Assembly: GCA_017462015.1 (NCBI GenBank)
Contig: JAFTRX010000125.1
Coordinates: 1 to 42,359 of the forward strand
Direction of reading: 5' to 3'
Length of the DNA: 42,359 nt
DNA from: Lentisphaeria bacterium
GTDB taxonomy: Bacteria > Verrucomicrobiota > Lentisphaeria > Victivallales > Victivallaceae
Shown here: one piece after another, positions 1 to 42,359 of the stretch
Layout: every line of letters starts with the position of its first letter
Numbering within the stretch: position 1 is the first letter of the stretch
Position numbers and translations under genes: made by a program
The notes under the pieces: model-generated
Told to the model about the DNA's origin: nothing
The model's input: only the letters and a program-made list of their open reading frames with translations
The model's database searches: none

Positions 1-272
1 CATAAGCCACCGGCAGGTGGCGCAACTTACCACTACCCTGGTCGCCGACAGGCGACACAAAAGCCAGCCCAGCCTATAGGCACCGAAAAAACGCCGATAG
101 GCGTTCCATAAGCCACCGTCAGGTGGCGCAACTTACCACTACCCTGGTCGCCGACAGACGACACAAAAGCCAGCCCAGCCTATAGGCACCGAAAAAACGC
201 CGACAGGCGTTCCATAAGCCACCGTCAGGTGGCGCAACTTACCACTACCCTGGTCGCCGACAGGCGACACAC
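1..272. repeat. 106-bp tandem repeat made of small hairpins
   Basis: Two full copies (1-106 and 107-212) and a partial third (213 to about 272) follow one another with an exact 106-bp period; the array probably continues left of the window. Each unit carries three inverted repeats with four-base loops: GCCACC/GGTGGC (first copy about 6-21), GTCGCC/GGCGAC (41-56) and AACGCC/GGCGTT (90-105). It also has the palindrome GCCTATAGGC (72-81). All four share a CC-NNNN-GG core (loops GGCA, GTCA, GACA, GATA, TATA). Copies differ mainly at loop positions; copy 2 has one arm mismatch (GACGAC). No coding function is evident. Confidence 0.9.
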
Positions 273-342
273 CCTCCAGCCAAGTCCGTAGGCGGCGATA
301 TCGCGCCGCTAATGTGAGTTTTTCCAAGGCGGCGGCGAGGGC

Positions 343-358
343 GTGGACTATTGTCCTC
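343..358. repeat. 16-bp dispersed repeat, copy A
   Basis: The 16 bases GTGGACTATTGTCCTC occur here and, exactly reverse-complemented, at 36044-36059. Both copies lie in non-coding DNA and contain the short inverted repeat GGAC/GTCC around a 4-base loop. A single 16-bp match in 42 kb is close to chance, so the claim that this is a repeat family is weak. Confidence 0.35.
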
Positions 359-383
359 AACCGAGCCGCCGTCCGCCGGAAAG

Positions 384-401
384 GCTCGCAGTAGCAAGCG
401 A
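384..401 (-). terminator. Hairpin downstream of mcsB
   Basis: CTCGC and GCGAG arms flank an 8-base loop, starting 13 bases past the mcsB stop codon in the direction of transcription. No clear U-tract follows. A similar hairpin (CTCGCAGTA ... GCGAGAT) lies at 35256-35276 behind the DUF4838 operon, suggesting a recurring 3'-end element. Confidence 0.4.
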
Positions 402-414
402 GATCGTCGCCTCT

Positions 415-1473
415 CTATTTGAGTTTTTGGCGGCATAATTCCGCGCGGGAGATGTCGCGTTCAGTGTCGGAAAGAGAACGGCCGGCGGATTTTTGCAAGT
501 GGGCAGAACCGATGGCGATGAAAAGTTCGTTTACAGCTTTGATGTCGATCGAGGCGAAGAATCCCATATCGACACCCATGCGGACGAAGGAGAGGGATTG
601 CAATGTTTCTGCGCTGGAAAGTTTGTAACTGTGGCGCAGGATGCCGTAAGCGCGACCGATGTTGTCAAGGAGAGTGAAGCGGTCACGCTGGAGAAGATTT
701 TTGCGTGCCTGTTTTTCGTGCAGGATGAGTTGAGTTATGACTGCATCGAGAGAAGCGATGGTCTTGGCTTCACTTTCGCCGAGAGTGTATTGGTTGGATA
801 TCTGGAAGAGGTTGCCGCGGTTGTCGGTGCCTTCGCCGAAGATGCCGCGTACTGCCAGATGAAGTTTGTTGATGCCCTGAATGGTGGGCAGGATTTGACC
901 GGAAAGAACGAGGGCAGGGAGGTGGAGCATTACAGAAGCGCGCATGCCGGTACCGGCATTGGTGGGGCAGCTGGTGAGGAAACCTAGCTGATTGTCGAAG
1001 GCGAATTCCAGTTGCTCACTTAACGCATCGTCGATAGCGTTGATTTCTTCATAAACTTCCTGAAGTTGAAAACCGGGACGGATGGATTGCATCCGGATCT
1101 GGTCTTCTTCGTTGACCATGATGGAGCAGCGTTCCAGAGGGCAGACCAGCAAACGCTTGCCCTCCAGCGGGGGGGCGATAAATTCCGCGCTGGCAAGGCG
1201 GCGTTCAAGGAGAACGTTGCGGTCGATGTCAGAAAGTTGAGCAAGGTCGAATTCCCGGTGTTTTTTGCCGAAATCCAGAATATGTCCGTCATTGACCGCC
1301 GCAGTTATTTTGTCGCAGATATCGCATTTTTCCTCTTGCGATGCGGCGTTGGGGAAGGGGAGTCCCGCCAGATTGCGGGCAAGCCGGATACGGGTGGAAA
1401 GGGCGATCTCCCCCGGAGCATTGTCGAGAAAACTTACCGGAAGAGAGAAGAGGTCGTCGATCGGGCTGCTCAT
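415..1473 (-). CDS. mcsB: Protein arginine kinase McsB
   Basis: 352 residues, the usual McsB length, a cytoplasmic ATP:guanido-phosphotransferase-fold kinase that phosphorylates arginine side chains. In Firmicutes this marks proteins for ClpC-ClpP. The sequence shows the N-terminal STRIRLARNL segment and the family signature CPTNAGTGMRASVMLHLPAL, both typical of bacterial McsB rather than creatine or arginine kinases. The ATG overlaps the mcsA stop by four bases (ATGA), so the two are translationally coupled. Neither ctsR nor clpC, the classical partners, is adjacent; the flank beyond the stop is non-coding repeat DNA. Identification is firm; the role in this organism is inferred. Confidence 0.96.
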   Translation of the reverse strand: MSSPIDDLFSLPVSFLDNAPGEIALSTRIRLARNLAGLPFPNAASQEEKCDICDKITAAVNDGHILDFGKKHREFDLAQLSDIDRNVLLERRLASAEFIAPPLEGKRLLVCPLERCSIMVNEEDQIRMQSIRPGFQLQEVYEEINAIDDALSEQLEFAFDNQLGFLTSCPTNAGTGMRASVMLHLPALVLSGQILPTIQGINKLHLAVRGIFGEGTDNRGNLFQISNQYTLGESEAKTIASLDAVITQLILHEKQARKNLLQRDRFTLLDNIGRAYGILRHSYKLSSAETLQSLSFVRMGVDMGFFASIDIKAVNELFIAIGSAHLQKSAGRSLSDTERDISRAELCRQKLK

Positions 1474-2018
1474 GCTTCCATCTCCTCAAGTTGTTTGCGG
1501 ATAAGATTGATGCGGTCGCGGCAGACGGCGGCGTGTTCGTACTCTTCGCGGGAGACGGCATCGGCAAGTTCGGTTTGCAGTTTTTTCAATTCCTGACGGA
1601 GCGCTCCGGAAGCCGGGGCGTTGGGAGTACGGGGATGTTTACCCAGGTGAATTGCACTGCGCTGAACTTGCGAAAAGGCATCGGCAAGGAGAGCGGAAAA
1701 GACGTTGTAACACTCCGGACAACCGACTTTGCCGTTGCTGGAACGGATTTTTTCCGTAGTCCAGGAGCAGACCGGGCAGGTCAGGGTTTCGGCGGGGGGA
1801 GTGTCGGCAGTTTCCGTTGCGGGCTTTTCCTCTTTTGCATTTTTGGCTGCGGCATTGAAGAGAAGCTCTGAAAGTTTGAAGCCGAGGGCGCCGAGTTCGC
1901 CCTGTTCTTCGCGTTTTTCGGCACATTCCGCGCAGAGGTGGGTGCTTTTGCACTCGCCGTTGTGGAACTCTTTTATGTGAACCGTTGCTTCACGGATTTT
2001 ACAAATATCGCACATCAT
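1470..2018 (-). CDS. mcsA: McsA, zinc-finger/UVR-motif activator of McsB
   Basis: About 182 residues. McsA activates the McsB arginine kinase. Two zinc-binding CxxC pairs form the N-terminal finger (CDIC and CAEC) and a second finger follows (CPVC and CPEC). A C-terminal UVR motif (LKKLQTELADAVSREEYEHA, followed by AAVCRDR) resembles UvrB/UvrC. The frame is open to an ATG at 2036, but that ATG sits on the GGAG ribosome-binding site. The start at 2018 (MMCDICK) lies 12 bases after this GGAG and is preferred. It is the first gene of the mcsA-mcsB pair and has a good promoter just upstream. Confidence 0.93.
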   Translation of the reverse strand: MMCDICKIREATVHIKEFHNGECKSTHLCAECAEKREEQGELGALGFKLSELLFNAAAKNAKEEKPATETADTPPAETLTCPVCSWTTEKIRSSNGKVGCPECYNVFSALLADAFSQVQRSAIHLGKHPRTPNAPASGALRQELKKLQTELADAVSREEYEHAAVCRDRINLIRKQLEEMEA

Positions 2019-2057
2019 GATCGAAAAAAACTCCATCGTTATTATTCATCGTACAAT

Positions 2058-2086
2058 ACTATACCATCAACTCAATAAAAATGCAA
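2058..2086 (-). promoter_or_regulatory. Promoter for mcsAB
   Basis: On the minus strand, -35 TTGCAT (2081-2086), a 17-base spacer and -10 TATAGT (2058-2063) lie in AT-rich DNA. Transcription would start near 2051, about 33 bases before the mcsA start. Confidence 0.5.
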
Positions 2087-2104
2087 ATTTTAAAGTTTCA
2101 AGGG

Positions 2105-2132
2105 TTGAAAAATTTTTTTTAAATGCTATTTT
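2105..2132 (+). promoter_or_regulatory. Possible promoter for the CorA operon
   Basis: TTGAAA (2105-2110), a 16-base spacer and TATTTT (2127-2132) with an extended TG two bases upstream. It diverges from the mcsA promoter. It would give a leader of roughly 240 bases before the transporter gene, containing the small ORF at 2194. Confidence 0.35.
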
Positions 2133-2193
2133 TTATAGAATACAAGGCAGTTTTTGCCGGAAATCAAGAAAAACAACTTCAGGAAGACAGATA

Positions 2194-2274
2194 ATGAGCA
2201 GTATAGATGACCCCGGACCCCGAGAGTGTTGTGCCGGAACGCTCAGATTTGAGATTCCTGCCGGGAAGTTTTGA
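2194..2274 (+). CDS. Possible 26-residue leader peptide upstream of the CorA gene
   Basis: ATG at 2194 is preceded by AGGA (2181-2184) at nine-base spacing and encodes a 26-residue peptide beginning MSSIDDPGPRECC. The acidic and proline residues DDPGP near the N-terminus recall the MgtL leader peptide of enterobacterial mgtA (EPDP), where such runs destabilise ribosomes at low Mg2+. The downstream gene is a CorA-family ion transporter, and about 105 bases separate the stop from its start. GC-rich segments near the stop could pair in alternative ways: CCGGG 2261-2265 with CCCGG 2289-2293, or CCGGA 2234-2238 with TCCGG 2311-2315. Translation and regulation are inferred; it may be a chance ORF. 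Confidence 0.4.
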   Translation: MSSIDDPGPRECCAGTLRFEIPAGKF

Positions 2275-2379
2275 CCGTTTGGTATCCCCCCGGATGAACC
2301 TGTCTGACGCTCCGGTCGGAATCGGAAGCAAGTCACCCTTTGCTTTGAGTATGCAGAGAAAATCAAAGGAAGCAGGAAA

Positions 2380-3330
2380 ATGTTGAAATGTTATGAACTG
2401 GTGGATGGCAGAATCCAGCGTTGCCCGCAGGGACAGCTGGGATGTATTCAGGTTTACAGCGATCCGTCGGATGAAGAAAAAGCCTATCTGGTCGAACAGT
2501 GCAAAATCGACAATCACACGCTGGCATCCGCATTGGACGAAGATGAAATAAGCCGTCTGGAATTTGAAGAAAATCATGTTGCGGTCATTATGAAAAGACC
2601 GCAGGATGTCGGTATGGACCGGCGGATGACCTTCCGGGTGTCGTCGATCGGAGCGTTTTTGTTTGAAGACCGTATCATAATTATTCAGAACGATGATATG
2701 CCGTTGTTTGAACACGGACGGATGCCGTTGCGCGGCAACAGTATTCCCGGAGTGCTGCTCCGGCTGCTTCATCAATCCACGCGGCACTTTCTTCAGCACT
2801 TGCGGCTCATCCGCACCATATCCGATGAAATTGAAAAGAAGATCGAATATGCGGTGACCAACAAGAGTTTGGTAAATATGTTTGTACTGCAGAAAAGTTT
2901 GACCTATTATGAAGCGGCGATCGGAGCTAATTTGCTGTTGATGGGGAAATTGCGCAGTGCCGCAGGACGGATCGGTTTCAAGGAAGCTGAACTTGAGTTT
3001 CTGGAAGATATCACCATTGAAAACAAGCAGAGTGATAATGTTTCCCGGATTTATGCCGCGATTTTGCGAAGCATGTCGGAGTCGCGCAGTTCAGTTGCCA
3101 GCAATAATATGTCCGTCATCATGCGGTATCTGGCGATCATCAATATCGTGTTCCTGCCGTTGACGGTGATAACCGGTGTCGGCGGCATGTCGGAGTTTAC
3201 CATGATGACCGAAGGGGTCTGGTGGCCGCATGCATACTCCGCGCTGGCGGTGTTTATGGTGGCGGTTGGATTTATAACCTATCTTCTGGTGCGCGGCATC
3301 GGGGAATCTCGTAACTCCCGGAGGCGGTGA
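2380..3330 (+). CDS. CorA-family divalent cation transporter
   Basis: 316 residues, the normal CorA size: a soluble, charged N-terminal domain followed by two C-terminal membrane helices (about residues 245-266 and 284-306). Family members form pentamers that carry Mg2+ or related ions across the inner membrane. The loop after the first helix normally reads GMN; here it is GMS (about residues 269-271, GVGGMSEF), a change at a residue important for ion selection. AAAGGA lies nine bases before the ATG at 2380. The stop is one base from the next gene, implying an operon with the two membrane proteins that follow. Ion specificity cannot be read from the sequence. Confidence 0.85.
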   Translation: MLKCYELVDGRIQRCPQGQLGCIQVYSDPSDEEKAYLVEQCKIDNHTLASALDEDEISRLEFEENHVAVIMKRPQDVGMDRRMTFRVSSIGAFLFEDRIIIIQNDDMPLFEHGRMPLRGNSIPGVLLRLLHQSTRHFLQHLRLIRTISDEIEKKIEYAVTNKSLVNMFVLQKSLTYYEAAIGANLLLMGKLRSAAGRIGFKEAELEFLEDITIENKQSDNVSRIYAAILRSMSESRSSVASNNMSVIMRYLAIINIVFLPLTVITGVGGMSEFTMMTEGVWWPHAYSALAVFMVAVGFITYLLVRGIGESRNSRRR

Positions 3331-3331
3331 C

Positions 3332-3862
3332 ATGGCTAAGAAAAAGAAAAATCTTTCGGTCGTTCCCGGCCGCCGTATCAAGGAAAAAATGCGTGTTTCC
3401 ATGCGCGGGTTTGACCTTGCCATGCTGGCGTATGTCGTTGTAATATTGGCAAGTACGCTGGTGGGGCGATGCGGGGATTATGATTTGGGAAGTGCCAATC
3501 TCCATGGTTTTGCGTTGTGGTTTTTGCTGATTCCGGCATATTTGATTTTGGAAGTGTTGAGTCTGGTCAATTATGTGGGGAATTTTAATTGGGACTGCAC
3601 CGGATTTGAAGCAGAAATACTGGGAATTTGCAATCTTGCCATGGCGCTGAGCTGGTGGCTGTATGTGCGGTTGCGCGGCAGCCGGTGGAGCGTGCAAACG
3701 GTGCGAAACATCCGGATGTTTGTGCTGATAATGGTGTTTTGGGGCGTGTTTCAACTGGGATGCAGTGCTGTGTTGTGGATGTGGCAGCATGGCGGATTCA
3801 GTTCGTTCAACCGTCATCTTGTTACGAAGAAAGCCGGGACGGTGACAGCTCAGGAAAAGTAA
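3332..3862 (+). CDS. Four-helix membrane protein of unknown function
   Basis: 176 residues that I do not recognise. A basic N-terminus (MAKKKKNLSVVPGRR) precedes four hydrophobic segments at about residues 26-46, 58-82, 93-112 and 128-150, so it is probably an inner-membrane protein with a basic cytoplasmic start. No catalytic motif is visible. The ATG follows the transporter stop after one base and the next gene starts 13 bases downstream, so it is very likely co-transcribed with both. A partner or accessory role in transport is only a guess from position. Confidence 0.75.
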   Translation: MAKKKKNLSVVPGRRIKEKMRVSMRGFDLAMLAYVVVILASTLVGRCGDYDLGSANLHGFALWFLLIPAYLILEVLSLVNYVGNFNWDCTGFEAEILGICNLAMALSWWLYVRLRGSRWSVQTVRNIRMFVLIMVFWGVFQLGCSAVLWMWQHGGFSSFNRHLVTKKAGTVTAQEK

Positions 3863-3875
3863 CAGGGGAATTTGC

Positions 3876-4781
3876 ATGTCTTTCGGAGTTTCTCTTGCTG
3901 TTGCTACGGCATTGATGCAGTCGCTCTCCTATCTGGCAAGCGGGGCGTTCATCAAAAAACACCAATCCGCGTTTAAACTGCTCATAGTTTCCCAGTTGTT
4001 CATGGGGGCATGCAGTGTGGTTCTGCTGCCGTTTTTTCTGTCACAGGATGTGGTGGAGGCTTTGCGGGGCGGATGGTATTTTCTCATAGTCTGGATAACG
4101 ATGTTCTGTTTGGGGCAGACGGGGTTTTTCATTGCGCAGAAGTACATAGAACCCAGCCGGTTGGCATCGTTGCTGGGGTTGAAGATCATTGTCTTGTCCG
4201 CGTTGTGGATGATTTTTAACGGGAAGATGCTCAATTTGCTGCAATTTGCCGGAGTGATATTGGGCGTTGCGGCGGCATTTGCGATGAACTGGAGCGGCGG
4301 AAAGCAGCTGCATCGGAAAGGGATCGCGGCGTTGGCGATGACATTGGTCTGTTATTCGCTGACCGATTTGTCGGAAACGGCAATGGTGAATATGGTTGAC
4401 CGGGGGAATGTGGTAAAAGCCGGAATATCCATCACGCTGTGCTGTTATACCGTGTTGGGGATATGCAGTTTGCCGTTTGTTAAAAAAGTCCGGTGGAACT
4501 TTGCTATGCAGATGGATTCCTGTGCTTTTGCCGTCATTTGGCTCCTGTCGCAGATGACACTGTTGATCTGCTTTGGAATTTTAGGACCGGTATTCGGAAA
4601 TGTCGTCCAATCTTCAAGGGGATTGTTTTCTGTTTTGCTGGGGGTGCTGGCCTGCCGTTTCGGAATGTCGCAAGTGGAAAACAAAATCTCTTCGGGGATG
4701 TGGTTCCGGCGCGGATTTGCCGCATTGCTGATGCTGATAAGCATAGTTTGTTTCAGTTTCGGTAAAATCATCGGCGGATAA
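3876..4781 (+). CDS. EamA/DMT-superfamily transporter-like membrane protein
   Basis: 301 residues, almost entirely hydrophobic, with about ten predicted membrane helices arranged as two halves, the pattern and length of drug/metabolite transporter (EamA) proteins. Conserved-looking small-residue helices such as AGVILGVAAAFAMNW fit that family. The first ATG is preceded by AGGGGA. Substrate is unknown: the superfamily covers amino acids, nucleotide sugars and many metabolites. It is the last gene of the CorA cluster; the following 80 bases contain the promoter of the next operon. Confidence 0.7.
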   Translation: MSFGVSLAVATALMQSLSYLASGAFIKKHQSAFKLLIVSQLFMGACSVVLLPFFLSQDVVEALRGGWYFLIVWITMFCLGQTGFFIAQKYIEPSRLASLLGLKIIVLSALWMIFNGKMLNLLQFAGVILGVAAAFAMNWSGGKQLHRKGIAALAMTLVCYSLTDLSETAMVNMVDRGNVVKAGISITLCCYTVLGICSLPFVKKVRWNFAMQMDSCAFAVIWLLSQMTLLICFGILGPVFGNVVQSSRGLFSVLLGVLACRFGMSQVENKISSGMWFRRGFAALLMLISIVCFSFGKIIGG

Positions 4782-4792
4782 GGCTTGAAAGT

Positions 4793-4818
4793 TTGCCACT
4801 CCGGTGGTATCTTATAAT
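4793..4818 (+). promoter_or_regulatory. Promoter region for the aldolase operon
   Basis: A perfect -10 TATAAT (4813-4818) follows TTGCCA (4793-4798) at 14 bases. Using TAATAA (4815-4820) instead gives 16. A second TATAAT occurs at 4841-4846. The region is AT-rich and sits 50 bases before the gene; the exact -35 is uncertain. Confidence 0.4.
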
Positions 4819-4867
4819 AAGTGTAGAAAAGTCGTTAAATTATAATAAAACTTGAAGGACCTTGAAA

Positions 4868-6763
4868 ATGTCATTGAAAACCATTGCCGAGTTGTCGCAC
4901 CTTTACGGTGCCGATGCCGATTTTATTCTTGCCGGAGGCGGTAATACCTCGTTCAAAGATGAGAAATATCTTTACGTCAAACCCAGCGGAGTGTCGCTGG
5001 CGGCGATCAAGGAGAGCGATTTCGTCAAGATGGATCGGGAGATCCTCCGTTCCTGTTTTGCGCTGAGTGATTTTGCCAGTGCCGCCGAGCGGGAAGCGAA
5101 AGTCAAAAAAGTGATGACCTTTGCCATCGAAGGCGAGGGCGGCCGTCCCTCAGTTGAAGCTCCGATGCATGAAATCATGCCGTTCAAGTTTGTCGTCCAC
5201 ACGCACCCCGCGCTGGTCAACGGCATGACCTGCGGTCAGGATGGTAAAGCGGTTTGCGCCAAACTGTTTCCGACGGCGATGTGGGTGGATTATTGTGATC
5301 CCGGCTTTGTCCTTGCCAAAGAGGTTTACGATCGCTGCGCTGAATACCGGAAGGCGAACAACTGTGATCCGCAGGTGATTTTCCTGCAGAACCACGGTGT
5401 TTTTGTCGGAGCGGACAGCGAAGAGGAGATGAAGAATATTTACTCTTCCATCATGGATGTGTTGAAAAAATATTGTGCAGAGCAGGGCGTTTCCACGGAG
5501 TTCAGCAAGGCGGATGCTCCGTGCATGGAGACGGTCATGGAGTATGCTCCGGTTCTGCGCGGATATATGCGCGGCGATAAAAAAGCCAAATGTGTCACCG
5601 TTTGCAGCAGTGGGGCGTTCTCCATTCCGGCAGGTCCGTTGACCCCCGATCATCTGGTTTACGCTAAAGCTTTCGGCGTGAAGAGCGATGTCGTGGACGA
5701 AGCGGTCATTGATGCATTTACGGCAAAGCGCGGTTATGCGCCGCGGATGGTCGAAGTACCGGGAAAAGCGGTCTTCTGTGCCGGAAAGAATAAAGCTGCG
5801 GCGGAAACGGTGCTGGCTCTTGCGGAAAACGGTTCCCGGATCGAACAGATCGCCGCTGCATTCGGCGGAGTGCATTATCTTTCTGATGCCCAGCGGGAAT
5901 TTATTGAAAACTGGGAAGTTGAATCCTATCGCGCCAAAGTCGCTTCCGGAAGCGATGCCATGCTTACCGGAATGGTGGCAGTCGTCACCGGCGGAGCGCA
6001 GGGATTCGGTTACGGTATCGCCAAAGGACTTGCCGCGCTTGGAGCTGATGTTGCCATTGCCGACTTGAATGCTGAAGGCGCCGCGAAAGCGGCAGCCGAA
6101 CTGGGTAAAGGCGCCCGGGGCTTTGCGGTGAATGTCGCCGATGAAGCATCGGTTGAAAAACTGATTGCCGATGTGGTTGCAGCTTACGGCGGCGTTGACC
6201 TCTTTGTCGCCAATGCCGGTGTCGCCCGTGCCGGTTCGGTCAAAACATTTGAGATGAAAGATTGGCAGTTTGTCACTGACATCAACTACAACGGATTTTT
6301 CCTTTGCACCAAATATTGCGCCCGGGTCATGTCCAAACAGAATCAGGCGAGCAATTTGTGGACCGATATCGTCCAGGTCAACTCCAAGAGCGGTTTGAGC
6401 GGTTCCAAAAACAACGGTGCATACGCCGGAAGCAAGTTCGGCGGACTGGGATTGGTGCAGAGTTTTGCGCTGGAACTGGTCGCTGACCGGATCAAAGTCA
6501 ATGCGGTGTGTCCCGGAAATTACCTCGACGGGCCCTTGTGGAGCGACCCGGTTCGCGGACTTTTTGTCCAGTACCTCAACGCCGGAAAAGTTCCGGGAGC
6601 GAAGAATGTGGACGATGTGCGCCGCCATTACGAAAGTCAGGTTCCCATGAGCCGGGGATGTTTCCCCGAAGATGTGGTGAAAGCTATCTGTTATGCCGCC
6701 GTGCAGCAGTATGAAACCGGACAGGCTATCCCGGTGACCGGCGGTCAGACGATGTTGAATTGA
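4868..6763 (+). CDS. Bifunctional class II aldolase / short-chain dehydrogenase
   Basis: About 631 residues in two fused parts. Residues 1-350 are a class II aldolase (RhaD/FucA-like) with zinc ligands in HTH (111-113) and NHG (H176). Residues 365-631 are an NAD(P)-dependent short-chain dehydrogenase with the nucleotide loop TGGAQGFG (374-381), a NAG motif and the catalytic YAGSK (Y519, K523). Such fusions are known as rhamnulose-1-phosphate aldolase/lactaldehyde dehydrogenase proteins: the aldolase cleaves a deoxyketose phosphate and the dehydrogenase handles the lactaldehyde. The ATG at 4868 follows GAAGGA by eight bases; an upstream in-frame TTG (4862) is less likely. A sugar kinase follows, fitting deoxysugar catabolism; the exact sugar is inferred. 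Confidence 0.88.
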   Translation: MSLKTIAELSHLYGADADFILAGGGNTSFKDEKYLYVKPSGVSLAAIKESDFVKMDREILRSCFALSDFASAAEREAKVKKVMTFAIEGEGGRPSVEAPMHEIMPFKFVVHTHPALVNGMTCGQDGKAVCAKLFPTAMWVDYCDPGFVLAKEVYDRCAEYRKANNCDPQVIFLQNHGVFVGADSEEEMKNIYSSIMDVLKKYCAEQGVSTEFSKADAPCMETVMEYAPVLRGYMRGDKKAKCVTVCSSGAFSIPAGPLTPDHLVYAKAFGVKSDVVDEAVIDAFTAKRGYAPRMVEVPGKAVFCAGKNKAAAETVLALAENGSRIEQIAAAFGGVHYLSDAQREFIENWEVESYRAKVASGSDAMLTGMVAVVTGGAQGFGYGIAKGLAALGADVAIADLNAEGAAKAAAELGKGARGFAVNVADEASVEKLIADVVAAYGGVDLFVANAGVARAGSVKTFEMKDWQFVTDINYNGFFLCTKYCARVMSKQNQASNLWTDIVQVNSKSGLSGSKNNGAYAGSKFGGLGLVQSFALELVADRIKVNAVCPGNYLDGPLWSDPVRGLFVQYLNAGKVPGAKNVDDVRRHYESQVPMSRGCFPEDVVKAICYAAVQQYETGQAIPVTGGQTMLN

Positions 6764-6785
6764 TGAAAAATATAAAGAGGAGAAT

Positions 6786-7814
6786 ATGATTATGAGAAAC
6801 GGAATTATCGGTGCCGGTAACTGGGTTCTGGACAAGGTGAAAACCATTGACCGCTGGCCCGGAGAAGGAAACTTGTGCAATATCACCAAAGAGGTGTTTG
6901 CTCCCGGCGGCGGCCCTGCCAACGTGCTGTTTGATATCAGCGCCGCCGATCCCAATCTTCCGCTGTATGCTGCCGGAAAACTGGGCAAGGACAGCGAAGG
7001 CGATTATCTGATGGCGGAGATCGAAAAGCGCAACATCGACGGCAGTTTCATGAAGCGCAGTGAAACGGTTTCGACCAGTTATACCGACGTGATGTCCGGC
7101 AACGGCAAGAGAACCTTTTTCCATTGCCGCGGTGCCAACGCGGAGTTGTGCTGCGAAGATCTGGAAAACATCGACGTTCCTGCCAAATTTTTCTATCTCG
7201 GCTATCTTTTGCTTCTGGACTCGCTGGATGCTCCCGATGCCGAATACGGAACCAAAGCGGTGCGTCTGCTCAAAGCGATGCGGGAAAAAGGTTACAAGAC
7301 GGTCGTTGACTTTGTTTCCGAAGCTCCGGAAAAATTCCGTACTGCGGTTCTCCCGGCTCTGCCCTACATCGACATTCTCATTGTGAACGAAGTTGAAACT
7401 GCCTGCTGCTGCGGTTTTGATTTGCGTGATGCTGACGGCAAGCTGTTGTGGCAGAAACTGCCCGCCGCCGTCGACTTCATGCTGGAACATGGTGTGCGCG
7501 ATACGGTCGTTATCCACTTTCCCGAAGGCGCGTGTGCCAAAGAACGCAACGGCGAATACCTTTACCGCCCATCCTGCCGCATCACCAAAGCGGAAATCGT
7601 CGGCAGCAACGGTGCCGGTGATGCGTTCTGCGCCGGTGTGATGTACGCGCTTCATCAGGAGTGGCCGCTGGAAAAGGCTTTGGCTCTGGGCGGTGCCTCC
7701 AGTAACTTCAATCTCCGTTCTGCCACGGCAAGCGGCGGTGCGGTCTCTTTGGAAAAGATGCTCAACTATCTTGAAAATTGCCAGTTTGAAGCACTTCCGG
7801 AAGGGATGTGTTGA
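6786..7814 (+). CDS. PfkB-family carbohydrate kinase
   Basis: 342 residues, a ribokinase-fold sugar kinase. It has the N-terminal glycine pair region FAPGGGPAN and the C-terminal ATP-site signature SNGAGDAF (G276-D279), with D279 the expected catalytic base. It probably phosphorylates the sugar whose phosphate is cleaved by the preceding aldolase, as the two start 22 bases apart in one operon. The first ATG is at 6786, but the GGAG (6779-6782) is only three bases away. The ATG at 6792 has nine-base spacing and may be the true start. The substrate cannot be assigned: PfkB kinases act on ribose, fructose, deoxyketoses and nucleosides. Confidence 0.85.
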   Translation: MIMRNGIIGAGNWVLDKVKTIDRWPGEGNLCNITKEVFAPGGGPANVLFDISAADPNLPLYAAGKLGKDSEGDYLMAEIEKRNIDGSFMKRSETVSTSYTDVMSGNGKRTFFHCRGANAELCCEDLENIDVPAKFFYLGYLLLLDSLDAPDAEYGTKAVRLLKAMREKGYKTVVDFVSEAPEKFRTAVLPALPYIDILIVNEVETACCCGFDLRDADGKLLWQKLPAAVDFMLEHGVRDTVVIHFPEGACAKERNGEYLYRPSCRITKAEIVGSNGAGDAFCAGVMYALHQEWPLEKALALGGASSNFNLRSATASGGAVSLEKMLNYLENCQFEALPEGMC

Positions 7815-7820
7815 CAAGTC

Positions 7821-10295
7821 ATGGAAATGAATGAAGAATTCAAAAAGAAAATCGCCGGAGAAGATCACGGAAGTTTTACCGTGAACGCTCTCGGCGTTAC
7901 TGCTGATACGCCGCTGCCGATCATCGGCTTGACGGATGCGTTTGTATTTCCGTATTCTCTGGCATCGGTCGGATTGACCATCAAGTACGACATTGCCGCG
8001 CTGGATCAGGCGTTGTTGAATGAACGGCGTTTGCTGGCGGTCTATTTTCAGATGCCGGACAATGAGCCGGAGGTCGATGAACGCGGCGTGGAATATTTTT
8101 ATTACGAGGGCAGACGTTACGGCAAGATCGGTGTTCTCGCGCGCGTGGTCAAAGACTTGCGCATGCCGGACAACTCCCGTCAGGTCGTACTGCGGGGATT
8201 GAAGCGCATCGTTCACCAGTCGCTGTGCCGGTGCAAGGATGATAAACGTGTGGTGCAGTCCCGTTATCAGGCGCATATCACCTCCGACGGCGAGGACAAA
8301 CTTCCCAGCATGCTGGCTCGTCAGCATGCTGTGCGTACCATGTTTGCAGAATACGCAAGTGTCCATCCGATGATCCCGGAAGATTTGCGCAACACGGTGA
8401 TGAATGCCAAAACCCCGTCCCGCACGGCGGATCATATTTCTGACGGTGTCGGGTTTTCGGATGCGGAAAAATATCTGCTGCTCACCATGCCGGAGTTGAA
8501 GGATCGGCTGGATTATCTGGCGGTGCTGCTCAACCGCGAATGTGAAGTTGCCAAACTCGGCATGAAGATCCATGCTGAAGTGCAGGAGGCAATGGGAGAT
8601 TCCCAGCGGGAGTTTTATCTGCGTGAACAGTTGAAAAGCATCAAAGCTGAACTCGGCGAAATGGGTGGCAACAGTGATGTTTATTCACTTACGCTCCGGC
8701 TCGACAAAGCCAATGTTCCGGATTATGTCTCTGAGTGCATTTGCAAGGAGCTTTCCCGGTTGGAGGTATTGCCCCAGAATGCGCCGGAGTACCATATCAG
8801 TTACAATTACATCACCTGGCTGCTGGATATTCCCTGGAACGAGCTTACTGAAGATGATTTGAATTGCGCCCGCGCGGAAGCGATATTGGAAGCTGACCAC
8901 TTCGGACTTGAAGATGTCAAGAAACGGATATTGGAGTTCCTTGCCGTCATGCAGCTGAAAAAAGATGACTATGATCTGCGTGCGCCGATACTCTGTCTGG
9001 TCGGACCTCCGGGCGTGGGAAAAACCTCCATCGGTCAATCCATCGCCCGTTCCATGGACCGGAAATTTATCCGCATGTCGCTGGGCGGTATGCGGGATGA
9101 AGCGGAAATTCGCGGACACCGGCGCACCTATGTCGGCGCCATGCCCGGACGTATCGTGCAGAATTTGAAGCGTGCCGGTTCTGCCAATCCGGTTTTTATG
9201 CTCGATGAAATCGACAAACTTGCGCACGATTTCCGTGGAGACCCGGCGTCCGCACTGCTGGAAGTGCTTGACCCGGAACAGAACAGCACCTTCAACGACA
9301 ACTTTGTGGAGTTGCCGCTGGATTTGTCCAAGGTGTTTTTTATCGCCACGGCTAATGTGCTGGAAGATATTCCCAGCGCGTTGCGTGACCGTATGGAAGT
9401 TATCAATCTGTCCGGTTACACTGCTCCTGAAAAGCGGGAGATCGCCCGTCGTTATCTGGTCAAGCGCCAGTTGGAAGCCAATGGACTTGCGGACAAAAAT
9501 GTGCGTTTTACCCAGGGGGCGATCGATGAGATCATCGATGGTTACACCCGGGAAGCGGGGGTGCGTGAACTTGACCGGGTGATCGCCCGGGTATGCCGCC
9601 GGATCGCCGGAAAATATCTTTCCGGAGCGTACAAAGGCAAAAAAGTTATCTCCGTCACCGAAAAGGCGGTTTCTGAATTGCTCGGCGCACGGCGTTATGT
9701 AAAAGACAGTGTCGCCGCCAGGCCGATCCCCGGTTGTGCGGTCGGTATGGCGTGGACTGGTGTCGGCGGAGTGGTGCTTCCGGTGGAAACGGTGATGATT
9801 CCCGGCGGCAAAGGAGAACTCAAACTTACCGGCAGTCTGGGTAAAGTCATGCAGGAATCTGCCAATGCCGCATTGACCTTTGTCCGGGTGAATGCCGAAG
9901 AGCTGGGAATTGCTTCTGACGTTTTTACCCGGAACGATATCCATATCCACGTTCCCGATGGAGCTACGCCGAAAGACGGTCCGTCTGCCGGTATTACCAT
10001 GACACTTGCGCTTACGTCGCTTTTTACCGGCAAGCCGTTGATAAAACAGCTGGCGATGACCGGGGAAGTGACCTTGTCCGGCAAAGTGACCGCTATCGGC
10101 GGTTTGCGGGAAAAGCTGGTCGGAGCGCTCGGCGCCGGAATGAAAAACATTCTTATTCCGCAGGAAAATGTCAAAGATCTGGAAGAAATTCCGGATTATG
10201 TCAAAAATGAGCTTTCCATCGTACCGGTAAGCACGATCAAAGAAGCGCTTGATTACGGTTTCGGAAAGCGCGAATTTCCCCCGGTAAAACCGTAA
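7821..10295 (+). CDS. lon: ATP-dependent protease Lon
   Basis: 824 residues, full length for Lon (LonA type), a cytoplasmic hexameric protease that degrades misfolded and regulatory proteins. In order: the N-terminal substrate-binding domain, the AAA+ module with Walker A GPPGVGKT (395-402) and Walker B FMLDE (459-463), and the C-terminal peptidase with catalytic S722 in PKDGPSAG and K765 in GGLREK. The 43-residue Ser-Lys spacing equals that of E. coli Lon. The start is six bases after the kinase stop without a strong ribosome-binding site, suggesting translational coupling. Placement inside a sugar operon is unusual, and no heat-shock element was seen. Confidence 0.97.
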   Translation: MEMNEEFKKKIAGEDHGSFTVNALGVTADTPLPIIGLTDAFVFPYSLASVGLTIKYDIAALDQALLNERRLLAVYFQMPDNEPEVDERGVEYFYYEGRRYGKIGVLARVVKDLRMPDNSRQVVLRGLKRIVHQSLCRCKDDKRVVQSRYQAHITSDGEDKLPSMLARQHAVRTMFAEYASVHPMIPEDLRNTVMNAKTPSRTADHISDGVGFSDAEKYLLLTMPELKDRLDYLAVLLNRECEVAKLGMKIHAEVQEAMGDSQREFYLREQLKSIKAELGEMGGNSDVYSLTLRLDKANVPDYVSECICKELSRLEVLPQNAPEYHISYNYITWLLDIPWNELTEDDLNCARAEAILEADHFGLEDVKKRILEFLAVMQLKKDDYDLRAPILCLVGPPGVGKTSIGQSIARSMDRKFIRMSLGGMRDEAEIRGHRRTYVGAMPGRIVQNLKRAGSANPVFMLDEIDKLAHDFRGDPASALLEVLDPEQNSTFNDNFVELPLDLSKVFFIATANVLEDIPSALRDRMEVINLSGYTAPEKREIARRYLVKRQLEANGLADKNVRFTQGAIDEIIDGYTREAGVRELDRVIARVCRRIAGKYLSGAYKGKKVISVTEKAVSELLGARRYVKDSVAARPIPGCAVGMAWTGVGGVVLPVETVMIPGGKGELKLTGSLGKVMQESANAALTFVRVNAEELGIASDVFTRNDIHIHVPDGATPKDGPSAGITMTLALTSLFTGKPLIKQLAMTGEVTLSGKVTAIGGLREKLVGALGAGMKNILIPQENVKDLEEIPDYVKNELSIVPVSTIKEALDYGFGKREFPPVKP

Positions 10296-10316
10296 TAACA
10301 GCAGGGAGGGTCTTCG

Positions 10317-11063
10317 ATGAATAACCACATAGCAGGAGTGAAAATTGCAATAGTTGCAGCGGTTATGGCAATGAGCGCTATGCCGTTGTTTGCTGATAAT
10401 TCCAAGCTTCCCATGAACGACTTTTTGCAGCTTGCGCGCCGCCGCAATCAGATTGCCACTTACGCAAAACTGCATGGAAAACTTCAGCACCGCCGCCGCG
10501 GTGCTGCGGTTGTATCCATGCCGGTCTATTTCGGTGTCATCATCCATCCGGATCGGGTCATCGGGCAGCTGGTTCTGGCGAAGGACGAAGGTTACATGCT
10601 GGGACAGGCGGTGAATTCCGGTTTGACCAGTGTCGTGCCGATGAAAAAAGCCGGGCAGGGGAACAAACTCAGCTATGTCGGTGTGCGGGCATCGGATTTG
10701 ACGATGAGTTTTCTGTTTTGCAAACCGGAAAAAGAGTTTTCATCCGAGATCGTGGGCGGCGTGGTATCATGCCGGGTGTTTTTGCTCGATGATCCTGTTC
10801 ACAAAGAAAAAATAAAAGTCTGGATATCTACCGATCAGGCATTTCCGTTGCAGGCGGAATTTTTCCGTTACGGGGAAGAGAAGGCGTACCGGGTTCTCGA
10901 AGCCGGCGGTTTTACTCAGAAAAATGATTTGTATTACGTCCGGAAAATCCGGATCGAAGGTCCCGGATGGCGGACTCGGATCGATTTCGATGCTGACAGC
11001 GCGGAAGTCAATGTCGTAAAAAAGGGTGAACACCCCAATATCATTATAAAATTGGAGAAGTAA
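10317..11063 (+). CDS. Exported LolA-like outer-membrane lipoprotein-sorting family protein
   Basis: 248 residues with a Sec signal peptide (MNNHIAGVKIAIVAAVMAMS, cleavage likely after AMPLFA, residue 26). The mature part is beta-rich and contains a SYVGVRASDLTMSFLF segment like the DLSYEDL-type stretch of the outer membrane lipoprotein-sorting (TP0789/LolA-like) family. Members sit in the periplasm and bind acyl chains or lipoproteins. GGGAGG lies seven bases before the ATG. It is followed after one base by the polysaccharide deacetylase gene, hinting at envelope work. Assignment rests on overall pattern rather than a diagnostic motif. Confidence 0.55.
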   Translation: MNNHIAGVKIAIVAAVMAMSAMPLFADNSKLPMNDFLQLARRRNQIATYAKLHGKLQHRRRGAAVVSMPVYFGVIIHPDRVIGQLVLAKDEGYMLGQAVNSGLTSVVPMKKAGQGNKLSYVGVRASDLTMSFLFCKPEKEFSSEIVGGVVSCRVFLLDDPVHKEKIKVWISTDQAFPLQAEFFRYGEEKAYRVLEAGGFTQKNDLYYVRKIRIEGPGWRTRIDFDADSAEVNVVKKGEHPNIIIKLEK

Positions 11064-11064
11064 T

Positions 11065-11889
11065 ATGCGTATTTGTTACATGTATCCGGGGGCAAAGTTT
11101 AAAGCGTTAACTTTCAGCTTTGATGACGGTGTGGTGCAGGATCGGAAGCTGATCGATATTTTCAACCGGAACGGATTGAAGGGAACGTTCAATCTGAACA
11201 CCGGTTTGAGGCGTTTCCGGGAGCTGTCTGCTCAGGAGATAAAAGAGATTTATGCCGGACATGAAATCGCGTGCCACGGCGAGTATCATCCCACATTCGA
11301 TCAGATTCCCCGCTCGGAATTGATGCGGGAGGTCTGGCACGACCGGGAGAAGCTGGAAGCGGTGTCCGACACAGTCATCACCGGGCTTGCTTATCCCAAC
11401 GGCAGTTTTTCTCCGGAGGTAATGGATATTCTCCGTCATGCCGGAATCGAATATGCCCGCACCACTGTCGCGTGCCGGAAGCTGCGTTACATGCCGGAAG
11501 ATTTTCTGGCGTGGCATCCGACCTGTCACTACCGGGATGCGCTGGAATTTGTCGATGATTTTCTCAGTGAAAAGCGTCCGCTGCCGCTGCTCTTTTACAT
11601 CTGGGGACACTCCTATGAGTTTGACCGCGGCGTGAAAAACTGGCAGTTTATGGAATATCTGGCTGCCCGTCTCGGCGGCCGGGATGATATCTGGTATGCG
11701 ACCAATATTGAAGTTTGCCGTTATCAGAAAGCCATTCGCGCTCTTCAGTTCAGCACTGACGGGCGCCGGGTATACAATCCTTCTGCAGAGACCGTATGGT
11801 TCCAGGTCGGCTGGGAAGGTACCCCGCAAGCTTACAGCGTTGCGCCCGGGGAAACAGTTGAAATCAAGGAACCGCTGGAGACTTATTGA
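11065..11889 (+). CDS. Polysaccharide deacetylase (NodB-type) family protein
   Basis: 274 residues without a signal peptide. The carbohydrate esterase 4 fold is shown by SFDDG (D20, D21) and the zinc-binding HxxxH in CHGEYH (H71, H75), followed by a YPNGSFSPE segment. Such enzymes remove N- or O-acetyl groups from amino sugars or related amidated substrates. The last 60 residues form a small beta domain. Absence of an export signal suggests a cytoplasmic substrate such as an imported sugar rather than cell wall. It overlaps the previous ribosome-binding region and its stop almost touches pyrF. Confidence 0.85.
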   Translation: MRICYMYPGAKFKALTFSFDDGVVQDRKLIDIFNRNGLKGTFNLNTGLRRFRELSAQEIKEIYAGHEIACHGEYHPTFDQIPRSELMREVWHDREKLEAVSDTVITGLAYPNGSFSPEVMDILRHAGIEYARTTVACRKLRYMPEDFLAWHPTCHYRDALEFVDDFLSEKRPLPLLFYIWGHSYEFDRGVKNWQFMEYLAARLGGRDDIWYATNIEVCRYQKAIRALQFSTDGRRVYNPSAETVWFQVGWEGTPQAYSVAPGETVEIKEPLETY

Positions 11890-11891
11890 AA

Positions 11892-12704
11892 ATGAATTTC
11901 ATGGAAAAAATCGCCTTTGCCGCGAAAAAGAACAACTCTTTTGTCTGCGTCGGACTTGACCCGGATCTGGCAAAATTGCCGGAGGCAGTGAAATCTGCTG
12001 CCGATCCGATTTTTGAATTCAACAAGCAGATCATCGACGCGACCAAAGATCTGGTTTGTGCCTACAAGCCGCAGGCGGCATATTACGCCGGACAGGATTG
12101 TGACGAATCGCTCAAAAAGAGCATCGCGTACATCAAGGAAAATGCTCCGGACGTTCCTGTTATTCTCGATGTCAAGCGCGGAGATATCGGTTCCACTGCC
12201 GAATGGTATGCCAAAGAAGCGTTTGACCGTTACGGCGCCGATGGTGTTACCGTCAACCCGTATATGGGACTGGATGCGGTGAAACCGTTTCTGGATTACG
12301 CTGATAAAGGCGTGATTATCCTGTGCCGTACTTCCAATCCCCATTCCGGTGATTTGCAGAATCTGGTTGCTGACGGCATGCCGCTTTACAAACATGTCGC
12401 CCGTCTGGTGCGCGATGAATGGAACTACAACAAGAACGCGGCACTGGTGGTCGGCGCGACCTATCCTGAAGAGCTGAAGGAACTCCGCGAAATGTGCCCG
12501 GAATTGCCCTTCCTCGTTCCCGGTGTCGGCGCGCAGGGCGGAGATGTCGAAAAAGTGGTCAAATTCGGTTGCGACAACGGCTGGGGCGGGATCATCGTCA
12601 ACTCTTCCCGCGGCATTATTTATGCCTCCAAGGGTGCTGACTTTGCTGAAAAATCCGGCATTGCCGCCCGCGAATTGCGTGATCTTATCAACTCGTTCCG
12701 GTGA
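11892..12704 (+). CDS. pyrF: Orotidine 5'-phosphate decarboxylase (type 2)
   Basis: About 270 residues. It catalyses the last step of UMP synthesis. The hallmark motif DVKRGDIGSTAEWY contains the catalytic Asp-Lys-Asp set (D93, K95, D98), and the length is that of the longer type 2 enzymes. The ATG at 11892 has GGAG eleven bases upstream; an in-frame TTG at 11886 overlaps the deacetylase stop and is unlikely. No other pyrimidine gene is adjacent. Confidence 0.95.
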   Translation: MNFMEKIAFAAKKNNSFVCVGLDPDLAKLPEAVKSAADPIFEFNKQIIDATKDLVCAYKPQAAYYAGQDCDESLKKSIAYIKENAPDVPVILDVKRGDIGSTAEWYAKEAFDRYGADGVTVNPYMGLDAVKPFLDYADKGVIILCRTSNPHSGDLQNLVADGMPLYKHVARLVRDEWNYNKNAALVVGATYPEELKELREMCPELPFLVPGVGAQGGDVEKVVKFGCDNGWGGIIVNSSRGIIYASKGADFAEKSGIAARELRDLINSFR

Positions 12705-12707
12705 AAT

Positions 12708-14159
12708 ATGAGCGATAACGACAACAACAATATTTCCAACGAACATACCAATGTCCGTCTTCCCGTAGTGGCGATAGTCGGCCGTCCCAACGTGGGCAAA
12801 TCCAGTCTGTTCAACGCCGTTATCGGACGGCGGCTGGCGATCGTCCATGAGATGAGCGGCGTGACCCGGGATCGGGTGGTGTCGGAAGCACGCTGGGAAA
12901 ACCGGGCGTTCACGCTGGTCGATACCGGCGGTCTCGGTATGATGGACGGCAAGGAGAAGAATGTCGACTTCTGGGATACCGGTATTGCTGAGCAGGTGAA
13001 AGCTGCGCTTGAAGATGCCGATGTTCTGATTTTTGTTGCCGATGCCCAGAGTGGTTTGACTCCGCTTGATGAAGATGTTGCCAAACGGTTGCGCAGCAGC
13101 GGCAAGCCGGTGTTTATGGCAGTGAACAAGTGTGACGAAGACCGGTTGAAAGACGATGCTGCGGAATTTGCCCGCCTCGGTTTCGGTACAGTTTATCCGA
13201 TTTGCTGTACGCGGCGCGGCGGCATCGGAAATCTGTTCAATGCGGTGCTGGACAAGTGCGGAGCTGTGCATATTTCTCAAATCCGCAAAAAGCCTGCCAT
13301 CGACATCGCTGTCGTCGGTCGTCCGAATGTGGGTAAATCCAGTTTGATCAACGCGCTTCTCGGAGAAAAACGTCTGATGACCAGTCCGGTCGCCGGAACC
13401 ACCCGAGATGCGGTGAAAGTGGAGTTCTCCATCACCGACAGCGACGGAAGTTCGCTGCCTGCCAATCTGGTGGATACCGCCGGTTTGCGCAAAGGAACCA
13501 AAATCGACAACGTTGTTGAATTGTTCAGCATCATGCGGGCAAAGAGCGCTGTGGAACGCTCCGAATTGGTTGTGTTTGTGGTCGAAGCCGGCCGCAACGC
13601 CATTACCGCGCAGGATCGGAAAATCGCTCATTTGATTGAAAGTTCCGGTCGGGCGTGTGTCATTGTTGCCAATAAGATCGATTTGTGTCAGGATGTTGCG
13701 GAAAAAGAGCTTGAATCCTCTTTGCGCCGTGGACTGCCGCAGCTGGGCTTTGCGCCGGTAGTTTTCATCAGCGCGGAGAAGATGATAAACTTTGATGCGC
13801 TCCAAGTCGCGCTGGCAAAGGTTTCAGCCAACCGCAGTACCGAAATCACCACCGGAAAGTTGAACCGGGTGTTGGCGGATGCTCTGGAGATGACGCCGCC
13901 GCCCGTAGTCTCGACGGTGCCGTTGAAGCTGTTTTACGCTTCGCTTGCCGGTATCCGTCCACCTAAAATCAAGCTCTTTGTCAACAAAGTCGATGCGGCG
14001 GCAGACAATTATCTGGTCTTTTTGAAGAAGCAGATACGCAAGAACTTTTCTCTTGAAGGTATTCCGCTTGCTCTGGAAGTGGTGGAACGTCCCAAAAAGA
14101 TTGCCAGCATCCGGAGCGCCTCCTATCAGGCTCCGCGCCGGAAAAACAAAAACAAGTGA
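12708..14159 (+). CDS. der: Ribosome-assembly GTPase Der (EngA)
   Basis: 483 residues with two consecutive GTPase domains, each with a GRPNVGKSS P-loop (near residues 25 and 204), switch motifs GVTRD and GTTRD, and DTGG/DTAG G3 motifs. A C-terminal KH-like domain ends in a basic tail (RRKNKNK). Der is required for maturation of the large ribosomal subunit. It starts three bases after pyrF, and its stop lies eight bases before the next ORF. Confidence 0.97.
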   Translation: MSDNDNNNISNEHTNVRLPVVAIVGRPNVGKSSLFNAVIGRRLAIVHEMSGVTRDRVVSEARWENRAFTLVDTGGLGMMDGKEKNVDFWDTGIAEQVKAALEDADVLIFVADAQSGLTPLDEDVAKRLRSSGKPVFMAVNKCDEDRLKDDAAEFARLGFGTVYPICCTRRGGIGNLFNAVLDKCGAVHISQIRKKPAIDIAVVGRPNVGKSSLINALLGEKRLMTSPVAGTTRDAVKVEFSITDSDGSSLPANLVDTAGLRKGTKIDNVVELFSIMRAKSAVERSELVVFVVEAGRNAITAQDRKIAHLIESSGRACVIVANKIDLCQDVAEKELESSLRRGLPQLGFAPVVFISAEKMINFDALQVALAKVSANRSTEITTGKLNRVLADALEMTPPPVVSTVPLKLFYASLAGIRPPKIKLFVNKVDAAADNYLVFLKKQIRKNFSLEGIPLALEVVERPKKIASIRSASYQAPRRKNKNK

Positions 14160-14167
14160 GATGCATT

Positions 14168-14680
14168 ATGGATAAAATTCTGGAAAATGAAATCAAAACT
14201 TTTATGGCGGCAAAACTTGCCGAAGGTGTACAGCTTTCGGAGATACAGTCGCTGGTCAATGCCGAGTTCAAGCAGAATATGACCTATATGGATGTCCGTA
14301 TTCTGGCATCTGAACTTGAGGTGGATTGGAAAAAGTTTGATCCGGAGAAGAAGGCTGAAGCTCCGGCGGAAGCTGCACCGGCACAGGAAGCCGCAGCTCC
14401 GGGTGATGCTGCGGCTGAAGAAGAAGATACTGCCCCGGCGGCGGCTCCGGAGATGCCGGATTTGAGTGATACCAAAATCGAAGTCAGCAAAATTGCCCGT
14501 CCGGGAATGATGTTCTCCGGCAGTGCCACCTTTGCCAACGGCGCGACTGCCGAATGGTTCCTGGACAATATGGGACGACTGGGGCTGGACAATTTGCAGG
14601 GTGAAAATCCGTCAGAAGAGGATGTCCGCAAATTCCAAATGGCTTTGCAGCTGGAATTGCGTAAACTTATGGGAAGATAA
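14168..14680 (+). CDS. Small protein of unknown function with an Ala/Pro/Glu linker
   Basis: 170 residues, not recognised. Residues 1-60 look helical (MDKILENEIKTFMAAKLAEG) and could be a small helical binding domain. Residues 62-95 are a low-complexity A/P/E-rich linker. The C-terminal 70 residues form a second, beta-then-helix segment (MMFSGSATFANGATAEWFLDNM). There is no signal peptide or membrane helix, so it is probably cytoplasmic. The frame begins with a GTG overlapping the der stop, but the ATG at 14168 is the natural start. Position between der and a PHP gene suggests co-expression; function cannot be inferred. Confidence 0.8.
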   Translation: MDKILENEIKTFMAAKLAEGVQLSEIQSLVNAEFKQNMTYMDVRILASELEVDWKKFDPEKKAEAPAEAAPAQEAAAPGDAAAEEEDTAPAAAPEMPDLSDTKIEVSKIARPGMMFSGSATFANGATAEWFLDNMGRLGLDNLQGENPSEEDVRKFQMALQLELRKLMGR

Positions 14681-14683
14681 AAA

Positions 14684-15775
14684 ATGGACGATTCATTGAA
14701 AAACCAACTTAATTCATTTGATGCCGCTCAGCGTTTGGATGCGCTGAAAAGTGTCCGCAACATGTACAGCGCATTCAATATGCACTGTCACAGTTTTTTC
14801 TCGTACAATGGTTATGGGTATTCCCCCAGCATGTTGGCTGCTGTCGCCAAGGAGAACAACTGGCGCGGCGCGATGCTGGTCGACTTTGACGTTTTGGACG
14901 GCGTGGATGAATTCCTCTCCGCCTGCCGTTACCTCGGAGTGAAAGCCGCCGCCGGAATGGAAACCCGCGTTTTTATTCCGGAACTTGCCGATGTGGAGAT
15001 CAACTCCCCCGGCGAACCCGGTATCGCCTACCATCTCGGATGCGGATTTTCCTCTTCCAATGTGCCTGCCAGCGAAAAAGCTTTCGCAGACAACCTGCGT
15101 GCCAAAGCCAATTCCCGTACCCGGGTGCTGGTGGAAAAGGTCAACGCTGTGCTGCCGGAAATCGCGCTGGATTTCAATGCCGTCGCAGCTGAACTTACCC
15201 CCAATGGCAATGTCACCGAGCGACACGTTTGTACTGCCTACCGCCAGATGGCGGAAAAGAAATTTGCCGGAGACGAACTTGCCGCTTACTGGCAGGAGAA
15301 GATCGGCGGATTTGAAAGCAATCCTGTAAAACTGGAAGCACTTATCCGTTCCAAGACCATGAAGCGCGGCGGGGCAGGGTACGTTGCTCCCACTCCGGAA
15401 AGTTTCCCCACGCTGGAAGAGATGAACAAGTTCATCATCAACTGCGGTGCGGCGCCGACTCTGGCGTGGCTCAATGGTCTTTCCGCCGGAGAAAACGATG
15501 TTGACCGTCTCTTTGAACTCCATTTGAAATATGGTCTCAAAGCGGCGACGTTGATCCCCGACCGCAACTGGCGCGCCGACACTCCGGAAAAGCAGGCAAA
15601 ACTTACTGCGGAACTTGACCGCTTTGTCGCAACTGCCGTCAAGTACAATATCCCGCTCCTTGCCGGAACCGAGATGAATGCTCCCGGACAGCTTATTGCC
15701 GATGATTTCACCATCCCGGCGCTGATAAAGCATCTCGATGTTTTTTCCGCAGGTGTTGATATCTTTGCTAAGTAA
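14684..15775 (+). CDS. PHP-domain metal-dependent phosphoesterase-like protein
   Basis: 363 residues, cytoplasmic. The N-terminal NMHCHSFFSYNGYGYSP carries the HxH metal-binding pair (H34, H36) that opens PHP domains. Later acidic or histidine positions (FDVLDG, GMETRVF, AGTEMNAPGQ) fit further ligands of this family, which includes histidinol phosphatase and sugar phosphatases. The C-terminal half retains barrel-like segments. It starts three bases after the preceding small gene and is followed after 34 bases by a polyol-dehydrogenase-like gene, so the pair may act on one phosphorylated polyol. The substrate is unknown. Confidence 0.7.
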   Translation: MDDSLKNQLNSFDAAQRLDALKSVRNMYSAFNMHCHSFFSYNGYGYSPSMLAAVAKENNWRGAMLVDFDVLDGVDEFLSACRYLGVKAAAGMETRVFIPELADVEINSPGEPGIAYHLGCGFSSSNVPASEKAFADNLRAKANSRTRVLVEKVNAVLPEIALDFNAVAAELTPNGNVTERHVCTAYRQMAEKKFAGDELAAYWQEKIGGFESNPVKLEALIRSKTMKRGGAGYVAPTPESFPTLEEMNKFIINCGAAPTLAWLNGLSAGENDVDRLFELHLKYGLKAATLIPDRNWRADTPEKQAKLTAELDRFVATAVKYNIPLLAGTEMNAPGQLIADDFTIPALIKHLDVFSAGVDIFAK

Positions 15776-15809
15776 AACTATAACCATAATTGTTTAAGGA
15801 AATATTATC

Positions 15810-16931
15810 ATGAGTACTTTTCTCGGAATCGGTCTCGGTCCCATTCAGACCGGGATCTTTCTCGCCGGAGCTGCCAAAGGCGGCTTTGACCGTATCGTTA
15901 TCGCCGAAGTCAATGAAGCGTTGAAAAACGCGGTCAACGCCTCCGGCAGTGTCACCATCAACATCGCCGCCGCTGACCATGTTTACAGCGAAACCTATCA
16001 TAATGTGGAAGCGTACAACCCCAATGACCCTGCGGAAGTTGAAAAGCTCATCGCCGCCGCCGCCGAAGCCGATGAATTGGCGACTGCGCTTCCCAGCGTG
16101 AAGTTTTTTGCCTACTGCGCGCCGTGGCTCAAGGCTGGTTTCGCGCTGCAGCCGGAACGCCGCCGTTTCTTCTATACTGCGGAAAACAACAACCACGCCG
16201 CCGAAGAGCTGGAAAAAGCCATCGGTGTCAGCTTCCCCAATACCTACTATCTCAACACCGTTATCGGCAAAATGAGTGGTGTCGTTCCCGCTTCTGCCGA
16301 CCGTCCGGGACTTGCCGCCGGAGTTGAAAACGCCCATTTGGTCGAAGAATTCAACACCATTTACATCTCCAGCTGCCCCGGCATCGAAGAACGCAAGGTG
16401 CAGAATCTCCACGTCAAGAGCGATCTTTATCCCTTTGAAGAGGCGAAGTTGTACGGCCACAACGCCACGCACTTCCTCCTTGCCACGCTCGGCAAAGAAA
16501 AAGGCTTCAAGACGATGGACGAAATTTCCGCCACTCCGGAACTCATTGAAATTGCCCGCAAGGCGTTTTTTGAAGAATCCGGCAGCGCACTCATCAAGAA
16601 GTATGCTTCTCTCAACGACGAGCTGTTCACCTCTGAAGGTTTCAAAGCGTATGTTGATGGACTTCTTGTCCGCATGACCAATCCGTTCCTGAAAGATGCT
16701 ATTGACCGCATCACCCGCGACCTTGAGCGCAAACTCAGCTGGGACGACCGGGTGATCGGAACCATGAGACTGGTTCTTGCTCAGGGCGGATCTCCTGTGA
16801 ACTTTGCCAAAGGCGCCAAAATGGCGGCTGCTGAATTTGCTGAAGGCGGCGATGTCAAAGCCAAGCTTGCCGCATTGTGGCCGCAGCCCTGGGGCGCTGA
16901 ACACGATGCCCTCTGGGAATTGTTGAAGTAA
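15810..16931 (+). CDS. Mannitol-dehydrogenase-superfamily protein
   Basis: 373 residues. The N-terminus has a Rossmann glycine motif GLGPIQTG (about residues 8-15). Further on, KLYGHNATH supplies the K-x4-N-x2-H triad (K213, N218, H221) of polyol-specific long-chain dehydrogenases such as mannitol 2-dehydrogenase and mannitol-1-phosphate 5-dehydrogenase. This predicts NAD(P)-dependent oxidation of a polyol or polyol phosphate in the cytoplasm. The length is close to MtlD (about 380). It is the last gene of the ten-gene run and is followed by a strong palindrome. The precise substrate is not evident. Confidence 0.75.
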   Translation: MSTFLGIGLGPIQTGIFLAGAAKGGFDRIVIAEVNEALKNAVNASGSVTINIAAADHVYSETYHNVEAYNPNDPAEVEKLIAAAAEADELATALPSVKFFAYCAPWLKAGFALQPERRRFFYTAENNNHAAEELEKAIGVSFPNTYYLNTVIGKMSGVVPASADRPGLAAGVENAHLVEEFNTIYISSCPGIEERKVQNLHVKSDLYPFEEAKLYGHNATHFLLATLGKEKGFKTMDEISATPELIEIARKAFFEESGSALIKKYASLNDELFTSEGFKAYVDGLLVRMTNPFLKDAIDRITRDLERKLSWDDRVIGTMRLVLAQGGSPVNFAKGAKMAAAEFAEGGDVKAKLAALWPQPWGAEHDALWELLK

Positions 16932-16947
16932 ATTTCCCGGCAAATAA

Positions 16948-16974
16948 CGGGTGACGGAAATTTTCCGTCACCCG
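16948..16974 (+). terminator. Strong palindrome ending the ten-gene run
   Basis: Thirteen-base arms CGGGTGACGGAAA (16948-16960) and TTTCCGTCACCCG (16962-16974) face each other 17 bases after the stop. No U-tract directly follows; the next T-run is at about 16989. It may stop transcription with help, or only protect the 3' end. Confidence 0.6.
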
Positions 16975-17114
16975 GAGAATAGGTGTGTCTTTTTTGTGAG
17001 AAATCTAAACTTCCGTCTTCGTTACACTACGCCGTGACGAGAAGGCGGCTTATCGTGCGCGCGTCGTAGTTTTACAAAAAAATGAGAAAACACCAAGTTT
17101 TTCTGAAAGTTGAC
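16975..17114. other. Non-coding gap before the LacI promoter
   Basis: No ORF is supported. It contains a loose long-range pairing ACTACG (17026-17031) with CGTAGT (17065-17070) enclosing CGCC/GGCG, which could be a structured transcript end or a regulatory leader. Nothing else is evident. Confidence 0.3.
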
Positions 17115-17143
17115 TTGTAATTTTATTTCAGATGTGCTAGATT
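17115..17143 (+). promoter_or_regulatory. Promoter of the LacI-DUF4838 operon
   Basis: TTGTAA (17115-17120), a 17-base spacer and TAGATT (17138-17143) with an extended TG (17135-17136). A better -35 by sequence, TTGACT (17110-17115), lies too far upstream. The next gene starts about 60 bases later. Confidence 0.45.
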
Positions 17144-17164
17144 CAAGAAGAGACAGCTTTTTGA

Positions 17165-17178
17165 TTGTATCGATATAA
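17165..17178. promoter_or_regulatory. Candidate LacI-family operator
   Basis: TTGTATCGATATAA is a 14-base near-palindrome (one mismatched pair) around the central CG typical of LacI-family sites. It lies between the predicted transcription start and the regulator gene, as expected for autoregulation. No second copy was noticed elsewhere in the window. Confidence 0.4.
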
Positions 17179-17202
17179 CAAATATTACCAATAGGACTTT
17201 CT

Positions 17203-18192
17203 TTGAAGAAAAAGAGAACAACAATGGCAGATGTAGCCCGCAGGGCAGGGTGTTCCGTGTCGATGGTCTCCTACGTTCTGCGAACCGGTGAGAAGGGGAA
17301 TTCTGCTCCGGAAACCCGGGAACGCATCATGCGTGCGGTCAATGAACTGGGTTATAAAACCGATTTTGCCGCCCGTGCTTTGCGCACCGGAAAGAGCCGC
17401 ATTATCGGTGTTGTTCTGCCGCGCATCAATCAGGGGTATTTGCACAGTCTGGTCATGGAACTGGAAGAGGCATTCCGCAACTACGGTTACTCGCTTTTTT
17501 ATTCATACTTTCACGGCGGAGATGAACGGCATAAAAGTTTCGGCGATGCTATGGACCGGATGTCTGCAATGAATGTTGAAGCGATAATCACTCCGGGATT
17601 GCAAGATAATATGCCTGATATGAGCATACCGGTAATTATCTGGGGTAACGACCGCAAAGGGTACGATTGTGTGTATCCGGATAAAACCGCATTCGGCTTC
17701 GATGTGGTGAAAAGGCTTTATGAAAACGGTCACCGCAGGATTCTGGTTGCCGGAATAATCGAAGACAGCCGTTATGCGGCGATGAAAGAGGCCATGTGCC
17801 GATACGGCATACTGGAGCAGGCGCACTTTTTCGACGGTGTGGCATCTGCAAAAAATGCGGTCGTTGTAATGCGTGAGATCGCCGGGATGGAACAGCGCCC
17901 GACTGCGGTGGTGTTCCACTCCGATGAAATGGCGGTGAGCGGTATCTTTGAAGCGTACCGTCTCGGAATAAAAGTTCCGCAGGAAATAAGTGTTATCGGC
18001 TATGATAATCTGCCCATTGGAACGTGGGTCGCGCCGATGCTTACTACTTATGACCAGCGTTTTGATGTTATGGCGGAGGAGCTGGCGCGGGTGACGGTGT
18101 GCCGGTTGAAAAATCCGGATGTTCCGCGGTTATCCGTTGGTATCGAGATGAATTACATTGAACGTAAATCGTTTATTGCAATAACGCATTAA
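17203..18192 (+). CDS. LacI-family transcriptional regulator
   Basis: 329 residues: an N-terminal helix-turn-helix ([20 protein letters not shown], about residues 7-27), hinge helix, then a periplasmic-binding-protein-like sugar sensor domain ([20 protein letters not shown] onward, ending [12 protein letters not shown]). The start is taken as TTG 17203, because AGGA lies six bases upstream. Starting at the ATG 17224 would remove the residues that precede helix 1 in this family. It is the first gene of the long operon and probably represses it until a sugar from the target glycan binds. The effector is unknown. Confidence 0.92.
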
Positions 18193-18215
18193 ACCAAAAA
18201 AGGAGGAGGCGTCGT

Positions 18216-18974
18216 ATGGATAATGTAAGTATCAAGTCCCACTGCAGTGGGAGTAAAACGTATCGTTTTACTCTTATCGAACTTCTTGTTGTTATCGCTA
18301 TTATCGCAATTCTTGCTGCGATATTGCTTCCGGCGATCCAGAGTGCCAGACTGCGCGGGTTGAGTGCCGGTTGTATGAATAACCAGAAACAAATGGGCGG
18401 AGCTATCCAAATTTACGTCAACGACAGTGAATGGGTTCCGTATCACATGAGCGGTCAATCCCGGTGGTACAGTATGAGACGTCTTTTCCCGGGCGCAAAT
18501 ATATCTGCCAATACGGCAGCCGGTATCACGCACACCAATCTTCCGGAAGGAGAACCGGAACGGCGCGGTGTTCAGACTTTTTTCTGTCCGCAGCGTTATC
18601 AGCATCCGCTTCACCGCTTGCGTGCCAACGGCAACAATAAACGCGCCAGTGCTGATGTCTACTTTACCTGGACGATAGATATTGCCACTTCTCAGCTTTT
18701 TGCGCATGACAGAAATACCAAATTCAGCCGGATCAAAAAGCCGGGGCAGAAGTTTGCCATGATGGAAATTTCCCGGCAGACTGTCGGCAGCAGCTACACC
18801 CGTTACCACTGGATAAACTCCAACGTCTTCCCGCACGCAAAACATGCCAATGTGCTGCACTGGGACGGACACTCTGCTGCTTACAAGGAAGAGCTGCCCT
18901 ACTTCTATCATGAATACGGCGGCACCAAAGCCGGAAACAGACAGGCTCAACATTATTGGGATTATGATTTTTAA
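18216..18974 (+). CDS. Prepilin-type N-terminal cleavage/methylation protein (H-X9-DG family)
   Basis: 252 residues. The N-terminus has a type IV pilin-like leader with hydrophobic helix [20 protein letters not shown] (E22 at mature position +5). The residue before the usual cleavage site is Arg17, not Gly. The C-terminal part has an exact H-X9-DG motif ([12 protein letters not shown]), as in DUF1559-type pseudopilins common in Planctomycetes and Lentisphaerota. It is membrane-anchored with an extracytoplasmic body. A strong AGGAGGAG precedes the ATG. It sits between the regulator and the DUF4838 array, so a role in presenting or secreting those enzymes is possible but inferred. Confidence 0.85.
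18237..18273 (+). repeat. Two adjacent perfect inverted repeats inside the prepilin leader
   Basis: The 16-base palindrome TCCCACTGCAGTGGGA (18237-18252) is directly followed by arms GAGTAAAACG (18251-18260) and CGTTTTACTC (18264-18273) around TAT. They encode residues 8-19 of the leader, starting 21 bases into the gene. Two perfect hairpins so close to the start codon are unlikely by chance. Confidence 0.75.
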
Positions 18975-18997
18975 TATTTTCAAATATAAGGTGGTGT

Positions 18998-21475
18998 ATG
19001 AAGAAGACAATTTTATTCCTGGGAGCAGTGCTTATGACTGTTGCAGCAAGTGCCTTTGAATTGGGCAAACAGGGGGCAAACATCTATTTCAACCGGATCA
19101 ATACCCGTCCGGCACTGGAGATGAGTCAGCTTCTCGGAAAGGTGTTCGGTAAGAAGTATAAAGCTGTTCAGCTCAAAAACAGCGATTTTTCCAAACCGGG
19201 TATCTACATCGGGTTCCCCGCTCCCGGTGCAAAATTGAACATTCCGGCAGATAAAAAAGAATTTATTGCTACGTTTGCCGACAGCAACCGGGTATTCCTC
19301 TGGGGCAATGACAAAGAACAGCTCAACGGCAGTGCGTTTGCCGTTGCTGAATTTCTGGAAAAATATGCCGGTGTCCGTTTCCTTTGGCCCGGAGAATTGG
19401 GTACTGTTGCCGAACGGAAAAAGCCGGTCACGGTGAAAAATGGTCTTGACCTCTATATCCCGCCTTTCGATCTGCGTTTGACCAAAAGTTTTCACTATGG
19501 TTCGCGCAACCGTACCGTGCAGGAAAACTTTGACCTCGACAACTGGCTCAAGCACCACAAAGTCGGACAGTCTGTTCGCGCTCACCGCGGTTCCGGCTTC
19601 CAGCACGCATTTGAAGACCTGATGCCCCGTGAAGTTTACGGCAAAGAGCATCCGGAATATTACGCTCTGGTCAGTCCGAAAAACTGGATCGGTGAACCCA
19701 AGCCGGATAAACCGACCCGCTTGAGCGATCCCACCATGCCCGGACCGTGGCAGCTTTGCACTTCCAACCCGGATGTGCGCCGCATCATCGCAGAGAAACT
19801 TGCCGCCACCAAAAGCGAAGGCATCCAGTCGATTTCTCCCAATGACGGCTATGGTTTCTGTGAATGTGCCAACTGTCTTGCTCAGGATGGCAAAGATGCT
19901 GAACGCAGTAAAAAAAGCCGTTACTTTGTCCTGACCAACCGCATGTACAACTTTGCTGAAGATATTGCCAATCAGGTGAAAAAGCTCAATCCCAAAGCTA
20001 AAGTCGGCATGTTTGCGTACAGTTTCTATGACGGCGTTCCGGATGGAAAAATCAAATTCCCCGGAAACATGTACCTTTCTTACTGCTATCTGGTTTACGG
20101 AACAAGAAACAAAGCGGAAGAAGATTTTATCAACAACAAGATACTCGGACTTTCCGCCACCGGAGCCAAAGTCATCGGTCGTGAATACTGGGGAACTCAC
20201 TACACCATGGAGTATCCGCTCTCTCACAGCCGCAAAATCGACCGCAATATCAAAACTCTGCGTCAGGGCAATGCCGCCGGTATCTACGGTGAGACCGGAT
20301 GCAGTTTCGGACCGCGTGCTTCCGACTTGTACATCCTTGCCAAATTGAGCTGGAATCCGGATTTGAAACGCGAAGACATTCTGATGGATTTCTGCGTTTC
20401 CGCCTTCGGCAAAAAAGCCGCTCCGGTGATGTTTGAACTCTTTGAAAAGATTGAAGACCGGGTGGAAAAAGGTTTTGCGGTTGACCCCGATACCGCCTGT
20501 CCCAATTACAAATTTTACCGCAACTCTTACTCCAAAAACAATTACGTCATGGCGCGGATATTCGGTCGTGATTTCAGCAAAATCTGCAATGACTATTTCC
20601 GGAAAGCTGCCAAACTGATCAAGACCCCGGAACAGAAAGCGCGTTTGCAGTACATTATGAACGGCGTGAATTTTTCCAGAGTCACCAGCGATGTCTTGTG
20701 TGCCTATCAGGATCTTGCCGCAATCGGTCTCAATATGCCGCTTACCATGCCGTCGGAATTGAAGGTCACCATGGAAAAAAATGCTATTCTTTCCGTGATC
20801 CGTGCCGCGTCCAAGGCTTATAACGAAAAAGAGTTTTACATCAACCGTTACAGCCTCGCCAACAACATCGCCCGTTCCCGCCGTTCCAACGCGATGAATT
20901 TGCGCCCGTGGGGAGCGATGACCGAAATCGCCTCCATCGATCTTGCTTCCGACAAATTCAACTATCTGGTCAATGGCGCGTTTGAATACTCCGCTTACAG
21001 CTGGGATATCAAAAATCTCAAGGGCAAGAGTAAAAATGCTTTTGTCACCACCACCAACTGCGATGCTGACAACAACTACATGGTGACCAGCCACGCTTAT
21101 CAGGGAATAAGTTTGCAGCTTGACCTGGTTCCCGGTGCGGAAGTGGAGATAAATCAGCTCCGCCCGATCGGTGCTAAAGAGCCGATGGAGGCGCGTTTCC
21201 GCATGTTTGTCAAATCCGCTTCCGGCAATCCGGTGAAATATCTCAAGGTTTTCCTTGGTGACAAACAGCTGGATATGGTCGCCGTTGAAGATGAGACCCG
21301 CGCCAATGGTGACTGGTATGAGCTGCGTTCCAAGGCGCTGGAAATCGTCCCCGGAACGTACACCTTCCGTATCGTGGTCGCCAATCCCGTCGGACTCTTT
21401 GGCGGAGATGCGCTTACGCTCAATTTTGATGAGTTGCGCCTGCGTTTGAAATCAGTTAATAGAATTACCAAATAA
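18998..21475 (+). CDS. Secreted DUF4838 protein, copy 1
   Basis: 825 residues; Sec signal peptide MKKTILFLGAVLMTVAASA, then FELG. Residues 20-150 resemble an alpha-glucuronidase N-terminal domain (AVAEFLEKYAGVRFLWPGELGTV). The centre is the DUF4838 barrel: GSGFQHAF, HPEYYALV, CTSNPDVRRII, SISPNDGYGFCECANC (N282-C293) and GREYWGTHYTM (E396), then YGETG (E432). E396 and E432 are candidate catalytic acids by conservation among the copies. A C-terminal 200-residue beta domain follows. It is probably an exported or periplasmic glycan-active enzyme, but DUF4838 activity is not established. It is first of five tandem paralogues; AAGGTGG precedes the start. Confidence 0.88.
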   Translation: MKKTILFLGAVLMTVAASAFELGKQGANIYFNRINTRPALEMSQLLGKVFGKKYKAVQLKNSDFSKPGIYIGFPAPGAKLNIPADKKEFIATFADSNRVFLWGNDKEQLNGSAFAVAEFLEKYAGVRFLWPGELGTVAERKKPVTVKNGLDLYIPPFDLRLTKSFHYGSRNRTVQENFDLDNWLKHHKVGQSVRAHRGSGFQHAFEDLMPREVYGKEHPEYYALVSPKNWIGEPKPDKPTRLSDPTMPGPWQLCTSNPDVRRIIAEKLAATKSEGIQSISPNDGYGFCECANCLAQDGKDAERSKKSRYFVLTNRMYNFAEDIANQVKKLNPKAKVGMFAYSFYDGVPDGKIKFPGNMYLSYCYLVYGTRNKAEEDFINNKILGLSATGAKVIGREYWGTHYTMEYPLSHSRKIDRNIKTLRQGNAAGIYGETGCSFGPRASDLYILAKLSWNPDLKREDILMDFCVSAFGKKAAPVMFELFEKIEDRVEKGFAVDPDTACPNYKFYRNSYSKNNYVMARIFGRDFSKICNDYFRKAAKLIKTPEQKARLQYIMNGVNFSRVTSDVLCAYQDLAAIGLNMPLTMPSELKVTMEKNAILSVIRAASKAYNEKEFYINRYSLANNIARSRRSNAMNLRPWGAMTEIASIDLASDKFNYLVNGAFEYSAYSWDIKNLKGKSKNAFVTTTNCDADNNYMVTSHAYQGISLQLDLVPGAEVEINQLRPIGAKEPMEARFRMFVKSASGNPVKYLKVFLGDKQLDMVAVEDETRANGDWYELRSKALEIVPGTYTFRIVVANPVGLFGGDALTLNFDELRLRLKSVNRITK

Positions 21476-21497
21476 AACAACAAAGCAAGGAGTCATT

Positions 21498-23927
21498 ATG
21501 AAAAAATCATGGTTGACCGGTCTGGTGTTGTGCTGTACGGTGATCGCATCCGCCTTTGAAGTGGGCAAAAGTGATGCGGTTATCTACTACAATGCCAGAA
21601 ATAAGGCACATGCAGAGGAGTTGGGGTTTTATCTCAACAAGGTGTTTGGGAAAAAATACACTCTCAAAGCGGTGAAAAAAGTTTCATCTCTGCCCGGTAT
21701 CTTTGTCGGCTTCCAGCGTAAAGGCGACAAAATCAACGTTCCGGAAGAGAAGGAATTCACCGCCATCAGCGCCGCCGGAAATCAGCTTTTCATCTACGGC
21801 AGAGACAATAAATATCTCAACTGCACCGGTTACGCTGTCGCTGAATTTCTGGAAAAACATGCCGGTGTCCGTTTCCTCTGGCCCAGTGAAATCGGTACGG
21901 TCGCAGAAAAAAAAGCTCCCGTGACGGTCAAAGACGGACTTGATCTCTTTGTTCCGCCCTTCGATATCCGCCTGACCAGCAGTTATGTCAACGGTCGCGG
22001 CGGTATCAACGATAAAGATTGGGGCTATCTGGTTGATTGGGCGCGGCATCGCAAAATAGGCAGCTCCATCCGCCGTCGCGGATCGGGTTTCCAGCACGCG
22101 TTTGCCAGTCTGTTTCCCCGGGCAAAATATGGCAAAACCCATCCGGAATACTATTCTCTTGTTACTCCGGAAAAGTGGATCGGCACCCCCAAGCCGACCG
22201 TTCCCACCCGGACTAACGAATATGGTCCTGACCAGATTTGCACCTCTAATCCGGATGTCCGCCGCATCATCGTCGAAAAGCTTGTCTCTTACAACGATGA
22301 CCGCGTTCATTCCATTTCCGCCAACGATGGTTTCGGTTTCTGCGAATGTGCCAACTGCAAAGCACAGGATGGACCGGATGCCAATCGTTTCCGCCGCGAC
22401 CACCAGATGGTGACAAACCGTATGCACAACTTCGCCATGGATATTGCCAACCGGGTGAAAAAACTCAATCCCAAAGGCAAAGTCGGTATGTTTGCCTACA
22501 GTTTCTACGATGGCATTCCGGATTTCAAAGTCAAATATCCCGGCAACATGTATCTCTCTTACTGCTACTCGGTTTACTCTGCCAAAAATCTTGCGGAGGA
22601 AAAAATCATCAATGACAAACTGCTCGCGCTTTCCGCCACCGGAGCGAAGGTCGTCGGCCGTGAATACTGGGGTACTCACTACACGATGAACTATCCGCTC
22701 TCTCACAGCCGAAAAATCGACCGCAACCTGAAGACATTGCTCAAAGGCAACGCCGCCGGTATCTACGGTGAACCCGGAAAGAGTTTTGCCACCCGGGGCA
22801 GTGACCACTACATTCTTACCAAACTTGCCTGGGATCCCTCGCTCAAGCGCGAAGACATCCTCCACGAGTTCTGCCTCGCGGCGTTCGGTCCCAAGGCCGC
22901 GCCCGTGATGTACGAGCTTTATGAAAAAATCGAAGACTGGACTCAGAACGGCGTTGCGAACAAAGATAAACGGGGCGTCAACTTCAAGTACTACAACAAC
23001 GGTTACGCCGAATTCAACCGTTTGATGTCCGATATGTACAATGATAAATTTATCAAAATGTGCAACGGTTACTTCAAAAAAGCGGCGAAACTGGTCGACA
23101 CTCCGGAACGCAAAGCGCGCTTGGAATATGTCAAAAACGGTATCCTCTATGCCAAGTATATCACCGATGCACTGGTTTCTTACCGCGACCTTGCCGCAAT
23201 GGGTATGAATATGTCTCTCACTCAGCCTTCCGGCTTGAACACCATCATGGAGCGCAGTGAGATCAGCAAAGTTGCCTCCCGCGCCGTTGCCGCTTCCAAA
23301 GCAAAACGTTCTTTTGCCGCTTCCCGCGGCGGACATTTCGGATTCTTCCACAGTACCCGCAGTGACAGCATCAATCTGCGCCCGTGGCAGACTCTCGCGG
23401 AAATCGCCCTTTCCAATATCAGAACCGGCTCTTACAACTTCCTTGTCAACGGTGCGTTTGAATACACCACTTACAGCTGGGATATCTCCGGTACCGGAAA
23501 GACCAAATGTGTCGTTGATGTCAACTGCGACGCTCAGGCCAACTACATGGTTCACAGCCACGCCAATCAGGGTATCAGCATTAAGATCGACCTTGAACCG
23601 GGGCAGTCGGTGAAATTTGTCCAGAAGCGCCTTATCGGAGCCAGGGAGAAAAATCTGGTCAACGGTCAGATCATGGTCAAGTGTGACGGCGATCCGACGG
23701 AACTGGTCAAAGCCTGGTTTGGCAATAAGGAAATCGAGCTTAAATGGGTGAACGAAGGTCTCAATGACAAAAACGGCTGGAATGAATTGCGTTTCAAAGC
23801 CTTTGACATCGAACCCGGAACTTATGATTTCCGTATGGAAGTTGCCAATCCCAAAGGTTTCTTCGGCGGCAGCGCCAAAACGGTTTATGTCGATGATATC
23901 AAAGTTCAACTTAAAAAAATCCGTTGA
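21498..23927 (+). CDS. Secreted DUF4838 protein, copy 2
   Basis: 809 residues with signal peptide MKKSWLTGLVLCCTVIASA before FEVG. Same architecture as copy 1, with SISANDGFGFCECANC, GREYWGTHYTM and YGEPG in place of YGETG. By eye it is very close to copy 3: long blocks are identical in DNA, including 23721-23824. It differs from copy 3 by an extra short segment (GGINDKDWGYLVDW) before HRKIGSSIRRRGSGFQHAF. GGAG lies six bases before the ATG, 22 bases after copy 1. Duplication with later divergence at the substrate-facing loops would fit different glycan targets; this is inference. Confidence 0.88.
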   Translation: MKKSWLTGLVLCCTVIASAFEVGKSDAVIYYNARNKAHAEELGFYLNKVFGKKYTLKAVKKVSSLPGIFVGFQRKGDKINVPEEKEFTAISAAGNQLFIYGRDNKYLNCTGYAVAEFLEKHAGVRFLWPSEIGTVAEKKAPVTVKDGLDLFVPPFDIRLTSSYVNGRGGINDKDWGYLVDWARHRKIGSSIRRRGSGFQHAFASLFPRAKYGKTHPEYYSLVTPEKWIGTPKPTVPTRTNEYGPDQICTSNPDVRRIIVEKLVSYNDDRVHSISANDGFGFCECANCKAQDGPDANRFRRDHQMVTNRMHNFAMDIANRVKKLNPKGKVGMFAYSFYDGIPDFKVKYPGNMYLSYCYSVYSAKNLAEEKIINDKLLALSATGAKVVGREYWGTHYTMNYPLSHSRKIDRNLKTLLKGNAAGIYGEPGKSFATRGSDHYILTKLAWDPSLKREDILHEFCLAAFGPKAAPVMYELYEKIEDWTQNGVANKDKRGVNFKYYNNGYAEFNRLMSDMYNDKFIKMCNGYFKKAAKLVDTPERKARLEYVKNGILYAKYITDALVSYRDLAAMGMNMSLTQPSGLNTIMERSEISKVASRAVAASKAKRSFAASRGGHFGFFHSTRSDSINLRPWQTLAEIALSNIRTGSYNFLVNGAFEYTTYSWDISGTGKTKCVVDVNCDAQANYMVHSHANQGISIKIDLEPGQSVKFVQKRLIGAREKNLVNGQIMVKCDGDPTELVKAWFGNKEIELKWVNEGLNDKNGWNELRFKAFDIEPGTYDFRMEVANPKGFFGGSAKTVYVDDIKVQLKKIR

Positions 23928-23935
23928 GGTGATAT

Positions 23936-26344
23936 ATGAAAATCAAAACTTTATTGTTCTTCATTTCCACAGTCGCCATTTGTGCTGCGGCTGCCGCATT
24001 TGAACTCGGCAAGAGTGATGCCGTGATTTACTACAATGCGAAAAATCAGATTTATGCCAAAGAGTTGAGCTTCTATCTCAACAAAGTTTTTGGCAAAAAG
24101 TATACGCTCAAAGCGGTAAAGAAAGCCTCTTCTCTGCCCGGTATTTTTGTCGGTTTCCAGCGCAAAGGTGATAAAATCAACGTTCCGGAAGAGAAGGAAT
24201 TTACCGCCATCAGCGCCGCCGGAAATCAGCTTTTCATCTACGGCAGAGAGAATAAATATCTCAATAACACCGGTTACGCTGTCGCTGAATTTCTGGAAAA
24301 ACATGCCGGTGTCCGTTTCCTCTGGCCGGGAGAACTTGGTACGGTCGCTGAAAAAAAGGCTCCGGTTTCAATCAAAGATGGTCTTGACCTTTATGTCCCG
24401 CCCTTTGATATCCGCCTGACCAACAGCTACAAAGGTTCCGGCACTCTTGGTGTCTGGACGCGCCACCGCAAGATCGGCAGTTCCATCCGCCGTCGCGGTT
24501 CGGGGTTCCAGCATGCATTTGCCAGTCTGATCCCCCGCAAAAAGTACGGAAAAACCCATCCGGAATACTTTTCGCTTGTTACCCCGGAAAAATGGGTCGG
24601 CACTCCCAAACCGACGGTTCCCACCCGCACCAATGAATACGGTCCTAACCAGATCTGTACCTCCAATCCGGAAGTGCGCCGCATCATTGCTGAAAAGCTG
24701 GCTTCCGCTCAGGATAACTACGTCCGTTCCATTTCTGCCAACGACGGCTTCGGCTTTTGCGAATGTGCCAACTGCAAAGCGCAGGATGGCCCTGATGCCA
24801 AACGTTTCCGCAGCGGTCATCAAATGGTGACCAACCGTATGCACAACTTCGCCATGGATATTGCCAACCGGGTCAAGAAACTCAATCCCAAAGGCAAAGT
24901 CGGAATGTTTGCGTATAGCTTCTACGATGGTATACCTGATTTCAAGGTCAAATATCCCGGCAATATGTATCTCTCTTACTGCTACATGGTCTATGCCGCC
25001 AAAGATCTTGCCGCTGAAAAAATCATCAATGACAAACTGCTCGCACTGTCCGCTACCGGAGCGAAGGTCGTCGGCCGTGAATACTGGGGTACTCACTACA
25101 CGATGAACTATCCGCTTTCCCACAGCCGCAAAATCGACCGCAACCTTAAAACTTTGTTCAAAGGTAACGCCGCCGGTATCTACGGTGAACCCGGAAGCAG
25201 CTTTGCCACCCGTGGCAGTGACCACTACATCCTGAGCAAACTTGCCTGGGATCCCACGCTTAAACGTGAAGATATTCTGATGGATTTCTGCGTTTCCGCT
25301 TTCGGTCCGAAAGCAGGAAAGGTCATGTATGACCTCTACGAGAAAATCGAGGACTGGACTCAAAATGGTATCGCCAACAAGACCAAACGCGGTGTCAACT
25401 ATCAGTATTACACCAACAGCTACGCTGAATTCAACCGTTTGATGTCCGATATGTACAATGACAAGTTTATCAAAATGTGCAACGGTTACTTCAAAAAAGC
25501 GGCGAAACTGGTCGATACTCCGGAGCGCAAGGCACGTTTGGAATATGTCAAAAACGGTATCCTCTATGCCAAGTATATCACCGGCGCGCTGGTTTCCTAC
25601 CGCGACCTTGCGGCAATGGGTATGAATATGTCTCTCACCCAGCCCTCCGGCTTGAACACCATCATGGAGCGCAGTGAGATCATCAAAGTCGCCTCCCGCG
25701 CCGTTGCCGCTTCCAAAGCGAAACGTAATTTTGCATCCTCCCGCGGTGGAAACTACGGTTTTTACCACAGCACCCGCAGTGACAGCATCCATTTGCGCCC
25801 GTGGCAGACTCTTGCGGAAATTGCTCTTTCTGATTTGAAGACCAATACTTACAACTTCCTTGTCAACGGTGCGTTTGAATACACCACTTACAGCTGGGAT
25901 ATCACCGGCACCGGAAAAACCACGCACGTTTACGATACCAACTGCGATGATCCGGGCAACTACATGGTGCACAGCCATGCCAATCAGGGTATCAGCATCA
26001 AGATCGACCTTGAACCGGGGCAGTCGGTGAAATTTGCCCAGAAGCGCCTCATCGGAGCCAAAGAGAAAAATCAGGTTTCCGGACATATCATGGTCAAGTG
26101 TGACGGCGATCCGACGGAACTGGTCAAAGCCTGGTTGGGCAATAAGGAAATCGAGCTTAAATGGGTGAACGAAGGTCTCAATGACAAAAACGGCTGGAAT
26201 GAATTGCGTTTCAAAGCCTTTGACATCGAACCCGGAACTTACGATTTCCGTATGGAAGTTGCCAATCCCAAAGGCTTCTTCGGCGGCAGTGCCAAGATGG
26301 TCTATGTTGATGACCTCAAGGTGCAACTCAAGAAAATTCGCTGA
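23936..26344 (+). CDS. Secreted DUF4838 protein, copy 3
   Basis: 802 residues, the shortest of the five, with signal peptide MKIKTLLFFISTVAICAAAA before FELG. It has all the shared motifs (CTSNPEVRRII, SISANDGFGFCECANC, GREYWGTHYTM, YGEPG). It lacks the extra segment of copy 2 in the loop before TRHRKIGSS. The 3' half is nearly identical to copy 2, marking this pair as the most recent duplication or a gene-conversion pair. GAGGTGAT precedes the ATG, eight bases after copy 2. Confidence 0.88.
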   Translation: MKIKTLLFFISTVAICAAAAAFELGKSDAVIYYNAKNQIYAKELSFYLNKVFGKKYTLKAVKKASSLPGIFVGFQRKGDKINVPEEKEFTAISAAGNQLFIYGRENKYLNNTGYAVAEFLEKHAGVRFLWPGELGTVAEKKAPVSIKDGLDLYVPPFDIRLTNSYKGSGTLGVWTRHRKIGSSIRRRGSGFQHAFASLIPRKKYGKTHPEYFSLVTPEKWVGTPKPTVPTRTNEYGPNQICTSNPEVRRIIAEKLASAQDNYVRSISANDGFGFCECANCKAQDGPDAKRFRSGHQMVTNRMHNFAMDIANRVKKLNPKGKVGMFAYSFYDGIPDFKVKYPGNMYLSYCYMVYAAKDLAAEKIINDKLLALSATGAKVVGREYWGTHYTMNYPLSHSRKIDRNLKTLFKGNAAGIYGEPGSSFATRGSDHYILSKLAWDPTLKREDILMDFCVSAFGPKAGKVMYDLYEKIEDWTQNGIANKTKRGVNYQYYTNSYAEFNRLMSDMYNDKFIKMCNGYFKKAAKLVDTPERKARLEYVKNGILYAKYITGALVSYRDLAAMGMNMSLTQPSGLNTIMERSEIIKVASRAVAASKAKRNFASSRGGNYGFYHSTRSDSIHLRPWQTLAEIALSDLKTNTYNFLVNGAFEYTTYSWDITGTGKTTHVYDTNCDDPGNYMVHSHANQGISIKIDLEPGQSVKFAQKRLIGAKEKNQVSGHIMVKCDGDPTELVKAWLGNKEIELKWVNEGLNDKNGWNELRFKAFDIEPGTYDFRMEVANPKGFFGGSAKMVYVDDLKVQLKKIR

Positions 26345-26355
26345 AGGATCGAGCA

Positions 26356-28830
26356 ATGAAATTGAAATTTTTTATAACCGGAGTGCTGACGGTCGCAATT
26401 TGCGCTACCGCTGCCGCCTTTGAACTTGGCAAGAGCGATCAAACGATCTATTTCAGCCGCGGCAACAATGTTCCGGCGGCTGAAATGAGCAAGCTGCTCG
26501 GCAAAGTGTTTGGAAAAAAATACAAAACTGTACTTCTTGGCAAAGCGGACAAAAAGAGCCTCAGCAATCCCGGCATTTACATCGGTTTTGCCGCTCCAAA
26601 ATTGAAGTATTCCATTCCCGCTGATAAAAAGGAGTTTATCGGAAGATACGCTGATGACAAGCGGCTTTTTGTCTGGGGAAATGACAAGGAAGGTCTCAAA
26701 GGTTCGGCGTTTGCCACCTTTGATTTTCTGGAAAAGTTTGCCGGTGTCCGTTTCCTCTGGCCCGGTGAACTCGGTACGGTTGCCGAAAAGAGCAAGCCGG
26801 TAACGGTTCCCAACGGGCATGATATTTTTGTTCCGCCCTTTGAATTGCGCATGACCAGCAGCTTTACCTACGGCAGAACCACTCTCACTCTGCAGGAGCG
26901 CAACGATCTTGACCGCTGGCAGGATCATCACAAGGTCGGCCGTGCCACCAAGTCCCGTGGTTCCGGCTTCCAGCATGCGTTCAACGGCCTGCTGCCGCGC
27001 CAGGTTTACGGCAAGGCGCATCCGGAATATTACTCGCTTATCACGCCTGAGCGCTGGATCGGTATGCCCAAACCCAACGTTCCCACCCGGAAAAACGATC
27101 CCACCGTTTCCGGGCCGTGGCAGGTTTGCACCTCCAATAAAGATGTGCGCCGCATTTTTGCTGAGAAAATCGCCGCTTCCAAGGATGGCAGGATCCGTTC
27201 CATCTCCCCCAATGACGGCTATGGTTTCTGCGAATGTGCCAACTGCAAAGCACAGGATGGTAAGGATGCCCAGCGTACCGGCAAAGCCGGACACCTGCGT
27301 GTGACCAACCGTATGTATGATTTTGCTCAGGATATCGCCTGGCAGGTGTGGAAGCTCAACCCCAAGGCGCGGGTCGGCATGTTCGCCTACAGCTTCTACG
27401 ACGGCATTCCGGATCAGAAGATCAAGTTCCCCCCGAACATGTATCTTTCTTACTGCTATATCATCTACCGCGCCGAAGACAAAGCCGCTGAAGATGAGAT
27501 CAACAACAAACTCACCGCGCTTGCCGCCACCGGTGCAAAGGTCATCGGCCGTGAATACTGGGGATGCCACTACACCATGGGGTATCCGTTGAGTCACAGC
27601 CGCAAGATCGACCGCAACCTCAAGACGTTGTACAAGTGCAACGCCGCCGGTATCTACGGCGAAACCGGCAAAAACTTCTCCTGCCGCGGCACCGATTTGT
27701 ACATTTTGTGCAAACTGGCCTGGAATCCGACGCTGAAACGCGAAGATCTCCTCAAAGATTACTGCGATGCCGCTTTCGGTAAAAAAGCCAGTCCCGTGAT
27801 GTACGAACTCTTTGAAAAGATCGAAGACTGGGTAGAGTCCAATACCCGGAAATTCAAGACTCAAAAAGGCGTGAATTTCAAGTATTACAAAAATGATTAT
27901 GCTGAGTTCAACCGCTTCCAGGCATCTATCTTCAATGAAGAGTTCAACAGGATGTGTAAAACATATCTCAACAAGGCTGCCAAACTTGCTGACTCCGCTG
28001 ACCGCAAGGCGCGTGTCAACTTCTTCCGGATCGGTTTGATGAAGGCGCTGAATACCACCGAATTTCTCCGTGCCAACGCGGATCTGGCTGCTATCGGTGT
28101 CAATATGCCGTTGACTCAACCGTCCGCAAACCTCATTCCCATGGAAAAGAGCGAAGTGATGAAGACGGTTCAGAACGCCCTTAACGTCAACAAAAAACGG
28201 AATATTTATTCATACACCTACGGGAACAACTTCGCTTTCGACAGAGGTCTGGGCAATGTGATCAATCTCCGTCCGTGGCACACGCTTGCCCAGATCGCCC
28301 GGATCGACATCCTGACCGGAAACTTCAACTATCTGGTCAATGGTGCTTTTGAATACTACGGTTACAGCTGGGATGCCAAAGCGGTCAAAGGCAGCGCCAA
28401 AAGCGCGCTGGTCACCACCGATAACTGCGATGCCCCCAATAACTTTATGGTCACCAGCCACGCCGGGCAGGGGGTGAGTTTGCAGACAGACCTTGAGCCC
28501 GGTGCTGTAATGGAAGTCAAACAGCTCCGCCCCATCGCCGCCAAAGCTCCCATGCAGCTTTCCGGTCAGATGTTTGTCAAGTGCCCCGGCGGTGAGCCGC
28601 AGAAATTCGTCAACGCCTGGTTCGGAAAACACAAGCTGGAACTGATTTGGGTCGACAAAGGTATGCAGACCCGCGTTGACTGGTGCGAAGTCCGCTTCAG
28701 ACCCATCGTCGTTGCCCCCGGAAAATATGATTTCCGTTTCACGGTCAGTAATCCTGCCGGGAAGGTGAAAGTTTTCAATTTTGACGATTTGCGGCTGCAG
28801 TTGAAAGAGATCAAGCGTGTTGCCAAATAA
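26356..28830 (+). CDS. Secreted DUF4838 protein, copy 4
   Basis: 824 residues with signal peptide MKLKFFITGVLTVAICATAA before FELG. Its signal region resembles copy 3 at DNA level, while its body (AGRATKSRGSGFQHAF-like loop, SISPNDGYGFCECANC, GREYWGCHYTM with Cys for Thr, YGETG) resembles copies 1 and 5. It may therefore be a mosaic. Two extra cysteines (GREYWGC, FSCRGT) lie near the putative active site. GAAGGA lies before the ATG, 11 bases after copy 3. Confidence 0.88.
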   Translation: MKLKFFITGVLTVAICATAAAFELGKSDQTIYFSRGNNVPAAEMSKLLGKVFGKKYKTVLLGKADKKSLSNPGIYIGFAAPKLKYSIPADKKEFIGRYADDKRLFVWGNDKEGLKGSAFATFDFLEKFAGVRFLWPGELGTVAEKSKPVTVPNGHDIFVPPFELRMTSSFTYGRTTLTLQERNDLDRWQDHHKVGRATKSRGSGFQHAFNGLLPRQVYGKAHPEYYSLITPERWIGMPKPNVPTRKNDPTVSGPWQVCTSNKDVRRIFAEKIAASKDGRIRSISPNDGYGFCECANCKAQDGKDAQRTGKAGHLRVTNRMYDFAQDIAWQVWKLNPKARVGMFAYSFYDGIPDQKIKFPPNMYLSYCYIIYRAEDKAAEDEINNKLTALAATGAKVIGREYWGCHYTMGYPLSHSRKIDRNLKTLYKCNAAGIYGETGKNFSCRGTDLYILCKLAWNPTLKREDLLKDYCDAAFGKKASPVMYELFEKIEDWVESNTRKFKTQKGVNFKYYKNDYAEFNRFQASIFNEEFNRMCKTYLNKAAKLADSADRKARVNFFRIGLMKALNTTEFLRANADLAAIGVNMPLTQPSANLIPMEKSEVMKTVQNALNVNKKRNIYSYTYGNNFAFDRGLGNVINLRPWHTLAQIARIDILTGNFNYLVNGAFEYYGYSWDAKAVKGSAKSALVTTDNCDAPNNFMVTSHAGQGVSLQTDLEPGAVMEVKQLRPIAAKAPMQLSGQMFVKCPGGEPQKFVNAWFGKHKLELIWVDKGMQTRVDWCEVRFRPIVVAPGKYDFRFTVSNPAGKVKVFNFDDLRLQLKEIKRVAK

Positions 28831-28855
28831 ATTTTAATATAGGACGTTGAAAAGA

Positions 28856-31333
28856 ATGGAATTTAAAAAACTTTCACTGCTCGCTCTGTCTCTGCTGATT
28901 TCCGTATCAGCAGCTGCCTTTGAGTTGGGCAATGCGGATGCCACCATCTGGCACAGCAAAAAAAGTGCCGCGCAGGCGCAGGTTTTGCAGAAGTATCTGA
29001 GCAAGGTTTTCGGGAAAAAATATTCTCTGAAACTTTACACTAAAGGGAAACATCTTCCCGGAATTTTTGTCGGCATCCAGCAGCCCAATGCCACGCTCAA
29101 GGTGGATGTTGAACGCGACTACACCGTCATCCACAGTGAAAAAGACAAAGTTTACATTTACGGTAATGACCGTGCCAAACTCACCGGTACTGCCTATGCG
29201 GTTGCCTCCTTTCTGGAAAAATATGCCGGTGTCCGCTTCCTCTGGCCCGGTGAACTCGGTACGGTTGCCGAAAAAAGCAAGCCGGTTACGGTCAAAGAGG
29301 GTACTGATCTCTATGTGCCGCCGTTCAAGCTGCGCATGACCAGCAGTTTCACTTACGGAATGCGTATTCTTTCTGCCAAAGATGCTGCTGATCTCCATAC
29401 CTGGCTGCTGCGGATGAAGACCGGCCGTTCGATCTTCTCCAGCGGTTCCGGGTTCCAGCATGCATTCTTCCATCTTATTCCGCGTGAAAAATACGGAAAA
29501 GAACATCCGGAATATTACTCTCTGGTCACTCCTGCCCGGTGGATCGGCGAACCCAAACCCACCGTCCCGACCCGGCGCAACGATCCCAGTTTCGGCGGGC
29601 CTGCTCAGCTTTGTACATCCAATAAAGATGTCCGCCGGATAATTGCACAAAAGATCGCCTCTCATAAAGATGGCAAAATCCGTTCCATCTCTCCCAATGA
29701 CGGATTCGGGTTCTGCGAATGTGCAAATTGTCTTGCTCAGGATGGCAATGACTCCAAGCGCTTGCGCAATAATCACTTGACGGTGACCAACCGCATGTAC
29801 GATTTTGCCGAGGATATTGCCAAACAGGTCTATAAAATCAATCCCAAAGCTAAAGTCGGCATGTTCGCCTACAGCTTCTACAACGGCGTTCCGGAACAGA
29901 AGATCCAGTTCCCGCCCAACATGTATCTCTCTTACTGCTACTTTATCGGTTTTACCAAAAACAGAGCTGAAGAAGATGAGATCAACAACAAGATCATCGG
30001 TCTCGGTAAAACCGGCGCCCAGGTCGTCGGCAGAGAGTACTGGGGAACTCATTATACCATGAACTACCCGCTCAACCACAGCCGCAAGATCGATCGTAAC
30101 GTCAAAGCTCTGCACAAAGCCAATGCCGCCGGAATTTACGGTGAAACCGGCAAATGCTTCGCTGCCCGTGCCAGTGATTTGTACATCCTGTGCAAACTCT
30201 CCTGGGAACCGACTCTGAAACGCGAAGCTCTGCTTAAAGAGTTTTGCGATGCCGCATTCGGTGCAAAGGCCAGTCCGGTGATGTATGAGCTCTTTGAAAA
30301 AATCGAAGACCGCGTTGAAACTTGCATGCCGCAATTTTTCTCCGGAAAAATGGTTAAATATTATCCCAACGGCTATGCTGAACGCAACCGGTTGATGTCG
30401 GAAGTGATCTTTAACGCCGATTTCCAGAAGATGTGCGCTCCCTACATCAAAAAGGCGCGTAAACTTGCCGATACTCCGGAACGCAAAGCGCGAGTTGACT
30501 TCATCAACCGCGGTATCCGTATGGCGGCGGTCACCACCGAATCTTTGCGCAGCATCGCCGATCTGGCGGCTGCCGGTGTCAATATGCCGCTGACGCAGCC
30601 CTCTGGCAACAATATCCGCATGGAGAAAAAGAACCTTATCAAGGTCGCTGCCCGTGCGGTCAAAGCTGAAGGTGCCCGCAACACCTTCCTGCTTGCCAAC
30701 TCCGGCGACAACGCCATCACCCGCGGCGTATTCTTCGGCGGTTCCAGTTTCAGTCTGCGTCCGTGGAAAGGTCTTTCGGAAATTGCTTTGATCCAGCTCA
30801 AGAACGGTATGTACAACTACGTTGTCAACAACGCGTTTGAATATTACGGTTACAGCTGGATCGTCAAAAACATCAAGGGCAATGGTTCGTTCAAATACAC
30901 CGCCGAAACCAACCGCGATTCCGATGATAACTACATGGTTCCCTGTCACGCAGGGCAGGGTATCAGTTTGCAGCTCGACATGCCTGCCGGGACAGAAATG
31001 AGTATTACCCAGCAGCGCCCGGCATCTTCCGATGTTCCGGTGCGGGCATCGCTCAGCTTCTTTGTCAAATCTGCCGGAAACCCGCTGAATAATCTCTCTG
31101 TCTATCTCGGAGACAAAAAGCTTGAAGGCGTTTGGGTCGATGAAAAGCTCAAGAGCGCTGACAACTGGCATGAGTTACGCTTTGTTCCGGTGGAATTGGC
31201 CCCCGGCGATTATCCGATCAAGGTGGTCGTTTCCAATCCGGCAAAGGATAAAGCTGTCACTGTCAACTTTGACAATTTCCAGTTGAAATTCAAAGAACTG
31301 CGCACTGTCGCAAAAAAAGGAGCAAAAAAATGA
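28856..31333 (+). CDS. Secreted DUF4838 protein, copy 5
   Basis: 825 residues from the ATG at 28856 (AGGA eleven bases upstream). The frame extends to a TTG at 28847, which is only two bases from that AGGA and is rejected. Signal peptide MEFKKLSLLALSLLISVSAA before FELG. All shared motifs are present (FCECANC, GREYWGTHYTM, YGETG). It ends in a basic tail KKGAKK, and its stop overlaps the next gene by four bases (ATGA), so translation is coupled to the sugar-isomerase-like protein. Confidence 0.88.
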   Translation: MEFKKLSLLALSLLISVSAAAFELGNADATIWHSKKSAAQAQVLQKYLSKVFGKKYSLKLYTKGKHLPGIFVGIQQPNATLKVDVERDYTVIHSEKDKVYIYGNDRAKLTGTAYAVASFLEKYAGVRFLWPGELGTVAEKSKPVTVKEGTDLYVPPFKLRMTSSFTYGMRILSAKDAADLHTWLLRMKTGRSIFSSGSGFQHAFFHLIPREKYGKEHPEYYSLVTPARWIGEPKPTVPTRRNDPSFGGPAQLCTSNKDVRRIIAQKIASHKDGKIRSISPNDGFGFCECANCLAQDGNDSKRLRNNHLTVTNRMYDFAEDIAKQVYKINPKAKVGMFAYSFYNGVPEQKIQFPPNMYLSYCYFIGFTKNRAEEDEINNKIIGLGKTGAQVVGREYWGTHYTMNYPLNHSRKIDRNVKALHKANAAGIYGETGKCFAARASDLYILCKLSWEPTLKREALLKEFCDAAFGAKASPVMYELFEKIEDRVETCMPQFFSGKMVKYYPNGYAERNRLMSEVIFNADFQKMCAPYIKKARKLADTPERKARVDFINRGIRMAAVTTESLRSIADLAAAGVNMPLTQPSGNNIRMEKKNLIKVAARAVKAEGARNTFLLANSGDNAITRGVFFGGSSFSLRPWKGLSEIALIQLKNGMYNYVVNNAFEYYGYSWIVKNIKGNGSFKYTAETNRDSDDNYMVPCHAGQGISLQLDMPAGTEMSITQQRPASSDVPVRASLSFFVKSAGNPLNNLSVYLGDKKLEGVWVDEKLKSADNWHELRFVPVELAPGDYPIKVVVSNPAKDKAVTVNFDNFQLKFKELRTVAKKGAKK

Positions 31334-32229
31334 TTTTGCCGGAAATGACCCATTATCTGGGGCCGGACGTGACGGGTGCCGCCATCGGCGCCCGCATGGA
31401 GGAGTTTGCCGGGGCGGGGATCAAACATCTTCAGCTCAATCCCAAAGATTTGCAGCGGATGAAGGATGATCCGGAGTATCGCCGTGAAATGTTTTATCAG
31501 GCAGATAAAAACAAGCTCACCATCCGGGATGCCCACGCACCGCACCAGGTCGAGGATTCCCTCGGTGTGCCGGTTCCGGTTGAACTGGTCATCAAATCCC
31601 AGCTCAACGCCATTGAGATCGCCGGTTCGCTGGGCTTGACCACGCTTACCATCCACGCCGGAAGAACGCGCCGGGTAGGGGAGTTTGCTCAAGATTACGG
31701 CCTGTTTCCCTATGTCGATCTGCCGGCTGCGGAAAAACGGGTTTGTCAGGCATTGGATGTATTGATCCCTGCGGCAGAAAAGAACAACTGCATCATCGCG
31801 CTGGAAAACCTGTTTCTCCCGGCATGTACAGCTGACTTCCTGACTCCGATCGTGGAAAAATACAACCACCCGAATCTCGGCATGTGTTATGATTCCGGAC
31901 ACGCACTGCTCGTTGAGGCACAGGAGGGCAAAACTTCCGACGATATTGCCGAATGGATCCGTTGCGGCTGGGACGATGATAAAGTCATCTTCCAGAGCGA
32001 TCAGCTTGACCGGATGCTGAATCAGGTCGTTACCACCCATTTGCATGACAACAATGGTAAAAATGACCAGCATCTCGCTCCCGGCGATGGTGTCGCCAAC
32101 TGGGACAGCATCATTGAGCGTTTGAAGAAAGCTCCGCGCCTGACCACGCTGCAGTCGGAGTTGATCGGCCGGTTGGTGGTTGCTCCTGCCAGTGACGTGG
32201 TTGAATGGTATAAGATGTTCAACATTTAA
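31330..32229 (+). CDS. Sugar phosphate isomerase/epimerase-like TIM-barrel protein
   Basis: 299 residues, no signal peptide. It belongs to the xylose isomerase-like TIM-barrel (AP endonuclease family 2) group. The expected metal ligands are visible: Glu in IIALENLFLP, Asp and His in LGMCYDSGHA, His and Asp in HLHDNNG, and Glu in LQSELIG. Such enzymes isomerise or epimerise sugars in the cytoplasm. Being coupled to five exported glycan-active candidates, it probably processes an imported product sugar. AGGAG precedes the ATG. Confidence 0.85.
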   Translation: MILPEMTHYLGPDVTGAAIGARMEEFAGAGIKHLQLNPKDLQRMKDDPEYRREMFYQADKNKLTIRDAHAPHQVEDSLGVPVPVELVIKSQLNAIEIAGSLGLTTLTIHAGRTRRVGEFAQDYGLFPYVDLPAAEKRVCQALDVLIPAAEKNNCIIALENLFLPACTADFLTPIVEKYNHPNLGMCYDSGHALLVEAQEGKTSDDIAEWIRCGWDDDKVIFQSDQLDRMLNQVVTTHLHDNNGKNDQHLAPGDGVANWDSIIERLKKAPRLTTLQSELIGRLVVAPASDVVEWYKMFNI

Positions 32230-32243
32230 AAGAAAGGTGTTTT

Positions 32244-35156
32244 ATGAAAAATGTAAAATTTTTGTTTGCAGTACTGGCGGCACTTATGGTGTCCGCAGTT
32301 TCCGCCGCCAAACCGGTCGGCGTGTGGAAGGGGAATTCCTGGAACCGCTTGGGTGAATTGGTGAATGCCACCGTGTTCAACCCTCAATGGCACAAGGACA
32401 AACCGTTGACGGTCAATTTTACCGGAAAAGAGTTTGACAAAGTTTCTGCCGTCGTCTATCTGCATGGCAACAATCTCTTCCGTTTCCGCGAGTTCAACAA
32501 AACCAACATCGCGGCGATGGAAAAATTCGTCAGCAACGGCGGTGTGCTGCTTATTCTTGTGGACGGCGGAAGCGATCCCGGTGTCAGCAATACCCGGCTG
32601 ATGGCGAAATTGCTCGGCGCTAAAAAGTTCACCCGTTTGTCCAGTGTTCCGGAGCTGAAAGACCCCTCATGGAAGGATTGCGTTGCCGCTTCTGAAGTTT
32701 TTGAACACATGCTGGCACCGCGGGCAAACGCAAAAAAATCCGAACCGGCAGTGTCTGCCGGCTCTTCCCGGGCAATCAATGCAACACCTGCAAAAAGTGA
32801 TTTGGCAAATATGATCGCTTTGACCGGTCTCACCACCGCCAAACCGATCATCGGAGATGCATCCGGTGCGACCGTAACTGTCAATCAACTCGGCAAAGGT
32901 AAAGTTTATTTTGTCAACGTCCGGCTGACCGAGTCCCACACCAAATACTGGCAGCATTATCACGATGCCGCCAATGCCGCATGGGAACAATATCTTCCTT
33001 TTGCCAAAAAATTCCATTCTATCCTGATGAGTGTAAAACCGGCATTGAGCAAAGAAAAACGTGAGATATGGGATCCCACGCCCCTCGGTCCCAAAGCCTC
33101 TCCTGCCAAAATCAAACCGCGCACGCCGAAAAAGCTGGTGTCTGCCCGGAAATATGAAAAACTCAACGGCGCTCCGCTGGTTCTGGTTGCCAATGGCAAG
33201 CCGCAGGCACTGCTGATCGCCCGCCGCGTCGGCGAGCGCGCTGCCTTCGATACGCTCAACAATCTGCTGGTCAAAATGGCAGGAGCAAGCGCAAAACTGC
33301 CGCAACCGGCCCCGAAAGCGGTCGGAGCAAAAGGTGATAAATGGTCGTGGCGCCGGCAGGCTTACGCTACAAAGATCCAGTTCGAAGTTTCACCGAAAGT
33401 TGAAATCACTGCCTCCGGCAACACCATCACTATCAGCGCTCCGTCTCCCGTTATCGGTATTCAGACTTTCATGCGGGAAGCACTGGGATACCGCATGCTC
33501 TGGCCGGGCAAAGATGGTGAAGTCTACAACAAAAGCACCAGCATCAGCGTCGCGCCATTTAAACTCACTGACCGATCTCCGATCCGGCAGCGCGCTATCC
33601 GCAACGGTCTTTCCTGCGGAAAATATCCCTGGAAAACTCCGGAAGGAAAAGTTATTCAGATAAACTCCCGTCCCGGCATGAGCAAGGGCTGTGATATTAT
33701 CGGTCTTGACGTTCGTGAAGTGGTCAAGGCCCGCAGTGCGCATGGTTCCTGGGCTCCTGTCCAGCGGCTCGGCGGCACCCTCCGTGAAGGCGGCGGTGTC
33801 AACTTCTACAACTGGCAGAAAAAATACGGAAAAACCAAACCGCATTTGCTCGCGTTGCAGTTTGAAACTGTCCGTAAAATGAAAACTGCCCATGTCCGTA
33901 TTTGCAAATCCAATCCGGAAACCATCAAGATCGCCGTTCAGGAAGCGCTGGTCAATTTGAAGCGCCCCAAAAACAAAAATGTCGAATACTACCGCTTCTC
34001 TCCCAGTGACGGCGGATATGACATCATGTGCATGTGCGAAAATTGCCGCAAATGGGATCCTACCGGCGGATATGTCGGCACTTCCCGCGCTTTTCTCGGT
34101 CGTAACCGTCCCGTCTTCCAGTATCCCCGGATGACTGACCGCGTACTTCGCTTCACTTGCGAAGCGGCGCGAGAGCTGCAGAAGCATAAACCGAAGATGA
34201 AAGTCGTCTATCTGGCGTACGCCGGTTATCTGGCTCCGCCGGAATATTATCACGATGTCCCGGACAACATTCTCGTTACCTTCGTCGGCGGCGAATATCT
34301 CAACACCAAACAGCGTGATCGTGACCGCGCTTACTGGAAGTATTGGTCCGGCGTGGCAAAAGAGTTGTGCTGGCGTCCGAACTTCCTCGGCGGCGGCAGC
34401 GGTATGCCGCTGATGTATTTCCGGGAAATGGCGAATGACCTCAAACATTTTGCCTCCACCGGTATGGTCGGCGGTGATTTCGATACCCTGCCGCACCACT
34501 GGGCGACCAACGCGCTCAACTACTACATCCTCGCCAACTTGCTGTGGGATCCTGCCACTCCGCTTGAAGAGCTTATCAACGATTTCTGTGACAAAGGTTT
34601 CGGTGCCGCCTCTGCGGATATGAAGCGTTACTATGCTTACTGCGAAAAGCTCACCGGAAACTATGTTTCTCTCGGCGGTGAATCCATCAAGCAGATGGAG
34701 GATCTGACTGCGGTTCCGACCGGCGGTTTCGGCAAATTCTGCCGTGCATTTACGGCGGATGATTTCAAGAAACTGGAAGGCATTCTCGCTGATGCCCGCA
34801 AAAAAGTCGGGGCAGATTCACCGGAACTCCGCCGCATCGACTTCGTTGCCGCCGGGTTGAAATACTTCAAGCTGAACCGCGAATTCGCGATGAAGTATTG
34901 GAAGACTCCGGCAAAACAGCGCAAAACTCTTATTCCGGAAATCAACAAACTGGTTGTTGAATGGAAGAAGATTTTTGCAGAATATCCTTTCGCAATCAAC
35001 GTTCCGGCACTGGCAAGCGGCTATTATTACAGCTTCTTCCGCAACTGCGGTTGGAAGCCCGTGCACCAGTTCGCAAAAGGTGAACCGCAAAGCAGCAAAG
35101 ATTCCGGTAAAAAAGAGAAAAAGTCTGAGCCGAAGAATCTGCAAATAAGTCGTTGA
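32244..35156 (+). CDS. Long, divergent DUF4838-like secreted protein, copy 6
   Basis: 970 residues with signal peptide MKNVKFLFAVLAALMVSAVSA. Residues 30-270 are a Rossmann-like, ThuA/glutamine-amidotransferase-type domain (VVYLHGNN, NGGVLLILVDGGSDPGVSNTR) absent from copies 1-5. An alpha-glucuronidase N-like segment (FMREALGYRMLWPGKDGEV) follows, then the DUF4838 barrel with the cysteine motif SPSDGGYDIMCMCENC. The GREYWG and YGETG sites of the other copies are not conserved: the latter position reads GGDFDTLPHHW, so its chemistry may differ. AGAAAGG precedes the ATG. It is the last gene of the operon and has a low-complexity KSKKEK-type tail. Confidence 0.82.
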   Translation: MKNVKFLFAVLAALMVSAVSAAKPVGVWKGNSWNRLGELVNATVFNPQWHKDKPLTVNFTGKEFDKVSAVVYLHGNNLFRFREFNKTNIAAMEKFVSNGGVLLILVDGGSDPGVSNTRLMAKLLGAKKFTRLSSVPELKDPSWKDCVAASEVFEHMLAPRANAKKSEPAVSAGSSRAINATPAKSDLANMIALTGLTTAKPIIGDASGATVTVNQLGKGKVYFVNVRLTESHTKYWQHYHDAANAAWEQYLPFAKKFHSILMSVKPALSKEKREIWDPTPLGPKASPAKIKPRTPKKLVSARKYEKLNGAPLVLVANGKPQALLIARRVGERAAFDTLNNLLVKMAGASAKLPQPAPKAVGAKGDKWSWRRQAYATKIQFEVSPKVEITASGNTITISAPSPVIGIQTFMREALGYRMLWPGKDGEVYNKSTSISVAPFKLTDRSPIRQRAIRNGLSCGKYPWKTPEGKVIQINSRPGMSKGCDIIGLDVREVVKARSAHGSWAPVQRLGGTLREGGGVNFYNWQKKYGKTKPHLLALQFETVRKMKTAHVRICKSNPETIKIAVQEALVNLKRPKNKNVEYYRFSPSDGGYDIMCMCENCRKWDPTGGYVGTSRAFLGRNRPVFQYPRMTDRVLRFTCEAARELQKHKPKMKVVYLAYAGYLAPPEYYHDVPDNILVTFVGGEYLNTKQRDRDRAYWKYWSGVAKELCWRPNFLGGGSGMPLMYFREMANDLKHFASTGMVGGDFDTLPHHWATNALNYYILANLLWDPATPLEELINDFCDKGFGAASADMKRYYAYCEKLTGNYVSLGGESIKQMEDLTAVPTGGFGKFCRAFTADDFKKLEGILADARKKVGADSPELRRIDFVAAGLKYFKLNREFAMKYWKTPAKQRKTLIPEINKLVVEWKKIFAEYPFAINVPALASGYYYSFFRNCGWKPVHQFAKGEPQSSKDSGKKEKKSEPKNLQISR

Positions 35157-35196
35157 ATGGAAAGAGATTTTTACTGAATACTCTTTTGGCATCAAC
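35152..35196 (+). pseudogene. Fossil 3' fragment of a copy-6-like gene
   Basis: These 45 bases align without gaps to 34956-35000 inside the preceding gene (36 of 45 identical by hand count). They translate to VEWKEIFTEYSFGIN, against VEWKKIFAEYPFAIN in the gene. The fragment overlaps the gene's stop region in another frame and runs into the terminator. It is best explained by loss of a second copy-6-like gene. Confidence 0.7.
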
Positions 35197-35208
35197 AGAA
35201 AAAGCATT

Positions 35209-35245
35209 GGGGCAGTTGCAAACTTTTGCAACTGCCCCAATTTTT
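35209..35245 (+). terminator. Rho-independent terminator of the DUF4838 operon
   Basis: Perfect 13-base stem GGGGCAGTTGCAA (35209-35221) with TTGCAACTGCCCC (35226-35238), loop ACTT, then AATTTTT. It lies 52 bases after the last stop codon. Confidence 0.9.
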
Positions 35246-35255
35246 GCGGCGGTAG

Positions 35256-35276
35256 TCTCGCAGTAACGTTGCGAGA
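35256..35276. terminator. Second hairpin after the operon, related to the one behind mcsB
   Basis: Arms TCTCGCA (35256-35262) and TGCGAGA (35270-35276) around GTAACGT. The core CTCGCAGTA...GCGAGAT matches 384-403. It sits between two convergent genes and could act in both directions. Confidence 0.5.
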
Positions 35277-35300
35277 TTGCCGCTGTTAATTATAATTATA

Positions 35301-35948
35301 TCAGTCGGAGATGCGTTCCAGCATCGCTTCGGAATCGGTTCTGCCGGGGATGACACTGAAATCATAGAAGCTGTTTCGCCCCTCACATCCGGTGAATCCG
35401 ACATAATATGTTTCCGGCCAATCATCGGCGAGCCGGCAGCCGAAGGTCTTGCCGTCACAGCCCATAAGCAGGAATTTTCCCTTGTGGGTGCAAATCATCT
35501 CCGCTGTGAGCGTATGTTTTTCATTGATCGCCAAATCAAGTTCGATAAATGAAAGCAGCTTCCATGACGGTTTGCCGTCTTTGTAAAAGTGATGCCACAA
35601 ATTCACTCCGCGGTCATAAAGCACCACCTCCAGATGTTCGTGGTGAATCGGTCCCAGTTCACGCGAAAGCACGATCAGCGGTGCCATGCGGCTGTGGAAA
35701 ACGCAGGTCGTCGCCAATCTCGCACTGCCGGTGACCGGCTGTTTCAAGAGCATGCTGATGTAACTTTCTCCGGTACGGTCGCGCCCCATTTGCATGTCTT
35801 CGGGTTTGAGGTCATCCGGAACGTAGTTGGATATACAATCCTCCTTCTGTATCCAGTGACTTACATCTTCCCAGCGGGGACTGCGCACAACGAGCCAGTC
35901 ATCTTTGTTCCATTGGCCGTTTCCGAATGTGGTGTAATATTTTTCCAT
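35301..35948 (-). CDS. Beta-rich protein of unknown function
   Basis: 215 residues from the ATG at 35948, which has AAGGAG seven bases upstream. The open frame extends 53 codons further but that part is non-coding in composition. No signal peptide or membrane helix. The sequence is rich in beta strands and aromatic residues, and the C-terminal part (TAEMICTHKGKFLLMGCDG ... YVGFTGCEGRNSFYDFSVI) looks like a concanavalin/laminin-G-type jelly roll. A carbohydrate-binding or degrading role is suggested by shape and neighbours only. It has its own upstream promoter region, separate from the CocE operon. Confidence 0.75.
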   Translation of the reverse strand: MEKYYTTFGNGQWNKDDWLVVRSPRWEDVSHWIQKEDCISNYVPDDLKPEDMQMGRDRTGESYISMLLKQPVTGSARLATTCVFHSRMAPLIVLSRELGPIHHEHLEVVLYDRGVNLWHHFYKDGKPSWKLLSFIELDLAINEKHTLTAEMICTHKGKFLLMGCDGKTFGCRLADDWPETYYVGFTGCEGRNSFYDFSVIPGRTDSEAMLERISD

Positions 35949-36043
35949 AATAACTCCTTGTGTCTCATTTTTTGTGAAAAATACAACCTGCGGCGGCGCA
36001 TTGTGGGCAATCTCTTGGCAAATCAGCGGACTCATCTTCAGTC

Positions 36044-36059
36044 GAGGACAATAGTCCAC
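36044..36059. repeat. 16-bp dispersed repeat, copy B
   Basis: Reverse complement of 343-358. It lies in the non-coding leader upstream of the gene at 35301-35948. Confidence 0.35.
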
Positions 36060-36112
36060 TCCTTCTGATTCGCCTTGATTTACCTGCGACCTTGCCTCAC
36101 ACTGCATCCACC

Positions 36113-36122
36113 GATTGCAATC
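36113..36122. promoter_or_regulatory. Palindrome GATTGCAATC
   Basis: A perfect 10-base palindrome 15 bases upstream of a consensus -35 on the plus strand, possibly an operator. No protein partner can be named. Confidence 0.25.
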
Positions 36123-36137
36123 AAACCGTTTTATTAT

Positions 36138-36165
36138 TTGACAAATTACCCCTTTGCGGTATATT
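36138..36165 (+). promoter_or_regulatory. Consensus promoter with no gene downstream
   Basis: TTGACA (36138-36143), a 16-base spacer and TATATT (36160-36165). It points right, into the 3' end of the minus-strand CocE gene, where no plus-strand ORF is supported. It may make an antisense or non-coding RNA, or be a relic. Confidence 0.45.
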
Positions 36166-36209
36166 CCAATACAGTAAAAGAGGATATTGCAAGTTATAAC
36201 ATAAAAGTT

Positions 36210-36227
36210 TCACAAAATTTGGGACAT
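36210..36227 (-). CDS. Possible five-codon upstream ORF (MSQIL)
   Basis: AAGGAG six bases before ATG TCC CAA ATT TTG TGA, about 260 bases upstream of the gene starting at 35948. The start context (AGGAGTTGTTAATG) resembles that of the main gene (AGGAGTTATTATG). It could be a leader or the remnant of a deleted gene start. Confidence 0.3.
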   Translation of the reverse strand: MSQIL

Positions 36228-36258
36228 TAACAACTCCTTTGTAAAAATGCATCCGCAT

Positions 36259-36287
36259 AATATAGCTTGGAAATGGCTTTTTTTCAA
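36259..36287 (-). promoter_or_regulatory. Promoter for the 35301-35948 gene
   Basis: On the minus strand TTGAAA (36282-36287), a 17-base spacer and TATATT (36259-36264). The transcript would start near 36252 and carry a leader of about 300 bases including the five-codon ORF. Confidence 0.5.
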
Positions 36288-36308
36288 CGGGGCAGGGGAC
36301 AGGTTCGT

Positions 36309-37979
36309 TTATCGTGAAACTGAAAACGGGATTGCGATGAATGATTTCCCGGCCACGATGGTGTTTTTGGCAATTTGTGTCCGCCTTTGCAGCGCCTGAT
36401 TTCCTCTGAAATTGCTGTGCAGCTGAAAATATGGCCAGCAGGAACTGGATACATCCAGCCGCAAACGTTCTCCTTTGGCAACCTTGAAGCTGTGTGCCGC
36501 GATTTTAAAGCCGATGACCGCCTCTTTGCCCGGAGCAAAATTTTGATTGGTTCGGCAAATCGAGTCGATTTCATTGCGCAAACCGAATGCCCGACCATTT
36601 TTTACTATGCTCAAACGCAGATAAAAGCAGGTGTCAGGAGCTGTTGATGTGACAAATAATTTACCGTAAAAATCACCTTCAACGCTCTTATCTTCTTCAA
36701 ACGGTTCGGAGATGAAAGAGATGATATCCTGCCGGGAGTTTGGTGCATCCTGCAACTCCACTCCGCCGAAGTTGCCGTGACATGCCCCCTTGAAGGTTGC
36801 CGGATCGCGCGGGTCGTAGGTGTAGGTTATTTTGCCTGTTTGCGGAGGTGTTGCTGTCAATTCCCGGTTTTCTGCCAGATAAAATTTGCAATACCGCGAG
36901 TTGCTTCCGATATCCGCTGAAGTTTCCCACCGGTCGCCGAAAAGTACATATCGGGTAATTTGTCCTTTGGTGAAATGGTTCAACGGCGTTCCTTCCCGGA
37001 GATGTTTGAACCAATATACATCCTGGCTTTCAATTCCAGCGTACTCAGACGGGCATCCTCCGGGAGAAAACAGTTCCGGCGCAAGGTTTTTCCGCCGTTT
37101 TAAATAGGAGTGTTCAAAGGGCGTTATCATAAAAACACACTGGTTCCGGTGTGCCGGAGCAAGTTTTCTCCAAATGTCGATCATGCCGGTAATGTAAATA
37201 TCGTGCCATGCGCCAATAAAAAAAGTCGGAATTTTGGCATTGACCAGCGCATTGGCATATTCCCCGCCGCCGTACCCCGGGGTTTTCCAGAACGGGTCTT
37301 TTTGATCGGGATGGAGGAGTATTGTTTCATAATCTTCCGCAAGAGTGCCAAAGACTCTGCGGGTGAGTCCCTTCAACGGGAAGGAGTTGAATTTTGCCAT
37401 CCGCTGTTTTCGCTGTATTGCCGAGTTTTTCTTATACATTTTCAAATACCAGCTGGAGTGAAGCTGCAAACGCAAAAATCCGTTGCGGTAGATGATGTTG
37501 TAACGCTCGGTGTCCTGAGCTGCCCAGTATATGCCTTTGATGTCCGGCTGTGGGGTGTTGAGATATGCTCCGTGAACAGTAGCGCTGTAACTGCCGCCGG
37601 AAATGTAGATCTCCCCATTGTAAAAATCCTGTTTGCGCACCCACTCCAACAAATCCATGCCGTCCGCAGCTTCGTTGACATACGGAATAAAATCGCCTCC
37701 GCTTTTGCCGGTTCCCCGGCAGTGCTGGATCACATAGGCAAAACCTTCAAGATTTCTTTTTTTTAAAGATTTTTTTCTGAAAGCGAGATCCTTCGGCGTG
37801 TTCAGATAATATGGGTTGCGCTGGATTATCACCGGATATTTTTTGTTCTTTCGGGCAACGGCTGTCAGAGTGTAAAGTTCAGTTCCATCGTGGGTTTTTA
37901 CCATGTGCTCCTGTACGATATTTCCGGCAAACCCGGAAAAAAAAGCAAATGTGCAAATAGCAGACAACGAGAATTTCAT
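36309..37979 (-). CDS. Exported CocE/NonD-family alpha/beta hydrolase
   Basis: About 556 residues from the ATG at 37979, which has AGGTGA five bases upstream; a GTG at 37988 overlaps that site and is less likely. Signal peptide MKFSLSAICTFAFFSGFAG. The X-Pro dipeptidyl-peptidase/cocaine-esterase fold is shown by the nucleophile elbow GGSYS (S130), the acid in AWHDIYITG and the histidine in FEHSY. A C-terminal jelly-roll domain (FISEPFEEDKSVEGDFYGKL, KGERLRLDVSSSCWPYF) matches the family. It cleaves ester or amide bonds of unknown substrates. It is third in an operon behind the GH110-like gene (48-base gap), so deacylation of glycans is plausible. Confidence 0.88.
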   Translation of the reverse strand: MKFSLSAICTFAFFSGFAGNIVQEHMVKTHDGTELYTLTAVARKNKKYPVIIQRNPYYLNTPKDLAFRKKSLKKRNLEGFAYVIQHCRGTGKSGGDFIPYVNEAADGMDLLEWVRKQDFYNGEIYISGGSYSATVHGAYLNTPQPDIKGIYWAAQDTERYNIIYRNGFLRLQLHSSWYLKMYKKNSAIQRKQRMAKFNSFPLKGLTRRVFGTLAEDYETILLHPDQKDPFWKTPGYGGGEYANALVNAKIPTFFIGAWHDIYITGMIDIWRKLAPAHRNQCVFMITPFEHSYLKRRKNLAPELFSPGGCPSEYAGIESQDVYWFKHLREGTPLNHFTKGQITRYVLFGDRWETSADIGSNSRYCKFYLAENRELTATPPQTGKITYTYDPRDPATFKGACHGNFGGVELQDAPNSRQDIISFISEPFEEDKSVEGDFYGKLFVTSTAPDTCFYLRLSIVKNGRAFGLRNEIDSICRTNQNFAPGKEAVIGFKIAAHSFKVAKGERLRLDVSSSCWPYFQLHSNFRGNQALQRRTQIAKNTIVAGKSFIAIPFSVSR

Positions 37980-38027
37980 AAAAATCACCTTCAGTGTTTT
38001 ATTTATAACGGCGGCAATCCCTGCGGA

Positions 38028-39692
38028 CTATTTCCGGAATCCGGAGTTCTCTGTATCCCGGATGATACCGCAATGCAAAAATGATGCCATCGGGGAGTTG
38101 GGCGTCGTAAAATTATATCCTGCTTCCGGGTACGGAATGAACGGATAACGATCATCCGGTTCAAAACAGTTTTCCGTAACTTCTGCTTCGGCTGCTGACA
38201 GGATCGAAATCAACGGACGCTCTGCGGAAAGAAAACGGTTGCCCTTGATACGGATAGTGCCATGATAAAAATACCCATCCGCCAATGACGGCAGCTCCGG
38301 AAAAACAGCCAATGGTTCCTGCGTCGCAGTGAATACGCGGTAATTGCAGTTGTCAAAAATATTATTTTCGACCAATGCCTCTTTGACAGGACCTGATTCA
38401 TACCAGAAACTGAAGTCTCCGGATATGAACACCCCCGCTCCGGAGGTGTGAAAATAACAACCGGAAATAAGAACACGCTCAAGCCCGGATGCCAACACGC
38501 CGCGCCCGTTGAGCGTGCGGCAGCGGGTGTTGCAAACTTCCAACTCTGCCGCCGTTTCCATGATCATTACCGGATCTCCCTGCTCAAAGTTTTCCGGCAG
38601 TTCTTTCTCATCGAATCGAACGATTACAAATGCCTTGTTTACCGGTGTGATGCCGCTGATTTTCACCTTTCCGTAAGGCTTTGCATTTTTCCGGCTAAAA
38701 AGCTGCATGGTGTCTCCGGGACGGATGTTGAAAACCCCCTGCTGTTGATAGTGTCCGGCTTCCAGGTAATACATCTTTCCGCCGGGGATACGCGACTTCA
38801 ATTTCCGGAATACGCCGTGAACGTTGATCGAGTCATCCAAAGTTCCGGAGAGTTCACAATCCGTTATCCGGAGCTTGCCGCGGCAGTCGGCAATGTGCAG
38901 CGCATCATCAGAAACCGAGACCCTTCTGCCGCAAGGCGATATTTCTGCCTTATCTATCCAGCAATTTTCACTGTTCTGGATCAAAAATCCCATTCCCGCA
39001 GCATGATGGATTTTTACATTCCGTATTTGAAGATCTGTGCAACCGTCAAAAACCATTCCGGGACAGAACCGCAATTCGTGTTTGATGACAAAAGCATCAG
39101 TACCAATTTCTTCAAAACAGTCCCTGATCCCGACCAGACCGTCAAGAGCCTGAATATCGGAGTTCGGTACAACCAGACAGGTGGAGTCATGCGTGATTTC
39201 TTCTTTTTCTCTGTCGTAGCAGTAAAAATATAAATTCCCGCCAAAATTGTCATAGAAATCGCCGGTAAAAACGATTTTGCCATTTTCAACATGGTGCTTG
39301 CCGGGGAAGCGGAACCAGGCGATGCCGTCTTTGCGGTATATCAAATCTGCATCAGAGACAAAAGAATCCTCAAAATCCACCGTCACGCCTTCAACTGTCA
39401 AATTGCGGCAGCCGAAAGCGCATAACGGCGAAATGCGTCCGTGAAAGATAAATTTCGCATTTTCTCCACGGACAGTGAAGTCATCGATATTCTCCAGCAG
39501 GATGGCAATGGTTTTCACCCCCTCGTCATTGTTGGAAAAATAACAATACCTGCCGGAACATCCTTCCGGGTAAAAGTGATATTCTCCGGGAGGAAAATAA
39601 AGCAGTTTATCGCCTTCTGCCGCCGCCCGTATTGCTGGCACCAGTGCCGTTGAAACATTGCCCCCGTGTGAAAAATCGGTGATACAGGTCAT
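38028..39692 (-). CDS. GH110-like right-handed beta-helix galactosidase
   Basis: 554 residues with repeated beta-helix turns. The strongest match is the motif DDALHIADCRGKLRITDCEL followed by DDSINVHG (D262, D263, D286, D287, H292). It is typical of GH110 alpha-1,3-galactosidases, which act on blood-group-B-like or linear alpha-1,3-galactose. The early CAFGCRNLTVEGVTVDFEDS segment also fits. No signal peptide is present, unlike many GH110 enzymes, suggesting action inside the cell on imported oligosaccharides. A strong AGGAGGATC precedes the ATG, 21 bases after the FAD gene. A pectinase-like beta-helix is the alternative. Confidence 0.75.
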   Translation of the reverse strand: MTCITDFSHGGNVSTALVPAIRAAAEGDKLLYFPPGEYHFYPEGCSGRYCYFSNNDEGVKTIAILLENIDDFTVRGENAKFIFHGRISPLCAFGCRNLTVEGVTVDFEDSFVSDADLIYRKDGIAWFRFPGKHHVENGKIVFTGDFYDNFGGNLYFYCYDREKEEITHDSTCLVVPNSDIQALDGLVGIRDCFEEIGTDAFVIKHELRFCPGMVFDGCTDLQIRNVKIHHAAGMGFLIQNSENCWIDKAEISPCGRRVSVSDDALHIADCRGKLRITDCELSGTLDDSINVHGVFRKLKSRIPGGKMYYLEAGHYQQQGVFNIRPGDTMQLFSRKNAKPYGKVKISGITPVNKAFVIVRFDEKELPENFEQGDPVMIMETAAELEVCNTRCRTLNGRGVLASGLERVLISGCYFHTSGAGVFISGDFSFWYESGPVKEALVENNIFDNCNYRVFTATQEPLAVFPELPSLADGYFYHGTIRIKGNRFLSAERPLISILSAAEAEVTENCFEPDDRYPFIPYPEAGYNFTTPNSPMASFLHCGIIRDTENSGFRK

Positions 39693-39713
39693 TATTTGAT
39701 CCTCCTGAGTATT

Positions 39714-41879
39714 TTACGCTTCCCGGGCTCGAAACTCGTAAACCCGTGCGCACGGATCTCCGTTGGTTGCCGTAATTTCGAGTCTGAGTTTTTCTGTTCT
39801 GACCGGTTCAAACGTGTGCAGACGGCGACGCTGACGGTTGTCGGAAACTTTTACAACAGTCTGCCATTGACCATTCTGCAGGCATTGCAGTTCATAATCC
39901 CGGACACATTCGGCGGGGATGCCGCAGTAACAGGGCTTATCCAGATTGGTGTCGAAAATCAGTTCTGCTTTGCCGATGTTTTTCTTACTGCCGAAATCAA
40001 GTTCCAGCCATTGCGGCAGAGCGGGAGAAGATATCCACATATTCGTTTGGGCTTCTCCGGCACGGGCAATACCGTTGACGGCATTTTCTGCCGGATAAGG
40101 TTTGAGCGGCGGTACAGTTTCAAAACACCAGTTGTCATTATCCAGATAGCAACCGTCAAGTTTTCGGTTCACACCGGGCAGATAACGGCGGTGCAATGCG
40201 ACCCAAACGCCCGGAACTTGCGGCAGACGCACTGCATAACGTTGTCCGGGAACGGTTTGGGCATTGAAATGAAATTCAGCAATGCCGTCAACTGCCGGAG
40301 CTTCTGCAGTTGAAACAACTTCACATTGATCGTTCAACAACTCCGCTTTGAGAAGCACCGGAGCAGAGTTTTCGTTTTTGAACCGTATCTTTACCGTTTC
40401 AATTTTATTTTCAGAAGCGATGAACATCTGAACTCTCCTGCGGTCTTCCGGCGGAATATCGCAGGGATCATCCGTGCTTTTGGGAGGCGCGATCAGCGGT
40501 TCAAAAGAATCAGCATCCGTCATCTGCAGAACAAATTCCCCGGAGGCAGTTGCTGTAGCAGGCAGACCATGGACCGCGATCGGAAGGATCGGAAGAACCG
40601 AATCATCTTCAGCAAGCATTGTTTGCAGTTCAGCAATATGCCGTTTGCCTATCTCCCGGGGAGAAACACCGTATTTCTTTATCAGAACAGCGGCGGCGGC
40701 AACGGCCTGCGCGCACAGAGCGCAAGTTGCCATGACCCGGGTCGTGCCCAGAGCGATATGCGTTACACTGATATTGCGTCCTGCCATCATCAGATTATCG
40801 ACATTGCGCGAATACAGACAGCGGAAAGGAATGGGGTAGATGCCGGGGAAGATCATCGGCGGAGTACTGCCGGGGTGTCCCTTGCCGAATACGCCTTCGG
40901 GGGGATGGATATCGATCGGCCAGCCGCCGTAAGCAACGGTGTCGGGAAATGCAGGATGTTTCACCACATCGTTTTGAGTGAGAATATAGTCGCCCATCAG
41001 TCGCCGCGATTCACGCTTGCCGGGGATGGAGGATATCCAGTTGATCGCGTAATTTTCCGCACCGTGGTCACCGCCGTTTTTGACATGATCCCACACGCCG
41101 AACAGAATGGAAAGAAGTTTGCGGTAAATTTGTTCATTGTCAGCAATCGTATCAAGTTCACCGCCGTATTCCAGCCACCACCAGCCCTGCTTGGGATTAT
41201 TGTGGATACGGTATGGCAAGTCTTCGTCACTGTTGATTTTTATCGCCCATGACGGAGCGACAAAAGGCACCGGATGACCGAGATTTTCCGCCCGGAACGA
41301 AATAGAAGATCCCATGGTTTTCTTATCAGCTGTTTCCGGAGCCAGGAACTCATCGAATTCCGATCTTGCCTCGCGCCCCATTCGGAAATCTGCACCGGAT
41401 GCACAGCCGAGAAAGGAGTCGCCGCTGCAATCGATATATGTATCTGCTATGATGTGATGCGTTTTTTCACTGCCGAGTGTCCGGGCGGTAACTGATGTGA
41501 TTCTGCTGCCCTCCATGGTCAAATCGTATGCTTCTGTATTCAGCAGAATGGTCAGATTATCTTCGCGTTCCGCCCACTCGCGCAGAACAAGACTCCAGTG
41601 CTGTTCCCAGCCGTTGGCGCGGCGGTAATAGGCTTCCAGTTTCATCTCTTCAAGAATACCGCATTCGCGTGCATTCCGGTTGACATACTCCTGGGCACCG
41701 TTGATGCATGCGCCGTCGGCGTTGCAGGAACACTCTGAACTGGACGGGCCTCCGAGTACCGGACGGTTCTGAACCAGAACGGTTTTCAGACCGCGTCTTG
41801 CCGCTGCAATGGCGGCAACAGTTCCGGCGACACCGCCGCCAGCGACCAGTAAATCGACTTTATGTGATATTATATTCAT
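39714..41879 (-). CDS. FAD-dependent oxidoreductase with C-terminal discoidin-like domain
   Basis: 721 residues, no signal peptide. The N-terminus has the dinucleotide-binding DLLVAGGGVAGTVAAIAAAR (G14-G19) and ENG-type downstream motifs of the FAD_oxidored family (NLMMAGRNISVTHIALGTTRVMATC near residue 360). The last 130 residues form a discoidin/F5-8C-like domain (KAELIFDTNLDKPCY ... RTEKLRLEITATNG), which usually binds carbohydrate. Such proteins accompany glycan-degradation genes in Lentisphaerota and Planctomycetes; their substrates are not known. It leads the three-gene operon FAD - GH110-like - CocE. Confidence 0.85.
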   Translation of the reverse strand: MNIISHKVDLLVAGGGVAGTVAAIAAARRGLKTVLVQNRPVLGGPSSSECSCNADGACINGAQEYVNRNARECGILEEMKLEAYYRRANGWEQHWSLVLREWAEREDNLTILLNTEAYDLTMEGSRITSVTARTLGSEKTHHIIADTYIDCSGDSFLGCASGADFRMGREARSEFDEFLAPETADKKTMGSSISFRAENLGHPVPFVAPSWAIKINSDEDLPYRIHNNPKQGWWWLEYGGELDTIADNEQIYRKLLSILFGVWDHVKNGGDHGAENYAINWISSIPGKRESRRLMGDYILTQNDVVKHPAFPDTVAYGGWPIDIHPPEGVFGKGHPGSTPPMIFPGIYPIPFRCLYSRNVDNLMMAGRNISVTHIALGTTRVMATCALCAQAVAAAAVLIKKYGVSPREIGKRHIAELQTMLAEDDSVLPILPIAVHGLPATATASGEFVLQMTDADSFEPLIAPPKSTDDPCDIPPEDRRRVQMFIASENKIETVKIRFKNENSAPVLLKAELLNDQCEVVSTAEAPAVDGIAEFHFNAQTVPGQRYAVRLPQVPGVWVALHRRYLPGVNRKLDGCYLDNDNWCFETVPPLKPYPAENAVNGIARAGEAQTNMWISSPALPQWLELDFGSKKNIGKAELIFDTNLDKPCYCGIPAECVRDYELQCLQNGQWQTVVKVSDNRQRRRLHTFEPVRTEKLRLEITATNGDPCARVYEFRAREA

Positions 41880-42359
41880 ATATCCCGTTTATGTTTGAAT
41901 TTCTCTGTATGGTTTTATTTTTGTACGGCTGTTGTTGAAAACCGCCGTCACAGCCTGTCAGAAACTCCCGGCAAGTGTTGCCATATTTTTACATCTGATC
42001 ATGGTGTGACGGAAAAACGGTTTTATATCGCATTGCTCGTGCTACAAAAGGATAAAGTATCACTTTTTTTCGATAAATCAAGTCGGAAATCGAAAAAAAA
42101 ATGATCTTTTTGCCTTTCTGACATTCTTTGGACGTAGGTACTGTTGCAAAACCTCAGATTTAGCGACAGCCTCGTTGTTATACCCAAAATACTTATTCAA
42201 TCATGATTCTCTGCATTTCTCAATAAATATCTTTGAGGAGTGCGATACCTCGGGTATGAAGTGTGTCTATTGGCATGCAGAATCGCTGGTGTACCCGATA
42301 GGCAATGCAACGCTTTTCACCGCGCACAAACTTGCCAGCCGGAGGGAGACAGCCGTTCC
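41880..42359. other. Non-coding right edge with possible insertion-sequence end
   Basis: No gene is supported. The stretch is AT-rich to about 42120. GGTACTGTTGCAAA (42137-42150) differs at one base from the IS26/IS6-family terminal repeat GGCACTGTTGCAAA, pointing inward to the right. Short frames open to the window edge exist on both strands (minus, stop at 42220-42222; plus, from about 42139), but none is recognisable as a transposase. Confidence 0.4.
42054..42099 (-). promoter_or_regulatory. Promoter with overlapping inverted repeat for the FAD-GH110-CocE operon
   Basis: On the minus strand TTGATT (42076-42081), a 16-base spacer and TACTTT (42054-42059) with an extended TG. An 11-base inverted repeat, TTTTTTTCGAT (42064-42074) and ATCGAAAAAAA (42089-42099), flanks the -35 and could be a repressor operator. 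The transcript leader would be about 165 bases. Confidence 0.35.

Follow-up and report, generated by a model that had tools for sequence, protein, structure and literature searches.

Why should a bacterial genome keep six DUF4838 genes head to tail beside one LacI-family regulator, and what might their products do? The window, i.e. the whole stretch of 42,359 nucleotides that was analysed, belongs to a Lentisphaeria genome (G000; 2.8 Mb, 131 contigs, 93% complete), which is compared below with three related species (G003, G018 and G042).

Layout and gene content of the row

The row occupies positions 17203-35156 of the forward strand and contains genes for a LacI regulator, a prepilin-like protein, six DUF4838 proteins (PF16126) and an AP_endonuc_2 TIM-barrel protein, all head to tail. 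Its features are the following:

17203..18192, + strand: LacI-family regulator, 329 aa (PF00356 44.4 bits, PF13377 91.1 bits)
18216..18974, + strand: prepilin-like protein, 252 aa, with a 12-residue H-X9-DG motif near the C-terminus (PF07963)
18998..21475, + strand: D1, DUF4838 protein, 825 aa (PF16126 113.7 bits; orthologues in three other species)
19841..19876, + strand: candidate catalytic loop of D1, codons N282-C293 (N282-D283, C288, C290 and C293, with C254 upstream; residue n starts at 18998+3(n-1))
21498..23927, + strand: D2, DUF4838 protein, 809 aa (PF16126 106.6 bits; 87% identity with D3)
23936..26344, + strand: D3, DUF4838 protein, 802 aa (PF16126 108.1 bits)
26356..28830, + strand: D4, DUF4838 protein, 824 aa (PF16126 117.4 bits; orthologues in three other species)
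28847..31333, + strand: D5, DUF4838 protein, 828 aa from TTG 28847 or 825 aa from the in-frame ATG 28856 (PF16126 114 bits; orthologues in three other species)
31330..32229, + strand: AP_endonuc_2 TIM-barrel protein, 299 aa (PF01261 84 bits; 4-base overlap with D5)
32244..35156, + strand: D6, longer DUF4838 protein of another clade, 970 aa (PF16126 99 bits)
35206..35241, palindrome on both strands: 16-pair hairpin after D6, a possible terminator separating D6 from the oppositely oriented gene that follows

From the start of the LacI gene to the end of D6 the row measures 17,954 bases, and its successive intergenic gaps are 23, 23, 22, 8, 11, 16, -4 and 14 bases. A preliminary description of this DNA had reported six DUF4838 genes in one row with LacI, prepilin-like and TIM-barrel genes and no gap above 25 bases; positions, open reading frames and PF16126 matches agree with it, and the largest gap is 23. 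Based on this spacing, the nine genes probably form a single operon. All six large proteins belong to PF16126 (99-117 bits vs a gathering cut-off of 26.6). The motifs FCECANC, GREYWG and YGE(T/P)G, already described as common to D1-D5, are found in each of these five proteins, and their equivalents in D6 are CMCENC, RPNF and GDFD. Signal peptides read by eye suggest that D1-D6 are exported; by the same reading the TIM-barrel protein is without one. The latter had been called an isomerase: its membership of the AP_endonuc_2 fold family stands, but the family match does not establish isomerase activity, and its score against the CbiR model (30.5 bits) is far under the cut-off of 105. The N-terminal extension of D6 has a weak DUF4159-like match (PF13709 19.5 bits, below the cut-off of 25.9).

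A promoter upstream of the LacI gene was considered and dropped, as the scan lists none there on the + strand; promoter-like sites number 12 vs 16.1 in shuffles. The hairpins of the region as a whole are about as many as in shuffles (28 vs 24.6). Beyond the array, the reverse strand contains genes for an S15 peptidase (36309-37988), a beta-helix protein with a GLAA-B (GH110-type) domain (38028-39692) and an FAD oxidoreductase with an F5/8 type C domain (39714-41879); relatives of these three genes were not found in the examined stretches beside the three other arrays described below. Upstream of the array, a fused class II aldolase/short-chain dehydrogenase is present (4862-6763, + strand), which we take to resemble rhamnose-degradation enzymes.

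Concerning the family as a whole, PF16126 gives 48 matches in G000, which correspond to 47 open reading frames when a 1918-aa frame with two DUF4838 domains (L011 3974-9730, - strand) is counted once. Two-match frames of 1917-1923 aa are likewise found in G018 (contig C25) and G042 (contig C23). PF16126 is present in 27 of 40 genomes (G000 included), the 40 having between 0 and at least 48 matches each. Across the class, 140 of 197 genomes (G000 included) possess DUF4838, 136 of them above the cut-off, the best ten candidates per genome being scored; in a loose first look one relative has 143 candidates. More than 100 loose candidates per genome are seen in G130, G131 and G066. Many DUF4838 genes per genome are common in the class Lentisphaeria. 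A contig labelled as a Clostridia MAG (L075) and a Lentisphaeria contig (L077) contain DUF4838 genes equal in length (824 aa) and score, for which mis-binning or transfer is a possible explanation. Among the DUF4838 operon neighbours scanned (100 of 101), some are carbohydrate enzymes, namely of rhamnosidase-type (3), GH1 (2) and MGH1-like (2) families, and many unrelated families are also found.

Candidate active site and fold comparisons

Residue conservation was read from an alignment of 101 family proteins, reduced from 134 by removing proteins contained in others; 20 of them are array-like, so that the sequences are not independent, and the counts were repeated on the other 81. Most family members of G000 share no more than 14-23% identity with D1. 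For D283, Asp is found in 100 of the 101 proteins and in 80 of the 81, and Y341 is present in all (101/101 and 81/81). At the D283 column the sole exception (L083 1113-3878, + strand) has Ala, which may reflect misalignment. The position of E432 (YGE) is occupied by E in 62, D in 27, Q in 6, N in 4 and other residues in 2 of the 101 proteins, that is by neither E nor D in 12; of the 81 proteins outside the array-like group, 69 have E or D there. E396 (GREYWG) is Glu in just 39/101 and 19/81 proteins, and E289 is Glu in 60/101. The preliminary description had named the two glutamates of GREYWG and YGE(T/P)G as strong catalytic candidates, a choice which these counts do not bear out, and the near-invariant D283 was missing from its candidates. 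Conservation, together with the weak alignments given below, points to D283 as most likely the acid/base, and the E432 position (E or D) would be the likeliest second carboxylate.

The four cysteines at positions 254, 288, 290 and 293 are found all or none: all four are present in 95 of the 101 proteins and none in 5, while one row is gapped. The proteins without the four cysteines that keep D283 are L003 3404-5749, L006 6043-8376, L013 6000-8030, L019 170-2605 and L020 229-2604. Cysteines at +5, +7 and +10 after D283 are found in D1-D5 and in 76 of the 94 family proteins with D283 plus four cysteines; the other spacings among the 94 are +7, +9, +12 (13 proteins, D6 included), +6, +8, +11 (4) and +9, +11, +14 (1). 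We infer that these cysteines hold a structural zinc. The conservation of D283, followed by cysteines spaced as in the GH42 zinc site, is new here.

Profile comparisons point to glycoside hydrolase relatives. The full-length profile of 45 proteins matches GH67 (1k9d, 9.2e-15), GH115 (4c90, 1.1e-12) and also GH84, the best stretch being the N-terminal domain, and the C-terminal part of profile A4 matches the N-terminal region of a beta-glucuronidase (2.1e-4). For the barrel, the alignments retained 75 of 85 prepared stretches (A7) and 55 of 86, trimmed to those with all four cysteines (A8). The top PDB match of the barrel-only profile (75 proteins) is the GH20 enzyme HEX-2 of T. suis (8qk1, E 2.9e-5), with GH67 at 2e-4. 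Read by column, N282-D283 falls on Asp198-Glu199 of 8qk1 and three of the four cysteines fall on cysteines; a short profile repeats the match at E 0.0024. The match is profile-dependent: profile A2 lists 8qk1 at E 0.0033, and it is missing from the A4 and A5 hits at E <=1. In HEX-2, Asp198 and Glu199 are described as the polarising and general acid/base residues; Zn lies near the pocket, and added Zn or EDTA has minor effects on activity (PMC11308363). D1-D6 differ from it in having Asp for its Glu and Asn or Ser for its polarising Asp, the aligned place being N-D in D1-D5 and S-D in D6, so that the GH20 D-E catalytic pair is absent.

After 8qk1, the short profile finds GH42 3tts at E 0.03, where N-D aligns with N-E and the C-x-C-x2-C cysteines stay in register; a protein named NF4 follows (E 0.06), presumably a chance hit. 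In Gal42, which was modelled on 3TTS, Glu148 is reported as the acid/base and Cys113, 153, 155 and 158 bind zinc, the last three at +5, +7 and +10 (PMC8573354). The same order of an acid preceded by Asn and followed by cysteines at +5, +7 and +10, with a fourth cysteine upstream, is seen in D1-D5 and not in D6, which is spaced otherwise; the first cysteine lies 35 residues before the acid in Gal42 and 29 before D283 in D1. PF02449 (GH42) and the GH115 Pfam family have no match in D1-D6, and neither does GH20 (presumably PF00728) at E 0.001. Single-sequence PDB searches of D1, D6, L003 and a canonical member gave nothing significant for the barrel, and that of L001 gave mainly GH2 sugar-binding domains outside its DUF4838 part. 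The idea that PDB 6q63 is a GH163 structure was dropped, as it is matched by the N-terminal domain only.

Glycan-acting enzymes, as proposed earlier, appear to be the best reading of the six proteins, with profile relatives in GH67, GH115, GH84 and GH20. We lean towards the reading that the row encodes glycoside hydrolases of the DUF4838/GH163 superfamily that are exported and degrade a single complex glycan outside the cytoplasm with divided roles, and that would use D283 as acid/base, a zinc site and a pseudopilin. That the proteins are instead exo-acting GH67-like uronidases, not hexosaminidase-like enzymes, is unlikely, even though the best matches of the full-length profiles (45-protein, A4 and A5) are alpha-glucuronidases and the hhalign score against GH67 is 44.3 vs 10-18 for reversed or column-shuffled controls. 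The similarity behind this score is located in the N-terminal domain (as with GH115) and at the end of the barrel, PF07488 (GH67) has no match in any of the six or elsewhere in G000, and the hhalign probability is 45-68%; an assignment to GH67 on this ground was rejected as too weak. The E of KADSE, which we take to be the catalytic acid of GH67, is aligned one column away from D283, where alignment confidence is low, and decides nothing. Because the GH67 alignment is not contrary and the GH20 match is profile-dependent, our confidence in the hydrolase reading was lowered and that in GH67-like uronidases raised.

Orthologous slots in four species

A search with D1 of 34 genomes of the genus (G000 included) found matches at E <=1e-40 in four, namely G000, G003, G018 and G042; several of the other 30 are incomplete, and absence of the array there is not firm. 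All four arrays are found at the same place, after PHP and MtlD-like genes. The G003 array contains LacI (97% identical), the prepilin (96%), D1, D2, D4, D5, the TIM-barrel gene and D6. G018 has a diverged prepilin (38%), D1, D3, D4, D5, the TIM-barrel gene and two D6 genes. In G042 the array consists of D1, a D3-like and a D2-like gene, D4, D5, the TIM-barrel gene and two D6 genes, and no prepilin gene was found beside it. LacI was not found beside the G018 or G042 arrays: the description of the row as LacI-led holds here and in G003 but not in those two species, and LacI, present in just 2/4 arrays, was rejected as a defining part. The search for the same array elsewhere, which had been suggested earlier, thus finds the gene order largely kept in three other species, and the tandem order is not chance.

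The tree separates D1, D2/D3, D4 and D5 into four clades, in each of which every one of the four species is represented (support 100/100), and identities are 79-93% within slots vs 52-60% between them. Since the clades are slot-wise and each holds all four species, the duplications predate these species and the copies were kept separately. D2 and D3 are a younger duplicate pair, with two copies in G000 and G042 and one in G003 and G018. Between G000 and G003 the four slot pairs have dN/dS values of 0.074-0.109, and two further orthologous pairs have 0.104 and 0.091; the values are 0.118 for D2/D3 and 0.243 for D1/D4. The D1, D2/3, D4 and D5 slots are under purifying selection, and these four orthologous slots across four species are new here.

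Gene dosage, by which near-equivalent enzymes would be amplified for output, is an improbable explanation of the copies. It would account for the tandem layout, for D2 and D3 being 87% identical and varying in number, and for the doubling of D6 in G018 and G042; dosage copies would, however, tend to be alike and unstable, whereas the four slots are far less identical between than within, are kept in four species and are under purifying selection. Slot-wise orthology fits the set with divided roles that the preliminary description had suggested. It is very unlikely that the D proteins chiefly bind glycans or act as scaffolds, their enzyme fold being dead or vestigial, a reading in line with the very high genome copy number, the variable E432 and the single characterised activity in the literature found, but one that fits the conservation of D283 (100/101) and Y341 (101/101) at 14-23% identity to D1 less well than catalysis does.

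Returning to the row as a set of exported glycoside hydrolases, D1, D2/3, D4 and D5 would be old duplicates kept as slots, most likely each preferring another linkage or decoration, with D6 as a distant partner enzyme. Each enzyme would comprise an N-terminal GH67/GH20-type domain and then a (beta/alpha)8 barrel, with D283 at the end of barrel strand 4 as the probable acid/base, E432 as the likeliest second carboxylate and Cys254/288/290/293 around a structural zinc. The TIM-barrel protein probably processes a released sugar in the cytoplasm, LacI, where present, would control the row, and the likeliest role of the prepilin-like protein is that of a pseudopilin which helps to secrete the enzymes or to hold them at the surface.

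Prepilin linkage and known systems

The prepilin of the array scores 20.6 bits against PF07963 in the window scan (cut-off 21.2) and 23.9, above the cut-off, in the genome search; it carries the N-terminal methylation motif by TIGR02532 (22.5 bits, cut-off 16.3). N_methyl matches number 68 in G000, 69 in G018 and 44 in G042. A DUF4838 start lies up to 3.5 kb downstream on the same strand of 21, 24 and 13 of these prepilins, respectively, vs about 2.0, 2.2 and 1.4 expected from genome density with clustering ignored; the three genomes are related and so not independent, and the G042 count uses 41/43 matches, two fragment rows being left out. DUF4838 genes lie upstream on the same strand in 5, 3 and 2 cases (G000, G018 and G042) and on the opposite strand in none. 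This placement of prepilin genes upstream of DUF4838, seen at approximately ten times the expected frequency in the three related genomes, is new here. It strengthens the earlier remark on the prepilin as far as linkage is concerned; the surface display also suggested there stays a proposal. The C-terminal motif, presumably the one named H-X9-DG, is found in 34/59 prepilin-like ORFs of the examined G000 loci vs 2/131 among the remaining ORFs of 200-450 aa, not all of which need be real genes.

Prepilins of G000 without a DUF4838 gene after them number 47. From these, 36 loci (L108-L143) were hand-picked; 31 have an ORF within 300 bases, and 30 were scanned, a 149-aa ORF (L125) being left out. 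Nine of the 30 downstream genes belong to a carbohydrate family above the cut-off (GH42 3, GH123 2, and one each of GH28, heparinase II/III-like, Laminin_G/CBM9 and polysaccharide deacetylase); two encode beta-helix proteins, six have carbohydrate-type matches solely below the cut-off, and the remainder belong to unrelated families (TatC, S66, periplasmic binding protein, FAD oxidoreductase and others) or have no match. Machinery for pseudopilin assembly is present in G000 (10 T2SSE and 8 secretin matches, one each below the cut-off, and 1 Peptidase_A24), although T2SSE matches also occur in 14/14 control genomes, so their presence says little alone.

LacI, prepilin, D1-type and D6-type genes also occur together on contig C56 of G000 (L009, with a polysaccharide deacetylase in addition) and on contigs C14 (L069) and C34 (L061) of G042; contig C21 of G018 (L063) has LacI, prepilin and two D1-type genes with only a weak D6-like stretch. 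Of the seven LacI matches of G000, the module accounts for two (contigs C74 and C56); another one on C56 has a prepilin gene behind it, close to the end of the contig. A tentative and rather doubtful extension is that exported enzyme sets here constitute a non-Sus glycan system, each carrying its own H-X9-DG pseudopilin that would couple it to a type II/IV secretion machine or a surface fibre; the module of LacI, prepilin, D1-type and D6-type genes, with the D1 slot expanded to five in this row, would be one form of it.

The four orthologous slots in four species offer a panel for testing how one fold is divided among linkages, and tests of the D283/cysteine prediction and of the pseudopilin linkage could reveal the way in which these gut bacteria handle complex glycans. 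DUF4838 is strongly amplified in the class, though a single activity is described in the literature found.

Among known systems, the Bacteroidota polysaccharide utilization locus resembles the row in its co-localised glycan-enzyme genes and sugar-type regulator; the row differs in that no SusC/SusD family was found among the 29 window proteins scanned. Pseudopilin expansion beside glycan genes is already in print, as Verruconatronum alginivorum (Verrucomicrobiota) is reported to have 67 homologues of the PulG-like pseudopilin of its alginate gene cluster, one pseudopilin being over-expressed on alginate (PMC13274419). Its enzymes are alginate lyases, whereas the linkage counted here is to DUF4838; our literature search returned no paper joining prepilin and glycoside hydrolase in the Lentisphaer- group. 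Concerning the enzymes themselves, the earlier statement that the family has no assigned activity is outdated: a Polaribacter DUF4838 protein is tabulated as GH163, termed endo-beta-N-acetylglucosaminidase (PMC9870897), a family in which one B. thetaiotaomicron enzyme is described as cleaving GlcNAc-beta-1,2-Man of complex N-glycans (PMC10154615) and under which BT_1035 is listed (PMC12834350). This is the single activity described for DUF4838/GH163 in the sources that the search returned. In the tree of the 101 family proteins, D6 falls in another clade than D1-D5, and a deep split separates D1-D5 from the high-scoring DUF4838 proteins (branch support 0.82-0.92); GH163 activity may therefore not carry over to them. 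With BT_1035 the row has the same Pfam domain in common, through one paper's annotation of the Polaribacter protein (PMC9870897), and it differs in the separate clade of D1-D5 with FCECANC, the tandem arrangement, the D6 partner and the prepilin. The row is likely a well-conserved, divided set of glycosidases, a variant of a known enzyme family that is abundant in the class.
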